A stretch of DNA of 64,000 nt from Protula sp. h YS-2021 (lineage: Eukaryota > Annelida > Polychaeta > Sabellida > Serpulidae): positions 102,906,558 through 102,970,557 of the forward strand of contig OX457025.1 in assembly GCA_949752745.1 (NCBI GenBank). The letters run 5' to 3'. Positions 1 through 64,000 of the stretch are shown here, in pieces. The notes below the pieces were generated by a model. The model was not told the origin of the DNA. It saw only the letters and a program-made list of their open reading frames with translations, and did not search any database. The first letter of the stretch is position 1. The number at the start of each line of letters is the position of its first letter. A program made the position numbers and the translations under genes.

Positions 1-880
1 GTGTCATGTCTTGATGTTCAAGGCTTTATTTTTAAATGATACCTGTACACTTGACGTGAATAAATTCCTTGGGCATCACTTGGAAGGAATATACATGAAG
101 GGGACATTTTATTACACTTGGGGACTTAGGAAATACCCATAGTGTATTACATTCCCACCATATTTTTCCAGCTGATTCTTTTTTCCCACCATGTCAGCTA
201 ACTAGTCTGAAAGGTTTGGGTTAGAGAGCCCAACTTTGTCAGTGGTTGGTATTTCTTATATGTCCAGATGATTCGCCCCAATTTTTAACATTGTACTTAG
301 TTTTTCTGTTAAAAAACATAAGATTAAAATTTAACGATTCAAGCTCATGTTTATCTACACACTGCAAAAAAGACTTATTTTATTATATTGGTTACTCCAC
401 TATCTACAGTGTCTGGTCAATCGGTGGGTTTTGTGCTGGAGCTTATTATTACTTCACACTAGAAAACAGCTATTATTACTTCACACTGGAAAACAGCTAT
501 TTCAGGGATGCTGTTTACAGTGGTACTTTTCCTCAAAATTTATTAAAGTCAAACGCATACGCTCCATTGATTTATATAAAATCAACTTAAATTCAACCCT
601 CTAAATTTTGAAACACTTAAATACTCGAGACCCTCTAGGGTACAAACAAGACTCCAAAGACGTTGAAGGGTTAAAAGACTACAACCATGTACAGCTATTC
701 AAGAAATTTTTGTGCGATTGTTGTATTACGACATATGTTTTTATTGCCAAACTTAATTTCGCACTGTTGTCTTAAATATGAATATACCTAAAATGTTTGA
801 ATGTCTATATGTCTTTGACATTCTCTATGTCTGCATTTTTCTAGGTCTGCAGGTCCACAGTATGTTTAATATCCTCTAAT
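1..880. other. No recognised gene (AT-rich)
   Basis: AT-rich sequence with only short unsupported ORFs. A short duplicated stretch around 445-500 repeats a TATTACTTCACACT-type unit twice. No coding homology, RNA gene or transposon end is visible. Confidence 0.5.
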
Positions 881-884
881 TGTC

Positions 885-1180
885 ATATACGTCTTCCTTT
901 GCATACATTTTCTTTTACACACACATGTTGTTCTGCATGCGTGTCTTTTTCATATGTTATCTTTTGCACACATGTTTTTCTACAAACGTGTTCTTCTGCA
1001 AGCATGTTCTTTTACACAGATATTCTTCTGCATGCATGTTCTTTTACAAACGTGTTCTTCTGCATACATGTTCTTTTGCATATATGTTCTTCTGCATATA
1101 TGTTTCGGTGGCTTTCTGTTTCCATTTGACACGAATTTCTGTACATGTGTCAAATTCACTGGACTTTTTGAACGTGTGAG
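885..1180 (+). repeat. Degenerate TGTTCTTCTGCATA-type minisatellite with unique tail
   Basis: About ten imperfect copies of an 18-20 bp T-rich unit (TGTTCTTCTGCATACA and variants) run from about 885 to 1105. A non-repetitive tail reading ATTTCTGTACATGTGTCAAA follows. The same repeat-plus-tail arrangement recurs, shorter and diverged, at about 15,745-15,945, so this is a dispersed repeat rather than a purely local array. The ORFs across it are low-complexity artefacts. Confidence 0.65.
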
Positions 1181-1435
1181 CTAAAAAGATCGAGAATTAC
1201 ATAACGCGTGGGCTCTACTTAGAACGTTATTTCTGTATATTCATCATTCTTTTCGACGTTTTCATATTGGTCATGAGATCTTCCAGCCAATTTTTGCCAA
1301 TATTTGGAACTGCTATGGCTGCCTTAGCAAACGTAACCACTCAAACATATATGCGACAGCCAGAAAAAAATCAATACTATTGTAAAGGAATGACGCGTAG
1401 TGGAAAACAATTTGCCACCATTCCGGCATCTTCAA

Positions 1436-1440
<5 letters not shown>

Positions 1441-1496
<56 letters not shown>
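1441..1496 (+). repeat. (CT)28 microsatellite
   Basis: An uninterrupted CT dinucleotide run of about 28 units. The nearby ORF that ends in an LSLSLS tail is a product of this run. Confidence 0.97.
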
Positions 1497-1500
<4 letters not shown>

Positions 1501-1681
1501 GTTATTTTGTTAGTTTAAAAATATATTAAAAAGTAAAATTATTTATGGATTAAAAATATTATAAAATACAAATCTATAGAAAAATATCAGTGTTCAGATA
1601 TCATGCATAAAATATCACTATTGTCGAAAAACTAAAATAATGCCTTTTTGTTCAATGCAAATCAAACTTATATATTTTATG

Positions 1682-4600
1682 TTAGATATTGTTCATGGAT
1701 TTTCGCAGTGTCGCACACGCAGCCTGTCTTTGTTCTCTTTTCAAAATAGCGTTCCTCAAGAACAAGTATGCCTTGTTGCAACGATGTCTGCTTATAAAAG
1801 CCATACGGTCGTAAACAGTAATCGGTATCCCTACTTTCAGTCTATAGCGCTGTTCGGATAAGTACACTCCATAAAAATCGAAACAGTGATTCGAGTGTCT
1901 GTTGTAGATCATCACGGGCGGGGTTTGGTGCCTTGGTGGCCAGGTTTTCAGCAGTTGAATGATGTGTCTGATCCATTGAACTGCTAGAAGAAGGAACCTT
2001 CGTTTGTAGCAACAAACATTGTTTTCGTATTTCTCACCATGCGTGCATACAAATAGTTGTTCATCATCATGGAAAAAGTTTGGAATACATCCTTGCTCTA
2101 AAAATAACTCCAGCTGGTAATAAATAAGATCGACCCATTCAAATGCCTTATACGAAGCTAATGATTTAGTTCTAGCTTGTTTTCAAGTATGAAAAAGAAA
2201 CATGTTTTTAATATATAACTGGTGATAAAATCGCTGAGCTCCGTATCTTTCTTTAGATTGAATGTTGCGATGATTTTTGAGGGAAATAACTGTGATGCTC
2301 GCAAAACCTTTGCCATTTTGTATCCATTTTTGGCACTGGTGCCTAAGCCTTTCATGATCTTTGCTTCTATGTCTGTGAATGTAATTGGAAAATGCGTATT
2401 TGTAGATTTTAGCATTGTTTGTTTGCTAACAAGAAAATACGTGTAGTCCTTCTCGCGTGCAATACGTGTCAGTTTGGTAGGACGGTATCCATGGAAACGA
2501 AAAGCTGGCACAAAGTCCACCGTGATGTGAAGATCTTTGTAATATAGTCCTCTCCATTTCAAATGTAGGAAAGAAATGACCCTTTTTTCATGCACCGCAA
2601 ACGGCGGAATAAAGATATATGGCAGTTGAAGTGTCGTCTTCAGTTCTTCCACAGCCTCGGCCATGCGTTCACAAAACAAAGCCGCCAGTTCGGACACAAT
2701 GATATAACCCTTGCTGTCGATTATACTTTTTAGTACATCTGATTCCTGTAGGGTACTGTTATGTACCTTGACCTTAAACTGAGCACTAGGGTCGGCAAGT
2801 CTATCAATAACTATCAGGTTATTTAGCTTTTTCAATACAAACATAAAGTCGTATTCATCAGGCAAAAAACATCTGGTTCCTTCAAAAGAACTACCTACCA
2901 GTTTGGGTTTGCTTTCTAGCACGGGATACCATTTGGATATGATCAAAGAAACTTTATTAATGATATCAGTGACTACTTCTTTTATCATGTATGATTCTTG
3001 CTCGCACTGAAATGGCACCAAGTGGAACAGCTGTTCAGCCTTGTAGATAAGCAAAGTGCTGCTGCACTGAATTTCATTGGTTGTCGCCTTTTCTGTTTTA
3101 ATCTTAGAACTTATTTGGTCGCTTTGCCTATAATGTCGTCTGAGCAAGGATAACTCAATGACATTGCCTGTTTCGAGAAGCGCATCGTGTTTTGAAACAG
3201 CTAGGAAAATACTTATTTCTTTCATTGACAAATGTAGTGGAGTAATGCCATAATCATCACATCTCCTGGCATCAGACCCTTCTCTTAGTAATAACTCGAC
3301 ATGGCTAGGAAGGCCAAAACTCACTGCATAATGCAATGCAGATTGACCACAATAATCACAACTGTTTATATCAGACAGTATTGAGTGTGCCGAGTGTAGT
3401 ACTTTACTATATATGGGAATTATATCTCTGCTATTTTGAGGACATGGCAGCGCTTGTATGGCGGTTTCGTTCATGTTTCTACCCATCCATCTAAGCAGTA
3501 GAAACAACATAATTTCCGTCACAACTTCAAAATTATTCTGCGATTTCTTGCACATCCGTGCTATATTGAAATGCTGAAGTACTAGTTTTATTTTATTGAC
3601 ATCTGAAAAAGTGACAGTAAAGTCAAAAGCATGTATTGCGAAATATTGTCTCATGCTGCTTGGTACATAGACAACGTCACATAATTCTCTGCATGTACCG
3701 AAATCTGCACGTCTGAAAGCGACAAGAATCATGTCATCCCACTTACAATGCTCTAACAGATACTGTTTTATAGCAAGAGGACATGGGAAGTGGTGGTCAA
3801 GCTTTAATAACAGTCCTCTCACTATTTGCATCCCCCGTTCATCATTCATGCCAAATGCGGCTGTTAATGTACGCACAATGTTCATGTCACCGCCTTCGCC
3901 TGCTAAAATCCAAATTGATTTATTATTTCCATCAATAACATTTGGATAAATCCCGGGAACAAAAACTAATTCTTTTACAACGTCAATTAATTGAAATTTA
4001 ACAGACACATGAAGAGCTGTTTTTCCGTTGTTTGACTGTACATTTGGTTGAATGCTTTTGCACTTCGCTAAAACAGCTACAATAGCTGGAAAGTTATTAC
4101 GTGCTGCCAGCCAGAGAGGTGATATACCTCGATCATCACAAATGTTTACATCAACTGTCGAGAAATCACACAATAACTTAACCACAGCGCAGTGGCCGTG
4201 ACCAGCCGCCAGTAACAGGGCCGTATCACCGTTACGGTTCACAATGTTTGGATTTACATTTGGAATTGTGAGGAGCATTTTGACACATTCTGAATCACCT
4301 AAAAATGCTGCGATATGCAAAGCGCAGACACCATCATCGTATCGCTGCAAGTTTGGGTTTATATTTTCATGCGTCACCAAACTCTCAACCACCTCTTTCT
4401 CTTGAAATTCTAAAGCAACGCATAGTGGCGACCGGCCTGTATTGTTAACTAGATTTGGATCAATGCCATTCGTGTTTAGTAATAGTGTCACTATGGCAAG
4501 ATGTCCATATTCCGCGGCATGATACAGCGCTGTACATGCTCTGACGTCCCTTTCATTGATGGCAATGCTTGGATTAGTCAGGAGAGCTTGTGTAGATGAT

Positions 4601-5391
4601 ACATCACCTTCTCGAGCCGCCAGATGCAGTGGTGTGCATTGTGTTCTGCTATCCATGCTGTTGATGTCAACTTGTTGCAAACCTGCAAGGCAATTGACCA
4701 CCTCCGACTGCGATTGTGACGCTGCTATCCATAACGCTGTAGTGTTGTCAGATCCACTTCTGAGGTTCACATCTGTCTTTTCACATTGGGCAAGCAATTT
4801 AACGACCTTGTCGTAGCCTTTAAAAGCCGCTATCCATAAAGGACAAATCTTGCCGTTGTCCGTGATATTTGGATCAATTTCAGGTATTCGTAAAAGAATA
4901 TCAATAATATCATGGTGTCCATATTTGGCTGCCAAGAAAAGTGGGGTTTCACAAATGGGTGTCATTGGATTTGGGCATAAATGACAGCAGTCTACGAGAA
5001 GTTTACAAATGCCAACTTCATTCTTTCCGGCAACAATATGCAAAGGTGTATATCCCGAGGAATTGGATAAATTGATATCAGAATTTTGATTGTCAATTAA
5101 AGTTTCTGCGACATTTAAATGGCCTTTATATGTTGCAATACAAAGTGCAGTGTTGCCATGGCAATCCTGTTGATTCACGCTTATTCCTTTTTCTTTTATG
5201 AACACATTAATTACATCGGCAAAACCCAAATGACAGGCAACGAAGTAGCACCGCACAACTACGTGCTGTGTTGATTCTAAATTGTAATTATCCAAAATGT
5301 TTTGCACCTCTTGGATATTCCTATTTTGCACCGCTTCTTGTAATTTGTTTTCAGTGCCGTTGATCTCGTTGCTTCCAGACATGGTGTACAT
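1682..5391 (-). CDS. Ankyrin-repeat protein with C-terminal Mab-21/cGAS-like nucleotidyltransferase domain; frame shifts near residue 1071
   Basis: Predicted to pair an ankyrin ligand/partner-binding array with a Mab-21-type nucleotidyltransferase, the fold of cGAS and cGAS-like receptors (cGLRs). Ankyrin repeats with TALxxA, TPLHxA and ADVV-like helices run from about residue 35 to 520, with two more near 675-730. The nucleotidyltransferase core shows GSS at 833-835 in VGSSFEGT, the ExD pair E846/D848 in DEYDF, and a third acidic residue D959 in ITVDFVP, so catalysis is plausible. The open frame from 5391 stops at 2158. Mab-21 homology (EWVDLIYYQLE, NNVCCYKR) continues without stops in another minus frame down to 1682. 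The frames join if one base is missing in the T4 run at 2180-2183 (AAAA on the coding strand). Full product about 1,235 residues. No intron is needed for the first 3.2 kb. A second Met lies at residue 4. The frame break may be a sequencing error, a true mutation or a tiny intron. Ligand and product are unknown. Confidence 0.85.
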
Positions 5392-6935
5392 TTACTGGTT
5401 CACAATCCAAATCCTTTTCGTACTCACTCGTATAATTTACTTTCAAAATAAGCTATGTTTAAGCTACAATTGCGTGAAAAGATATCAATCTTTTGACTTT
5501 TAAATTTCATTGTCTTTGGAGGTCTCTCAGTAAACATTTTGTTTACTTGAATCTTCTCTTGCAGTGATAAAATACATTTTATGTTAAGCATTAATGTCTA
5601 CTAATGTGTAAATATGGTGTGTTAACGTGTAAGATATCGTAGCTGCTGGCAGTCTTTGACTGCGTCCTATTGAACAGTGCATTAGGGCACACACAGATAG
5701 AGAGAGAGAGAGAGAACCAAGTAAATAGGGATTATTGATCACGGACCGACGTCTCGCTTAGTCGCTATATAAACTCTTTCTCTTGAAAGTGCATGTACCC
5801 CTCAGTCTGTAAGCACACATATGGTGGGGTGGAGTTGTCTTATTCACTACATAGACACACATTTTATGAATCTGCAGGTATACGTCAGTCATTAATATAC
5901 ACGGGGTGGAGCAGGTGTTACTGTAAATCCTAACAGAGCTATTGCGAACTATTTATACATAAATATTACAAGAATTAACTGTATAAACAATAGATATAAA
6001 CTTCACTAGCATGGACATCAATTTAATATAATTAAAATACCAATATATTTTATTTAAAAGCACCGTAACCCATTTCCCTCTAAAATGCCATTGTTATTTT
6101 AACCACTTTTTGCGAAGGGAATGTTTGTATTCCTGCCACGTTTTTAAATTCCACCTACATAGCGTGTTTGTTATGGTGTTGTGTGATCGATAGCACACGC
6201 TTCTTGCACAATCTATTTACTTAAGGGTATATGTAAAAGTGCAATGATTTATATCACTGTGCTATCGTTAGATATTTTATTTCAAATGCTTAGGGTTCAA
6301 ATACACGTTCAAATAATTTGTCCTATATTTATTTTGGAAAACTATAACCTCTTTCGTCATCAAAGTTTTCTCTAGACTTCTTTCATTTCCATAATATTAT
6401 GAACTTGATAAGAAACAAACTTTTGGTATGAACTAGAAGATATGCAGCTGCCCCTTTCTATGAACTGTACTTGGGGAAAAAAACATTTAGATATAAGACA
6501 CAGTGAGTGATATCGGAAAAATGTTGGATTAGTTAATCTGTCTGCAGTCTGTTTGTCCGTCTGTATTATGAACACCACGTATGGCTAGGCATTTAGTACT
6601 ATCTTGGTTCTGAGATGATGTTTCTGTTGAGTGCCATGCAAGCTTGTAGATCTGTGTCAGATAATTCCTGTTTGCTGTTAAAGATAGAATGATAAAATGT
6701 CTAAATGTTAATATTCATACAGATTATCCTGCTTTAATGTCACAGCGCACATTTCATAATTTATTGCCATAAATTCGCTGTTATTCTGATACTACATTGG
6801 TGGTTCTTGTTTGGTGTTCAGCCACATACAGCATCCATCTTTTAGTCACTCAGTCATTTCATTTATTTTGCTCTTTGCCCAATTAAAATTTAATTGAGTT
6901 ACACAGCACATAATAATTTTGCGTATTCTGTGTTT
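5392..6935. other. Intergenic, no recognised gene
   Basis: AT-rich sequence upstream of the ankyrin/Mab-21 gene. It contains a short (AG)n run at 5701-5715. The short ORFs show no domain or composition that supports coding. Confidence 0.5.
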
Positions 6936-6939
6936 ATAA

Positions 6940-7690
6940 TATTCCTGAGACGGTACGTGAGAGCAGTTCCAAACCGAAGGCGACAATGTATTCAACGCGA
7001 CTGGATGATCAACCATTTGGGGGAACCCTTGGTCATTAGCCTTGTGGTGTCCCGTTATGTTTAGCGAAGAGTGGCGCGTTTTGTTGTTTCGAAATGATGC
7101 CCGCAAACATGAATATAAACGACAAGGAGAACGACTTGCATAAGCGTGTTCGTGAAGTCGATAGATTTCGTTGAGGGAGTACGATGGTCCGAGGCACTAT
7201 TCTACTTGGTTGGAAATCAACTCTGCTAATCTTCGCTGGCAAATGGCAAGACGTTAAGTGGAAAATGTCTTAGAAGGCGAAATCATACCGTACTATAAAA
7301 ACAACTGTACGGCGATTTTCATGCACGACAGCGAGTGCCAGCATGTGGCTGAAATTTGCATAAATCAGTTGCGCATTAATCAGATTCACAATTTAGAATG
7401 GTCTTCGTGCTCAACTGACATGAATGCACTTGAGCATGGATAGGATGATGTTAGAGTTCCAACTCATACTACTCCTCCACAAAGATATCTGCAGTTGACG
7501 TACACTCCTCCACAAAGATATCTGCAGTTGACGTACACTTTGTTTTCGGAAAGACACAGAATTCAGCAATGGGGCATGAAATGATACATCAATGCCATGA
7601 AGCCATGGATTGATGTAGACCTGGAGAGAGCGTACAACAGATTCGAAGCTCAAAAGTGTAACATGACTTCAGAATGTTGCTAACTTATCG
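6940..7690 (+). pseudogene. Decayed Tc1/mariner-type DDE transposase
   Basis: Disconnected plus-strand segments match the C-terminal half of Tc1-type transposases in order. Near 7,060-7,130 is a SEEWRVLLFRNDA segment (family pattern SDESRF..F). Near 7,180-7,260 lies a degraded glycine-rich GTILLGW segment. Residues from 7,258 cover the VLEGEIIPYY and FMHDSEC region with the second catalytic Asp, followed by DMNALEHG, where the family has DLNPIEH and its last acidic residue. Stops and frameshifts separate the segments, so no intact transposase is made. An internal 33-bp duplication at 7472-7537 further disrupts the 3' part. No terminal inverted repeats were identified. Confidence 0.7.
7472..7537 (+). 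repeat. 33-bp perfect tandem duplication
   Basis: A 33-bp unit beginning CTCCTCCACAAAGATATC is repeated twice head to tail inside the Tc1 remnant. It creates a duplicated SLWRSVRQLQI stretch in the antisense ORF. Confidence 0.9.
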
Positions 7691-9000
7691 CTGTTTCAAT
7701 GTTTCTATTGGGCTTAATTTTCTCATATTTATAACGAATATCTGCTTTGCTGTTTGCGTTAAATATTCAGAAAGTCATGTTAAACATTTCTTAAGTTGTC
7801 GTTAAATTGTGTAAGTATATTTAATCAGTGTTTTACATGTTCATGAGCTTTCCTGTTTTTCCATATTCGCTCGTAATCCTCGGTCACTACTTTGAACTTG
7901 ATCCTTGATCTTATTGACCTTTGTCCCAGTTTAGCATAATTTATGTGGCCGCTTCCTATGCAATAGCTATTTCAACATTTGATATATGCTCACCTTTGTT
8001 GTCCAAGTATTTTTTAAATATCCTTCCTCTCTGTGTTTGTACATAAGTGACAGGTGTCTCCTCAGAGGTCAGCTGTAGTATAGCAACGGCATGTTCGAGC
8101 GACAGCATATGACCTATGTCCACACGTTAACACTTGGCTTATGTCTGCGCTTCAGCATTTGATATATGCTGACTCGTTAGTATTTGATGTATGGTCACAC
8201 TCTGGTATTTGATAAATGTAAGTAATTTCGCATTCGTTAGCATTTACTTGAACGCTGCTAACAAGTTGATACTTAACCTAGGTTCCCACTTTACAACATT
8301 TACATGCATAATTTGTATTGCCTATATTTCATTTTGTGTCTGGCTTGCTTGGTTTATGCTTGCACACAAGCATTTTTGCGTTTTTTTTAATTTTACGAAC
8401 AAACTTTAAAGATATGAAATAATAATAAAATCCAAATTAGTTTCAAATATTGTGAGGTACTTCGCTAAATTCGTTGATTTTCAGACCCCCTGCCTCTGAA
8501 AAGAATCCTAGGTAAGAATGAGAATTCTCAATGTCCAAAGGTTTTCCCATAATGTGAAACATTGACCAGGCTTAGTTTTAATCACGCACGAACCTGTTAA
8601 ACTAAACAGAAGCGATGCCTGCTATCATCATACACTCATTATGGTCTCATTGATGATGGCTTGCATAGTCATAATGCAATCATCTGTCTGACATACGCTG
8701 CCGAAATAAGTCTGTGAAAAATTAACGTTCAGTTGAAGGCGGGTAGCATTGCTGTTTTTCTTATCATGTATCTAGCCATAGGAAATGAACAAAACATTCA
8801 CTGCAAGCCAAATTTTTTTCAGGTATTTTGTTTCCTATATATTTTATGTTACATTTGTGTTTATGTTTGTTTGTTGAGCTGGACAACAATTCTGGTCATC
8901 ACATTGTTTCATCGACCAGAGTTTGGTAAAGTTAACTTTCTAAGTAACTTTTTCATCCGATTGTAAAGTTTCTTTTTCGTTCAGTATTAAGTTTGATTTG
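7691..9000. other. Intergenic; weak ~30-bp degenerate repeats
   Basis: No gene recognised. Between about 7,975 and 8,240 there is a loose repetition of TTTGATATATGCTCAC-like units, too diverged to define a period. The rest is AT-rich and unremarkable. Confidence 0.4.
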
Positions 9001-9004
9001 TGAT

Positions 9005-10190
9005 GCAGAATTTGATCTGTGCTCAATCAGAAGGTGATCTGTGCTCAGTCAGAAGGTGATCTATGCTCATTCAGAAGGGGACCTTGATCAGTCACAGGAC
9101 GATCTGTGCTCAGTCAAAAACTGATCTGTGCTCAGTCAGAGGGAGACCTTTGTGCACTCATAGAGTGATCTGTACTCAAACACAGGGAGTCCTGCGCTCA
9201 ATCGAAGAGGGATCTGTTCTTAGTCTGAAGGTGGTGTGTGCTAATTTAGAGGGTGACTTTACTCAAACAGCAGGCGATCTGTGATCAGTCAGAAAGTGAT
9301 TTGGGTTCAGTAAAAGGGAGACATGTGCTCAGTCGGAGAGTGATCTGTGCTCAGTCAGAAAGTAGTCTGTTTTCAATCAGAGAGAGACCTCTGTGCACTC
9401 AAAGGATGATCTGTGCTCAGTCAGAGGAAAACCTTTCTCAATCAGTGAGAGATCTGTGTGCAGTCACAGGGAGACCTGTGCTCAATCGGAGAGCGGGGTG
9501 AGGGGTGGAGTGATCTGTGCTCAGTTTGAATGTGATCGGTGTTCATTTACAGTGAGAATTTTCTCAATCAGCCGGCGATCTCTGTTCAGTCAAAAGTGAT
9601 CTTTGTGCACCTATAAGATGAGTGCTTAGTCAGGGAGAGATCTGTGCTCAGTCACAGTGATCTATGCTCAGTCAGAGAAAGATCTGAGCTCATTCAAAAG
9701 GTGATCTGTGCTTAGTGCTCAGCTAGAGGATAATTTGTGCTCAGTCAGAGGGTGATCTGTGCTCACTCACAAGTTTTAGGACGATCTGTGAAGCGAGAAG
9801 GTGATCTGTGTTCAGTCAGAGGGAGAGTTGTAGTCAATCAGAGGGTGGGCTGTGCTCAGTCAGCGGGAGATCTGTGCTTAACCACACGGTGATCTATGCT
9901 CAGTTAGAGAAAGACCTGTTTTCAGGCAGAAGGTGATCTGTGCTAAGTCGGAGGGTAATATGTGCTCGGTAACAGGTGATATGTGCTCATTCAGAGGATA
10001 GTATGTGTTGATTTGTGGATATATGTGGTCATTCAAAAGAGTACCTGTACTCAATCAGCTCTCGGTCAGATGGTAATAGGGAGACGTGTGCCTCATAATG
10101 ATCTAGCAACTTTTGTCGCTGAGAGATCTGTGTTCAGTTAGAACGTGTTCTGTGGACAGTCAGAAGGTGATCTGCGCCTAACCACAATCT
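9005..10190 (+). repeat. 1.2-kb degenerate minisatellite (GATCTGTGCTCAGTCAGAGG-type unit)
   Basis: About forty imperfect copies of a ~30-bp unit centred on GATCTGTGCTCAGTCAGAGG run head to tail with many small indels. Open frames inside it translate to DLCSVRG/ICAQSE-type repeats and are not supported as genes. There are no unique spacers between conserved repeats, so this is a diverged satellite and not a CRISPR array. Confidence 0.9.
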
Positions 10191-10433
10191 GGCAACTTTT
10201 GTTCAAGATAAGGATGACAATTCGTCAGAGGAAACCCTCCCACAGCCTATATCACTGAGAACTGGAGCTTGGAAAGCAAGTGCGAACAGTACGCGCCTTT
10301 GTTAAATTTTTATTTCATTTTTTTTCTTGTATTTTCATAACTTTTATGCTTACATATTTTCTTATTCCTCCGATTTCAGCCAATCGTTGTTATGACGATA
10401 TTAAGCACAGTTTCAGTAATACATAGCAAACAA

Positions 10434-10755
10434 ACAGACGCTATTCACTAAACTATTTTATGATGACCAAACTTTCAACATTTTTGACATGTCATGATCT
10501 TCACTATGTAAAATAGCAACACCGCATTAAACTTTGACTAATAGTTTCAATGTTTGGAGGGGGTGGGGGGTTCAGGAATTTTGGCATAAAAACAGACGCT
10601 ATTCACTAAACTATTTCATGATGACCAAACTTTCAACATTTTTGACATGTCGTGTTTTTCACTATGTAAAATAGCAACACCGCATTAAACTTTGACTGAT
10701 AGTTTCAATGTTTGGAGGGGGTGGGGGGGGGGGGTTCAGGAATTTTGGCATAAAA
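10434..10755 (+). repeat. 158-bp tandem duplication with poly-G tract
   Basis: Two head-to-tail copies start at 10434 (ACAGACGCTATTCACTAAAC) and 10592 and are about 97% alike by eye. Each contains a GGGGGTGGGGGG tract, which is longer in the second copy. The unit holds no coding signal. Confidence 0.9.
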
Positions 10756-11138
10756 TAACTTCTGCGTTTGCTCTTTCAAAACGACACTTCTCATATTGAT
10801 TATTTGGTCTTTTTAAATATAACCGTCTCTAAGAGGCCCACTGGGAAGCGTTAGTTAAGTTTAATTCTTACTTGAACTTTGCGAGCGAATGTTAATAGTT
10901 AATGTTAGTTAAAGCGTAAAGGTAAGTTATTAGTAGCAGCAACTGCTTAATATGATTGGTAGGGAAAACCTTTGACAATGTAAATAAGAATCGGCATGTG
11001 ATAACTCTGAATACGGGATGTATTTGTGCATACCTTTCAAAGACTCATTCAGCCATTTCTTGTTAGCATTGGTCCCATGTTATGACGTCTGTTAAACTTA
11101 AACGCTTGTTTCTACCAAAATTAGCGGATTTTCGATAT
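10756..11138. other. Intergenic, nothing recognised
   Basis: AT-rich sequence with no domain-bearing ORF, RNA gene or repeat boundary. Confidence 0.4.
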
Positions 11139-11408
11139 TTAAAATTGCGTGGCTGTCCTGAATTTCGTCAACTGTTTGCTGCGCGTGATGATGAAGCAGA
11201 CAATGCATACAGTTATTACATAACAAAGACCGGTTATCAAACCGATAATTAATCCCTTTTGCTCATTTTTCTCTCCACTGACGGTTGCGTTCCCGGTATT
11301 GGTTGATATCTCACCGGTGGTCGCTACATCCGTTATAACAGTAGACTGTTCATTTGGTTTACTCGTCTTTCCGGGAGTCTGTTCGTCGGTTATGGCATGC
11401 GTCATCAT
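11139..11408 (-). CDS. Possible exon of a single-pass membrane protein
   Basis: An 89-residue minus-strand ORF. Its Thr/Ser/Asn-rich N-terminal half (STVITDVATTGEIST) resembles a glycosylated juxtamembrane stalk. A strong hydrophobic helix follows (GLIIGLITGLCYVITVCIVCF, about residues 52-74), then a short basic cytoplasmic tail (RSKQLTKFR). That stalk-TM-tail layout is typical of a 3' exon of a type I receptor, but no ectodomain exon is visible upstream and no family is recognised. Splice sites were not established. Chance origin cannot be excluded. Confidence 0.3.
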   Translation of the reverse strand: MMTHAITDEQTPGKTSKPNEQSTVITDVATTGEISTNTGNATVSGEKNEQKGLIIGLITGLCYVITVCIVCFIITRSKQLTKFRTATQF

Positions 11409-13070
11409 GTGCGGAAATCAATTCTTTTGGAACTAACCTCCGGCAATGTGTGCACTGGTGTTTGTGAGTACAAGCACTCTATATCTGTAATAATGGCAGC
11501 TGATGGCGTAGAGTCCATTAAACATCTTTAAGTCATTACACGAAATAAACGGGAATTCAAGAATAGAAAGTGTCCTTAAACTTGCATAGTCTTCGCCTTC
11601 AAGTTGTGACGATTTTGTAAGAATGCTAAATACAATCTTTCATAGTCGGTAATTATGGAATTTTTCATTACGTTTTTGGTTATTTGAAGTTCTTTTGTGT
11701 AAGTCTTTTGGGTTGTAACTTGTGCTTTATTGTTGTTCCTGAAAGTCACTAAATTAATTGAATGATTGTATAACTTGGCGTTTGTTCTCTTTATTGAAGT
11801 TAGTAGGGATAGGGGGCTGTTCTGTATAAATATGGGGTATGTTCTGTATACATATCCAGAATATACATGTATGTTCTGGATACGACTTGTATAACTATAT
11901 TGGAAACCCCCTCAAACCTGTCATTATTGTCCATCCCCTCAAACCTGTTATTTATCGCCCACCCCCTCAAAGCTTCAACAGCGCATTATTTCAAAACTAC
12001 AGACCGACTTTAACCTTGTTTTCAGCAGCAAAGTATTCAGTCATCGATTTTAACCATGTTTTCAACAAAATATTTAGTGAGACTTTTAAGTTTTTATTGA
12101 TTACATCATTGATGATATCATATACTAAAAGTTTGAAACGAATATAACTTAAAAACTATTGGGTTGATTTTGTCTATAGATATGGTTTCAAACTGTGTGA
12201 AGTCAAGTGTGAAGTACTTAAAGTCTACGAGGTAATATAGAAACGCATTTGATGTTCAGACATACAGAGGACTTGTACAAAAGTGTATTTATGTTTTAAA
12301 AGGGTTTATGTTATCTTTATGATTGCTGAACTTGTTTGCCATGAACTGAAGAATATCAGCTTTGCCATTCAGACTCTTTTTTGGGACTTTGTACTCTACG
12401 GTCTCGATGCGATTAAACTGCATACAAAGTTTATTGAAAGCTGGAATAGAAGATGCAGAGATTTATGACTTTTGTTCTGCCCTCTACTATACCCGCACTG
12501 ATTTAGTAGTGTACTATCGCGTGGTAAATTATTTAACAGGCTGTATGAAAGAAGAAACTGAAAAGCAATGAACACTAATCAATAGTTCTACATACCATTT
12601 CTAAAGCGATGGAGGGTGGAAAGATAAAAGTCTGCAAGTGTAAATAAATATTATAAACAATTTATTAAAAAGAAGTTTCTTCGGTGGGAAATAGGATAAA
12701 CAGGAGTGGTTAGTTGAACGATGGTATATAGAAAACTATGGAGAGAAACATTTTATAGGTTTCTGTGGTTGAGAAAATGTAGAAGAATTTTTTGTGAAAC
12801 ATTACGATGTTATAAAACATTTGTTATGTGATATATATCAACCAATATGATGATTGCTGCTGTTATAGATATAGTTGCAAACTGTATGAAGTACTTATTC
12901 TGCAAGGTGAATTTGCTGTTCAGACGTTGATGGATGTGGACTACAAAAAATGCATTCATGCTTTAAAATTAGTACCACCTTAGCCATGAAGCATGACAAA
13001 AGTGAGAGACATTCCGCTCAGCTAGAAAACAAGCACTCCTTTTAATCTGAGACGCCATGTGGACAGACAT
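11409..13070. other. Intergenic; short local duplications
   Basis: No gene recognised. Around 11,905-11,975 a CCCCTCAAACCTGT unit is repeated three times. The stretches near 12,165-12,300 and 12,850-12,970 are diverged copies of each other (shared pieces such as GATATGGTTTCAAACTG and TTATGTTTTAAAA). Confidence 0.4.
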
Positions 13071-13078
13071 CATTTCAA

Positions 13079-13086
13079 TATATAAG
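13079..13086 (+). promoter_or_regulatory. TATA box upstream of the 13.3-kb ORF
   Basis: TATATAAG lies about 240 bp before the ATG at 13,324. A GC-richer stretch follows where a start site would fall (about 13,110). The motif is clear; promoter activity is inferred. Confidence 0.4.
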
Positions 13087-13323
13087 TCGCACCTGAGCTC
13101 CGGAGCTGAGTATTAGTGCAGCAGTGCAGTACACACCATAGTCATGACGTAGAACTGTATCACTGTACTTCGTTCGTGAAGTGTGCGTATAGCTGAAAAT
13201 GTAGCCAATTGATTGTTGAAACTTTTATGTCAAAATAGATTTTGGGAATTTCCCGCCAGGCGGTGTATAACCAGGGCGCTCTGCAATTTAGTTTAGCATA
13301 CGTGTAGACGTTGACCAGTAAAC

Positions 13324-13602
13324 ATGACTTATACACGAGAGCAGCAAATTTGGATAAATTTCTATGATAAAATGGCTGATGGCAAGATACTACATTCACA
13401 GAAGGGTTACTGTGTGGTAGATGACTGCATACCAGAGTACAAGGAACAAAGGGGTAGTGCCACTGGACCAAATATAACACAGGTGACACCAACACATGCT
13501 CGGGTAGAACAGGCTGAGGCTGAAGTCAAGCAAAATATCAAAGAAGCAAACAAGCCGGTTATCACAAGATCAACTAGAAGAAAAAGAAAAATTCCATATT
13601 AG
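13324..13602 (+). CDS. 92-residue lysine-rich protein of unknown function in a Polinton fragment
   Basis: An intact small ORF with codon-like composition. It has an aromatic N-terminal segment (QQIWINFYDKM), a KGYCVVDDC segment, and a highly basic C-terminal tail ending in RSTRRKRKIPY, which could serve as a nuclear-localisation or DNA-binding tail. No family is recognised. It sits 80 bp before the zinc-finger ORF and about 1.1 kb before a Polinton-type integrase, all on the same strand, so it is probably an accessory gene of the same element. Confidence 0.5.
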   Translation: MTYTREQQIWINFYDKMADGKILHSQKGYCVVDDCIPEYKEQRGSATGPNITQVTPTHARVEQAEAEVKQNIKEANKPVITRSTRRKRKIPY

Positions 13603-13683
13603 GTTACGTGACCACAAACATGTGTTTATAAGAAAGCAATATACCAACATGTTTATTTGAACATTTGATCTTGAACCGTTAAC

Positions 13684-14630
13684 ATGTCTCTGTGCCCAAA
13701 ATGCAGACAAAGATTTTCAAGAAAAGATGCAATGCTAAGACACTTGAAATCAAAGCATTCAGAAAAAATAAACCAGAGGGAAACTCTGTCACACGGGACA
13801 CACACGACCACGACCACGACCACCACGACCACCACCACAACCACCACCACCACCACCACCACCACCACCACCACCACCACCACCACCACCACCACCACCA
13901 CCACCACCACCACCACCACCACCACCACCACCACCACCACCACCACCACCACCACCACCACCACCACCACCACCACCACCACCACCACCACCACCACCCC
14001 CACCACCACCACCACGACCACCACCACCACCACCACCACCACCACCACGACCACCACCACCACGACTACCACCACCACCACCACCACCACCACGACCACC
14101 ACCACCACCACCACGACCACGACCACGACCACCACCACGATCACGACCACCACCACCACGACCACGACCACCCCCACCACCACCACCACCACCACAACCA
14201 CCACCACCACTACCACCATCACAACCACCACCACCACCACCACCACCACCACCACCACCACCACCACCACCACCACCACCATCACCATCACCATCACAAC
14301 CACCAAGAAGGTAGTAAAATGCATCGGAAAGGGTATGGAATTAAACGAAGCCGCTGATAAAGCAGGGTTAAAAATGCGAGACTCTAGTATGATAACGTTT
14401 TTTCCAGAAATATGGAACGTTACTGGGTCATTGGATTCAACTGCGCGACGGTTTAATTCATAATAAAATTTTAACCACCATTGACGATGTCGTAAAGAAA
14501 GGCTACACCGGCAAAACGGCCATAAGGCTGGCTCTGCGCCAATTTTAAAGCCAACTGGAAGACTTATTTGAAGATGACGATTCCATTGATACAGATTCCA
14601 TTATAAGTGAAGATATTATATAGGCGCAAA
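13684..14630 (+). pseudogene. C2H2 zinc-finger protein of a Polinton-like element, expanded by ACC triplets and broken
   Basis: The ORF opens with one C2H2 finger (MSLCPKCRQRFSRKDAMLRH, then H at LKSKHSE). From about residue 40 to 205 the frame is almost pure threonine, encoded by the (ACC)n tract at 13,800-14,300. It then resumes as KKVVKCIGKGMELNEAADKAG and stops at 14,463. Downstream, in a different frame with a stop, an HNKIL..IDDVV..RLALRQF..LFEDDDS segment matches the pattern of the C-terminal part of the zinc-finger protein at 56,615-57,346 (YQKIL..FVDEK..KAAIRKN..LLDNEEEDDS). The two genes therefore belong to one family: an N-terminal finger, a helical region and an acidic end. This copy is interrupted and probably inactive. 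Confidence 0.6.
13800..14300 (+). repeat. (ACC/CAC)n trinucleotide expansion, ~490 bp
   Basis: Nearly uninterrupted CAC triplets with scattered CGA, CAA and CCC variants. Read in the zinc-finger frame they give polyThr; in another plus frame polyHis; on the minus strand polyVal. Purer runs flank an interrupted centre (14,015-14,220), the usual look of an old microsatellite that still expands. Confidence 0.97.
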
Positions 14631-14658
14631 ACATATGTGACAGTTTTCATTCAAAGCA

Positions 14659-15545
14659 ATGGCACCGTGGGAAGAGTATCTCAAAGATATATACTTTGAT
14701 CCATCAAAACCAGCTGGCTTTTTAGGGTCGAAAAACTATCAATTTGTGAATAAAGACGGCAAATTCAACCTCAGCCAATACAAAAAATATTAGGAAATGG
14801 TTACCACAACAAGAACCCTACAGTTTGCAGATACCAAAAAGACTTAATTTTAAACTTCCATTGTGGTAGCCCTGATAGACAACCAATAGTCAGCTGATCT
14901 TATGGATATGGTGAAATTTTCCGAAGACAACAGTGGGTTTAAATATACACTCGTCGTGGTAGTTACTCCAAATATTTATGGCTACGCCCATTAAAGGATA
15001 GAACAGGTGTGTCTGTGGCTAAAGCATTCAAAGATATCTTTAATGAGGGAAGAATACCAAATAGAATACGCAGTGACAAGGGTCAAGAGTTTCGCGCCAA
15101 TGCCGTAAAATCTCTTAAGTAATCCAGAGACATTAAATAGCTATTTGCACAAAATGAAAACAAGGATGCAATCAGCGAAAGAGCGATTAAAACAAATCCA
15201 AAATATATAGGTATTGTACCTATAAAATTGCCTTCAAGTATATCAACCAGCTCCAGAGTTTTGCCGATGGATACAATAAAACAATACACGGGACAATAGG
15301 TATAGCTCCAAATGACGTCACTTTCGACAACGCAGAAGAAGTTCGCCTTGCCATATACTTTAGCAAAAAGCCACGACCTACTGCACAATAGCCAAGATAT
15401 AGATTCAAAAAGGGGGCAAAGTTCGAATTACACAATTTAGGAATAAATTTACACGTGAATACGATCAACAATGGAAAGGGGAGATTTTTACTATAGCACA
15501 ACGATAAACAGTACTTTGTGAAATGGCCGTATTGGCCAAAAATAG
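14659..15545 (+). pseudogene. Polinton/Maverick-type DDE integrase, frameshifted (F54H12.3-like)
   Basis: Segments in several plus frames follow the order of the Maverick integrase family often labelled 'transposon-derived protein F54H12.3'. From the ATG at 14,659 comes the N-terminal IYFDPSKPAGFLGSKNY and the LSQYKK helix, then in another frame PYSLQIPKRLNF. The catalytic core follows: ADLMDMVKF (first Asp), FKYTLVVV, RSDKGQEF (second Asp) and ISERAIKT (Glu). After that are FADGYNKTIHGTIGIAP, and a C-terminal chromodomain-region-like NKFTREYDQQWKGEIF near 15,440-15,495. At least four frameshifts or stops interrupt it, so it is inactive. It shares strand and neighbourhood with the small ORF and zinc-finger gene, which together make a Polinton fragment without polymerase, ATPase or capsid genes. 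Confidence 0.8.
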
Positions 15546-15744
15546 TTTAATAGTTGGATAAGTGCCAGTGACGTTGAGCGTATCTAATTTGTACATATGT
15601 AAATAGCCGTTGTTGGGGTTTTCTACATAATAAACTAGATTGTAGCAAAATAGCTATTGGGGAAAAATTTGGATGAAAAATATTGGAATTGACAAAACAC
15701 AGGTAGTCTTCATAAATTACACAGTAAATAATAAGAATGTTAAC

Positions 15745-15945
15745 TTCATATTCTTCTACAGACATGTTCTTTTGCAAATATGTTCTTCTACATATACGTC
15801 CTGGTGGCTTTCTGTTCACATGTTGCAGTCTTCGAGAAATTCATGATGGTTGCTTTTTAATGCTTTAATTTTATTATTGATACTCAGGCCTTCATGAATT
15901 TCTGTACATTTGTGAAACTCACTGGACATTTTGAACGTTACCTAC
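15745..15945 (+). repeat. Second copy of the 0.9-kb dispersed repeat
   Basis: The TGTTCTTTTGCAAATATG units followed by GGTGGCTTTCTGTT and then TTCTGTACATTTGTGAAAC repeat the layout seen at 885-1180. This copy has fewer repeat units and an insertion between repeats and tail. Confidence 0.6.
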
Positions 15946-16065
15946 AGTCAAAAGTCCTATACTGCCAAAAGTACTACTACCGTCAAAAGTCCTAAACTGC
16001 CAAAAGTCCTACCGTCAAATGTCCTATACTGCCAAAGGTTTTATCGCCAAAAAGCCCCATTCTGT
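15946..16065 (+). repeat. ~25-bp degenerate tandem (CCGTCAAAAGTCCTA type)
   Basis: Five imperfect alternating units reading ..CTGCCAAAAGTCCTACCGTCAAAAG.. in a row. A separate array with similar architecture (ACTCGGCCCC units) is at about 44,275-44,415. Confidence 0.65.
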
Positions 16066-17000
16066 TCCCAATTTCAAGTACTTCTTTCTTGCTTAAATAT
16101 CTTCTAAGGAAATAGAACTAATACAAAGTAGGAGAACATAGAATAGCCTTATTCTGGCACAGGAATAGTTTTAGTTATATATGTGATCCCAAATATAGTA
16201 TTATTTACGTTCAAAGTTATCTCCATCAATTTGTAAAAAGTGACCTGTAGCGGATTTGTTTTATTTTATTTTAATTTCTATTTTTTTTTCTATTTTTACG
16301 GCTTTGTTTATTTAATTAAATAATGGGAAGTTATTGGATGCACACTTTCATACTTAACACCACAAACAAGAATGTCGAATTAATTACGTATACATCATTA
16401 TGTTCTTATTCAATATTTATGACAGTAATTTTAAAAGCTTTCTTTGCTAAAGATAAAGCTGTATAATTGCCCCGCCTTTTGTTCTCATTTGTTGTTTTAC
16501 TTGATCTATGTGTAGCATATTGGTTGTTATTTTTTAGTCACATGGTAACATGCATCTCACAGCATTCAGATTCAGTAGCTGTGGTGTGTTATTATATTTT
16601 AGCAATCAGAAATACATGTATCTTTGTAGCAACATATTGTTAAGAAATATACGCTTTGTCCAACAGTTAAATATTTGCTAATTACACGAATTATGTTTAA
16701 CTTTATTTTATAAAAGATTTATGATTAATACCTTAGATTAATACCTACTTTATTTTTATATGTATTGATATTGCTTGTTCGGAATATTTTATACACAGTT
16801 GTACTTTTTTTCGAAATATTGCATGTAGTTACTACTGTCCTGTTAACTGGGACAACATTTATTCTGACTGCCTATTTTGGTACTGTTCGCTTGCCTTTTT
16901 ATTTTATTGTAGTTTTTGCTGTGGATATATTTATTATTTTCAAAGTTCTTTCGTGCGTTATTTGTGCCTTTTATTCGGCATCATCATGAGTCGCCGTTCA
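16066..17000. other. AT-rich intergenic stretch
   Basis: No gene recognised. The ORF at 16,765-16,989 is hydrophobic only because of T-rich composition and is not supported. Confidence 0.4.
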
Positions 17001-17001
17001 A

Positions 17002-17420
17002 ATGAAAAGCGCCCATCACACACAACTAAGGCACCAAAACCAAGACCCAAAATCTAGACGATACGGTCGAAAAGTTACTTTCTGTCGTCAATACACTGAG
17101 ATCGAAGGTTTCCAGTATGAAAATAAGTTAGCAGCGATCACAATACCAGATGCGATGCTATCTGCAGCAACTACTGATGATTTCCTCCCGTTACAGCCTG
17201 ATGTTATCACAACTGATGATCTTCGCCAACGAACGGATCTCAATCAACTCGCGGGATGCCTACGTGTCGGATCACCGCAAAAGTTATTGCAAGCAGTACC
17301 GTTACTTCCGGGCGGAAGACGCCTTCAATTCAGAAGATTGCTCTTAGCAGCACCAAAACACAGTCGGAGGTTCACACCACGGCCTGGTGTAGAAAATATA
17401 GCCTTGACGCGAAAACATCA
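17002..17420 (+). other. Coding-like segment interrupted by a LINE
   Basis: A plus-strand ORF of low-repeat, mixed composition (for example QYTEIEGFQYENKLAAITIPDAM). It reaches RPGVENI at about 17,380-17,400. A near-copy of that end, RRGVENI, appears at 18,083-18,105 on the far side of the LINE. It may be the upstream part of the recombinase element that follows. No family recognised. Confidence 0.3.
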
Positions 17421-18081
17421 ATCAATCACTCAATCAATTTAGGTTTATTCGTCTGACCATGAACATGGTACAAGAAAGCAAGAAGAAGTACACACCAAGG
17501 ATTCACACTACGAGGACAAAATACATATAAATGTGACGTTTATTTGAATACTCACAGTTTCACTGGACAGATAGAAAAGGCGATTCATAAAAGTACAAAA
17601 CTTATGAATTGAACTGTCTACGTACACTCTGAGGTTTAGCAAATTTAAAGCATTAATCGTTTACTAATATCTTACTTACTAAAAATATATTCCTAAACAA
17701 CTAAAACTACACAGTTTTATTTATATGTTTCAAACACAATTGTCTTTAATGATCTTTTGAACGTAAACATTTTAATCTAGTAAATGACTACATCTATATA
17801 TAATCGACGTGCACTTGGCAAGCCTTTGTCTCACATTTGAGACGTGGTCAGACCATCTGAATTTATGATCAACTATTACTCCTAAGAACTTGGTTACATA
17901 AACACGATCAATGACACATTCGTTAATGAATAATTTAGTTTTATTATTTATTGACTTAGTTAGAGAAATTATAACAATTTTCTTTTTAACATTTAGGGAT
18001 AACATATTTAATTTGAACCATATATTTAACTTTTCTAATTCCTTATTGACATTATCAAATAATATCACATAATTGTCACAA
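17418..18081 (-). mobile_element. 5'-truncated LINE fragment with RT C-terminal part
   Basis: The minus-strand ORF (17,772-18,146) carries the region just after the reverse-transcriptase core of Jockey/CR1-type LINEs: NKELEKLNIWFKLNMLSLN, a VYVTKFLGVIVD block and a WSDHVSNVRQRLAKC block. Its 3' end on the minus strand finishes in ATTG tetranucleotides (about 17,418-17,440), like the microsatellite tails of CR1/RTE elements. The 20+ bp sequences containing GTGTAGAAAATATA at 17,388 and 18,089 flank it directly and look like a target-site duplication. Confidence 0.6.
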
Positions 18082-18389
18082 CGGCGTGGTGTAGAAAATA
18101 TAACTTTTGACGAGTGCATAAAGATTAACTGCCTATATGTGCACATGTGTTATCATTGTTGGAATACGTTGAATCAGCACGTCTCCCACCCAGAAAAACT
18201 ATCAGCATCAATCAGTCATTTGATGTTATTATATGCCTCCAGTAATCCTTTTGTTTTTCTCTTGGCATTTTACAGCTGTTTACATATCATTCGTTTCTTT
18301 TCTTTCAACAGATTATTTTACAATTTTCAAGTGTCGCTTTTTACAGATCCTGTGGTTTTTCTCAACAAGCTTGACAGCAATGTTCAACA

Positions 18390-19318
18390 GTCACAAGTTT
18401 GGCGTTTTCTCATGGAACCAACAAAAACAGATGCTCTCGGATAAAAGCACTTGTTATCTTCGCACTGTTTGTTGGTTTGAAATTGTTATCCGTATCGCCT
18501 AAGAACCTTTATAGATATCTGGTGTTTTTGTCATATGCTTCAGTGCGCAATTATGTGGATGGTGTTCGCGTTTATCACGTGATTAACGGTTTTTCTTTTG
18601 ATGCGTTACCAAATGACTGTCCCGTTAATCTTGTTTTAAAAGGTCTCAAGAGGTGTTTATCGTTGTGTTCTACTCATGCATCAACCATCTCTATAGATTT
18701 ATTGTATTGAAAGAAAAACTACATGTCGACGAGTGTGATTTGTTACATAGTGTGCTATGTTGCCTGTTTCGATTTTTGCGGAAGTTTACTTTGATTACTA
18801 GCTCACAAAAAAGCATTTGATGTTTTCAAACACCTATCTCGCGGCTCTTTCATACAAATGGTTGATAGTATACTTTTACATGTTAGGTGGACTAAAACTC
18901 TGCAGCACAGTGAACAAATTTTAAAAATTCCGCTTTTATCTATCCCTGGATCACCCTTGTGTCTTGTAGCTGCTCTGCAAAAAATCTTCAAGTTAATACC
19001 GACCCCTTTAAATTCCCCAGCTTTTGTTTTTCCAGTCCACGGACAGCCGTGTACAATCACTCATGAGATTTTTGTTTTTCATCTCAAACATTTCATCACT
19101 AAATAAAGTTTTTCATCAGCACATTATACTGATCATTCATGGCGCAGATGTGGTTCTGTTTATGCGGCGTCATGTGGTGTTTCATTGCCATCCTTAATGA
19201 TGCATGGAGATTCTCCTTCCTCAGCAATTAACCCTTATCTTGACAATGATTCACAGATCCGGCATTCTGTGGTGCAGGTTATGAAAAGTAATATTTTAGG
19301 ACGGGAAAATACTTTGTA
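18390..19318 (+). pseudogene. Tyrosine recombinase remnant (DIRS/Crypton-type)
   Basis: Three frame-separated plus-strand segments keep the order of the invertebrate tyrosine-recombinase family. An N-terminal helical segment (ALFVGLKLLSVSPKNLYRYLVF, 18,430-18,530) is followed by VRNYVDGVRVYHVINGFSFD (to about 18,600). The catalytic domain has LLHVRWTKTLQHSEQILKIP (18,870-18,930) and SPAFVFPVHGQPCTIT (19,015-19,060). The HSWRRCGSVYAASCGVSLPS segment (19,135-19,190) corresponds to the H-x-x-R box, where the family usually reads HSFRRGGAT. It ends with an INPYLDN segment near the expected nucleophile Tyr. Stops and frameshifts make it non-functional. DIRS retrotransposon versus Crypton cannot be decided because no RT is adjacent. 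Confidence 0.65.
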
Positions 19319-22300
19319 AATATATATTTTTATTCGGGTATTTTTGACTCATTATGTATGCAATCCGTATAAGATATGGTTACTTAAGCTTGCCTCTATT
19401 TAGATTTCTGTCTGTAAACTGTTTGCAATACAACATTCTTATTCCTTCTTTAATTTGCCTTTTCTTGGCACCTTTTTATTTTTTGATAATTATTAATCAG
19501 TTATTTGTAACACCTATTTTTCTGTTATAAATTTGGAATATTATATATGTAAATAAAACTCAACCAAAAGAAGGTAATCTAATTTTCTTTGTAGTAGTTC
19601 GTTCATTCACAGCAAAGGAAGGGGTAATTATAATGAATAATGACTGTTGCTGAGGGGCATGCAGTGTCAGAGTTTCTGCCTCTAAATTCTAAAATAGCTA
19701 TAATTACGCCAAAACACAAATTGGTCAAAAGCGTTTCTTATCTTATGTAAATGCCATGAAAAATATTGATGCTGTAAAGTATCCCATTGTTTTAGACACA
19801 GTTTTATTGATACTAAGAGAGCTATAAGTGAAATCGACTCAATATCTACGAAACACTACACGATGTAAAAATGTAAAAGCACAAGTAATGTCATATACAG
19901 AAGACTAGTGTCCTAAAATATCTTTTGGTGTCCATTCGCGTCACTTGCTTTTATTAGACTCGGTTTGTAGATTCTCTTACAGATCTTTCAGGTTTTTATT
20001 CAAAGTATTATCTTCTCTACTGTATTTGAGATCCATGCGTGCCCATAACCTTTTTAAAATGAGTTCCAAAAGCAGAGTTCACAGTCTAAAAGCACACCAA
20101 ATTTTATCCAAATACAGATAACTCTTGAAAGTTGAGAAGAAATAGCTATAATAACATTGTATAAAGCGTTACCAATGTAGAAACAGAAGAATAGAGTCTT
20201 GTTATGTGTTCCTGTACTGGTTTGTAAGTGTAACTGCCTTTAAATCGCTATTAGTGACATAGATAGCAACTATATTTATCATATCTAAAGCGAAAAATAT
20301 TTCAAAGAAGATACAGACATGCCATCATCTTTCAGCCATGTACTATAGAAGATTCACATTTTAAATCTTTTACGGCAAATATTTGATATAGTAAATGAAA
20401 TATCTTTGCCGAATCCTATTTTAGAGTTTGATTGTAAGGTGGAAAATGAGTTTTGCAAACTCGTCAAGTCCATACCCGCAACCGAGCACCACCACGATTT
20501 AGCGTTTGTCTTTCATGTAGATGCACAGCATAAAGTTTGACAGCTGTCGCATACGTTTAACGACTTTAGAGCTTTAGAAACTGCAGTTGGACACAATTTA
20601 TGTCTTCTAAAATACTGAACGCATCCCGAAAGAAACGTGCAGTGTTTTGTGATTAATGCGTAGAAGATTTATTAATAAAAGATTTTCTTTATTTCATTCA
20701 CATGTCTGTCAATTGCAATGCAAATTAAATTTATTTTCATCCTCAATTGCAATTACATACCGAATTTTTATTACACTGATGAATTGCAATCAACAATATA
20801 CTATTATGCCCGACTACATCAAGTGACAATCCAAAGTCGATTGTTGACATAAAGTTAAAACACTTATTCAAAATGGGTAGAACCCAAGGATGTTAGAGGA
20901 TAATATTTGTTTTAACATTGAATTCATCACTTCCACCAGAAGAAAATCAAAGGTTCTTCCCGGGCATACATGAGGCTAAGATATCTTGTAAAAAGAATAT
21001 TTTTTTTATTTAGGGGCCCTTAGATAGTTTTAGTGTGACCAATTTGAGAGATTTTTAAATTGTAGAAACATTTGTCAGACGTGCTTTTACTTTATGAAGA
21101 TTAGACTTGAAATAAAGAAATAAAGGATAAATTTGTATTATTTCATTTCTTTTAATAATCCGGGTTATTCCTATTGAGTATTGTCCTGTCTTGTATTGTC
21201 TTGTCGGGTATTTTCTAGCCGGATACTTTCCTATATTTGTGGTGTGATGTATTTTGTTAAGCCAAATTTTTTTCAAGCAGTCATTCGGAAACTAATGTCC
21301 TATTTTGTACATGATATTGTCTTAGTGACACACCTATTTGTAATGCAAGTAATCATTCAACTAGTCAACCATTTACTAGATTAGCATTGCTGCGTTTTGA
21401 TCAGTGTCACAGTGTTTTTCTCCAATATATGCACCAGAAACATGGAAATATGTATTGGTATTATTTCTTGAGTTCTCTGTGATAGGAGTGGCCTGGAATT
21501 CTATTTATAGAGTGATCGTAACACCCGAGTGGATTTTATCTGTTTTATCTCTAAATAATTCTTATTAAAATGTGTTTATAACATGGATAGCGTCAGGAGT
21601 CTGTAATAATTGTGTTGCGTTTAGAATGAATACTAAACATAGCTAGTTTTTAAAATGATCTCTGTTTGTTTAGTATCTTCTGTCCAAGCATGACAAATGA
21701 TTTCAATGCGTTTTAATCACATAAATAAACTTGATTCTGATACTTACTTTCTGCCTATCACAAGAAAGAATTCTAACAATCCTAACATTATGGTGAATAG
21801 TTAGGGGTTAGTCTAAAGATCTTGCTCAATCTGTTCTAGTAATTATATCTGACTGTACCAAGAACACAAACTGCGTAATGCAATATGTGTATTTGTGTGT
21901 ATTTCAAATATTTAAACGTATTTCAAACAGGTGCAATTTATGCAGTATTGTAGGAAAATAACCAGAAAATATAACTATGTAGTGTATGCCGGGAATATAA
22001 ATTCATGGAAATTTCCAAGAAGCACGTTGTTTATGTGAGCACACTGTTCACTGAAGGAACACATTTATACAAGCACATTGTTTACTGAACAAGCATATTT
22101 TTTTCAAATAAGCACATTGGTTGATGAAGAAACACATTGTTTACATCATCATATTCTTTCCAAAGAAACATATGGTTTATATAAGCAGGTAACAGGTGAT
22201 TAAAGATCAAGTGCTTCAATTTGTATTGTAGAAAATATTTATCGATTTATCACTCGCTCTATTAACGAATACATCAGATGTTTTAGTACATTTATTAACA
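19319..22300. other. Intergenic, ~3 kb with no recognised gene
   Basis: AT-rich DNA with short ORFs only. A plus-frame stretch near 20,430-20,520 (EFCKLVKSIPATEHHHDLAFVF) looks a little coding-like but matches nothing I recognise. Short repeats containing AAGCACATTGTTTA lie at 22,020-22,180. Confidence 0.4.
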
Positions 22301-22315
22301 CAAGAGACGGAAAAA

Positions 22316-23030
22316 ATGTTAGTCCACGCATTGATCATATCTCGCATTGACTATTGCAACAGTGTGTTTACCGGCCTTCAGAAGTGTTATTTATATCAAA
22401 TTCAACAGATAATGAATGCTGCAGCACGTGTTATTTATAATGTGCCGCGATGTGAGAATGTCACACCATTTCTAAAAAGTCTCTTTTGTTTACCGGTAGA
22501 AAAACGTTGTGAATTTAAAACTCTTTTTTTATTTTTTAAATCTATTCACGGTCTAGCACCGGGATATCTGCAAGATCGTATTCAGCGGTACTTTTCAAGC
22601 CGGACACTGAGATCAGCCGATGAGCTTTTATTATATGTACTTAACCGCTGTGGTTTAAAACCAAAAGACTTACTATACGTATATTGTTTGACGTTTAGAC
22701 CAATACTTGAATATGCGGCACAGGTCTGGCACCCCGGTTTTACACAAGTGCTTGAAAATCAGACTGAGCAAATTAAAAAAGGGCCGTACGGATTGCTTTT
22801 CCATATCTCTCCTATGATAGAGCTAAACGCTAAAGGCCAGGTTGCCTAAGAATAGCTATGACCAAAAGCCTTTTTGTTAAATCCCAGGATCCTGCAAATA
22901 AATTAAACAAGATTCTCCCAAGCCCACGTACTCCATGCTTTAGCACAAGGAGCCAAAAAAGCTTCCCCTCCAATGTGCTGAACAGAACGCTACAGGAATA
23001 GTTTCGTGCCATATTGCCTCCATCATTTCA
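22316..23030 (+). pseudogene. Chimeric LINE reverse-transcriptase C-terminal fragments
   Basis: The 177-residue ORF at 22,316-22,849 joins two different LINE C-terminal regions in frame. Residues 1 to about 105 follow the CR1/L2 pattern: SRIDYCNSVFTGL, QIMNAAARVIYNVPR, LPVEKRCEFK, IHGLAPGYL, LRSADELL. From about residue 107 a second, unrelated LINE type starts at an equivalent point (LKPKDLLYVYCLTFRPILEYAAQVWHPG, 28 residues in the genome). Its continuation after the stop, in another frame, gives DPANKLNKILPSPRTPCFST near 22,890-22,945. The join is at about 22,625-22,645. No RT catalytic core is present, so neither part is active. Confidence 0.65.
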
Positions 23031-23524
23031 AATAAGTTCTGGTATTCATTTGTTGTGTTCATCTAGAAAAATCTCAAAATTAAAGATTTTAAAATTTCAT
23101 TTCTTATTTTCTTTTTAACTTAATGTATATTGTTCTATACATGTTCTATTTGTATTTATTCATCACACGGCTGTGTGCATCCACAGTTTTCCAAAACCAA
23201 GTCGACGTCTTTAAAAACCTACAAGTATCCAAAAAAGCTGTTTGCATAAAATAAATATAAATAATGTATGATTTGATGTTGTGTATGTTTATAGCATTTA
23301 TGATTTTTCAATTTACGATATCGGTTGTATAAATTAAGTGTTTAACCGTGTTCTATGTTTTATATTCTGAGGAATAAGAAGCTCATAAACGGCGTACGCT
23401 TTTTGTACTTACACAAAGTATCATTAATCATATAATCAGGCTGGAGGAGCATGATAAATAACGTTAGATATGTCATGATCTTGTTTTAGCTCGACTGTCA
23501 AAAATGGAATGCACTAAATGGAAA

Positions 23525-23600
23525 TCGTGGCTCATCGGTGGAACTATGCAAAGGTAAGGTTGCGGGTTCGGAACCCGGTCCGCATTGACTTGTTCATGAG
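23525..23600 (+). repeat. tRNA-like sequence, possible SINE head
   Basis: TGGCTCATCGGTGG resembles a pol III A box and GGTTCGGAACC a B box, spaced about 35 bp apart as in a tRNA. The acceptor and anticodon stems do not pair, so this is a tRNA-derived SINE head or a tRNA pseudogene rather than a working tRNA. No SINE tail was identified. Confidence 0.35.
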
Positions 23601-25577
23601 TGCTGTAACAGCGATTAACGGAACAGCAATATGTTAGCTGTTCCTCTTCTGGGATTCAAAATTGCTGCCAATTGCCATTCAGTTTCAAACTTAAACAAAG
23701 ATATGGTTTGTAGTTGCTTAGCACAGAAAATGTTGCATTATTTTCGGTAAGAGAAATATGTGGATTCTCCAAGCACTTGGGGCATTACGAAATAGTGGTT
23801 CAGATATTCCTGGTCGAAACAGATTTTTTGTTCAATTTTTTATCTAGCACACAGTATTAACCAAGATATAGAGAGAGTTATAGCATTTGTGTGGCAACCC
23901 TAAGATCTTTTCTTAGAACTTCTGACCCCACACCAGCTCTACGTGTCCAAATTACTGACCCACAAATCCCGTTAGAAGGTCTACTGTCAAGTGCATATAC
24001 ATTAAGGCGGAGTTTGACTTCAGAGTTGTGCGTACGCTAATCTTATAGTCTTTAGATGACGTGATAAATTTTGTGTACAAAATGGAGAGGGGGAAACGGG
24101 ATGGGGAAAGGGGAAGTGAAGGATGACGTTTTTATGCTTTGAATTCTTTAAAGTCACCCTCAAATCTAGTATTCCTCCACCCACGCTGTATCGCGACCAT
24201 TCAGGTTGTTTTGTTGTTTTTAACGCTTTGTCCAGGTCGAGGAAAAGACGATGGACAACCGAGCCGGACGACGAGCGGATCTGGCGCATGACGACATCAG
24301 CCTCTAAAGCAGGAAGTGGGCGCTCTTCAGGAGCAGTATGGCTCGGCTGTGGATGAAAAACGGAGTTAGTTAGCTATCCTCCCTGACAGACTCCCGGTGG
24401 TCATTTACATGCTACAGGGATGAGGTTTCTCCTATAGACCGTCCATGGAAATCTTCTTATTGTGGTTTATCTGTGGTTTTTCTAAGCTACGTAATAGCTG
24501 CCATGTAGCCAGTCCCATTTATGTCCGATATTTGTTTCTTCAGCTGTCTTTTCTGCAAAATAAACAACTAAATATCAGTGGACACTCGAATATTTATGGT
24601 TTTCATTTTTGAATTAGATCAATAAGGGTGACTATTCAGCCGTGTATTTCACAAGCAGCTGCCTCGTACTAAAAATCGTGGCATCTTGGTTAGAATGGTT
24701 AGATGAAAATGTAAATTACAGTATGTTTTTGATAACATTAACTTGGGTACATATTCTGAGTCTTGAAGAACGCTGATGGTTTTATCAGTTATGATTATAA
24801 TTTAAAATTCAGAATCATGAATATGTTATAGAACTTTGACTGTCACAAACATTATGCTTTGGCTCGATGATTTTTGCGTTACGGGATATCTCTTATATGT
24901 GATAGGAAGGGATTCTCGTTTTGACAAGAATGGATTCGCTTTGTGACATGAGGGATTTCACATAGTGATACGAGGGGATTCGCATAGTGATATCAAGGCA
25001 TTTGCGCAGTTATATGAATCAATTGTGCTCATGAAGCAGCAGGCGGCCGAGTATGCGAGTATATCAAGGAATTTTCCATCAACGGCTAACTTCAGCAGCA
25101 CCTCAGTCTTCTTTGCCTGTTGCTTGGGCACTGGCTTCGATACAAGGCGCAGCATGGGCGAGTTCTTCGTGCAGATCCGCGAGCACCCCAGCACAAACTG
25201 CTGAGGAACTGTCGCCCTTCTAGCTATGAGCACCTTCCATAAAGCAGTCACGCGTGAATGTTGCTGGATCTCTGCTTGTCACCTTAATTCTCCTCGAATT
25301 TAGTAGTGTTCGTTGTAATACTATAAAGCTATCTACCGAACAATCATACTCAAAACGTTCGTGAGATGGTGGTAAAAATAACCCACTTGGAAGAAATACT
25401 GATGTGCTTTTGCTGTCGAAACAGTTGTGTGTGTGTCAGCTGTTGGTACTTTCAGTTGTCGGTTTCTTTTAGATGTCGGTGCGCTTCAGCCGTCAGTACG
25501 TTTTAGCTGTCAGTGTATTTTTGCTATTGGTACGTTTCAGCTGTTTGTGTTAGCTGAAGCGCAATAAACTTCCTGAG
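23601..25577. other. Intergenic, no recognised gene
   Basis: Short ORFs on both strands (24.0-24.4 and 24.96-25.25 kb) lack recognisable domains. A loose TCAGCTGT(C/T)GGTACGTTT-like repetition spans about 25,430-25,560, just before the gypsy LTR. Confidence 0.4.
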
Positions 25578-25582
25578 AGCAG

Positions 25583-25956
25583 TGTCAAATTTGCAAAAAT
25601 ATTAATTCATAAGTATTGTTAAATTTGTTAAATCTCCGGGAGATTCGGGATGTATGGTAACTTGCTACTTTACCTGCAGCCTCGCAGAGTCGCAGTGTTG
25701 TATTCTTGCCAACTTAAAACAAATGCAACTTTGGCGAATCAGGTCCAAGGAAGTCGTTAAAAAAGGTTTTTGCATTAAGTGGAATGGTTGTTCGACAGAA
25801 TCACAAGGCATGTAGTTACGTGAAGGATGTAAATATAAACTCTTGTGAAGAAGATATCAGCACCTGGCCGTGTGTTCCTGGTAGCCGTGAGAGTGTTTAT
25901 GTGAGTGTTTATGTAGCTTTGTGGTCTGGACGCCCGTCCGCCTATTCGTGATGATA
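25583..25956 (+). repeat. 5' LTR of gypsy 1, upstream part
   Basis: Matches the 3' LTR from 42,058 to about 42,416, sharing for example AATCTCCGGGAGATTCGGGA and the GCCGTGTGTTCCTGGTAG stretch. It ends at the 9-bp duplication GTGATGATA, where the foldback element begins. The LTR resumes at 34,667. Confidence 0.85.
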
Positions 25957-26812
25957 GAGTCAGGGCTGCTGTCAGCGAGGAGCGTCAATACCACCTGGTG
26001 GTACTGAGGTGCTTGGTGGCACTGAGGTCCCTGGTGGTACTGAGGTGCCCAGCCAAAAAAAAATTAGTAATAGTATACATTATTATTTATAATCCATGAT
26101 TATAAATGCATGGACTCTCCCCTACCCCTCCCACTCCTCCCTCTCCCCCCTCGCTTATAGAACATGGAAAATTATCAAAATCGTTCACTTTAATTTATTT
26201 ATTTTTTGTTGTATTTTGACTTTTATTGCTGGGCGTGGTGAGGGGGTGGGGTAGATTTGGTGCGTATTTAAACATATCTTATACCAATGTTTTTTTTACC
26301 AATGCAGCCATGTTCTTGAGGCAAAACACATGTGTTATCGGCTTTTCTGTGCAATGACAAATTTGGAACGGACAGGTTTTTTGTTTTTTCGGGGAGGGGG
26401 GCAGTCGGTTGGTGGGGGAAGAGTTAGGTTGTGTGCGGGGAATTGTTAAATTAGGTTTGGTGGTAAATTTTATCCAACCTTTTTCTTGGTTTAAGACTGC
26501 AACTCAGTTGCTCTTAATAAATGTTTTGGATCATTTTATGGGCTTCACCAGTAACCCCCATCCCACCGAACTATAATGTGGCGTATTTTCTGCAGTTTGC
26601 ATTGCCAAAGCTACTGTTATCTTGAGCTTTCTCACCACAAGTCAGTTCACTCCCGGTGTTAGCCGAAGCAGGGTGGGCTGATTTGGCAATGAAATGCCTT
26701 TTATGTTATATTCCATGCACGCACATTTAAATACATACAAACATTTGTTTTGGAAACAGGAGGCACATTTTGTATTTTTGAAGTGTTTTATTCACTTGAC
26801 CGACTCCACGAG

Positions 26813-27015
26813 AAGCTGCTGTCAGCGAGGAGCGTCAATACCACAGGGTGGCACTGAGGTGCATGGCAAAAAACATATTATTTATTCAATTTATGCATCC
26901 AAAATAATTATTCAGTGATACTGTTGGGGCTCTTCACAACCCCCTCCCACCGTTTCTAAAAAATATATTTTTCTGTTGTCGTTTTCAGTAAATAACAACA
27001 TAAATGTGCATTGAA
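26813..27015 (+). repeat. Internal copy of the foldback terminus (left)
   Basis: Starts AGCTGCTGTCAGCGAGGAGC and continues into subterminal sequence that is the inverted counterpart of 34,415-34,645, including the AATAATTATTCAGTGATACT and AACAACATAAATGTGCATTG pieces. Sequence between 26,047 and 26,812 has no counterpart at the right end, which suggests a nested or duplicated terminus. Confidence 0.6.
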
Positions 27016-28898
27016 ATCCTTCCCAAATGCTTCATTTCGTCATCGCTATATCTCAAGCAGGAGAAAAAAATATATCTGCTTTGCAAAAATGGTCCAAGAC
27101 CACCTTTGGACCATCAAATATACCAAAGTCATAGGTGGTGGCACTGAGGACCCTGGAAATTTAAAAACATTTTCCACACTTGGCCTTATCTTTAATTCTT
27201 TATAAAACCACTCGAATATTGACCATAAATTAGGACACATTGGTCCAAGGGTCAGGAACCACTTTTGGGTCACTCAGTTCTTCGGAATTATAAGTGGTGG
27301 CGCTGAGGTCCCTGGGTGGCACTGACGCTACTCGCTATGAAATCCTTCCCAAATGCTTCATTTCGTCATCGTTATATCTCAAGCGGGAGAAAAAATATAT
27401 GTGCTTTGCAAAAATGGTCCAAGACCACTTTTGGACCATCAGATATACCGAAGTGATAGGTGGTGGCACTGAGGTCCCTGGAAATTTGAAAACGTTTTCC
27501 ACACTTGGCTTTATCTTTAATTCTTTAAAAACCCACTCGAATATTGACAACAAATTAGGACACACTAGCTCAAAGGTCAGGAACCACTTTTGGACCACTC
27601 AGTTCTTCGAAATTGAAAGTGGTGGCGCTGAGGTCCCTAGGTGGCACTGACGCTCCTCGCTATTAAATCCTTCCCAAATGCTTCATTTCGTCATCGCTAT
27701 ATCTCAAGCAGGAGAAAAAATATATCTGCTTTGCAAAAATGGTCCAAGACCACCTTTGGACCATCAAATATACCGAAGTCATAGGTGGTGGCACTGAGGA
27801 CCCTAGAAATTTGAAAACATTTTCCACACTTGGCCTTATCTTTAATTCTTTATAAAACCACTCGAATATTGACCATAAATTAGGACACATTGGTCCAAAG
27901 GTCAGGAACCACTTTTGGGTCACTCAGTTCTTCGGAATTGAAAGTGGTGGCGCTGAGGTCCCTAGGTGGCACTGACGCTCCTCGCTATTAAATCCTTCCC
28001 AAATGCTTCATTTCGTCATCGCTATATCTCAAGCAGGAGAAAAAAATATATCTGCTTTGCAAAAATGGTCCAAGACCACCTTTGGACCATCAAATATACC
28101 GAAGTCATAGGTGGTGGCACTGAGGACCCTGGAAATTTGAAAACATTTTCCACACTTGGCCTTATCTTTAATTCTTTATAAAACCACTCGAATATTGACC
28201 ATAAATTAGGACACATTGGTCCAAAGTTCAGGAACCACTTTTGGGTCACTCAGTTCTTCGGAATTGAAAGTGGTGGCGCTGAGGTCCCTAGGTGGCACTG
28301 ACGCTCCTCGCTATGAAATCCTTCCCAAATGTTTCGTTTCGTCATCGCTATATCTCAAGCAGGAGAAAAAAATATATGTGCTTTGCAAAAATGGTCCAAG
28401 ACCACATTTGGACCATCAAATATACCGATGTCATAGGTGGTGGCACTGAGGTCCCTGGAAATTTGAAAACGTTTTCCACACTTGGCCTTATCTTTAATTC
28501 TTTAAAAACCCTCTCGAATATTGAAACAAATTAGGACACATTGGCTAAAAGGTCAGGAACCACTTTTGGACCACCCAGTTCTTCGAAATTGAAAGTGGTG
28601 GCGCTGAGGTTCCTAGGTGGCACTGACGCTCCTCGCTATTAAATCCTTCGCAAATGCTTCATTTCGTCATAGTTATATCTCAAGCAGGAGAAAAAATATA
28701 TCTGCTTTGCAAAAATGGTCCAAGACCACTTTTGGACCATCCAATATACCGAAGTGATAGGTGGTGGCACTGAGGTCCCTGGAAATTTGAAAACGTTTTC
28801 AACACTTGGCCTTATCTTTAATTCTTTAAAAACCCACTCGAATATTGGCCATAAATTAGGACACATTGGTTCAAAGGTCAGGAACCACTTTTGGGCCT
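27016..28898 (+). repeat. 325-bp tandem repeat, six copies
   Basis: Units start at about 27,016, 27,340, 27,665, 27,990, 28,317 and 28,641 with AATCCTTCCCAAATGCTTCA. Copies are very similar; units 3 and 4 are nearly identical, which suggests recent unequal exchange. Each unit contains a GGTGGCACTGAGG motif that is also found at the element ends. The ORFs in it are mirror images between strands and are not supported as genes. The array stops abruptly at the LINE (28,899). Confidence 0.9.
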
Positions 28899-30190
28899 CG
28901 ATCTGATTAGGGATCTATAGAGCATAAGTTTATTGCCCTGTGTGCTCCCCAGTCCTGAGCAGTTATGACCTTTAGCAAATTAAGTGCCTGCTGGCACTTT
29001 CTTTTCAACTTTTTTATGTGTGGAATAGCCCTAAGAATTTGTCTTGTTTGACTACTGGTATTTCAGTGTGAGAAATATATAGAATTGGTTGTCATGTTGT
29101 TCACGATTCTTGTGAAAATGCATCGAGTCCGATTTTGTTTGAAAAAAAAAATAAAATCTTTTTTATTCGCGCAGTCTTGTAGGAAGTTGATGTTTTGTTG
29201 GAGGCGGCGTTGTATAAGATTCAATTTTTACCTCTGCAAGAGATGGCGAAATCATCCACAAAGACTTTTATCTATCCCCCGTTTTACAGTATCCCTTTTT
29301 CTATTGACTTTAATCAGAAATAGTAGAATACATCCTTGTGCGAAGCCTTCTTCCTGTTCAAAGTATTCTGAGAATATTGTACCAAGACGTACTCTGAAAC
29401 GATGATCATCTAAAAAAACTCTTTATAAATTTGGGTAGCCTGCCCCGGAGCCCCAAATTAAACAGGTCCTTGAGTACTCCAAACTTCCACGTTGTATCAT
29501 ATGCTTTTTTAAGTGAAAAAAAAAGAAAGTGACAACGTGCTCATTAATAAAAGCTTCTCTTACGAAAGATTCTAGCCTTACGGGATGGTCTAAGGTACTC
29601 CTTTGTTTTCTAAATCCGCTTTGCGCATCAGCAAGCAAATGGTTGCTTTCCAGGAGCCAAATCAGGCTATCTGCTATCATTCATTCAAAGGTTTTGCAGA
29701 GAGAGCTTATTAGAGAGATCGGTCTATAATTATGGGAGTTTGTTTGGTCTTTTTTTGGTTTTGGTATTGGTATGATTGTAGCTTCTTTTCACATTTCAGG
29801 AAAGCTGCCTTTATTCCATATATGGTTTGACTGTTCAAGTAGGATTCCAGAGCGGATTCTGGGAGGTGCTTAAGACCCTGGTAATGAATGTCATTTAGTC
29901 CTGCGGATGAGTCATGAGAGCTATTTATAGCGTCTTTTAACCCATTTATTGAAAAATCAGTGTTGTCGTTTTTAGCATTGTCAGATAATTTTAAAGGGTT
30001 TCTTTCTTCAGCTTCTTTGTGGTATCTAAATTCGAGGCTGTAATTTTGTGATGATGAATTATAATTTCGCCTAGAGTAATCCGGGTCGCTTGGGCCTAGA
30101 AAGGCTTGAAAAATTTAATTTCGTTTTGAGAAATTTCATTGCGAAGAAACATGGCGATACCACCTATCACTCTTTCACCACAAAATGGTT
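28899..30190 (-). pseudogene. LINE reverse transcriptase (Jockey-like), decayed
   Basis: Minus-strand segments in order: an EN tail-like GGIAMFLRNEISQNE (about 30,150), the linker GLNDIHYQGLKHLPESALES, the RT entry block NYRPISLISSLCKT (about 29,700), SGFRKQRSTLDHPVRLESFVREAF (29,560-29,620), EQEEGFAQGCIL (about 29,340) and a C-terminal KCQQALNLLKVITAQDWGA (about 28,980). The YxDD-equivalent FVDD region is broken by frameshifts around 29,250. The element's C-terminal end is cut exactly where the 325-bp array begins, so rearrangement removed its 3' end. Confidence 0.75.
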
Positions 30191-31553
30191 TTTTGTAAAC
30201 TGTGTATCCCCTTAGTGTTGGGGGTTGTCAATGTTAGTATAGGTTTTCTGTATCCAAATGATCTGTACAAGTGTCTAAAGTTCGTGGCAGTTGGTCTAAA
30301 AACCTCTGATATTTCAATGAATTATCGTCATGTTTGTTTGTTAAATGAACAAATGCTGTTAGAGAGCTGCGTTGCAGGGAGAACAATAAAACGGAAAATA
30401 GTTCGTTGACGCGTTACAACCCTTTGTTCATTTATTCGTCCACACTGGGTGCGCTTGCCAACAATTAACGAAGCGTTCACCCCACAGAAATACGTCACCA
30501 GCGTTAAAACCTTGATGGACGTGTTCTTCAACGTGGTTATAAAGGTCATCAATGGTAACTGAAACAACACATATTCTGTCACAAATTAATCTCAGGTACA
30601 CGGCTTTAACACTTATTCACTAAACCAGAATTATGCTTAAACTGACGATTAAGTAACAAGTATCAATGCATAATCAAATCTCTGTCAAATGAAATAAATC
30701 CGCTGAAATGTACAGACATATTTTCTGGAATATTGGCCTTTACGTTTTTCATTTAAAATACAGGTAAGAGATTGCAATAACACAATATTAATGAAATGGC
30801 AATAGCTTACCGAAAACTATTTTGGCTCCTCCTACAACTTTCTAAAATAAATCCGTGTCTCTTTGATCATCCATTTACCCTCTTAGAGATTCCGAACCTA
30901 TTCTTAATAAACAGCCTCAAATAACTGTCCAACTTTAGGACGTAACAATTATCCAGTTCTTTTATCTTAATATTGTCCACTTTTGGGCCTTAACTTCTTG
31001 TTCACTTTAGGACCTCGTTAGTACTTTGTCCACCGTTTGAAATTTCAATTCTTACCCCCTTGTGGAACTCTTAAATCTGTCCACTTCTTAGGACTTAGAC
31101 CTTCTGTCTATCCGTGTTTTTATCTCGAGGGTGTTACCTCGGAAGCACTCCAAGATGGGAAAAAATCACATATTCTTATGCCCAGTGCAACACCCCGACA
31201 CCAATTCGGGACCTTATTGGCTACAGTATCTAAAATAGTCTACAACAATAGGTCGAATCATTGACCCAATAAACTTATCTAATTTGACCACTATGACAAC
31301 CTAAAGATCTGACGGATTTTGTTTACATAATAACCCCTATGGCAAACATAGAATCCCCAGCCCAGAGAAGGTTTGGGCTGCATAATGTCTGCTGCGTAAT
31401 GTCTTATCTTTTACACAAAATCACACAAATTATTATCAGTAAGGGAAAACAGTATTTGCTTGGATTCTTATCCGGTCGTAAAATACATCAATACATTAAA
31501 GCAATGACAGTTCTTACTAATCTGATTGAGAAATAGCATCAAAACATCTGTAA
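30191..31553. other. Inner part of foldback element, no recognised gene
   Basis: Lies between the RT and endonuclease fragments of LINE type. The stretch at 30,880-31,050 repeats a GTCCACTTTTAGGACCTT-like phrase loosely. No coding homology recognised. Confidence 0.35.
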
Positions 31554-31900
31554 TTACGTAACGAAACCACGTTTAAGTTGAAATTGAATGCCCCAAAATA
31601 CAGGGAAATTCACAGATTTACCCCATTTAAAGATAAAACAGAAATCGTTCGTAGCGGTTTCTACAAATGCTTTGTTTCTAATGTTGCGTTTATTGTAAGG
31701 GATATATCCCTTGAGCGTTGGTTGGTTATTGCTTTTAGAGAAGGTTTCTTGTAAGCAAATTATTGCTGGGTCATTTTGGGATATGATTGTTAAAATTTCC
31801 GTACATTTTTTCATGCCAAGCAAGTGGAAACAGTTTTTCAAAAGTACTTTTGAAAAGCCAAAGATTGCAATAGGGTTTTCTGATCCGAATTACAATTATT
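31554..31900 (-). pseudogene. LINE endonuclease (EEP) fragment
   Basis: The ORF includes NDPAIICLQETFSKSNNQ followed by LKGYIPYNKRN. This is the LQET motif that carries the metal-binding Glu of apurinic-type LINE endonucleases, in the usual context (PaiicLQET..lkgy.py). The rest of the domain is missing or frameshifted. It is on the same strand as the RT at 28.9-30.2 kb but separated by 1.4 kb, so it may be the same decayed LINE or another. Confidence 0.6.
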
Positions 31901-33735
31901 GATTGGGGATTTATTAGCGGTTGCGGACGTGAGCATTATTTGCATACCGTTTTTAAGTGAAATGTGAAAAATATTTCGATCGTCATTTTATTGTTAATGC
32001 AATGATATGATGAGTGAGGGTATATTAAAGGTATAATAAATGTATTTCGATCAAGTCATTTTATTGCTTACACAAGGCTTTTTGAAAATTACTTCTGCAG
32101 AACTGCTTCCAAATTTGTTGCATGAAGGAAAGAAATGGCCATATAAAGTTTGGGCGTGGGGAGTATTCCTCAGGGGAATATTCCTACTGGGGTGTTTTCC
32201 AGGGGGAATAATCGGAGGGGGGAGTATTCCGGGGGTGTATTCCAGGGGGAATTTTTCTAGACCCTTCTATAACACCCTGTGGTTTTAGTTCTCTGACCAG
32301 TTCGTCTATGGAACAGAATTTGAGGTCCGGGTGGACGACTGCTCTTAATTTTCATGAAGTATTCAATGTATGGTCTGGTGTGCACTGTACTTGAACGTTC
32401 ACGAACATCATGAGTTCAAGCAGGGCTTTACTGTGTCGTCGTTTATATATATGGACCATTAAGTCGTCCGACAATACCGTTAAGCCCTTTTTAGACTGCA
32501 AATGGAGAGAGCTTAAGGCGTCCGTCTCTTGGCGTTATGATAACGTATTCCGAGAGGGTTTCGGCGGTGACTCTATTTCGATATGAACTCGCTTTTCGGA
32601 TTTCCTCGTTGTACTTCGTTTATTCGTTTCATCTTGATTTGTTTCCATAACAATCAAATAGGTTTCTTCCAGGTCTGCCGGTGCCTGGCCCTACTGTCAC
32701 CAATCTTTTGGCAGCGGCGTTAATCCGTCTACTATATGACGGCGACGTCCACAGCCAGTCATGCCTCGACTGGCCCTACAGCCGCAGTGTGGCTAAGCTA
32801 AACAACCAGCCGTTATTGATCATGACGTCCAGTTCACGACCGCCCTTCTTGGGCTGAAAAGAAGGACCATTTGTATTTGAAAGGCCTGTCTAATTGATAA
32901 AAAGCCTCAATACCCAGGTATCCGCTCTTGTTCCACTAAGGGATGCAACCCACGGCAGAGTGCGTTCTTATGACTGGTACTATCACCAGCTACTGTAAGA
33001 CATCTTGGTGGACGCACCACAGGCTGTCACGCTCTGATGCGCTTTTCGTGGGAACGGTGTAGCCAAGTCTTTGTTGGTTCCTAGTACGGTCTTTAGCGAA
33101 GGTGCTAATGATAATTCAAAAATGGTAGAAAGAAGGTAGCAAAAGATTTTATTTATTGTACTTGAAAAGATATCAGATTTATCAAGTTTTCATTCTGTTA
33201 TTGTTGTGGAGAAAATTTGTTATGAAGAGAGCTATTATTGTGAATTTTACTTAAGTATGTGTTTTTGTAGGATGCCGCATAGTAAATATGATAGTTGGAC
33301 AGTGTGGGAGTGAGATGCAGGGTGGGGGGGGGGGGGAGGCGAGGTACCAGTGGAACTGCTGTAAAATAGTAGAACCGGTACACCGAGGAGGGTCGGTATC
33401 TATGGGATCCGGCTCTCTGTGGGGTCAAGGGCTCCTTTAAAATTTAAAGGGGACTTACCCTGGACGGACAGGCACTCTTCGAATCCACGCCTTCCTGTCT
33501 GATAAACTATACTAAAATAGACAATGAGATTGCAAACTTTGAATATCTCCTACAGCAAGGAAATGTTAGCAACGCTTATATTTTGCATACACTAAAAAGT
33601 ACCGAAAATGCCATGCTCAGCGGAGAAGCAAGTGACATTTGGGACTTTTTGGGAATTTGGGATAAATTCTTGTGTGCTGCATCGTCGCCTTCCAGAGTCT
33701 CAGGGAATGTTATTCTGGCAAAACAAAGAAGATTT
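31901..33735. other. Inner part of foldback element, no recognised gene
   Basis: A GGGGAATATTCC/GGGAGTATTCC motif is repeated at 32,155-32,250. A GC-richer stretch at 32,640-33,080 is different in composition from its surroundings but matches nothing I recognise. A poly-G run lies at 33,323-33,336. I saw no transposase. Confidence 0.35.
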
Positions 33736-33739
33736 TAAA

Positions 33740-34410
33740 ACTCACATTCGTTTTCAAATTTCCAGGGTCCTCAGTGCCACCACCTATGACTTCGGTATAT
33801 TTGATGGTTCAAAAGTGGTCTTGGACCATTTTTACAAAGCAGATATATTTTTCTCTACTGCTTAAGATATAACGACGACGAAATGAAGCATTTGGGAAGG
33901 ATTTAATAGCGAGGAGCGTCAGTGCCACCTAGGGACCTCAGCGCCACCACTTTCAATTTCGAATAACTGAGTGGTCCAAAAGTGGTTCCTGGCCCTTGAA
34001 CCAATGTGTCCTAATTTATTGTCAATATTCGAGTGGGTTTTTAAAGAATTAAAGATAAAGCCAAGTGTGGAAAACGTTTTCAAATTTTCAGGGACCTCAG
34101 TGCCACCACCTATGACTTCGGTATATTTGATGGTTCAAAAGTGGTCTTAGACCATTTTTACAAAGCAGATATATTTTTCCCTACTGCTTAAGATATAACG
34201 ATGACGAAATGAAGCATTTTGGAAGGATTTAATAGCGAGGAGCGTCAGTGCCACCTAGGGACCTCAGCGCCACCACTTTCAACTTCGAAGAACTGAGTGG
34301 TCCAAAAGTAGTTCCTGACCCTTGAACCAATGTGTCCTAATTTATTGTCAATATTCGAGTGGGTTTTTAAGGAATTTAAGATAAAGCCAAGTATGGAAAG
34401 CGTTTGAAAG
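33740..34410 (-). repeat. Inverted copies of the 325-bp repeat (right arm)
   Basis: About two units of the 27.0-28.9 kb repeat in reverse orientation; the unit boundary GAAATGAAGCATTT(T/G)GGAAGGATT occurs at about 33,880 and 34,207. Continuing to 34,645, the sequence is the inverse of 26,813-27,015. The left and right arrays could fold on each other. Confidence 0.85.
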
Positions 34411-34666
34411 GTCATTTATGTTTCAATGCACATTTATGTTCTTATTTTCTGAAAACGACAACAGAAAAACATATATGTTTAGAAACGGTGGGAGGGGGTT
34501 GTGGAAAGCCCAAACAGTATCACTGAATAATTATTTTGGATGCATAAATGGAATAAATAATATATTTATAGCCAGGCACCTCAGTGCCACCAGGGACCTC
34601 AGCGCCACCAAGCACCTCAGTGCCACCAGGTGGTATTGACGCTTCTCGCTGACAGCAGCCTCTCCT

Positions 34667-35761
34667 GTGATGATACGTCAGTTGCATTGAAGCAGTATCG
34701 CTATGCGCTATCGGTTTTGAACAGTCGCTGTCCAAGCGGAGTGATTGTTACAAGTTAGCGTGTTACGAGTCTGCGTGTCAAGATACTGTGCGTGTCTGGA
34801 ACGCTGTGTGCGTTCTCTGGTGAATCAGCATTTCACGGAACTGTACGTGTGTCGGCGCTACGTCTTTGTCACCGTGAAGTTTCGTATCAAAGTACTGTGA
34901 ATATCGGGCGATTTGTGGGAGTTTCGCCGTGGAACAGTATGTCAAGTACACCGCAGTGTGTGAGACATTTTTGGGTATTTATTTATTTATTCATGTATTT
35001 ATTTATTTATCTAGCATGTACTGTGGGCCTGTGATAAAGTTGGTGTAAGTAGGTGGATTATGTCATATTTATGGGTGTTTATACCCAGCAAACAACCGAT
35101 TTTTTTTGGTTGAAAAAGGTTAGATTTTGGTCGAAACGACTTCACAACCATATTCTGACCTATTTCCCCCAAATCCGAGGCGACGTCGGTTGTTCTAACG
35201 TCATTCCGACGTTGCAAAAACAAGCAAAAAGCCATAAACATTATTATCGCTCACTGGAAATGAAAGTCATTTTGAAAAAGAGGAAGAAAAAACGTGATTT
35301 TTACATGAAAATTTAGAATTTTGATGGCGCGTCGGTATTTTCTTCCTAGATTCTAAAAATGTACATGGAAAATGCTTTCGTATGTATTTCACAACAGCAG
35401 TTGAATGATTAAGTATCTATTAATTATATAACTCTAGTCAGTTTCAGGTCGGAATCCGACGTTGGTTACAATTTCATATACAACCTAAAACCGACATAAT
35501 TCCGACGTCGAATTTAGTCGGGACCCGACGTCATTCTGACGTTGAAAATCCGTTGAAATCATATACAACCAAAGCCGGCACGTCAATCCGACGTCGGAAA
35601 CGTCGGGTCAAGACGTAGACCCCACGACATTCTGACGTCTTAATGTTTGCTGGGTAGAAAATAAAATTGCCGTTGTTTAAATATCTGCCTTTTCACTGTG
35701 TTTCTTTGACGTGTCCACTCATTTGTTTATCCAGCCCAAAATAAAATTCACATTAGTGACA
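34667..35761 (+). repeat. 5' LTR of gypsy 1, downstream part (with MITE)
   Basis: Continues from the 9-bp duplication through CGTCAGTTGCATTGAAGCAG to the LTR end TGACA at 35,761. It includes about 225 bp (34,731-34,956) that the 3' LTR lacks but that is present in the LTR of gypsy 2 (45.3 kb). The MITE at 35,084-35,654 interrupts it. A primer-binding-type sequence starting TGGAGAGCCTGCC follows at 35,765. Confidence 0.8.
35084..35654. mobile_element. 571-bp MITE with CCCAGCAAAC ends
   Basis: Begins CCCAGCAAAC and ends GTTTGCTGGG, a perfect 10-bp terminal inverted repeat, with TA on both sides. The uninterrupted site is seen at about 42,590 in the 3' LTR (GTTTATAGTATAAATAAAA). Inside are many CGACGTCGG/TCTGACGTC-like palindromic words. 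Non-autonomous; TA duplications point to a Tc1/mariner-like mover. Confidence 0.8.
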
Positions 35762-35764
35762 ACG

Positions 35765-35785
35765 TGGAGAGCCTGCCAGTATGAG
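35765..35785 (+). other. Putative primer-binding site, gypsy 1
   Basis: TGGAGAGCCTGCC starts 3 bp after the 5' LTR. The same position in gypsy 2 (45,775) reads TGGCGAGCCTGCCCGG. The TGG start is expected for pairing with a tRNA 3' CCA end; the tRNA is not identified. Confidence 0.5.
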
Positions 35786-37980
35786 CAAAATTTAAGCCGT
35801 GGTCTGGAAATATAGCGAGATATTTTTTTCAGTCCAGGCCGTGGTATATTTCGGCATATATTTTGAGATATATCTGCGATATCTGTAGAGCAGTGATTTA
35901 ATCTAGTGTCTCCCTGTCACCCCCTCCTTTTCCCCTCCTTTCCCCTCCTCTTTCCCCTCTCCCTCCCTCCTCCGAAACACACACGAAAACAGCTGGATGT
36001 GAACAGATTGTTTTTTTTTTTGCTGATGTGTATGTGCACTGTTTTAAAGCAGGCCGCAAAGCTGGCAGTGACCTATTTAGCAACATAGTGTAAACACAGC
36101 TCTACGCTGAGAGTCGATCAGTGTGTTTGAAGCAAGAGGCATTGCAAAGTGAAAGCCTTATTTGGAATCTGCGTCTCCCTTCAGTCAGTGTTTAAGGGAC
36201 GATCTACAGTAAATGTTTTTTTTTGGTTGAGAGAATGTGTATCAATTCCGTGTACGGTGTATCCCTTCAGTGAGGGGTTATGTTAGGTCGCCTTATGACA
36301 AAATATAACAGTTGCTTTGATGGTTTTGTGGGTGTGTTAGCATGAGCCGAAGTGAGAAGAATTCCAGGAAAAAAAACTAGAGCAGGTGGACATATCTTCC
36401 CCCTATAATAATCAAAAGTTACTGCATAGTGATCAAAGTTAACCAAATGTTGACCTGAGGGTCAGCCTAAATCCCCCTCTCCCACCCTTTTTATTGTTAT
36501 TTTTAGTGCAAGCTAGAGTTATTTCAGTTATTTAAATGAATTGGATGAAGCAATGGGCTGATATAGTACAGGCGTTGCCAAGTAAAATCAATTCATGACG
36601 CCTGTGGTTTCAAGTGACGGCTATATGAAAGCTGCGTCTATCTTCAGTCAGTGTTTAAGCTACGGCCTAAAAACAAAAGCTTTTTTTACATGTAAAGTTG
36701 TGTTCATTCAGTGCTGGCATGATTCCATTTAAAAAAGAGAGTTGCTTCGGTGGAAATAGATAGTATTGCGTAAATAGAATTCTAGTGAACTTAAATGTGT
36801 TTCTTTTCCAATAAACAGATGACCGTATCTCACTTCTAAAACATTCATAAGTTACTGCCTGTTGATCAAATTTAACCAGATTTTGACCGTAAGGTCAGTT
36901 ATAATCCCTTGCCCCTTTGTATTCTTTTCCTTTTTGAGTTCGTCAACTAGAGTGATTTTTGCTATAAAATCAGTGAAATTTACGCTTAAGTGTGGCGTTA
37001 TATAGTTTTGTTTTTTTTTCTGTGAAGTGTTGTTGTGGAAGTGAAGCGGAAGCGGGCTGCTTCACGATAAAATGTACACGAAAGGGCTGCGTCATGTTTA
37101 GAATGATCTCTATTTTTAAACGTGTGACATGTGCCTTGGGATGGAAGTGAAACAGTAGCAGGTTGTTTTACGGTAAAGTGTACATGTGCGGGTAGTTGCA
37201 CGATAATAGTACCACAGACATAAAAGGGTATACCTTAGTTGAACGTTTTTAAGATTTAAAGGTGAAATCAATGCGAGAGTTTAAATCATTATTGCGTTAA
37301 TAACCAGGTGCATTGAAAAGGTTTTGAGTGGAGGAACATACGTGCTCTGAACGTCGATAACGACCATGTACTGAGATCTATTACATATATATGGTGGCGG
37401 ATGTTGTGTTCAACCATTGATGTGTGCGATTATATCAAAAAAATATTGGCGCACTGCATATCGTTGACTAAATGTGTGGATTATAATTTAATCCTGTTTT
37501 GTGCGCTATCAGGAGACTAGCCTGGTATATACATGCAAGTGGCATGTATATGTGTGCTAACCTGTGAATTGCATATTGCATCTCGTGACTTAGAGTATTA
37601 TCAGACTATTTTTCTAGTTTAGGAGCTTATCTGTGACTTTCTCTAAACATTGGTCAGTTCGGTGAGCTGTTGATAACTAGTGGTGTTGATATAGGGCTTA
37701 GTTGTGACATGTATGGTTGTAATGACGTGTCTGGGACCCTATCAACTGGTGATTAGTCTGGCAGATGTCTTGATTGGTTTAGCTAGTCAGGCACATGGTT
37801 TTGCCTGGTTTGACCAGATAGTTTTCTGTTAGTCGGAGACTTAGGTTAGTCTTGGGACTGCAGTGTTCATTATTTGTCTATTAGTAAGCGTAGGCTAATT
37901 GATGCCCTAAGTTGGTTTAGCTAGTGTGTTGTTGCTTAAGTCTGTGCGAAACTTGTGCTTAAGTGGTATGAAATATTAGG
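35786..37980. other. Gypsy 1 leader region, ~2.2 kb untranslated
   Basis: Long non-coding leader between the primer-binding site and gag. It is collinear with 45,795-48,026 of gypsy 2 (for example GCATATATTTTGAGATATATCTG and TTGATTGGTTTAGCTAGTC are shared). Both copies contain CCCCTCC/CTTTTCCCC pyrimidine stretches. A leader this long is unusual for gypsy elements. Confidence 0.6.
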
Positions 37981-37981
37981 T

Positions 37982-38985
37982 ATGGCAACGTCAAAGGATG
38001 ATGCCGAGGGCTTCAGTCAGAAAGCAGTGGAGTCGAGATTGACTTTAGATCAAATTACGGAAATAGGTAGCAGGTTAATCTTGATGTTGAGTCTCTTGCG
38101 CGTTTTGTTAATGGCCAGCAAGCTGTTGAAAGAGAAGATGGGGCAGGTCGTCGTGCAATTAAGAAAGAGTTTCAAGCTTTGGTGTTAGAGACAGAAAAAT
38201 ATCAACATGAGGAAGCCATGTTAAACATGCAACTTTGAGACCGTGAATTGCAATAAGAATCAGCTAGGGTTTCTGAAGATGATGTTACAAATCAGCAAGC
38301 CAGCTCAAATAGAGTTTCACCAAAACTTAACTGTGATAAGGATGACATGGACTCTTATATTCTCAGGTTTGAGTGCTATGCTACAGCTCGGGGTTGGTTT
38401 CGTGATAGGTGGTGTATCCCTTTAGGTGCGATGCTTGAAGAGAAGGCTCTAGAGCTTTATGCTAGACTCAAAACCAAATTTAACAGTGTCAGGCAAAGGA
38501 AAGATGAGAGTTTATCTCTGTTTGCAGCTCGAAGTTTAAATTATTCTGAACGTTGAGTAGAGCTTGCTGAAGTCGAATAAAGCTTCGAAAGCTTGAAAGA
38601 TTTTATCGTCAGAGAACGTTGTTTGCAAACTCAGATCCTGAGTTAGTTACATTAATTCGCGAAGGTTTGAAGTATGGAAAGCAGGGTTGATGTAGCCGAT
38701 CTGTACGAACGGGCTCATAAACGGTAGTATCAAAACTCTTGTCAACAACAGAAAGGCAAATATAGAGGAAAGAAATTTAACAATAAACCTAAAAAACAGA
38801 TCTTTTGAAAGAAATAGATCGGATCAAGATTCTAGTAATTCATCAAATTCTAAACAGTATTTTTCGAGCAAAAAGTATTTTGGCTGTGGCCAATCAGGAC
38901 ACACTAAGAACAGATGTCCAAATAAGAAACAGGATTTGGGCAACATAGCTGTTTCTGGAAATGGTGTTGGATTTGGTGAATGAAA
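37982..38985 (+). pseudogene. gag of gypsy 1 (broken)
   Basis: Starts ATGGCAACGTCAAAGGATGA, as in gypsy 2 at 48,027. Frameshifts and stops break it into pieces: an N-terminal coiled-coil-like part, a capsid segment (DMDSYILRFECYATARGWF), a region missing in gypsy 2 (about 38,530-38,850), and a zinc knuckle recognisable as FGCGQSGHTKNRCPNKK at about 38,880. The knuckle has the C-x2-C-x4-H-x4-C spacing, although its first Cys is replaced by Tyr/Phe context here. Nucleic-acid binding was its role. Confidence 0.75.
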
Positions 38986-39028
38986 TGGTGAGCAGGTTGA
39001 ATGACTAGGGTCTCTAGCATGTCAGGAC

Positions 39029-39465
39029 ATGGATCCAAAGTTGTTGCAAAGGTTAACTTTTCAACCAGGAAAACTTAATTCCATCCCAGTGCAAGTTATG
39101 AGGGATACAGGTTGTACAACAGTGTTTGTTCATTCTCGATTTGTGACAGACAATCAATGGACAGGTGAAAGAAGAAAGTACTTCATGATAATGGCTTATC
39201 CGATTACGCGAGGGTAGGGAAAGCTCAGTTGGAACGCCCATGGTTTGTTGGTGAGATAGAAGCATTATGCTTTGATACATTAGTATATGACGTGGTGATT
39301 GGAGTTATTCAATTTAGTGAACGCTGTTCTTTTGTTCATACAAGGTCAATGGTCAAAGATTCATTTAAGCTGGTTAAACCTTTGAAAGTACTTAAAAGTA
39401 GTTTAAATCCTAGTATTCCACATGAAGAGTTTAAAGCAGAAAACCGACAAGCGACAAGTAGTTAG
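39029..39465 (+). pseudogene. Aspartic protease region of gypsy 1
   Basis: VQVMRDTGCTTVFVHSRFV contains the D-T-G active-site triad of retropepsins with the usual hydrophobic lead-in. A stop at 39,217 and a frameshift separate it from the downstream FVGEIEALCFDTLVYDVVIG segment, where the family has the ILG/VIG box. The cleavage product boundaries cannot be assigned. Confidence 0.7.
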
Positions 39466-40830
39466 ACAAAGCACGGAAAGATAGTAAATCAAACAAGCGA
39501 AGAAAATTAGGCAATACTGAGACATGGTTTGAAATACGCAATGGTTACTTGTATAGATGTTTCACCTCAGCGAAAGTAGATCCAGACAAAGTGTTCGTCC
39601 AGCTGTTAGTACCCAGTAAGTTCAGAGAAGGTGTTTTAGAATTTCCTGATAATTTTGTTTTGGCAGGACATTTAGGTGCAGAGAAAACTTACAACATAGT
39701 AGATGAAAATTTATTTTGGCCTGACCTGGCACACATAGTCCGCTACTGTAGATCGTGTGAAGTTTGTCAGAAAACTATATCGAAAGAATTGGTTAGGAGT
39801 GTTCCATTGGAAAGGCCTGCTCTTATAGAATTCCGTTTCAAAGGGTTGCAATAGACATAATAGGACCAATTTTCCGGTTAGTAAAAGAGGCAATAGATAT
39901 ATGCTTACTTGTGTAGATTATGCAACGAGGTATTCGGAAGCAGTAGCTTTACCAAGCATAGATACAATTCGCGTAGCAGAAGCTTTAGTAGGAATTTTCT
40001 CTTGGACAGTTGTACCGTAGCAAATAGTTTCAGACAATGGTTCGCCGTTCTCATCTGAATTGATGGCAGAAGTATCCAGGTTATTGTCGATCCAAAATTT
40101 ATTCATAACTCCTTATCATAGTCAAGGGAATGGTCTTTGCGAAACGTACAATGGCACTTTGAAAATGATGCTCAAACGCATGCGTGTAGACAAACCCAAA
40201 ACGTGGTGTAGATACATAGAACCCTTGTTGTTTGCGTGTAGGAAAGCTCCTTAAGCTAGCACAAAGTTTTCACCATTTGAGTTGCACAGACGTACAGTTA
40301 GGAGACCAATGAATATCTTGCGTGAGTTGTGGACGAACGAAGCATGTGACGGTGATGTGAAAACGACATATGAATATCTCATAGATCTTAGAAATCGATT
40401 GGAGGAAACTTGCAAATTAGCTCAAAAGGAGTTAGAAAGTGCACATCAAACATATAAGAAACATTTTGACAAACCGACTAGACCTCGTAAATTAGAAATA
40501 GGAGACCAAGTGCTGTTGCTGTTACCAACCGATCACAACAAATTGCTACTGCAATGTAGTGAAAGGAAAGAAAGGATTAAATGACTGTCTAATCGAAATT
40601 AATGGTAAAGACAAACTGCACCACATCAACATTTTCAAGAAATTCTATTCGCTAGAAGATGACGGTCAAAAATCAAGTTCAGGCTGTGTTGTGGGTACAA
40701 TACTAGAAGATCAAAGCGAAACAATACTATATGACAATCAAATGTGGACAAACCCGACAAAGAACCAAGAAACCTATCGTGACGTAAATATTAATCCCGA
40801 CTTAGACCCAAACAAAAAGCAGAACGAAAA
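39466..40830 (+). pseudogene. Integrase of gypsy 1, upstream of RT
   Basis: The HHCC zinc-binding domain is at 39,650-39,780 (AGHLGAEKTYN then CRSCEVCQK). The DDE core follows: YMLTCVDYATRYSEAVALPS (first Asp, 39,900-39,955), QIVSDNGSPFSSE (second Asp, about 40,020) and SQGNGLCETYNGTLK (Glu, about 40,125), then the C-terminal LEIGDQVLLLLP (about 40,490). Frameshifts at about 39,850 and stops at 40,018 and 40,252 inactivate it. It lies before the RT domain, not after it, which is the opposite of most Ty3/gypsy elements. Confidence 0.85.
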
Positions 40831-40837
40831 CAACTAA

Positions 40838-41640
40838 TAAGAAATATGAAGTAATCTTTTCATTAAAACCAGGGAAATACAATATATGGACTTGTGATAT
40901 AACGTTGACAATAGGCAAACCAATCAGGACTAAGCAATACCCAATACTTTCTGCAATGATCGACAGTAAATCGGAAATAGAAGAGATAATACAATCAGGC
41001 ATTATAGAACCATCCAACTGTCCTTATCGGCATCAATAGTTATTGTTAGGAAAAAGGACAATGGTTTGCGAATTTGCACAGATTTTAGAGCATTAAATCG
41101 AGCTACAAAATTAAACGCAAAACCTATGCCAAACTCGAATGAAATGCTTACGAGATTACATGGGTGCAATTAACTTTCAAAAATAGAACTTTCAAAAGGC
41201 TATTACTAAATCCCTGTTACCCACGCTACAAAAGAAAAGACTGCTTTTTGTACTTAGTTTGGCTTATATCAATACAGATTCATGCCTTTTGGCTATGTCA
41301 ACGCGGGTAGTGAATACAACCAAATGATGAGAAAGCTTCTTTATGGTTTAGAACAGGTTGATAGTTTCGTGGATAATGTTCTAACTTACATAATTTTGTG
41401 GAGGGAGCAGTTGCGGGTTCTCGAAAGTGTCTTTGAAAGAGTCTTGAAGGCTGGTTTGACAGTAAAACCATCCAAGTGTTTCTTCGGTTATCAGAAATTT
41501 TACTTTGTTGGCCATAAAGTAGGGCTAGATGAACTCAGTACTTATAAGGACAAGACTGAAAAGATTAAAAATGCTCCGGTGCCCGAAAATAATACCCAAC
41601 TTCGCTCGTTCTTAGGTTTGGCTAACTACAATAGGCAGTT
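40838..41640 (+). pseudogene. Reverse transcriptase of gypsy 1
   Basis: Ordered RT blocks: IRTKQYPI..IEEIIQSGIIEPSNCPY (40,920-41,030), VRKKDNGLRICTDFRALN (41,045-41,100), MPNSNEML (41,130), YQYRFMPFGYVNAGSEYNQMM (41,270-41,330), and SFVDNVLTYI at 41,365. In that last block the family has YxDD-V, here VDN, so one catalytic Asp is lost. Then comes KAGLTVKPSKCFFGYQK (41,450-41,500) and RSFLGLANYNRQF. Several stops before 41,282. Inactive. Confidence 0.85.
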
Positions 41641-41995
41641 TTGCCCAAACCGTCAAAAGTCAAGTTTCCATTTAAGCTTGAGTGGAATATTCATGCCAAA
41701 GAAGCAATTGATAGACTGAAACAGATGTTGATAAAGAAATCAGTACTTGCCAGAAGTAGAGAAGATTTTTGTGTTGAGGACCGATGCGTCTTCTCTAGGT
41801 CTAGGTGCAGTTTTATTACAGGAGCAAGATGGCATATTAGCACTCGTAGCTTACGCTAATAAGACGTTATTGCCCCGACAGCAAAGATACTGATATGTGA
41901 GCGTGAATGTTTAGCTATCGTATGGGCCGTGGACAAGTTTAAGGTCTATTTGATAGAGAAGCCGTTTATTTTTCAATATATAATATAATATTCTA
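41641..41995 (+). pseudogene. RNase H region of gypsy 1
   Basis: After a frame change, LRTDASSLGLGAVLLQEQDG (about 41,780-41,840) carries the TDAS..G.GAVL start of the gypsy RNase H domain with its first catalytic Asp. A degraded ERECLAIVWAVDKFK stretch follows at about 41,900-41,940. The domain is cut short by stops, and no second integrase follows before the polypurine tract. Confidence 0.7.
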
Positions 41996-42044
41996 CAAAT
42001 GGCTTAAAGGCGAATCTCTTGAGATCTTATCAGATAAAAATCTT

Positions 42045-42057
42045 AAGAAGGGGCGTG
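42045..42057 (+). other. Polypurine tract before the 3' LTR
   Basis: AAGAAGGGGCG directly precedes the TGTCA that starts the 3' LTR, the expected plus-strand primer position. Confidence 0.6.
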
Positions 42058-42693
42058 TGTCATATATGACAAAAATATTAATTCATAAGTGTTTTTTAAT
42101 TTGTTAAATCTCCGGGAGATTCGGGATGTATGGTAACTTGCCACTTTACGTGCAGCCTCGCAGAGTCGCAGTGTTGCATTGTTGACAACGAAAAACAAAT
42201 GCAACTCTGGCGAATCAGATCCATGGAAGCCGTTATAAAAGGTTTTTGTATTAGGTGGAACGGTTATTTGACAGAATCACAAGACATGTGAAGGATGTAA
42301 ATAAAAACTCTTGTTAAGAAGATATCGGCACCTGGCCGTGTGTTCCTGGTAGGCGTGGAGGCAGTGCAGTGGGAGTTTTCTGGTCTGGACGTCCGTCCGC
42401 CTGTTCGTGATGATACGTCAGTTGCATTGAAGCAGTATCGCAATGCGCTATCGGTTTTGAACAGTCGCTGTGTGTGAGACATTTTTCGGTATTTATTTAT
42501 TCATGTATTTATTTATTTAGCATGTACTGTGGGTCTGTGAAAACGTTGGTTTAAGTGTGTGCACTATGTCATATTTATGGGTGTTTATAGTATAAATAAA
42601 ATTCTCCCTGTTTAAATATCTGCCTTTTCACTGTGTTTTTTTACGCGACTACTCATTTGCTTATCCGGCCAAAAATAAAAATCATCAGTGAGA
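42058..42693 (+). repeat. 3' LTR of gypsy 1
   Basis: Collinear with the split 5' LTR (25,583-25,956 plus 34,667-35,761 without the MITE), but about 225 bp shorter because the segment between CAGTCGCTGT and GTGTGAGACA is deleted. It ends TGAGA and is followed by the AGCAG target duplication. It preserves the uninterrupted sites of both the foldback and MITE insertions. Confidence 0.85.
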
Positions 42694-43228
42694 AGCAGCA
42701 GTGGAGAAGTCCGTGTTCAGTGTTCATGTGTACAGAAGGACAGCATCATGGAGTGGTCGTTGCTATGTTTCCCTACGTCATGTGTCGTCGACAAGGTTGG
42801 AAGCTACCTCAAGCGTAACAACGTCATAGTCGCCAGACGCTCGCTGAGTATTTGCTTAGGTATTCGGATTTTATCAGCATTACCAAAAGTAATAGTATTG
42901 CAATCTGAACCCAACCTCAAACCGCGATACTTCAGTTATTTACATTGCCCAATACTATTGATAGCACAACACATATGTGTATAATTATACCTTAAGAGGT
43001 TCTGATAATCTCTCACAATCTCGCAGTCTGTCATTTGTGTAAGTACCAAAAGCGCTTTGAGGAGATCATGTCGGAGGGCCAGCCGCTGCTTGTCAGCGAC
43101 ATCGACGTCTTTCAGCTCGTCCACGACCTGGACGAGAAAGTTATCCACTCCTGCATTTCATCCAGGGAAGCACCCCTACAAGACGGTCATAAGCCGCTTA
43201 GCGCAAATACACCAACACAATTAATATA
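42694..43228 (+). other. Exon-like coding segments, unknown host gene or retrocopy
   Basis: Two GC-richer stretches stand out from AT-rich surroundings. At about 42,749-42,850, VVDKVGSYLKRNNVIVARRS. At about 43,026-43,228, KYQKRFEEIMSEGQPLLVS then DIDVFQLVHDLDEKVIHSC, running to a stop at 43,227. An AG (CGCAG at about 43,025) could be a splice acceptor and AATAAA occurs near 43,237. The codon composition (GAGGAGATC, GACCTGGACGAG) looks like a conserved cellular gene. The family is not recognised. Confidence 0.4.
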
Positions 43229-45265
43229 AAACAGTGTAATAAAAGCGCAATAAGATGATAAGATGAACATAGCAATCTTTTTATTTGGTTTTACGTATTA
43301 ATGAAGACAGAATAGACTTAATGTCATTGTTGCAAACCTGCACCAAACAATTTCGAAAAGTTTGAAGCAGTTCGAAAATCCAAGATGGTTTAGGGAGATT
43401 GAAAGAAGCTACGACAACAACAGGGGAAGGTAAAGAGTTTTTCTTTAGAGAGTGTGTGGAGCTGGATATGGTTGGATATAATTTTGCCAGTACATTATTG
43501 AACAAAACAAATCATCGAAACGTGTTGATTTTAAAATGCCCTAATGAGGTCGCGCGCGTGTCGATGAGGTGTTACATGTGTAATTGTGATCTCGCACCCC
43601 TCAGTGAGTTGTCGCACCTTGCTTATCAAGTGTCATGCGTGTATGCTTACAGCGAGTAGCTTGCGGTAGGGAGCGACGAAGGACAGAGAGGTGTACTGCG
43701 GTTCTCTTATAAATTACCTATTTTTACACATCTCTGTGATTCTTTGTGTGGCGTAGTTACTTTGGTACGGCGTTGTCAAGTACGCGATATACGCACGTTT
43801 TCGATATGTACTGGAAGAGTAGTGAATATGGCTGGTTGTACCCAACGAACTTATTTACCAGTCAAAATACTTCTGTTTCCTTTGTACTAGTCATCATGAA
43901 ATAAATAATTAACGAGAACACGCAAGGTGATAATCTGTGTAATCAGCTGATATTGAGACTTGACACGAAAGTGTCTTATTCTGCTTTAACATATCATTAA
44001 GCCATTGAAAATGATACTTAGATGCAGCTGCAAACTAAAACATTTAATTTTTTTAGGCATTGCCATGACGGATGTTTATTAAAAAATTTTCTCGAGTTCA
44101 AAAAAACATGACAGAAAGTGCTTAATCGGGATAGCAGGACTTGACTGCAAAGTGTAATGTGTGACCCTATAGAGTACTCTGTGTTTATGCTTCAGAGCGT
44201 CGACAAATACGGTCGTGGACCGCATGACGTCGAGGGCCTACAGCGCGCATGCTCAGCAAGAGGGACAGGCACTTCTACCAGCGGTCTTGGGACAACTCGG
44301 TCCTTTGCCAACTGGGCCCCTACCAACTCAGTTTACATGAGAGACGACTCGGCCCTTGTTTTGGACAACTCGGTCCTGCCTAAAACGACACGGCCCCTAA
44401 TGTCCAACTCGGCCCCTACTTAATCGATTACACAACATGATATATATAATGACGATACAGGAAGACCAGAATGCTACAACTTTTTACTTTATTTCCAACA
44501 ACCGCAAGCGCTCTTCATCCTCTGATTAATTTCTAGACTCAAATTCCACTTCTAAAATAAATAAATTCTTTTTACTCATCTCTTTCGTCTGAAAGTCACT
44601 AATTATCACCCTTTTACAGAAAAAAGGCATATTGTCCTTTAGGACTTCAATCAAATTGTGGTGTGTTAAAAAGTTCATAAAGTATTTTTTGGACTGTGTG
44701 GTGTGTAAAAAGTGTCTTATAGAACCTCGCAAACCTGCAGTAAGTACAGGCCTTGATTTATCTGTAGTACAATTCGATGTTTTTGAATGGTTTGCTTGCA
44801 AAATAAACACTGAGCAAGACGCTGCGTTGCCGATTTGGAATCGCCCATGATGAAGGATGACATTCTGTGGACAACCATTGCATCAGAAATCCAACCCTCT
44901 TTTGCAAATTGCAATTTAGTATTCTTTTTATGAGAAAGTGCATTGCACAGTTAAAAAATTTCAAAAGCCTTTTATGTCAGTTCTCGAAATTGCAATTAAG
45001 TATTCCTTTTGTGAGAATATATATTGCACTGTAAAAGAAATTTCAAAAGCCTTTAAATCCCTATGATGGTTAAGGAATTACCAATATCAAAATTGCAATT
45101 AATTTTTCGTGTGATAATAATATGCACTGCATTCAATTCGAAATTTTAAAAAGCCTTTCATGTCCCTGGAATGATTCAACTAGTACCAATCCCGAAGTTG
45201 CAATGGCTTTTCACTGTAAGAAAAATGGGTACTCGTTTGGTAAAAAAATTCAAACTTAATAAATA
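43229..45265. other. Intergenic with two repeat patches
   Basis: Short ORFs at 43.3-43.7 and 44.5-44.9 kb overlap on both strands and lack domains. An ACTCGGCCCCTA-type degenerate array lies at 44,275-44,415. From about 44,905 to 45,230 a ~100-bp unit with TTGCAATTAAGTATTCCTTT and TTTCAAAAGCCTTT is repeated about four times with strong divergence. Confidence 0.45.
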
Positions 45266-45267
45266 CT

Positions 45268-45771
45268 TCAGTTGCATTGAAGCAGTAACAACGCGTCGCA
45301 TATCGCAGTGCCTATCGGTTTTGAACAGTCGCTGTTAAGGTACTGTGCGTGTCTGGGACGCTGTGTGCGTTCTTCTCTGGTGAATCAGCATTTCACGGTA
45401 CATTACGCGTTGTGCGCTACGTCCTTGCTACCGTGAAGTTTCGGGTCAAAGTACTGTGCGTATCGGGCTATTTGTGGGAGTTTCGCCGTGGAACAGTGTC
45501 AGGTACACCGCAGGGTGTGAGACATTTTGTAGGTATTTATTTATTTATTTAGGTATTTATTTATTCATTTATTTATTTGTGTTTTATTTATTTATCTAGC
45601 ATGTGCTGTGGGCAGGCCTGTGATAATGTTGGTTTAAATGGCTGGATTATATCATATTTATTGGCGTTATTATAAATAAAATCCTTGTTGTTTAAATATC
45701 TGGCTTTTCACTGTGTTTCTTTGACTACCGACCACTCATTTGCTCATCTGGCCCAAAACTCATCCGTGACA
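45268..45771 (+). repeat. Partial 5' LTR of gypsy 2
   Basis: Collinear with 34,679-35,761 of gypsy 1 without the MITE, including the ~225-bp segment missing from the 3' LTR of gypsy 1. A TTTATTTATTTA run at about 45,535-45,600 is longer than in the other copies. Confidence 0.8.
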
Positions 45772-48026
45772 TCGTGGCGAGCCTGCCCGGATGGGCAAAA
45801 TTTAAGCCGTAGTCTGGAAATATAGTGATAATTTACTTTCGGTACGGGCAGTAGTAGTATTTTGGCATATATTTTGAGATATATCTGTGATATCTCGTAT
45901 ATTGTGAGATATATCTGGGATATCTGTTAGGGAAAGCGATTTAATTTAGTGGCTCTTTGTCACCCCCTCCTTTTCCCCTTTTTTCCTCTCCTCTTTCCCA
46001 TCTACCTTCCCCCCCTTTCGAAACACGAAAAACAGTTGAGTGTCACATAGTGGTTTTTTGCTGCTGTGTATGTGCAGCGTTTAAAGGCTGGCAGTGGCCT
46101 ATTTAGCAGCATGTAAACAAAGCTCTACGCTGAGAATCGATCAATGTGCTTGAAGCAAGGCATTGCAGAGTGAAGGCCTGTTGTTTTAAGTAAACGGTAT
46201 TTTAGGAGCTGCGCCTCCTTGCAGTCAGTGCCTTTACTTTGCGGCCACAGCAAATGTTTTTTTGGGTTGAAAGAAGCTGTGTATCCGTTCAGCGTAAGTC
46301 GCCATGTTTATGATAAAATGACGGTACTTTTGGTGTGTTAGTCGTGGGTGAAAAGGGGTTCGATCAATTTACTATTGCAATAAACTAGAAAGGCGGACAG
46401 CCTTGTCCCCTTCTAAAAAAAAATAAAAAGTTACTGCCTTTTGATCAAATTTAACTAAATGTTGACTTGAGCGTCAGTATAACCCCCCTCCCCCGCCCTT
46501 GCTATTGTATTTTTTAATGTAAGGTAGAGTTACTTCAGTTATTTAAATTAATTGTGTGAGGGAATGTGCCGATACACAAGAGTTGTCGCAAAGCAAAATG
46601 GATTCGAGGAACCTGTGGTTTTAAGTGACTGCTATTGTGATCTGCGTTTTCCGTCAGTCAGTGGTTAAGGGACAATCAATAGCGGACGGTTTTTTTGGTT
46701 GAGAGAAATGTGTATCTCTTTAGCGTTAGGTTGATGGTTAAACGAAGGTTCTAAAAAACTGGTTTCCTCTCTTCTGATTTAAAAAAACAAGACAGTTGCT
46801 TCGGTGGAAATAGAAAGTATTGCATAAAGAGAATTCTACTAACCTTAAGAGGTTCTTTTCAAAAAAAGAGTGACCGTATCCCCCTTCTAAAAAACATTCA
46901 GAAGATTCTGCCTGTTGATCAACTTTAATCAAATGTTGACCTGAAAATCAGTCTTAACCCCTACCCCGGTTCCCACCCTTTTTATTGTTATATTGACGGC
47001 GTAAGCGTGTGATTTTGGCGCACAGTTAGTGGAATATACGCTGGAGTACGGCGTTATTTTTTTTTTTGGAGTTTGGTTTCTGTGAGGTGTGGTTGTGGAA
47101 GTGAAGCGGAATCGGGCTGTGTCACGATAAAATGTATATGAAAGGGTTGCGTCATGGTCAGAATGATCTGTATTTTCAAAGGTTTGACGTGTGCCTTGAG
47201 GAAGGAGTGAAACAGTGGCAGGTTATATCACGGTAAAGTGTACGCGTGCGGATAGTTTCACGATAACCGTGCCACAGACATAAAGTGGATGCCTTTAAAG
47301 TGATTTAAACGTGAAGTCGATACAAGTATTATTCCGTTAATAACCAGGTGCATTGAAAAGGTTTTGAGTAGAGGAACATACGTGCTCCGCATTTCTGTGA
47401 CGGCCAGGTACTGATATCTTGTGTATATATATGGCGGCGGATGTTATGTTCAACCATTGATGTGCGCGATTATATAAAAAAAATATTGGTGCAGTGCATA
47501 TCGTTGACTAAATGTGTGTGGATTATAGTTTAATCCTGTTTTGTGCGCTATCGGGAGACTACCTTGGTTTATACATGCAAGTGTGGCATGTGAAGTGTAT
47601 ATGTGTGCTAGCCGGTGAATTGCATATTGCACCTCGTGATTTAGGGTATTATCAGACTATTTTTTTCTAGTTTAGGAGCTTGTCTGTGACTTTCTCTAAA
47701 ACATTGGTTAGTCCGATGACCTGTTGGCATAGGGCTTAGTTGTGACATGTATGGTTGTATTGACGTGTCTGGTACTTTGCTATTGTCAACTGGTGATTAG
47801 TCTGGCAGATGTCTTGATTGGTTTAGCTAGTCGGGTGCATGATTTTGCCTGGTTTGGCCAGGTGGGCTTCTGTTAGTCTATGACTCAGGTTAGTCTGGGG
47901 ACTGCAGTGGTTATTGATTAGTCTATTAGTAAGCGTAGGCTAATTGTTGCCCTAAGTTCTTTTAGCTAGTGATAGTGTGCTGTTGCTTAAGCGTGTGCGA
48001 AGCTTAAGTGGTATGAAACATTAGGT

Positions 48027-48788
48027 ATGGCAACGCCAAAGGATGATGCCGAGGGCTTCGGTCAGAAGGCAGTTGAGTTGAGGATGACCTTAGATCAAAT
48101 TATGGAACTAGGTAGGCAGGTTAATCTGGATGGCGAGTTTTGTAAAGGATCAACAAGCTGTTGAAAGAGAAGATAGGGCAAGTCGTTGTGCGATGGAAAA
48201 AGAGTTTGAAGCTTTGGCTTTAGAGAGAGAAAAACCGAACATGACAAAGCCATGCTAAACATGCAACTGAGAGACTCTGAATTGCAATTAAAATTAGTCA
48301 GGGCTACTCACGTTGATGGTACAATGCAGCAATTCAGTTCAAATGGAGTTTTACCAAAACTTCCAAAATTAAATTGTGATAAGGATGACATGGACTCTTA
48401 TATTCTTAGGTTTGAACGTTATGCTACAGCTCGGCGTTGGTCTCGTGATAGGTGGTGTGTCTCTTTAGGTGCGTTACTTGGAGGGAAGGCTCTAGAAGTT
48501 TATGCTAGACTGCCTGATGAGCATGTAAACAACTATGCAAAGTTGAAAGGGGCATTGCTTCAAAGATTCCAACTAGATGAAGAAGGGTTCAAAACCAAAT
48601 TTAACAGTGTCAGGCAAAGGAAAGAGGAGAGTTTTTCTCAGTTCTTTTCAAACAAAAGGTGTTTTGGCTGTGGTCAATCAGGACACATCAAATACAGATG
48701 TCCAAATAAGAAACAAGGTTTGGGCAACATAGCTGTTTCTGAGAATGGTGGTAGATCTGGTGATAGAAATTTTGCGTGTGTTGAATGA
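48027..48788 (+). pseudogene. gag of gypsy 2 (frameshifted, internal deletion)
   Basis: The ATG at 48,027 begins MATPKDDAEGF. A frameshift lies before the long ORF at 48,252-48,788. That ORF carries a capsid-like segment (DMDSYILRFERYATARRWS, ALEVYARLPDEHVNNYAKLK) and a complete CCHC knuckle CFGCGQSGHIKYRCPNK (C-x2-C-x4-H-x4-C). Compared with gypsy 1, the region between the capsid and the knuckle is deleted in frame (after SQFFSNK). The role was genome packaging. Confidence 0.8.
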
Positions 48789-48812
48789 CTAGGGTCTCTA
48801 GCATGTCATGAC

Positions 48813-49110
48813 ATGGATCCAAAGTTGATGCAAAGGTTAGATATTCAACCAGGAAAACTTAACTCTATCCCAGTACAAGTTATGAGGGATACAGGTTGTA
48901 CAACAGTGTTTGTTCATTCTCGATTGGTGACAGACAATCAGTGAACAGGTGAAAGAAGAAAGTACTTCATGGTAAATGCTTCATCCGATTACGCAAGGGT
49001 AGCTAAGGTACAGTTGGAATGTCCATGGTTTGTTGGTGAGATAGAAGCTTTATGGTTAGATACGTTAGTATGTGATGTGGTGATGGGAGGTCTCCAACAA
49101 AGTGAATGAT
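48813..49110 (+). pseudogene. Aspartic protease of gypsy 2
   Basis: Has the same VQVMRDTGCTTVFVHSRLV active-site segment as copy 1, followed by an in-frame stop at about 48,942 and then VKASSDYARVAKVQLECPW-like sequence with FVGEIEALWLDTLVCDVVMGG. One premature stop is the main defect. Confidence 0.7.
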
Positions 49111-50280
49111 CAGACAATATCAATGGTCAAAGATTCATTTAAGCCGGTCAAATCTTTGAAAGTACTTGAAAGTAGTTTAAATCTTAGTATTAAACCAGAA
49201 GAGTTTAAAGCAGAACAGCTTAGCGACAAGTCGTTGGACAAAGCATGGAAAAATAGTGAATCAAACAAGCAAAGAAAATTAGGCAATACTGAGACATGGT
49301 TTGAAATACGCAATGGTTACTTGTACAGATGTTTCACCTCAGCGAAAGTAGATCCCGACAAGGTGTTCGTTCAGCTTTTGGTACCCAGTAAGTTCAGAAA
49401 AGGTGTTTTAGAATTGGCTCATAATTCTGTTTTGGCAGGACATTTAGGTGCAGAGAAAACTTACAACAAGGTAGCTGAAAACTTATTTTGGCCAGGCCTT
49501 AGAGCAGACGTAGTTCGCTATTGTAGCTCGTGTGAAGTTTATAAGAAAACTGTCTCGAAAGGGTTGGTTAGGAGTGTTCCATTGGAAAACCTGGGTTTAT
49601 AGCTGTTCCGTTTCAAAGGATTGCAATAGACATAATAGGACCGGTTAGTGAAAGAGGCAATAGATATATCCTCACTTGTGTAGATTATGCAACGAGATAT
49701 TCAGAAGCAGTAGCTTTACCAAGCATTGAGACAATTTGCGTAGCAGAAGCTTTAGTAGGAATTTTCTCTAGGGTAGTTGTACCAAAGCAAATAGTTTCAG
49801 ACAATGGTTCGTCGTTCTCATCTGAAATGATCTTAGGAATCGATTGGAGGAAACATGCAAATTAGCTCAAAAGGAGTTAGAATGTGCACAAGAAACATAC
49901 AAGAAACATTTTGACAAATCAACTAGACCTCGGAAGTTAGAAACAGAAGACCAAGTTTTGTTACTTTTAACGACTGATCACTGATACTGCAATGGAAAGG
50001 CCCATATCTAGTGAAAGGAAAGGTAGGATTAAATGACTATCTAATCGAAATTAATGGCAAAGACAAACTGTACCACATCAACATTTTGAAGAAATTCTAC
50101 ACGGTAGAAGATGACGGTCAGAAATCAAGTTTAGGTTGTGCCGTGGGTACAATATTAGAAGATGAAACCGAAGCAACACTTGGTGACAATCAAATGTGGA
50201 CAACACGACAAAAGACCAAGAAACCTATCGTAAATATTAATCCAGACTTAGATCCAAAACAAAAAGAAGAGCGAAAATAA
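49111..50280 (+). pseudogene. Integrase of gypsy 2, upstream of RT, with core deletion
   Basis: HHCC domain at 49,430-49,560 (LAGHLGAEKTYNKVAENLFWP, CSSCEVYKK, where the last Cys is replaced by Tyr). The core YILTCVDYATRYSEAVALPS and IVSDNGSSFSSE follow at 49,665-49,830. The sequence then jumps directly to LRNRLEETCKLAQKE, so the part with the catalytic Glu is deleted (about 0.5 kb compared with copy 1). The C-terminal part is intact at 50,011-50,280 (GLNDYLIEINGKDKLYHINI). Confidence 0.8.
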
Positions 50281-50282
50281 CT

Positions 50283-51125
50283 AATTAAGAATATGAAGTG
50301 ATCTTTCCATCAAAACCAGGGAAATGCAATATGTGGACTTGTGACATAACTTTGGCAACAGACAAACCAATCAGGACTAAGCAATACCCAATACATTTTG
50401 CAGTGATTGGCGAGTGTAAATCGGAAATAGAAGAGATGATATAATCAGCCATTATAGAACCATCCAATTCTCCTTATCGTGCATCAATAGTTGTTGTTAG
50501 GAAAAAGGACAATAGTTTGCGAATCTGCACAGACCTTAGAGCATTAAATCGAGTTACGAAATTCAATGCAGAACCAATGCCAAACTCAAATGAAATATTT
50601 GCGAAATTACATGGGTGCAATTATCTTTCGAAAATGGATTTTTCCAAAGGCTATTACCAAATCCCTCTCACCCAAGCTGCAAAAGGAAAGACTGCTTTTT
50701 GCACTCCGTTTGGCTTATATCAATACAGATTCATGCCTTTTGGCTATGCTAACGCGGTTAGTGAATTCAAACAAATGATGAGAACGCTTCCCTATGGGTT
50801 GGAACAGGTTGATAGCTTTGTGGATGATGTTCTGACTTGCACAGTTTTGTGGAAAGAGCAGTTGCGGGTTCTCAAAAGTGTCTTCGAAAGAGTCTTGAAG
50901 GCTGGTTTGATAGTGAAACCATCCAAGTGTTTCTTCGGTTATCAGAAATTGGACTTTGTTGGTCACAAGGTAGGACAAGTCGAACTCAGTACTTTAGAGG
51001 ACAAGGTTGAAAAGGTTAAAAATGCTCCGTTGCCGGAACATAAAACTCAGCTTCGTTCGTTCTTAGGTTTGGCTAACTACTATAGGCAAGTTTGCCCGAA
51101 CTTTGCCAGCATTGCGGCACAGGCC
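50283..51125 (+). pseudogene. Reverse transcriptase of gypsy 2, truncated
   Basis: The long ORF 50,517-51,143 contains LRICTDLRALNRVTKFN, LSKMDFSKGYYQIPL, YRFMPFGYANAVSEFKQMM and the active-site block SFVDDVLTCT (V-D-D, the usual gypsy Y/F-V/I-D-D), then KPSKCFFGYQKLDFVGHKVG and LRSFLGLANYYRQVCPNF. Upstream, a stop at about 50,443 breaks it. Similarity ends near 51,125 and no RNase H follows. Confidence 0.85.
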
Positions 51126-51725
51126 AAATTCACGACACCCTAAGCATGCCTCAGGCCAAAAATAAATGATGTTTGATCAAAACTGCAGGAGAAAATGCAT
51201 TCTGAGGTATTTGCATCAAAAATTCCTCCGTAATAAAAAATTCCCAAGTCGAGTCAAATAGCACAAGCCGTATGCGTATCAAATGTTACAAGCAAACCTC
51301 GTTGTTATTTATTTATTAATTTAAAGCCAAAGACAAAAGATAAGTTACGTATTCGCACAGAAAGCTTACCAAGTGATACATATTACGTTTATGTGAAATA
51401 ACAGTGTATGAAAAAAATTTGTTTGGTATTGAAAGTGAAGATGTCTAGAGGAATCAACTATTTATTCATTTAACAGCCGTAAATTCTTATTGAAGCAAGC
51501 CACAAAAGATGAATTAGTTAGTTTTATTTGAAATACGTTCGAACACATTGCATGGACATTTATCATTGAAGTCACATATGTATAAAAAATAAAGCATGAA
51601 CAACAAACTATTCGACTATTGGGGGATAGAAAAACTTCCTTTGAAAGTAAAAAGAAATAGATTAATGAGAATAGATTTATTTGCAAGATATAATTGCAAG
51701 AATTAAGCTTCCATTATTAGCTCAG
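51126..51725. other. Unique AT-rich sequence between gypsy 2 and the long-armed element
   Basis: No gene or repeat recognised. Homology to the gypsy element ends at about 51,125 and the inverted arm starts at 51,726. Confidence 0.5.
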
Positions 51726-51768
51726 TAGTAGTTGAAAAACGAGAGTTCTGGCCCAAAAATTGGCGCCA

Positions 51769-52165
51769 AAATGACGTCACAGGGTGGGCCAGAACTCTCA
51801 TGAGAGTTCTCGCCCAGATGGTAATTGAAAGAGCGCGCGCCTGTATGAATGACGTCATAATGAGGTCATCATGACATCATTAGTCACGTGACATGTCAAT
51901 CATGTGTCACGTGTCATGTGTCACGTGTCATGTGTCAATCATGTTATGTAGCTCCCACCGTATATGAGGACTATTTTCCCGATCAATAACCTTCTGGCCG
52001 GAATGGCTCAGTCGGTAGAGCATAGGACTCGTAAGCGGAAGCATGATCTGAAGGTCGGTGGTTCGAGCCCGCCCTCCGGCACTACTTTCACTTTCTGTCA
52101 ATCATATCATTTAGGTTGTCAAAGTGAGTCTTTAGTCACGTGACCTGTCAATCATATGTCACGTG
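51769..52165 (+). promoter_or_regulatory. CRE and E-box cluster in left arm
   Basis: Perfect CRE palindromes TGACGTCA occur at 51,772 and 51,850. CACGTG E-boxes occur at 51,885, 51,908, 51,922, 52,137 and 52,160, several as GTCACGTGAC. All are copied in the right arm (60,004-60,430). Seven 6-8-bp palindromic transcription-factor motifs in 400 bp surround the tRNA-like genes. Enhancer activity is inferred from motif density. Confidence 0.5.
51997..52081 (+). tRNA. tRNA-Thr(CGU)-like gene 1, left arm, with 12-nt insert
   Basis: 85 nt. Acceptor GCCGGAA pairs with CTCCGGC except for one A-C, D arm GCTC/GAGC, T arm GGTGG TTCGAGC CCGCC, discriminator A. The anticodon loop is CTCGTAA with CGT at 52,030-52,032. 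Removing 12 nt (AGCGGAAGCATG), which begins one base 3' of the anticodon, restores a standard 5-nt variable loop and a mostly paired anticodon stem (TAGGA with TCTGA). That is the canonical tRNA intron position. No encoded CCA. It may be an intron-containing tRNA or a decaying tRNA-derived sequence. Confidence 0.55.
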
Positions 52166-52234
52166 ACCTATAAATCATGTTTCATGTGGCTCTAATTGTA
52201 TATGAGGACTATTTTCCCAATCATTAACCTTCTG

Positions 52235-52313
52235 GCCGGAATGGCTCAGTGGGTAGAGCATAGGACTCGTAATGCTGATCTGAAGGTCGGTGGTTCAAAC
52301 CCGCCCTCCGGCA
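52235..52313 (+). tRNA. tRNA-Thr(CGU)-like gene 2, left arm, with 6-nt insert
   Basis: 79 nt, the same gene as the one 238 bp upstream, including the preceding TATGAGGACTATTTTCCC flank, so the pair arose by tandem duplication of gene plus flank. The insert after position 37 is 6 nt (ATGCTG), not 12. The T loop is TTCAAAC. Anticodon CGT at 52,268-52,270. Confidence 0.55.
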
Positions 52314-52339
52314 CTACTTTCGATCATATTACTACTCCT

Positions 52340-52455
52340 CAATATTCAGACCCCCCCCGGGTCCTCAATCTTCAGAGACCCCCCCCCCGTCCTCAATATT
52401 CGGAGACCCCCCCTCCCCGTCCTCAATATTCGGAGACCCCCCTCCCCCCCCCCAG
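52340..52455 (+). repeat. C-rich tandem (CCTCAATATTCGGAGACCC type)
   Basis: Four copies of a ~33-bp unit with CCCCCCC tracts of different length; the inverted counterpart is at about 59,750-59,860. Overlapping ORFs in all frames are artefacts of this repeat. Confidence 0.85.
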
Positions 52456-52735
52456 GATGTGATTCCACACTCCTATAAGAGCACATTGTATGTGCACATA
52501 TGCATCATTCAAGCTCTGGCTGCCGTTGGATACACATGGGAAAACAGTTGAAGCAGTTGAAGAACAAGTGAAGGATTGACTTAGGAGACGAAGTGAAACA
52601 TTGACTATTCTTTGGAAAAAGGAAGTGAAACATTAGCTATTCATTGGAAAAGAGAAGTGAAAGATTTGGTTATTCTTTGGAAAAGGGAAGTGAAAGATTG
52701 GAAGACAAATTAACCAATGACTTGTGGTAAGTCAT

Positions 52736-52773
<38 letters not shown>

Positions 52774-52900
52774 TTGAGTTGAAGTGAATTCAAAACTTTG
52801 TAAAATGTTTTTTTGTTTTTTTGTTTTTTTGTTTTTTTTTGAGTTGAAGTGAATTCAAAACTTTGTAAAATGTTTTTTTTTTTTTTTGTAACAATATGTA
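52736..52900 (+). repeat. Poly-T tracts with TTGAGTTGAAGTGAATTC unit
   Basis: T-runs up to about 32 bp alternate with a 38-bp unit containing GAGTTGAAGTGAATTCAAAA. The right arm has three longer A-runs with the same unit (59,263-59,470). Confidence 0.9.
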
Positions 52901-53067
52901 ACATTTTGTAACACAATGTGACACAATGTTACACTATGTTACATCATGTGACACTTTGTTACATCGCGTGACTATGCAACATCATATAGCTATATGACTA
53001 TTGAATTGCTATATGAACATAATTAGTGAAACGTATGTATGTCATTATCAGATCGTTCATCGGGGAA

Positions 53068-53140
53068 GTCGTAATGGCTCACTGGTTAGAGCGAACGACT
53101 AGCAACGTAAGAGCCCCGGGTTCGGTTCCCGGCTGGGACA
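53068..53140 (+). tRNA. tRNA-like sequence, possible Ala(AGC), left arm
   Basis: The T arm is perfect (CCGGG TTCGGTT CCCGG), the D arm is GCTC/GAGC, and the anticodon loop CTAGCAA has AGC at 53,101-53,103. The acceptor (GTCGTAA against CTGGGAC) and the anticodon stem pair poorly, so function is doubtful. It is conserved as an exact counterpart in the right arm (59,011-59,083). Confidence 0.35.
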
Positions 53141-53339
53141 AAAAATTTTTTTTTGGTTATTTTTAGTTTTTGCTCATTTTTATGACTCTGTGACATTATG
53201 TGACAACATGTGACTGTGACATCATGTGACATTATGTGACTCTGTGACTTTTAAAAATTTTTTTTTTATTATTATTATTATTATGATAATATTTAATTAG
53301 TCATATTTCAATGGTTTCCCCATTGCAATAACCACACAT

Positions 53340-53570
53340 AGCATAAGTAAATGTGTACAGAGAGTGGGGGAAAACCGATCGATAAATTCAGAGTGCACTC
53401 GTACAGAGTGTGGGAGAAAAAACCGATCGATAAAATTTCAGAGTGCACTCGTACAGAGTGTGGGGAGGAAAACCGATCGATAAATTCAGAGTGCACTCAT
53501 ACAGAGTGTGGGGGGAAAACCGATCGATAAAATTTCAGAGTGCACTCGTTCAGAGTGTGGGAACGATCAA
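53340..53570 (+). repeat. ~60-bp minisatellite (GTACAGAGTGTGGG..CCGATCGATAAA)
   Basis: Four to five copies contain GAGTGCACTCGTACAGAGTGTGGG and ACCGATCGATAAA. The GAGTGCACTC piece is itself a 10-bp palindrome. Counterpart at 58,595-58,810. Confidence 0.85.
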
Positions 53571-53599
53571 TAAATTGGATGGGATTTTCCTTACGTTAT

Positions 53600-54330
53600 G
53601 TTTTATGTTATAGTAGTTGGATAATGACACTTCTAAAGCACATTTAACAAATATAGTTTTTTAATAATATATAATGTATAAAATAAGTTTTAGTATTTTA
53701 CCATGCTACTTATTCAAATGTTTTAAAGTTATAATAGTGTAAAAATGGTGGTTCTAGATCAACTTTAACAATTTTAGGTTTTGATAACATATGATGTTTA
53801 AAATAGGCTTTAGCATTTTACCAAGCCACTTATTCAAAAGTTCTAAAGTTATAGTAGTGGAAAAATGGTGGTTCTAGACCAAATTTAACAAATTTAGGTT
53901 TTGACAACATATGATATTTAAAATAAGTTTGAACATTTTTACCATGTTGTAGTAGTGAAAAAATGGTGGTTCTAGATCAACTTTAACAATTTTAGGTTTT
54001 GATAACATACGATGTTTAAAATAGGTTTTAGCATTTTACCAAGCCACTTATTCAAAAGTTCTAAAGTTATAGTAGTGGAAAAATGGTGTTTCTAGACCAA
54101 ATTTAACAAATTTAGTTTTTGACAACATATGATATTTAAAATAAGTTTGAACATTTTTACCATGTTGTTGTAGTAAAAAAATGGTGGTTCTAGATCAACT
54201 TTAACAAATGTAGTTTTTTTGGCAACATATGATGTATAAAATAAGTTTTAACATTTTACCATGTTGAAGTAGGGGAAAAATCAGGGGTCTAAACCAACTG
54301 TAACAAATTTTGTTTTTACACATTTCAGAC
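53600..54330 (+). repeat. ~120-bp degenerate tandem (TCTAGATCAACTTTAACA)
   Basis: About six diverged copies contain AAATGGTGGTTCTAGATCAA, ACATATGATGT and TAAAATAAGTTT. Counterpart at 57,840-58,560. Confidence 0.85.
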
Positions 54331-54418
54331 GATTCTACCACTTGGTTGGTTGATTGTTGGAAAATGGGAAGTGAAAATGTGGATAGTTATGTAGGAAAAC
54401 TGCGCCCATTCAAATGTG

Positions 54419-54510
54419 TTCGAATGGCAAGCCCATTTAAAAGACGTGTTCGAATGGCAAGCCCATTTAAAAGACGTGTTCGAATGGCAAGCCCATTTAA
54501 AAACACGTGT
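54419..54510 (+). repeat. 30-bp unit x3 (CGAATGGCAAGCCCATTTAAAA)
   Basis: Three head-to-tail copies, translating to a repeated FEWQAHLKDV in one frame. Counterpart at 57,655-57,745. Confidence 0.95.
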
Positions 54511-54545
54511 TAGAATAATTTTTGGAAGATATTACGTCGTGGTAT

Positions 54546-55200
54546 TGTTCAACAAATTGTTCAACATGTTCAACATGTTCAGCAAATTGTTCAACATGTT
54601 GTTGTTCAACATGTTCAACATGTTCAACAAGTTCAACATGTTCAACATGTTCAACAAATTGTTCAACATGTTCAACAAATTGTTCAACATGTTCAACATT
54701 TTCAACAAATTGTTCAACATGTTCAACATGTTCAACAAATTGTTCAACATGTTGTTGTTCAACATGTTCAACAAGTTCAACAAGTTCAACATGTTCAACA
54801 AGTTCAACATGTTCAACATGTTCAACATGCTCAACAAATTGTTCAACATGTTCAACATGATCAACAAATTGTTGAACATGTTTAACATGTTCAGCAAATT
54901 GTTCAACATGTTGTTGTTCAACATGTTCAACAAGTTCAACAAGTTCAACATGTTCAACAAGTTCAACATGTTCAACATGTTCAACATGCTCAACAAATTG
55001 TTCAACATGTTCAACATGTTCAACATGTTCAACAAGTTCAACAAATTGTTCAACATGTTCAACATGTTCAACAAGTTCAACATGTTCAACATGTTCAACA
55101 TGTTCAACAAGTTCAACATGTTCAACAAGTTCAACAAATTGTTCAACATGTTCAACATGTTCAACATGTTGTTGTTCAACATGTTGTTGTTCAACAAGTT
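54546..55200 (+). repeat. TTCAAC(ATG/AAG/AAATTG) array, 655 bp, left arm
   Basis: A mosaic of 9-bp TTCAACATG, TTCAACAAG and 12-bp TTCAACAAATTG words. Higher-order blocks of about 190 bp are duplicated (54,585-54,850 against 54,890-55,010). The right arm has only about 207 bp (57,411-57,617). Frames give FNMFNKF, LNMLNNL or STCSTN repeats, which are not proteins. Confidence 0.95.
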
Positions 55201-55201
55201 G

Positions 55202-55210
55202 TATATAAAG
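55202..55210 (+). promoter_or_regulatory. TATA box, left-arm copy of the zinc-finger promoter
   Basis: TATATAAAG, 62 bp before an ATG (55,264) that opens MYTCNICSKS and then meets a stop. It is the duplicate of the functional-looking promoter at 57,399-57,407. A GT immediately after the arm boundary (CTTG|GTAAAG, 55,295) resembles a splice donor. Confidence 0.5.
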
Positions 55211-55332
55211 CTATGTTTAAAGACTTTCTCATCATTTGAATAGTGTAGGTTGAACCGAAAGGATGTATACATGCAACATTTGTTCGAAATCTTGGTAAAG
55301 TTATTTCTAAACATATTAAGACAACTATAAAG

Positions 55333-55355
55333 TATAAAAGGCAGCCGCTCTCAGA
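55333..55355 (+). promoter_or_regulatory. Core promoter of the PC4-like gene
   Basis: TATAAAAG at 55,333-55,340 with a CTCAGAC initiator-like sequence about 15 bp downstream, 40-60 bp before the ATG at 55,395. It lies in the unique centre just inside the left arm. Confidence 0.6.
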
Positions 55356-55394
55356 CGTAACACACATTCTGTATCAAGATACTGAAGAGTGAAC

Positions 55395-55958
55395 ATGTCT
55401 GCAGTGAGCGAACAACTACCATCTATGACAATGGTTCTAGAAAAGTCTGAGACAATGCCTGCAGAGCATTTTACAGTAAAGCCTGAGACAATACCTACAG
55501 CAAAGTCTAAGGCAATGCCCATGGTAAAGTCTGAGGCGAAGTCACGTCAACAGCGTCAAAAGCGACCACATCTTAGAAAGATAAAAAGAGATGAGTTACC
55601 AGCTATGACGCCGTCGTGTAAAAAGCGAAAAATTAAGACAGAGCCTCAAATGAAGCGAGAACCAGAGCGTAAAGCTGCTACCACCATGAAGAATATGAGT
55701 GTAGACGATTTACCGGTTATGATACCTATTAATGGAGAAATATATATTAAATTGGCGAAATATCAACAGAAAGTGATGGTTAACATTCGTGAATATATTA
55801 CGGGTCATACATCTGGGAGGTTACATCCTACCAAGAAGGGAATTTTGCTGTCATTGAACGATTGGCACATGTTGAAGAAGCAAATAACGGCAGTGGATCT
55901 CATGCTTCAGAAAATGGATCTGTATAAATGCAGTGACTGTCAGAAGATGGTTGAGTAG
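55395..55958 (+). CDS. PC4/p15-like transcriptional coactivator domain protein
   Basis: Encodes 187 residues from the first ATG (MSAVSEQLPSM). Residues 1 to about 100 are a basic, low-complexity region: repeated E-T-M/K-S-E units (LEKSETMPAEHF, VKPETIPTAKSK, VKSEAK), then KKRKIKTEPQMKREPERK, a likely nuclear-localisation region. The C-terminal part (about 110-175) matches the PC4 (SUB1/p15) single-strand DNA-binding fold: YIKLAKYQQKVMVNIREYI, then LHPTKKGILLSLNDWHMLKKQI. The last piece carries the family's KKGI.L....W..L signature. Ends CSDCQKM. PC4 proteins bind single-stranded or melted DNA and stimulate transcription. Own TATA box; poly(A) signals at 56,110 and 56,280. A broken homologue lies at 63.6-63.9 kb. 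Confidence 0.8.
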   Translation: MSAVSEQLPSMTMVLEKSETMPAEHFTVKPETIPTAKSKAMPMVKSEAKSRQQRQKRPHLRKIKRDELPAMTPSCKKRKIKTEPQMKREPERKAATTMKNMSVDDLPVMIPINGEIYIKLAKYQQKVMVNIREYITGHTSGRLHPTKKGILLSLNDWHMLKKQITAVDLMLQKMDLYKCSDCQKMVE

Positions 55959-56109
55959 ACAGCGAGGTGACTGTATATAACAGCATGACGAGCTTAGTGG
56001 ATGCTATGATTTCATCACCCTCAGTGTCGAAGATTGGAGCGAAGGTTTTGAAGCTTGACAAGAACTTAGCTTTGACTCATATGGACATAGACATTTGATA
56101 TGTAGTTCA

Positions 56110-56115
56110 AATAAA
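56110..56115 (+). terminator. Poly(A) signal of the PC4-like gene
   Basis: AATAAA 152 bp after the stop. A second AATAAA is at 56,280-56,285, beside the opposing signal of the zinc-finger gene. Confidence 0.55.
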
Positions 56116-56309
56116 ATTGTCTTCATATGTAGACTATGAAATTAACATGATCTATGTTCATGTGAAGTCAGTTGTTATAAAATTTTAAGTTATTTTCTTG
56201 TGAATATGCGCATGTATTAATATAATATGTATTTGAAATAGTTTTGTTTTTATCATAATTGTACATATTTGTAATATTCAATAAAAACACATATGATGCT
56301 TTTCAACTT

Positions 56310-56315
56310 TTTATT
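56310..56315 (-). terminator. Poly(A) signal of the zinc-finger gene
   Basis: TTTATT on the plus strand (AATAAA on the minus strand), 300 bp after the zinc-finger stop and 25-30 bp from the plus-strand AATAAA at 56,280. The two transcripts therefore end tail to tail. Confidence 0.5.
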
Positions 56316-56323
56316 TTTCTCAT

Positions 56324-56440
56324 ACAATACTTGGATATAATACATAATAAAACAATACTTGAATATAATACATAATAAAACAATTCTTGAATATAATACA
56401 TAATAAAACAATTCTTGAATATAATACATAATAATACAAA
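56324..56440 (-). repeat. 28-bp tandem repeat x4 in the zinc-finger 3' UTR
   Basis: Units start at 56,324, 56,352, 56,380 and 56,408 with ACAAT(A/T)CTTG and are followed by AATATAATACATAATAAA. Spacing is exactly 28 bp with no unique spacers. Confidence 0.9.
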
Positions 56441-56614
56441 ATCAACTATAATACCTAATATATGATATATAGTTTACCGGTCAATTAAAACCGCTTCAGG
56501 AACCTTACGACTTTATACGTTGCAAAGCAAGACATATATTAATACACAACGCTTAAGTTAATAAAATATTACAACATTTATAAAGTCTTTATCATAAAGT
56601 TTAGTCAAATAAGT

Positions 56615-57346
56615 CTATTTTTCTTCATCTGTTTCACTCTGTTCACTCTCCATGCCACTTTCTTCATCACTGCTGTCATCCTCCTCTTCATTATCTAGAA
56701 GCTCTTCAAAGAATGCATTGTTTTTCCTTATAGCCGCCTTTAGTGCCTTTGAATACTTGTAATGTTTTTCATCCACAAAGTAAGTAAAGTCCTTTAAAAT
56801 CTTTTGATAATGTTGGCTTTGTTCTAGACGCTGGGTATATTTGAATAGTCTCATAAACAGTTGTTTTAGTCCATGCTTATAAATGGCTCGAAGGTCATAG
56901 CTTGCTATCTCTCGCGCATCTTCAAGTCCTTGTTCTTCATATTCTAAAACATTTTCTTGAAATTTGTCATCATAGTCATCGTAGACTTCTTGAACCATAT
57001 CATACCAAACAGAGTCTATTTTTGACTCACTTTCAGAGTCTGTTTCTGACTCACTTTCAGAGCTGCTGTCACCAGCATCCTCACCACACTGCCCCATATG
57101 TTTGAGCAAAGCTTCTTCGCTGTTGTATAATGCACCACATTCTGTACAAGCATGTGCATTCTTTTCAGCCATGTTAACGCTTTCACTTTCCATAGAAGAC
57201 TCATCTAAAGTTTCCGTGAAAGGTAGTTTTACAGGGTTTTCTATATCTGATTCTTCATCCACATCTGACGTGTGAGCAACCTTTAAGTGTCTTTTAAGAC
57301 TTTGTGGCCAACTGTAAGATTTCGAACAAATGTTACATGTATACAT
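56615..57346 (-). CDS. C2H2 zinc-finger protein with acidic tail (Polinton-associated family)
   Basis: Encodes 243 residues. Finger 1 is YTCNICSKSYSWPQSLKRH then H (residues 2-25, C-x2-C-x12-H-x4-H). Finger 2 is ACTECGALYNSEEALLKHM (about 66-85), whose last ligand appears to be Cys (GQC). A Ser/Glu-rich linker (SSSESESETDSESES) follows. A predicted helical region (about 115-215) has WYDMVQEVYDDYDD, ARE..YDLRAIYKHGLKQLF, YQKILKDF and YSKALKAAIRKNN. The end is strongly acidic (DNEEEDDSSDEES). The finger-plus-helical-plus-acidic layout is shared with the broken gene at 13.7-14.6 kb. It may bind DNA and activate transcription of the element; this is inference. Promoter and first 10 codons lie in the inverted arm. 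TATATAAAG is about 53 bp upstream of the ATG. Confidence 0.8.
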   Translation of the reverse strand: MYTCNICSKSYSWPQSLKRHLKVAHTSDVDEESDIENPVKLPFTETLDESSMESESVNMAEKNAHACTECGALYNSEEALLKHMGQCGEDAGDSSSESESETDSESESKIDSVWYDMVQEVYDDYDDKFQENVLEYEEQGLEDAREIASYDLRAIYKHGLKQLFMRLFKYTQRLEQSQHYQKILKDFTYFVDEKHYKYSKALKAAIRKNNAFFEELLDNEEEDDSSDEESGMESEQSETDEEK

Positions 57347-57398
57347 CCTTTCGGTTCAACCTACACTATTCAAATGATGAGAAAGTCTTTAAACATAG

Positions 57399-57407
57399 CT
57401 TTATATA
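57399..57407 (-). promoter_or_regulatory. TATA box of the zinc-finger gene (right arm)
   Basis: TATATAAAG on the minus strand, about 53 bp before the ATG at 57,346, giving a 5' UTR of roughly 25-30 bases. Confidence 0.55.
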
Positions 57408-57410
57408 CAA

Positions 57411-57617
57411 CTTGTTGAACAACAACATGTTGAACATGTTGAACATGTTGAACAATTTGTTGAACATGTTGAACATGTTGAACAATTTGTTGAACATGTT
57501 GAACTTGTTGAACATGTTGAACATGTTGAACTTGTTGAACATGTTGAATATGTTGAACAACAACATGTTGAACAATTTGCTGAACATGTTGAACATGTTG
57601 AACAATTTGTTGAACAA
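57411..57617 (-). repeat. TTCAAC array, right-arm copy (207 bp)
   Basis: Same 9- and 12-bp words as in the left arm, but less than a third of the length. It directly adjoins the TATA box, so array length changes the distance between upstream arm sequences and the promoter. Confidence 0.95.
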
Positions 57618-59010
57618 TACCACGACGTAATATCTTCCAAAAATTATTCTAACACGTGTTTTTAAATGGGCTTGCCATTCGAACACGTCTTTTAAATGGG
57701 CTTGCCATTCGAACACGTCTTTTAAATGGGCTTGCCATTCGAACACATTTGAATGGGCGCAGTTTTCCTACATAACTATCCACATTTTCACTTCCCATTT
57801 TCCAACAATCAACCAACCAAGTGGTAGAATCGTCTGAAATGTGTAAAAACAAAATTTGTTACAGTTGGTTTAGACCCCTGATTTTTCCCCTACTTCAACA
57901 TGGTAAAATGTTAAAACTTATTTTATACATCATATGTTGCCAAAAAAACTACATTTGTTAAAGTTGATCTAGAACCACCATTTTTTTACTACAACAACAT
58001 GGTAAAAATGTTCAAACTTATTTTAAATATCATATGTTGTCAAAAACTAAATTTGTTAAATTTGGTCTAGAAACACCATTTTTCCACTACTATAACTTTA
58101 GAATTTTTGAATAAGTGGCTTGGTAAAATGCTAAAACCTATTTTAAACATCGTATGTTATCAAAACCTAAAATTGTTAAAGTTGATCTAGAACCACCATT
58201 TTTGTCACTACTACAACATGGTAAAAATGTTCAAACTTATTTTAAATATCATATGTTTTCAAAACCTAAATTTGTTAAATTTGGTCTAGAACCACCATTT
58301 TTCCACTACTATAACTTTAGAACTTTTGAATAAGTGGCTTGGTAAAATGCTAAAGCCTATTTTAAACATCATATGTTATCAAAACCTAAAATTGTTAAAG
58401 TTGATCTAGAACCACCATTTTTACACTATTATAACTTTAAAACATTTGAATAAGTAGCATGGTAAAATACTAAAACTTATTTTATACATTATATATTATT
58501 AAAAACTATATTTGTTAAATGTGCTTTAGAAGTGTCATTATCCAACTACTATAACATAAAACATAACGTAAGGAAAATCCCATCCAATTTATTGATCGTT
58601 CCCACACTCTGAACGAGTGCACTCTGAAATTTTATCGATCGGTTTTCCCCCCACACTCTGTATGAGTGCACTCTGAATTTATCGATCGGTTTTTCTCCCC
58701 ACACTCTGTACGAGTGCACTCTGAAATTTTATCGATCGGTTTTTTCTCCCACACTCTGTACGAGTGCACTCTGAATTAATCGATCGGTTTTCCCCCACTC
58801 TCTGTACACATTTACTTATGCTATGTGTGGTTATTGCAATGGGGAGACCATTGAAATATGACTAATTAAATATTATCATAATAATAATAATAATAAAAAA
58901 TTTTTTTAAAAAGTCACAGAGTCACATAATGTCACAGTCACATGTTGTCACATAATGTCACAGAGTCATAAAAATGAGCAAAAACTAAAAATAACCAAAA
59001 AAAAAATTTT

Positions 59011-59083
59011 TGTCCCAGCCGGGAACCGAACCCGGGGCTCTTACGTTGCTAGTCGTTCGCTCTAACCAGTGAGCCATTACGAC
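59011..59083 (-). tRNA. tRNA-like sequence, possible Ala(AGC), right arm
   Basis: Exact mirror of 53,068-53,140, with the same strong T arm and weak acceptor and anticodon stems. Confidence 0.35.
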
Positions 59084-59262
59084 TTCTCTGATGAACGATC
59101 TGATAATGACATACATACGTTTCACTAATTATGTTCATATAGCAATTCAATAGTCATATAGCTATATGATGTTGCATAGTCACGCGATGTAACAAAGTGT
59201 CACATTATGTAACATAGTGTAACATTGTGTCACATTGTGTTACAAAATGTTACATATTGTTA

Positions 59263-59313
59263 CAAAAAAAAAAAAAAAAAAACATTTTACAAAGTTTTGA
59301 ATTCACTTCAACT

Positions 59314-59345
<32 letters not shown>

Positions 59346-59435
59346 ATTTTACAAAGTTTTGAATTCACTTCAACTCAAAAAAAAAAAAAAAAAAAAAAAA
59401 AAAACATTTTACAAAGTTTTGAATTCACTTCAACT

Positions 59436-59470
<35 letters not shown>
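59263..59470 (-). repeat. Poly-A tracts with GAATTCACTTCAACTC unit
   Basis: Three A-runs of 18-32 bp separated by a ~38-bp unit; counterpart of 52,736-52,900 but with one more unit. The lysine-rich ORF here is an artefact. Confidence 0.9.
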
Positions 59471-59472
<2 letters not shown>

Positions 59473-59882
59473 TGACTTACCACAAGTCATTGGTTAATTT
59501 GTCTTCCAATCTTTCACTTCCCTTTTCCAAAGAATAACCAAATCTTTCACTTCTCTTTTCCAATGAATAGCTAATGTTTCACTTCCTTTTTCCAAAGAAT
59601 AGTCAATGTTTCACTTCGTCACCTAAGTCAATCCTTCACTTGTTCTTCAACTGCTTCAACTGTTTTCCCATGTGTATCCAACGGCAGCCAGAGCTTGAAT
59701 GATGCATATGTGCACATACAATGTGCTCTTATAGGAGTGTGGAATCACATCCTGGGGGGGGGGTCTCCGAATATTGAGGACGGGGAGGGGGGGTCTCCGA
59801 ATATTGAGGACGGGGGGGTCTCTGAAGATTGAGGACCCGGGGGGGTCTGAATATTGAGGAGTAGTAATATGATCGAAAGTAG

Positions 59883-59961
59883 TGCCGGAGGGCGGGTTTG
59901 AACCACCGACCTTCAGATCAGCATTACGAGTCCTATGCTCTACCCACTGAGCCATTCCGGC
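59883..59961 (-). tRNA. tRNA-Thr(CGU)-like gene 2, right arm
   Basis: Mirror of 52,235-52,313, 79 nt, with the 6-nt insert after the anticodon. Confidence 0.55.
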
Positions 59962-60114
59962 CAGAAGGTTAATGATTGGGAAAATAGTCCTCATATACAA
60001 TTAGAGCCACATGAAACATGAATTATAGGTCACGTGACATATGATTGACAGGTCACGTGACTAAAGACTCACTTTGACAACCTAAATGATATGATTGACA
60101 GAAAGTGAAAGTAG

Positions 60115-60199
60115 TGCCGGAGGGCGGGCTCGAACCACCGACCTTCAGATCATGCTTCCGCTTACGAGTCCTATGCTCTACCGACTGAGCCATTCCGGC
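60115..60199 (-). tRNA. tRNA-Thr(CGU)-like gene 1, right arm
   Basis: Mirror of 51,997-52,081, 85 nt, with the 12-nt insert after the anticodon. Confidence 0.55.
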
Positions 60200-60380
60200 C
60201 AGAAGGTTATTGATCGGGAAAATAGTCCTCATATACGGTGGGAGCTACATAACATGATTGACACATGACACGTGACACATGACACGTGACACATGATTGA
60301 CATGTCACGTGACTAATGATGTCATGATGACCTCATTATGACGTCATTCATACAGGCGCGCGCTCTTTCAATTACCATCT

Positions 60381-60410
60381 GGGCCAGAACTCTCATGAGA
60401 GTTCTGGCCC
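60381..60410. repeat. 30-bp perfect palindrome near the right tip
   Basis: A 15-bp half-site GGGCCAGAACTCTCA is followed at once by its reverse complement. The left arm has the same palindrome at 51,786-51,815 with one mismatch near its end (CGCCC instead of GGCCC). A further inverted half-copy, GAGAGTTCTGGCCC, lies 30-45 bp toward each tip. Confidence 0.9.
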
Positions 60411-60496
60411 ACCCTGTGACGTCATTTTGGCGCCAATTTTTGGGCCAGAACTCTCGTTTTTCAACTACTATTTTATAAAAATTAAGCATGCATTGA

Positions 60497-61257
60497 AAAT
60501 GACACTTATTTGTGAATCAGAATATAGAAAATTATTATCAAGTCAACCTTCAAATTATGATACTAAAGCTAAAGTAAAAAAGTAACGAAACTGCCACAGA
60601 AATATCTAAACTTCTTGATCGCCATTTAAGAACAACTAAATTACAAAATTAAAAATTTGCTGTAACAGTTGCTGCAGAAAAGTAAGAGAAGTCACAACGC
60701 TTAACATTTCTTAACCATTTTCCATCTATACATCATGTGAAAGCAACACAACTTCTGTCAGAACTTAAGAAGATGGTACAGGAGGGATAGATAAGAATGA
60801 ACGTGTTGAAAACTGTAGATGTAATTCAGATTTCTAACATTATTGATTTACTGAAAGAGGCATATTACCACAAGGATGGAAACAGTTTATTCAGGAAATT
60901 GTGGATGTTAATATGCCAAAAAAACTGTTTTTGGTAAACAGGCAACTCGTGAAGATTTACAAAAGAAATGAAACAGTATCAGAAGACAGTTTCCAGAAGG
61001 ATGGGAAAATATTTCAGTTTTCTAGAAAGAGGGTAAAATATTTTATACAGTTCTGTTGGTGTTTGCAGGAAAATGAAGGTACAACTCATATCCCTGTAAA
61101 AAGATATCAAAGTGCTTATTGTCAAGAAGAAATAATAAACAGCAACAGAGTGGAACATGCAGGCAGTGTACGTAGTGCATGTAACACACGTAATACACGC
61201 AATGTAAATGGTGTGAACGGCACGCCATCAGTCCGTCAACGTGCACATACGATCTAG
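60497..61257 (+). pseudogene. Polinton-associated ORF remnant upstream of capsid genes
   Basis: Frame-broken plus-strand segments: a helical piece (FLNHFPSIHHVKATQLLSEL, about 60,700-60,765) and PQGWKQFIQEIVDVNMPKKL (60,868-60,930, continuing into the ORF at 60,901-61,257). A small protein with a conserved W-x-x-F..I-x-x-x-N-V/M-P motif commonly lies near the capsid genes in invertebrate Polinton-like elements, but I am working from recollection of the pattern. Multiple stops. The 61,130-61,255 tail is repetitive (NTRNTRNVNGVNG) and doubtful. Confidence 0.45.
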
Positions 61258-61261
61258 TCAT

Positions 61262-61723
61262 CATGGATTCAACATTTTTTTACATTACTTTGGGAAGTAA
61301 TGCTAGCATAAATTGTTATCCTACTAATAAAACTTCTAATTATGAAATTCATTTGCGCCGTACATTATATTGAAAGTGAAATATGAAGTGGTCTAGCTGA
61401 AATTCAATACCCACATACATGAACGACAATGAGGCAAGGAATGGACTATTGATTGTCGATTATCATTAGATGCTACGTTTCATGAAGTTACTATTCCATA
61501 TGATTACTATAGATCCATCTTTGAAATATATGATGGCGTAAATGAAGAATTATCAGTATCTATTTATGCAAGTCCTATTCCGTTGAAGTATTATGAAATT
61601 AGATGAAGAGTTTTTCATATTTAAAAAAAATGGTCGTAACCATTTCCTTCATCAAGTGAGTGGAAATTTGCCAGGTTATACATGCAGCATGCAATATGGA
61701 AGTTGTATTGGTTTATTCTTGGG

Positions 61724-61732
<9 letters not shown>
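61262..61732 (+). pseudogene. Penton-like minor capsid protein remnant of a Polinton-like virus
   Basis: Starts with an ATG, then FYITLGSNASINCYPTNKTSN (61,270-61,335), which fits the N-terminus of the Polinton/adintovirus minor capsid (short jelly-roll) family, where S-N-A/S-S..Y-P-N-N..SN is usual. The continuation has AEIQYPH (about 61,400), YDYYRSIFEIYDGVNEEL (61,500-61,555) and [17 protein letters not shown] (61,675-61,725), in shifting frames. It ends in the (AG)n tract, so its C-terminal part is missing. Inactive. Confidence 0.55.

Positions 61733-61811
<79 letters not shown>
61727..61811 (+). repeat. (AG)42 microsatellite at a capsid-gene junction
   Basis: An 85-bp uninterrupted AG run. 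The end of the minor capsid and the start of the major capsid are both missing across it, so it marks an internal deletion of the provirus. Confidence 0.97.
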
Positions 61812-61813
<2 letters not shown>

Positions 61814-61825
61814 TTTTAAGCCTTT

Positions 61826-62383
61826 CGCAAACTGAGCACTAGTACAAGTATTTTGTTAGGACATACAGATGCATTGATGAAAAATTCTGCCAAGTTTTCT
61901 ATTACCCGAAAAGAACAAAATATTTTAGCCATTCGAGATAAATTTCAATCATTTGTGAAAGATAACATCTCTTTGGGTCAATTACCAAAACGTATTGCAA
62001 TTGTTGAGGATCTTACTGAAGCCTTTGTTGGAACAGTGTTGAGAAATCCATACAATTTTGAGTATGTTAATGTTCACCACATGAAAGTTTACACTAATGG
62101 TGAACCAGTCCTATCCAAACCCCTTAAGCTCAACATTGGTAAAGAAAAATATCTTGACGCTTTTGAAACTCTTTGCGAATCCTTTGATCAATTGAATGGT
62201 GGGAAAGGCTCTTTTATAAAAAGGAAAATTTGGTCTAGAGGTTATGCTTTATTTTCTTTCAACGTAAGAGCTGATTATGCTAGAGATGATCATTATTCCT
62301 TTACCAAAAATCGAAATCTGCGGTTAGAGATGAATTTTGCCGGTGTCGTGCAAAATACAGTTAATGTCATAGTCTATCGCTAA
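61826..62383 (+). pseudogene. Major capsid protein, C-terminal part (Polinton/adintovirus, F54H12.2-like)
   Basis: The longest open segment runs to 62,383 (ATG-like start at 61,853, but homology begins earlier at about 61,826). It shows the C-terminal half of the double-jelly-roll major capsid family known from C. elegans F54H12.2 and from Polintons: [73 protein letters not shown] and LRLEMNFAGVVQNTVNVIVY. The first half of the protein is absent, so this is a 5'-truncated relic even though the remaining frame is open. Confidence 0.65.
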
Positions 62384-63605
62384 GAAAAGATTTTAAGTAA
62401 AAAGTATGAGCATAATTCCATACCATTACATCAAATTTCCAATACTTGTGCTTTTATTTTGTGTATTATACATTGCATAGAGCTCGAGATAACAGTATGT
62501 GTGATATTATAGATATATTAAAAAGGATTGATGGGGATTTTGTGGTGAAAGACTTTGTATACAGACATTTTAAACCATTGTACTATTAAACTTCTTTATT
62601 TTTTCAAATTTGTTTTAGTGATATATTGGTCTAAATGTATATTTTGTAAATGCTTACTGAAACAGTGCTGTACTAATGTCACTTCATTCTAATTAGGTTA
62701 CTTGAGGCTGTAAATTTATTCGTAGTCCTCTCATTTAAATGGACGGTTCCTGGCGAGGTGTTAATTCACACGTAAACCGCCTTTTTATTTTCATTCTTAA
62801 GAAGAGATCTTGGCGAGATGTTAATTCATCCTTAAGCCTCCTTTTTATTTTCATTGTTATGGAGGGTCCCTGGAGAGGTGTTAACTCAATCGTAAGCCAT
62901 ATATCATATATTACATATTGTTATGTATTGTAATTAAGTAATACATTAGAGCGAAGTATTGTTTGATAAAAAATTAAAAAGCTGAAAAGCACCATGTGTG
63001 TTTTGTTGTTTTATTTAACATAACATGCCACAAATAATTGCAAGTGCTTGAAAACACAAAACAACTTTGTTATGGAAATGCTTGCATCATATTAGCCCAC
63101 TCAGAAGAACTTAAATTGATATAAGTATTATAAATGTTATCATTAAGTTTGTAAAGGTTATGAAAGCTAACATAACATTGATCCAACCCAATCTCTTTCA
63201 CATCAAAATGGGTTTAAAAAAATAAATAAAAAAAAATAAAAATGTCAATTCTCTTTGAACCATTGTACATATTCATTTGGTTCAATGCTAAGTTTCAAGT
63301 TCTTTCTAAGCATAAAAACTTGACCGCAGTGTTTCTGCACTGAGGATGATGAAATCAGGATATTCGGTAAGATCATCATACTGTTTAAACTGTATACAGC
63401 ATTTGCAATCACGTTAAATGACTCACACTAAGATCATCTGACACTTGTAGATAAAATCCTGGTATTGGTAAGGATTCAAAATAATGCTTCACAAAGGCTT
63501 GATTTCCAAGAGATAGGATAATGAAAGTTTCAAAATAATTAATCGTCAGTTCACCCAGGTAATCTAGAGATAGTTGCACGTTTCAATTTATGATAATAAA
63601 TGATT
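62384..63605. other. Intergenic of the Polinton remnant; one 3-copy repeat
   Basis: No intact gene. At 62,738-62,905 a ~63-bp unit (TGGCGAGGTGTTAATTCA, CCTTTTTATTTTCATT) is repeated three times. On the minus strand near 63,245-63,355 a short frame reads SVQKHCGQVFMLRKNLKLS then EYVQWFKEN before a stop. It looks coding-like, but no family is recognised. Confidence 0.4.
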
Positions 63606-63606
63606 T

Positions 63607-63945
63607 CTACTGAACCATCTTCTGAATGTCAAAGCATTTATACGCATCAGTCTACTGCAGCACGTGATCCACTGACGTCAATTGTTTCTTCAGCAGTTGC
63701 CATTCTTTCAATGAAACAAAATTCCCTACTTGGTAGGATATAACCCCCTAGAAGCGTGATCCGTGATATAGTCGCGAATGTTTACCATCACTCGTTGTTG
63801 ATATTTCATCAGTTCAATATATTTGGCTGTATTGATGGGTATCATACTCGGTAAATCATCTAGACTTATCTTTTTTACTTTGACCTTGCAGGGGCAACAG
63901 CTTTGCGCTGAGATTTTACAGCAATGGCAACAGTATTAAGCAAAG
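63607..63945 (-). pseudogene. Broken second copy of the PC4-like gene
   Basis: On the minus strand, DDLPSMIPIN and YQQRVMVNIRDYI then YPTK-stop-GILF align with DDLPVMIPIN, YQQKVMVNIREYI and HPTKKGILL of the gene at 55,395-55,958. The match continues to a DAYKC..QKMV end before a TAG at 63,607-63,609. A stop in the KKGI motif and a frameshift just after it inactivate this copy. It lies 1.2 kb downstream of the capsid remnants and faces them. Confidence 0.7.
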
Positions 63946-64000
63946 TATGTAATGTAGGGATTGTTGGCTTTTGCATATTTGTATATAATAATTGAAATAC

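Follow-up and report, generated by a model that had tools for sequence, protein, structure and literature searches.

An element made up for three quarters of two giant inverted arms, with only two genes between them, raises the question of what kind of mobile DNA it is and what moves it. In the window, the whole 64,000-nt stretch that was analysed, this first-seen structure of giant inverted arms around a two-gene core is confirmed: the 8.74-kb element is real, although its ends, which the earlier note had placed at 51726 and 60470, were refined to 51727..60469, where it reads 5′-AGTAGT...ACTACT-3′. Inverted-repeat mapping and alignment bore out the arms of 3.57 and 3.16 kb and the 2.0-kb centre, and ORFs at 55395-55958 (+) and 56615-57346 (−) do form the convergent gene pair that had been proposed. 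The main features are as follows.

51726..55293, + strand: left arm (terminal inverted repeat), 3.57 kb, by inverted-repeat mapping and global alignment
57316..60470, − strand: right arm (terminal inverted repeat), 3.16 kb, by inverted-repeat mapping and global alignment
53355..53561, + strand: 48-bp tandem array of the left arm, mirror at 58601-58807 (Tandem Repeats Finder)
53631..54261, + strand: 120/218-bp repeats of the left arm, mirror at 57901-58564
54546..55173, + strand: 9-bp TGTTCAACA array adjoining the core, mirror at 57421-57616 (Tandem Repeats Finder)
55173..55293, + strand: inner end of the left arm, where the zinc-finger promoter region and ~10 initial codons recur in mirror image
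55395..55958, + strand: PC4-domain gene, 187 aa (Pfam PF02229, E=5.6e-11)
56615..57346, − strand: zinc-finger gene of the C2H2 type, 243 aa, its C-terminal part acidic
60471..62383, + strand: flank outside the element, a degraded Polinton capsid region with an MCP-like ORF at 61820-62383

The arms are ~99% identical outside the innermost repeat array and include long blocks without any difference, among them one of 702 nt and one of 635 nt. Aligned globally, they show 22 mismatches as far as window position 54,737, together with indels that lie mostly in repeats; beyond that position the 9-bp arrays of both arms are out of register. The sub-repeats have counterparts in both arms as claimed, but Tandem Repeats Finder distinguishes about eight array types rather than seven, with left-arm units of 28, 32, 65, 10/20, 48, 120/218, 30 and 9 bp. 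MicroRNA matches of the 9-bp arrays fell far under the cut-offs and were taken as repeat artefacts. Because the arms reach ~30 nt into the zinc-finger ORF, the left arm repeats, in mirror image, the promoter region of that gene and its opening codons. TATA-like strings, read from the letters, lie at 55202-55209 and 55333-55339. Left-arm DNA had no match in phage records.

Each arm also carries tRNA-like genes, in mirrored order:

51997..52081, + strand: tRNA-like gene 1, left arm (Rfam, 41.5 bits)
52235..52313, + strand: tRNA-like gene 2, left arm (Rfam, 45.6 bits; ARAGORN)
53068..53140, + strand: tRNA-like gene 3, left arm (Rfam, 27.0 bits, below the cut-off of 29)
59011..59083, − strand: tRNA-like gene 3, right arm (below the Rfam cut-off)
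59883..59961, − strand: tRNA-like gene 2, right arm (Rfam)
60115..60199, − strand: tRNA-like gene 1, right arm (Rfam)

Three such genes per arm had been proposed; two pass the Rfam cut-off and the third does not. Pol III-box sequences are kept in the tRNA-like genes across copies, as scored on full-length hits only; for gene 1 the 29 full hits amount to 20 distinct rows, a count that omits hits not spanning the window's gene 1, among them another type in L010, L013-L015, L017 and L018.

The core has at least 41 matches in the host genome at 89-100% identity, a lower bound from scoring 40 of 3701 candidates, with two of the matches being pieces of one copy; some cores are 98-99% alike. The element is thus not the single copy that would have undone the earlier proposal. 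Among 21 copies (20 fetched and the window copy) both ends were located in 19, the copies measured are 4.9-8.7 kb long with terminal inverted repeats, and the ends read AGTAG...CTACT, specifically AGTAGT or AGTAGG in all 19 except for the left end of L025 (AGAAGG). Fifteen of these are independent insertions, a count that excludes L009, whose flanks are those of the window copy, L014, L015 and L018, whose flanks are those of L013, and L011 and L024, for which both ends were not found. The flanks of the 15 differ, and arm homology therefore stops at the ends. An exact 6-bp target duplication borders 10 of the 15 (nine scored 6/6 by script, and L025, GATATT, was read by hand), against a mean of 0.59 and a largest value of 5 when right flanks were shuffled. 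The others are imperfect: 5/6 in L010 and L019, 4/6 in L020, shifted in L026, and none in the window copy, which is flanked by CTCAGT and ATTTTA. A TA duplication, considered since the arms were first mapped from a self-complementary TA, is ruled out by the AGTAG ends and 6-bp duplications.

These copies bear on two of the possible explanations. That the structure is a palindrome made by the assembly, or an inverted duplication that arose only once, has a negligible probability. The window copy and L009 do share flanks (100% and 99%), so this locus was duplicated, be it genuinely or during assembly. For the family, however, an artefact or a single copy is ruled out by the core matches and by 15 independent insertions, whose flanks and arm lengths differ. 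A Foldback-type element moved by the cut-and-paste transposase of another superfamily would explain the very long, internally repetitive inverted arms, which resemble those described in excerpted accounts of Foldback, Galileo and Tetris. Foldback and Galileo, however, depend on a P-type or MULE-type transposase and leave a longer duplication, whereas the element here has another end sequence, no recognised transposase gene and no transposase domain in either core protein by Pfam. Its AGTAG ends and 6-bp duplications are those of Mavericks (Polintons), for which an excerpt of PMC8097293 gives (AGT)2//(ACT)2 ends with 6-bp target duplications; the duplications largely exclude a Foldback-type origin, which we regard as highly improbable.

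Gene content sets the element apart from Polintons. These are usually 15-20 kb long with terminal inverted repeats of 100-1000 bp, whereas the copies measured here are shorter and the arms of the window element much longer. PolB, integrase, capsid, ATPase and protease genes are absent from the element, as judged from its ORFs and from Pfam on the two core proteins; the remaining ATG ORFs of at least 60 aa fall in repeats, in tRNA-like stretches, or across the two genes in a different frame. What it has instead is a PC4 gene and the tRNA-like genes. The predicted identity of both core proteins was upheld by the PF02229 match and by two C2H2 fingers found with Pfam, and the PC4 domain matches known PC4 structures. 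The zinc-finger protein is similar to the C-terminal end of an ATPase-ZF ORF from a Polinton (hhalign 95.8%, E 7.3e-9) and is probably of Polinton kin. Neither protein has relatives at E 0.001 in a set of 5.8 billion proteins, in a search that needs shared 5-residue words; PHROGs gave weak matches only, and neither peptide patterns nor the tip found relatives in viral contigs. The same was true of the neighbouring capsid ORF in viral contigs, and Pfam gave no match for four capsid relatives.

The two genes differ in how they are maintained. The zinc-finger gene is under purifying selection, given a median dN/dS of 0.37 (111 pairs). For PC4 the median is 0.73 (105 pairs) and the average between two subfamilies is 1.37, so that this gene may be little constrained, and purifying selection on it appears only weak. 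With flank-sharing duplicates counted, the zinc-finger ORF is full length in 10/21 copies and the PC4 ORF reaches at least 178 aa in 17/21. These data weigh on the reading that the element is no more than the product of an internal deletion in one Polinton, stripped of replication and capsid genes and carried passively with genes that play no role. The kinship of the zinc-finger protein, the weak constraint on PC4 and ends common to ~20-kb elements would fit such a derivative, but selection on the zinc-finger ORF and the number of intact ORFs argue against it. So do two comparisons, each limited to a minor fraction of the Polinton DNA in this genome: the Polinton ORFs read gave no PC4 match of note (best E 0.41), and six Polinton pieces (27 kb) gave no Rfam hit. 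We therefore consider a passive derivative unlikely.

Does a larger element exist that shares the ends? The tip pattern occurs at 716+745 places in the genome and at 0 in the control, and 100 listed places yielded 35 convergent tip pairs, 1 of 1.8 kb, 10 of 5.3-8.4 kb and 24 of 14.8-35.4 kb. The 90-bp end of L027 recurs at 98+88 places with at most 3 mismatches, including on other copies with the same core; among 100 places listed it bounds, on either side, large pairs (19.6, 19.7, 20.6 and 40.0 kb) as well as short ones of 6.2-8.0 kb. The ~20-kb elements with these ends, at C2:20951839-20971529, C5:3183352-3203929 and C6:17458855-17478418, are candidates for the anticipated Polinton, known here by their ends. 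A Polinton capsid gene does lie inside two tip pairs of 17.3-17.9 kb, 8.0 and 8.3 kb from the left tip and in the same orientation. On C1:0-40.77 Mb, large tip pairs hold 2/18 capsid-gene places (reached in 393/20,000 random rotations), 0/5 further capsid-gene places, 0/3 PolB places and 0/7 integrase places, so several Polinton lineages here lack the tip pattern; 18 kb of Polinton pieces (L041-L044) held no satellite-like tip. Many near-identical Polinton genes are present in the same genome.

Matches to the core, among the at least 41, fall within 1/10 of the short pairs of 5.3-8.4 kb (where 1/4 core matches on the same stretch lies in such a pair), 3/8 short pairs of a second set, and 1/8 tabulated and 0/8 further short pairs with the 90-bp end. 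This family is probably not the only short element to bear these ends; tip pairs as small as 1.7 and 2.1 kb are candidates for genuine MITEs within the system.

The shared ends also bear on whether the element is a small DNA virus or episome in its own right, one that uses host polymerases, keeps PC4 and zinc-finger proteins as origin factors, and has only its integration route in common with Polintons. Its own regulatory genes, its long repeat-rich arms and the match to PC4 structures are compatible with this, but no replication or capsid gene is recognised in it and its ends lie within 3 of 90 bases of those of the ~20-kb elements, making such an origin very unlikely.

We conclude that the family is probably a non-autonomous, gene-carrying satellite of Polintons. 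It is dispersed and multicopy, with Maverick-type ends and arms kept alike within each copy, and since it has Polinton-type ends and footprint but only two regulatory genes, its mobility probably depends on machinery borrowed from a larger element. Weighing against this reading are the few Polinton-gene places inside large tip pairs, the many short tip pairs lacking a listed core match, the weak constraint on PC4 and the missing duplication of the window copy. Borrowed integration, and probably replication, had been suggested from the window alone and is now supported by the core matches, the Maverick-type ends, the 6-bp duplications and the 90-bp ends on ~20-kb elements; the helper, we infer, is a full Polinton.

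What such a helper might recognise is suggested by the tips, which carry the following motifs.

51741..51815, left tip: 14-bp GAGAGTTCTGGCCC three times, direct at 51741, inverted at 51786 and direct at 51802 (one mismatch)
60381..60455, right tip: the GAGAGTTCTGGCCC motif three times

With at most 2 mismatches there are 6 matches in the window, against 0.10 expected. Across 13 copies the motif varies between copies and agrees within a copy: triplets match their own motif at 13.2 and 12.8 of 14 positions and those of other copies at 9.5 and 9.2 (0/5000 permutations), a test that takes the best-matching place per copy for the inverted and direct motifs and so favours own matches somewhat, although the direct motif stands at the same place, 76, in 13/13 copies. 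The tips do not follow core relatedness: L016 and L019 have cores 98.8% alike and tips agreeing at 26/33, whereas L016 and L023 have cores 95.0% alike and tips agreeing at 33/33. This covariation within copies points to the motif as a possible recognition sequence in replication or integration. As for the arms, a copy's own arms are more alike than its left arm is to the closest other compared left arm in 12/12 copies, all without a flank-sharing duplicate; between copies left arms only were used, the window copy, L009, L013 and L015 were left out as their nearest relative is a flank-sharing duplicate, and L014, L018, L025, L011 and L024 were not entered.

Under the satellite reading, a full Polinton would supply integrase and protein-primed polymerase in trans, and their recognition targets would be the AGTAG tip and, three times per end, the 14-bp motif specific to each copy. 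The element would be copied as linear DNA, re-equalising its arms, and the linear copy would then be inserted by the Polinton-supplied machinery. Its zinc-finger protein and PC4-like ssDNA-binding protein may assist in transcription or replication, and Pol III/TFIIIC sites in the arms may be provided by the tRNA-like genes.

Such an element would resemble MITEs in being moved in trans by a larger relative, but differs in carrying two genes, one under purifying selection. Transpovirons have inverted repeats at their ends and carry a handful of their own genes, and would share with it dependence on a larger element. These mimivirus-associated linear episomes are also similar in size (about 7 kb according to an excerpt of PMC7031253), but here the copies are integrated into a large eukaryote-like genome, where 6-bp duplications flank them, and carry different genes. 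Among the open-access titles and abstract openings surveyed, none named a gene-bearing Polinton satellite.

Polintons are regarded as lying near the root of many eukaryotic DNA viruses. At least 41 core matches and many near-identical Polinton genes within one genome would make satellite dependence and end recognition testable. More tentatively, and with somewhat less than even confidence, we propose a satellite-helper system that links two selfish DNAs of a single eukaryote genome. The satellite would retain PC4 and zinc-finger regulators of its own along with tRNA-like genes of the Pol III type, and an exchangeable 14-bp motif, present three times per end, would name the Polinton lineage permitted to copy it. 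If this is true, the satellite would switch helpers by exchanging its tips, much like the molecular parasites of viruses.

The element at window positions 51727 to 60469 (the window is C2:102906558-102970557 of the 863-Mb assembly) is one of a dispersed family, and its parts are as follows.

51726-55293: left arm
55395-55958, + strand: PC4-domain gene
56615-57346, - strand: C2H2 zinc-finger gene
57316-60470: right arm

The core matched at least 41 places at 89–100% identity, a lower bound with the best 40 of 3701 candidates scored; two of these matches are pieces of one copy on contig C6 and some are partial. Comparison with 20 further copies that we fetched placed the true ends at AGTAGT or AGTAGG, flanked by 6-bp direct duplications; further copies with common ends are what the earlier note had proposed to look for. 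Exact duplications flank 10 of 15 independent insertions, with GATGGT, TTTGTT, TTTCTC, ATTCAG, TCGAGT, AGTTTT, AAGAAG, GTTGGC and TTTGTG as the sequences and GATATT read by hand in copy L025; of the other five, two match at 5/6 positions, one at 4/6, one is shifted, and no duplication flanks the window copy. When right flanks were shuffled, exact duplications averaged 0.59 and numbered at most 5. Vertebrate Mavericks are described as having (AGT)2//(ACT)2 ends and 6-bp duplications (PMC8097293), and the end motif of the window copy is exactly this one. Four copies (L013, L014, L015 and L018) have flanks in common, in part at 97–100% over about 2 kb, and here the satellite travelled as a passenger of another dispersed repeat.

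The inverted arms are real and precise: blocks in mirror order, perfect or near-perfect, fill both, and a global alignment of arm with arm has 22 mismatches up to window position 54,737, where the register of the 9-bp arrays is lost, plus indels that lie mostly within repeats. Set beside the left arm of the window copy, eight copies keep the inner modules in the same order, with varying repeat numbers (the 48-bp array, the 120/218-bp repeats, and the arrays of 30-bp and 9-bp units), and their outer parts are more divergent than the inner. Little or nothing of the window's outer arm third is found in L010, L013 and L017, and L016, L021 and L022 have an extra 48-bp array close to the tip. In all 12 copies compared that lack a flank-sharing duplicate, the two arms are closer to each other than to the nearest compared copy's left arm, a pattern that would fit a linear molecule in whose replication one end is copied from the other, as happens with adenovirus-like panhandles.

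The earlier note had also claimed three tRNA-like genes per arm, of which two score above the Rfam cut-off and the third just below; further copies reach the cut-off in 9 of 13 scanned (15 hits). The first type is represented by 20 distinct full-length sequences, and every one contains both an A-box string (TGGCNNAG, a spacer of one or two bases, GG) and the B-box string GWTCRANNC, strings based on the general consensus of these promoter boxes. Six of seven acceptor-stem pairs are retained in all 20, the fourth being G-C in 4, U-G in 14 and U-A in 2. Because the seventh pair is formed in none, a few sequences have broken T-stem pairs and those of the window have an irregular anticodon arm, we describe these genes as tRNA-like and not evidently tRNAs.

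The claimed two-gene core is borne out, with a PC4 domain (Pfam PF02229, E 5.6e-11; PC4 structures, 1.7e-6) in one gene and two C2H2 fingers in the other. Counting flank-sharing duplicates, PC4 ORFs of at least 178 aa occur in 17 of 21 copies and zinc-finger ORFs of at least 243 aa in 10 of 21. Median dN/dS, over non-independent pairs with dS >0.05, is 0.37 for the zinc-finger gene (111 pairs) and 0.73 for PC4 (105 pairs); for PC4 the mean is 1.37 when the window's subfamily is set against one other subfamily. The second finger and C-terminal part of the zinc-finger protein align with the C-terminus of a Polinton ATPase-ZF ORF from the same genome, which we read as a putative packaging ATPase (hhalign 95.8%, E 7.3e-9, 162 columns; blastp 8e-5 against a very small set), and the two are probably akin, a grade set by the shallow comparison profile. 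In L011 and L012 the PC4 frame enters from upstream (236 aa) through a mirrored zinc-finger start region, so this subfamily may possibly make a longer PC4 protein.

Each copy carries a 14-bp motif at positions 15–28 that recurs inverted and then, at 76–89, direct. Across 13 copies, taking the best-matching place in each, the motif agreed with its own tip at 13.2/14 (inverted) and 12.8/14 (direct) and with the tips of other copies at 9.5/14 and 9.2/14; none of 5000 permutations reached the observed own-tip match, though the choice of best-matching places leans somewhat towards own tips. Pairing would be possible between the two inner motifs and likewise between the tip and the inverted motif. 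Copies L016 and L019 have cores of 98.8% identity and tips matching at 26/33, and L016 and L023, at 95.0% in the core, do not differ in their tips, so tips do not follow cores, which we read as possible exchange of a putative recognition motif. The bases next to the motif, CAGGAAGTGACGTCATAATGACGTCA, are similar in most copies shown; TGACGTCA is the CRE sequence.

A 34-place tip pattern matched the genome at 716 forward and 745 reverse places, and its reversed control at none. Among 100 tip places listed on contig C1 (0-40.77 Mb), 35 neighbour pairs are convergent (one of 1.8 kb, ten of 5.3-8.4 kb and twenty-four of 14.8-35.4 kb, the large ones clustering near 17.3 and 20.5 kb), and four neighbours within 60 kb are divergent. 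The exact 34-bp tip of satellite L027 occurs at 61 places, with pairs of about 1.7-2.1, 5-8, 14 and 20-23 kb, and its first 90 bp, allowing up to 3 mismatches, at 186; among 100 of these places listed, the 90-bp sequence bounds pairs of 19.6, 19.7, 20.6 and 40.0 kb at both ends, and pairs of 6.2-8.0 kb as well. The same ends thus bound at least two size classes. A core match, among the matches listed, lies inside 1 of 10 short C1 pairs of the 34-place pattern, 3 of 8 short pairs with the exact L027 tip, and, for the 90-bp end, 1 of the 8 short pairs tabulated and 0 of another 8; for the majority of 5-8 kb pairs no core match was among those listed. Other short elements with these ends likely exist, a point that concerns how large the wider tribe is and not how the element's ends and duplications are read. 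Several short C1 pairs without a listed core match are uniformly 7.7-8.0 kb. Two pairs with the exact satellite tip, C2:95460498-95462171 (1.7 kb) and C8:37571025-37573122 (2.1 kb), are possible gene-less miniature members.

Polintons abound in this genome (84 matches for PolB, 93 and 150 for two capsid queries, 112 for integrase). Within the first 40.77 Mb of C1, 2 of 18 hits of the 150-match capsid query fall within large tip pairs, in the same orientation, a number reached in 393 of 20,000 random rotations.

C1:11974780-11992676: large tip pair, capsid hit 8.3 kb from left tip
C1:34387335-34404612: large tip pair, capsid hit 8.0 kb from left tip

Large pairs in this region contained 0 of 5 hits of the 93-match capsid query, 0 of 3 for PolB and 0 of 7 for integrase, and no Polinton gene among the best-scoring candidates was placed in the roughly 20-kb pairs with 90-bp ends, an absence that is not strong because only the best candidates were scored. 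The earlier proposal of a small element using Polinton mobility holds for its Maverick-like ends and 6-bp duplications; the Polinton helper we infer. The 93-match capsid query (468 aa) has 47 full-length matches at 99-100% identity (C3, C2, C4, C6 and others), three with one stop, which points to very recent Polinton activity.

The right flank of the window copy itself is a degraded Polinton.

60471-62383: degraded Polinton capsid region, directly adjoining the element
61820-62383: MCP-like ORF, 18 database relatives at 44-64% identity

A Polinton piece from the same genome has a capsid ORF to which the MCP-like ORF is 50% identical, and the flank piece nearer the element matches another ORF of that Polinton. 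Copy L009, about 225 kb away, has like flanks (left 575 bp at 100%, right 584 bp at 99%), and the capsid remnant was duplicated together with the element (C2:102743704, 99%). By eye, a penton-like fragment lies near 61264. Elsewhere in the window we noted the following.

13675-14463: zinc-finger/low-complexity ORF expanded by a simple repeat, by eye resembling the ATPase-ZF ORF of Polinton piece L042 (similar CPKC...FSRKDAMLRH start)
27014-28939 and 33749-34405: arrays of a ~325-bp repeat, inverted, about 5 kb apart
37012-51143: region with retroelement-like ORFs (by eye of Gypsy type), present as two direct copies at a distance of about 9.5-10 kb and 85-92% identical in the stretches listed

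Among the titles and abstract openings of open-access papers listed, PMC6431247 among them, none names a gene-bearing Polinton satellite. Judged by sequence, the ends and footprint of the element indicate Polinton-like movement and its genes are not those of a Polinton, and it fits a gene-bearing, non-autonomous satellite.
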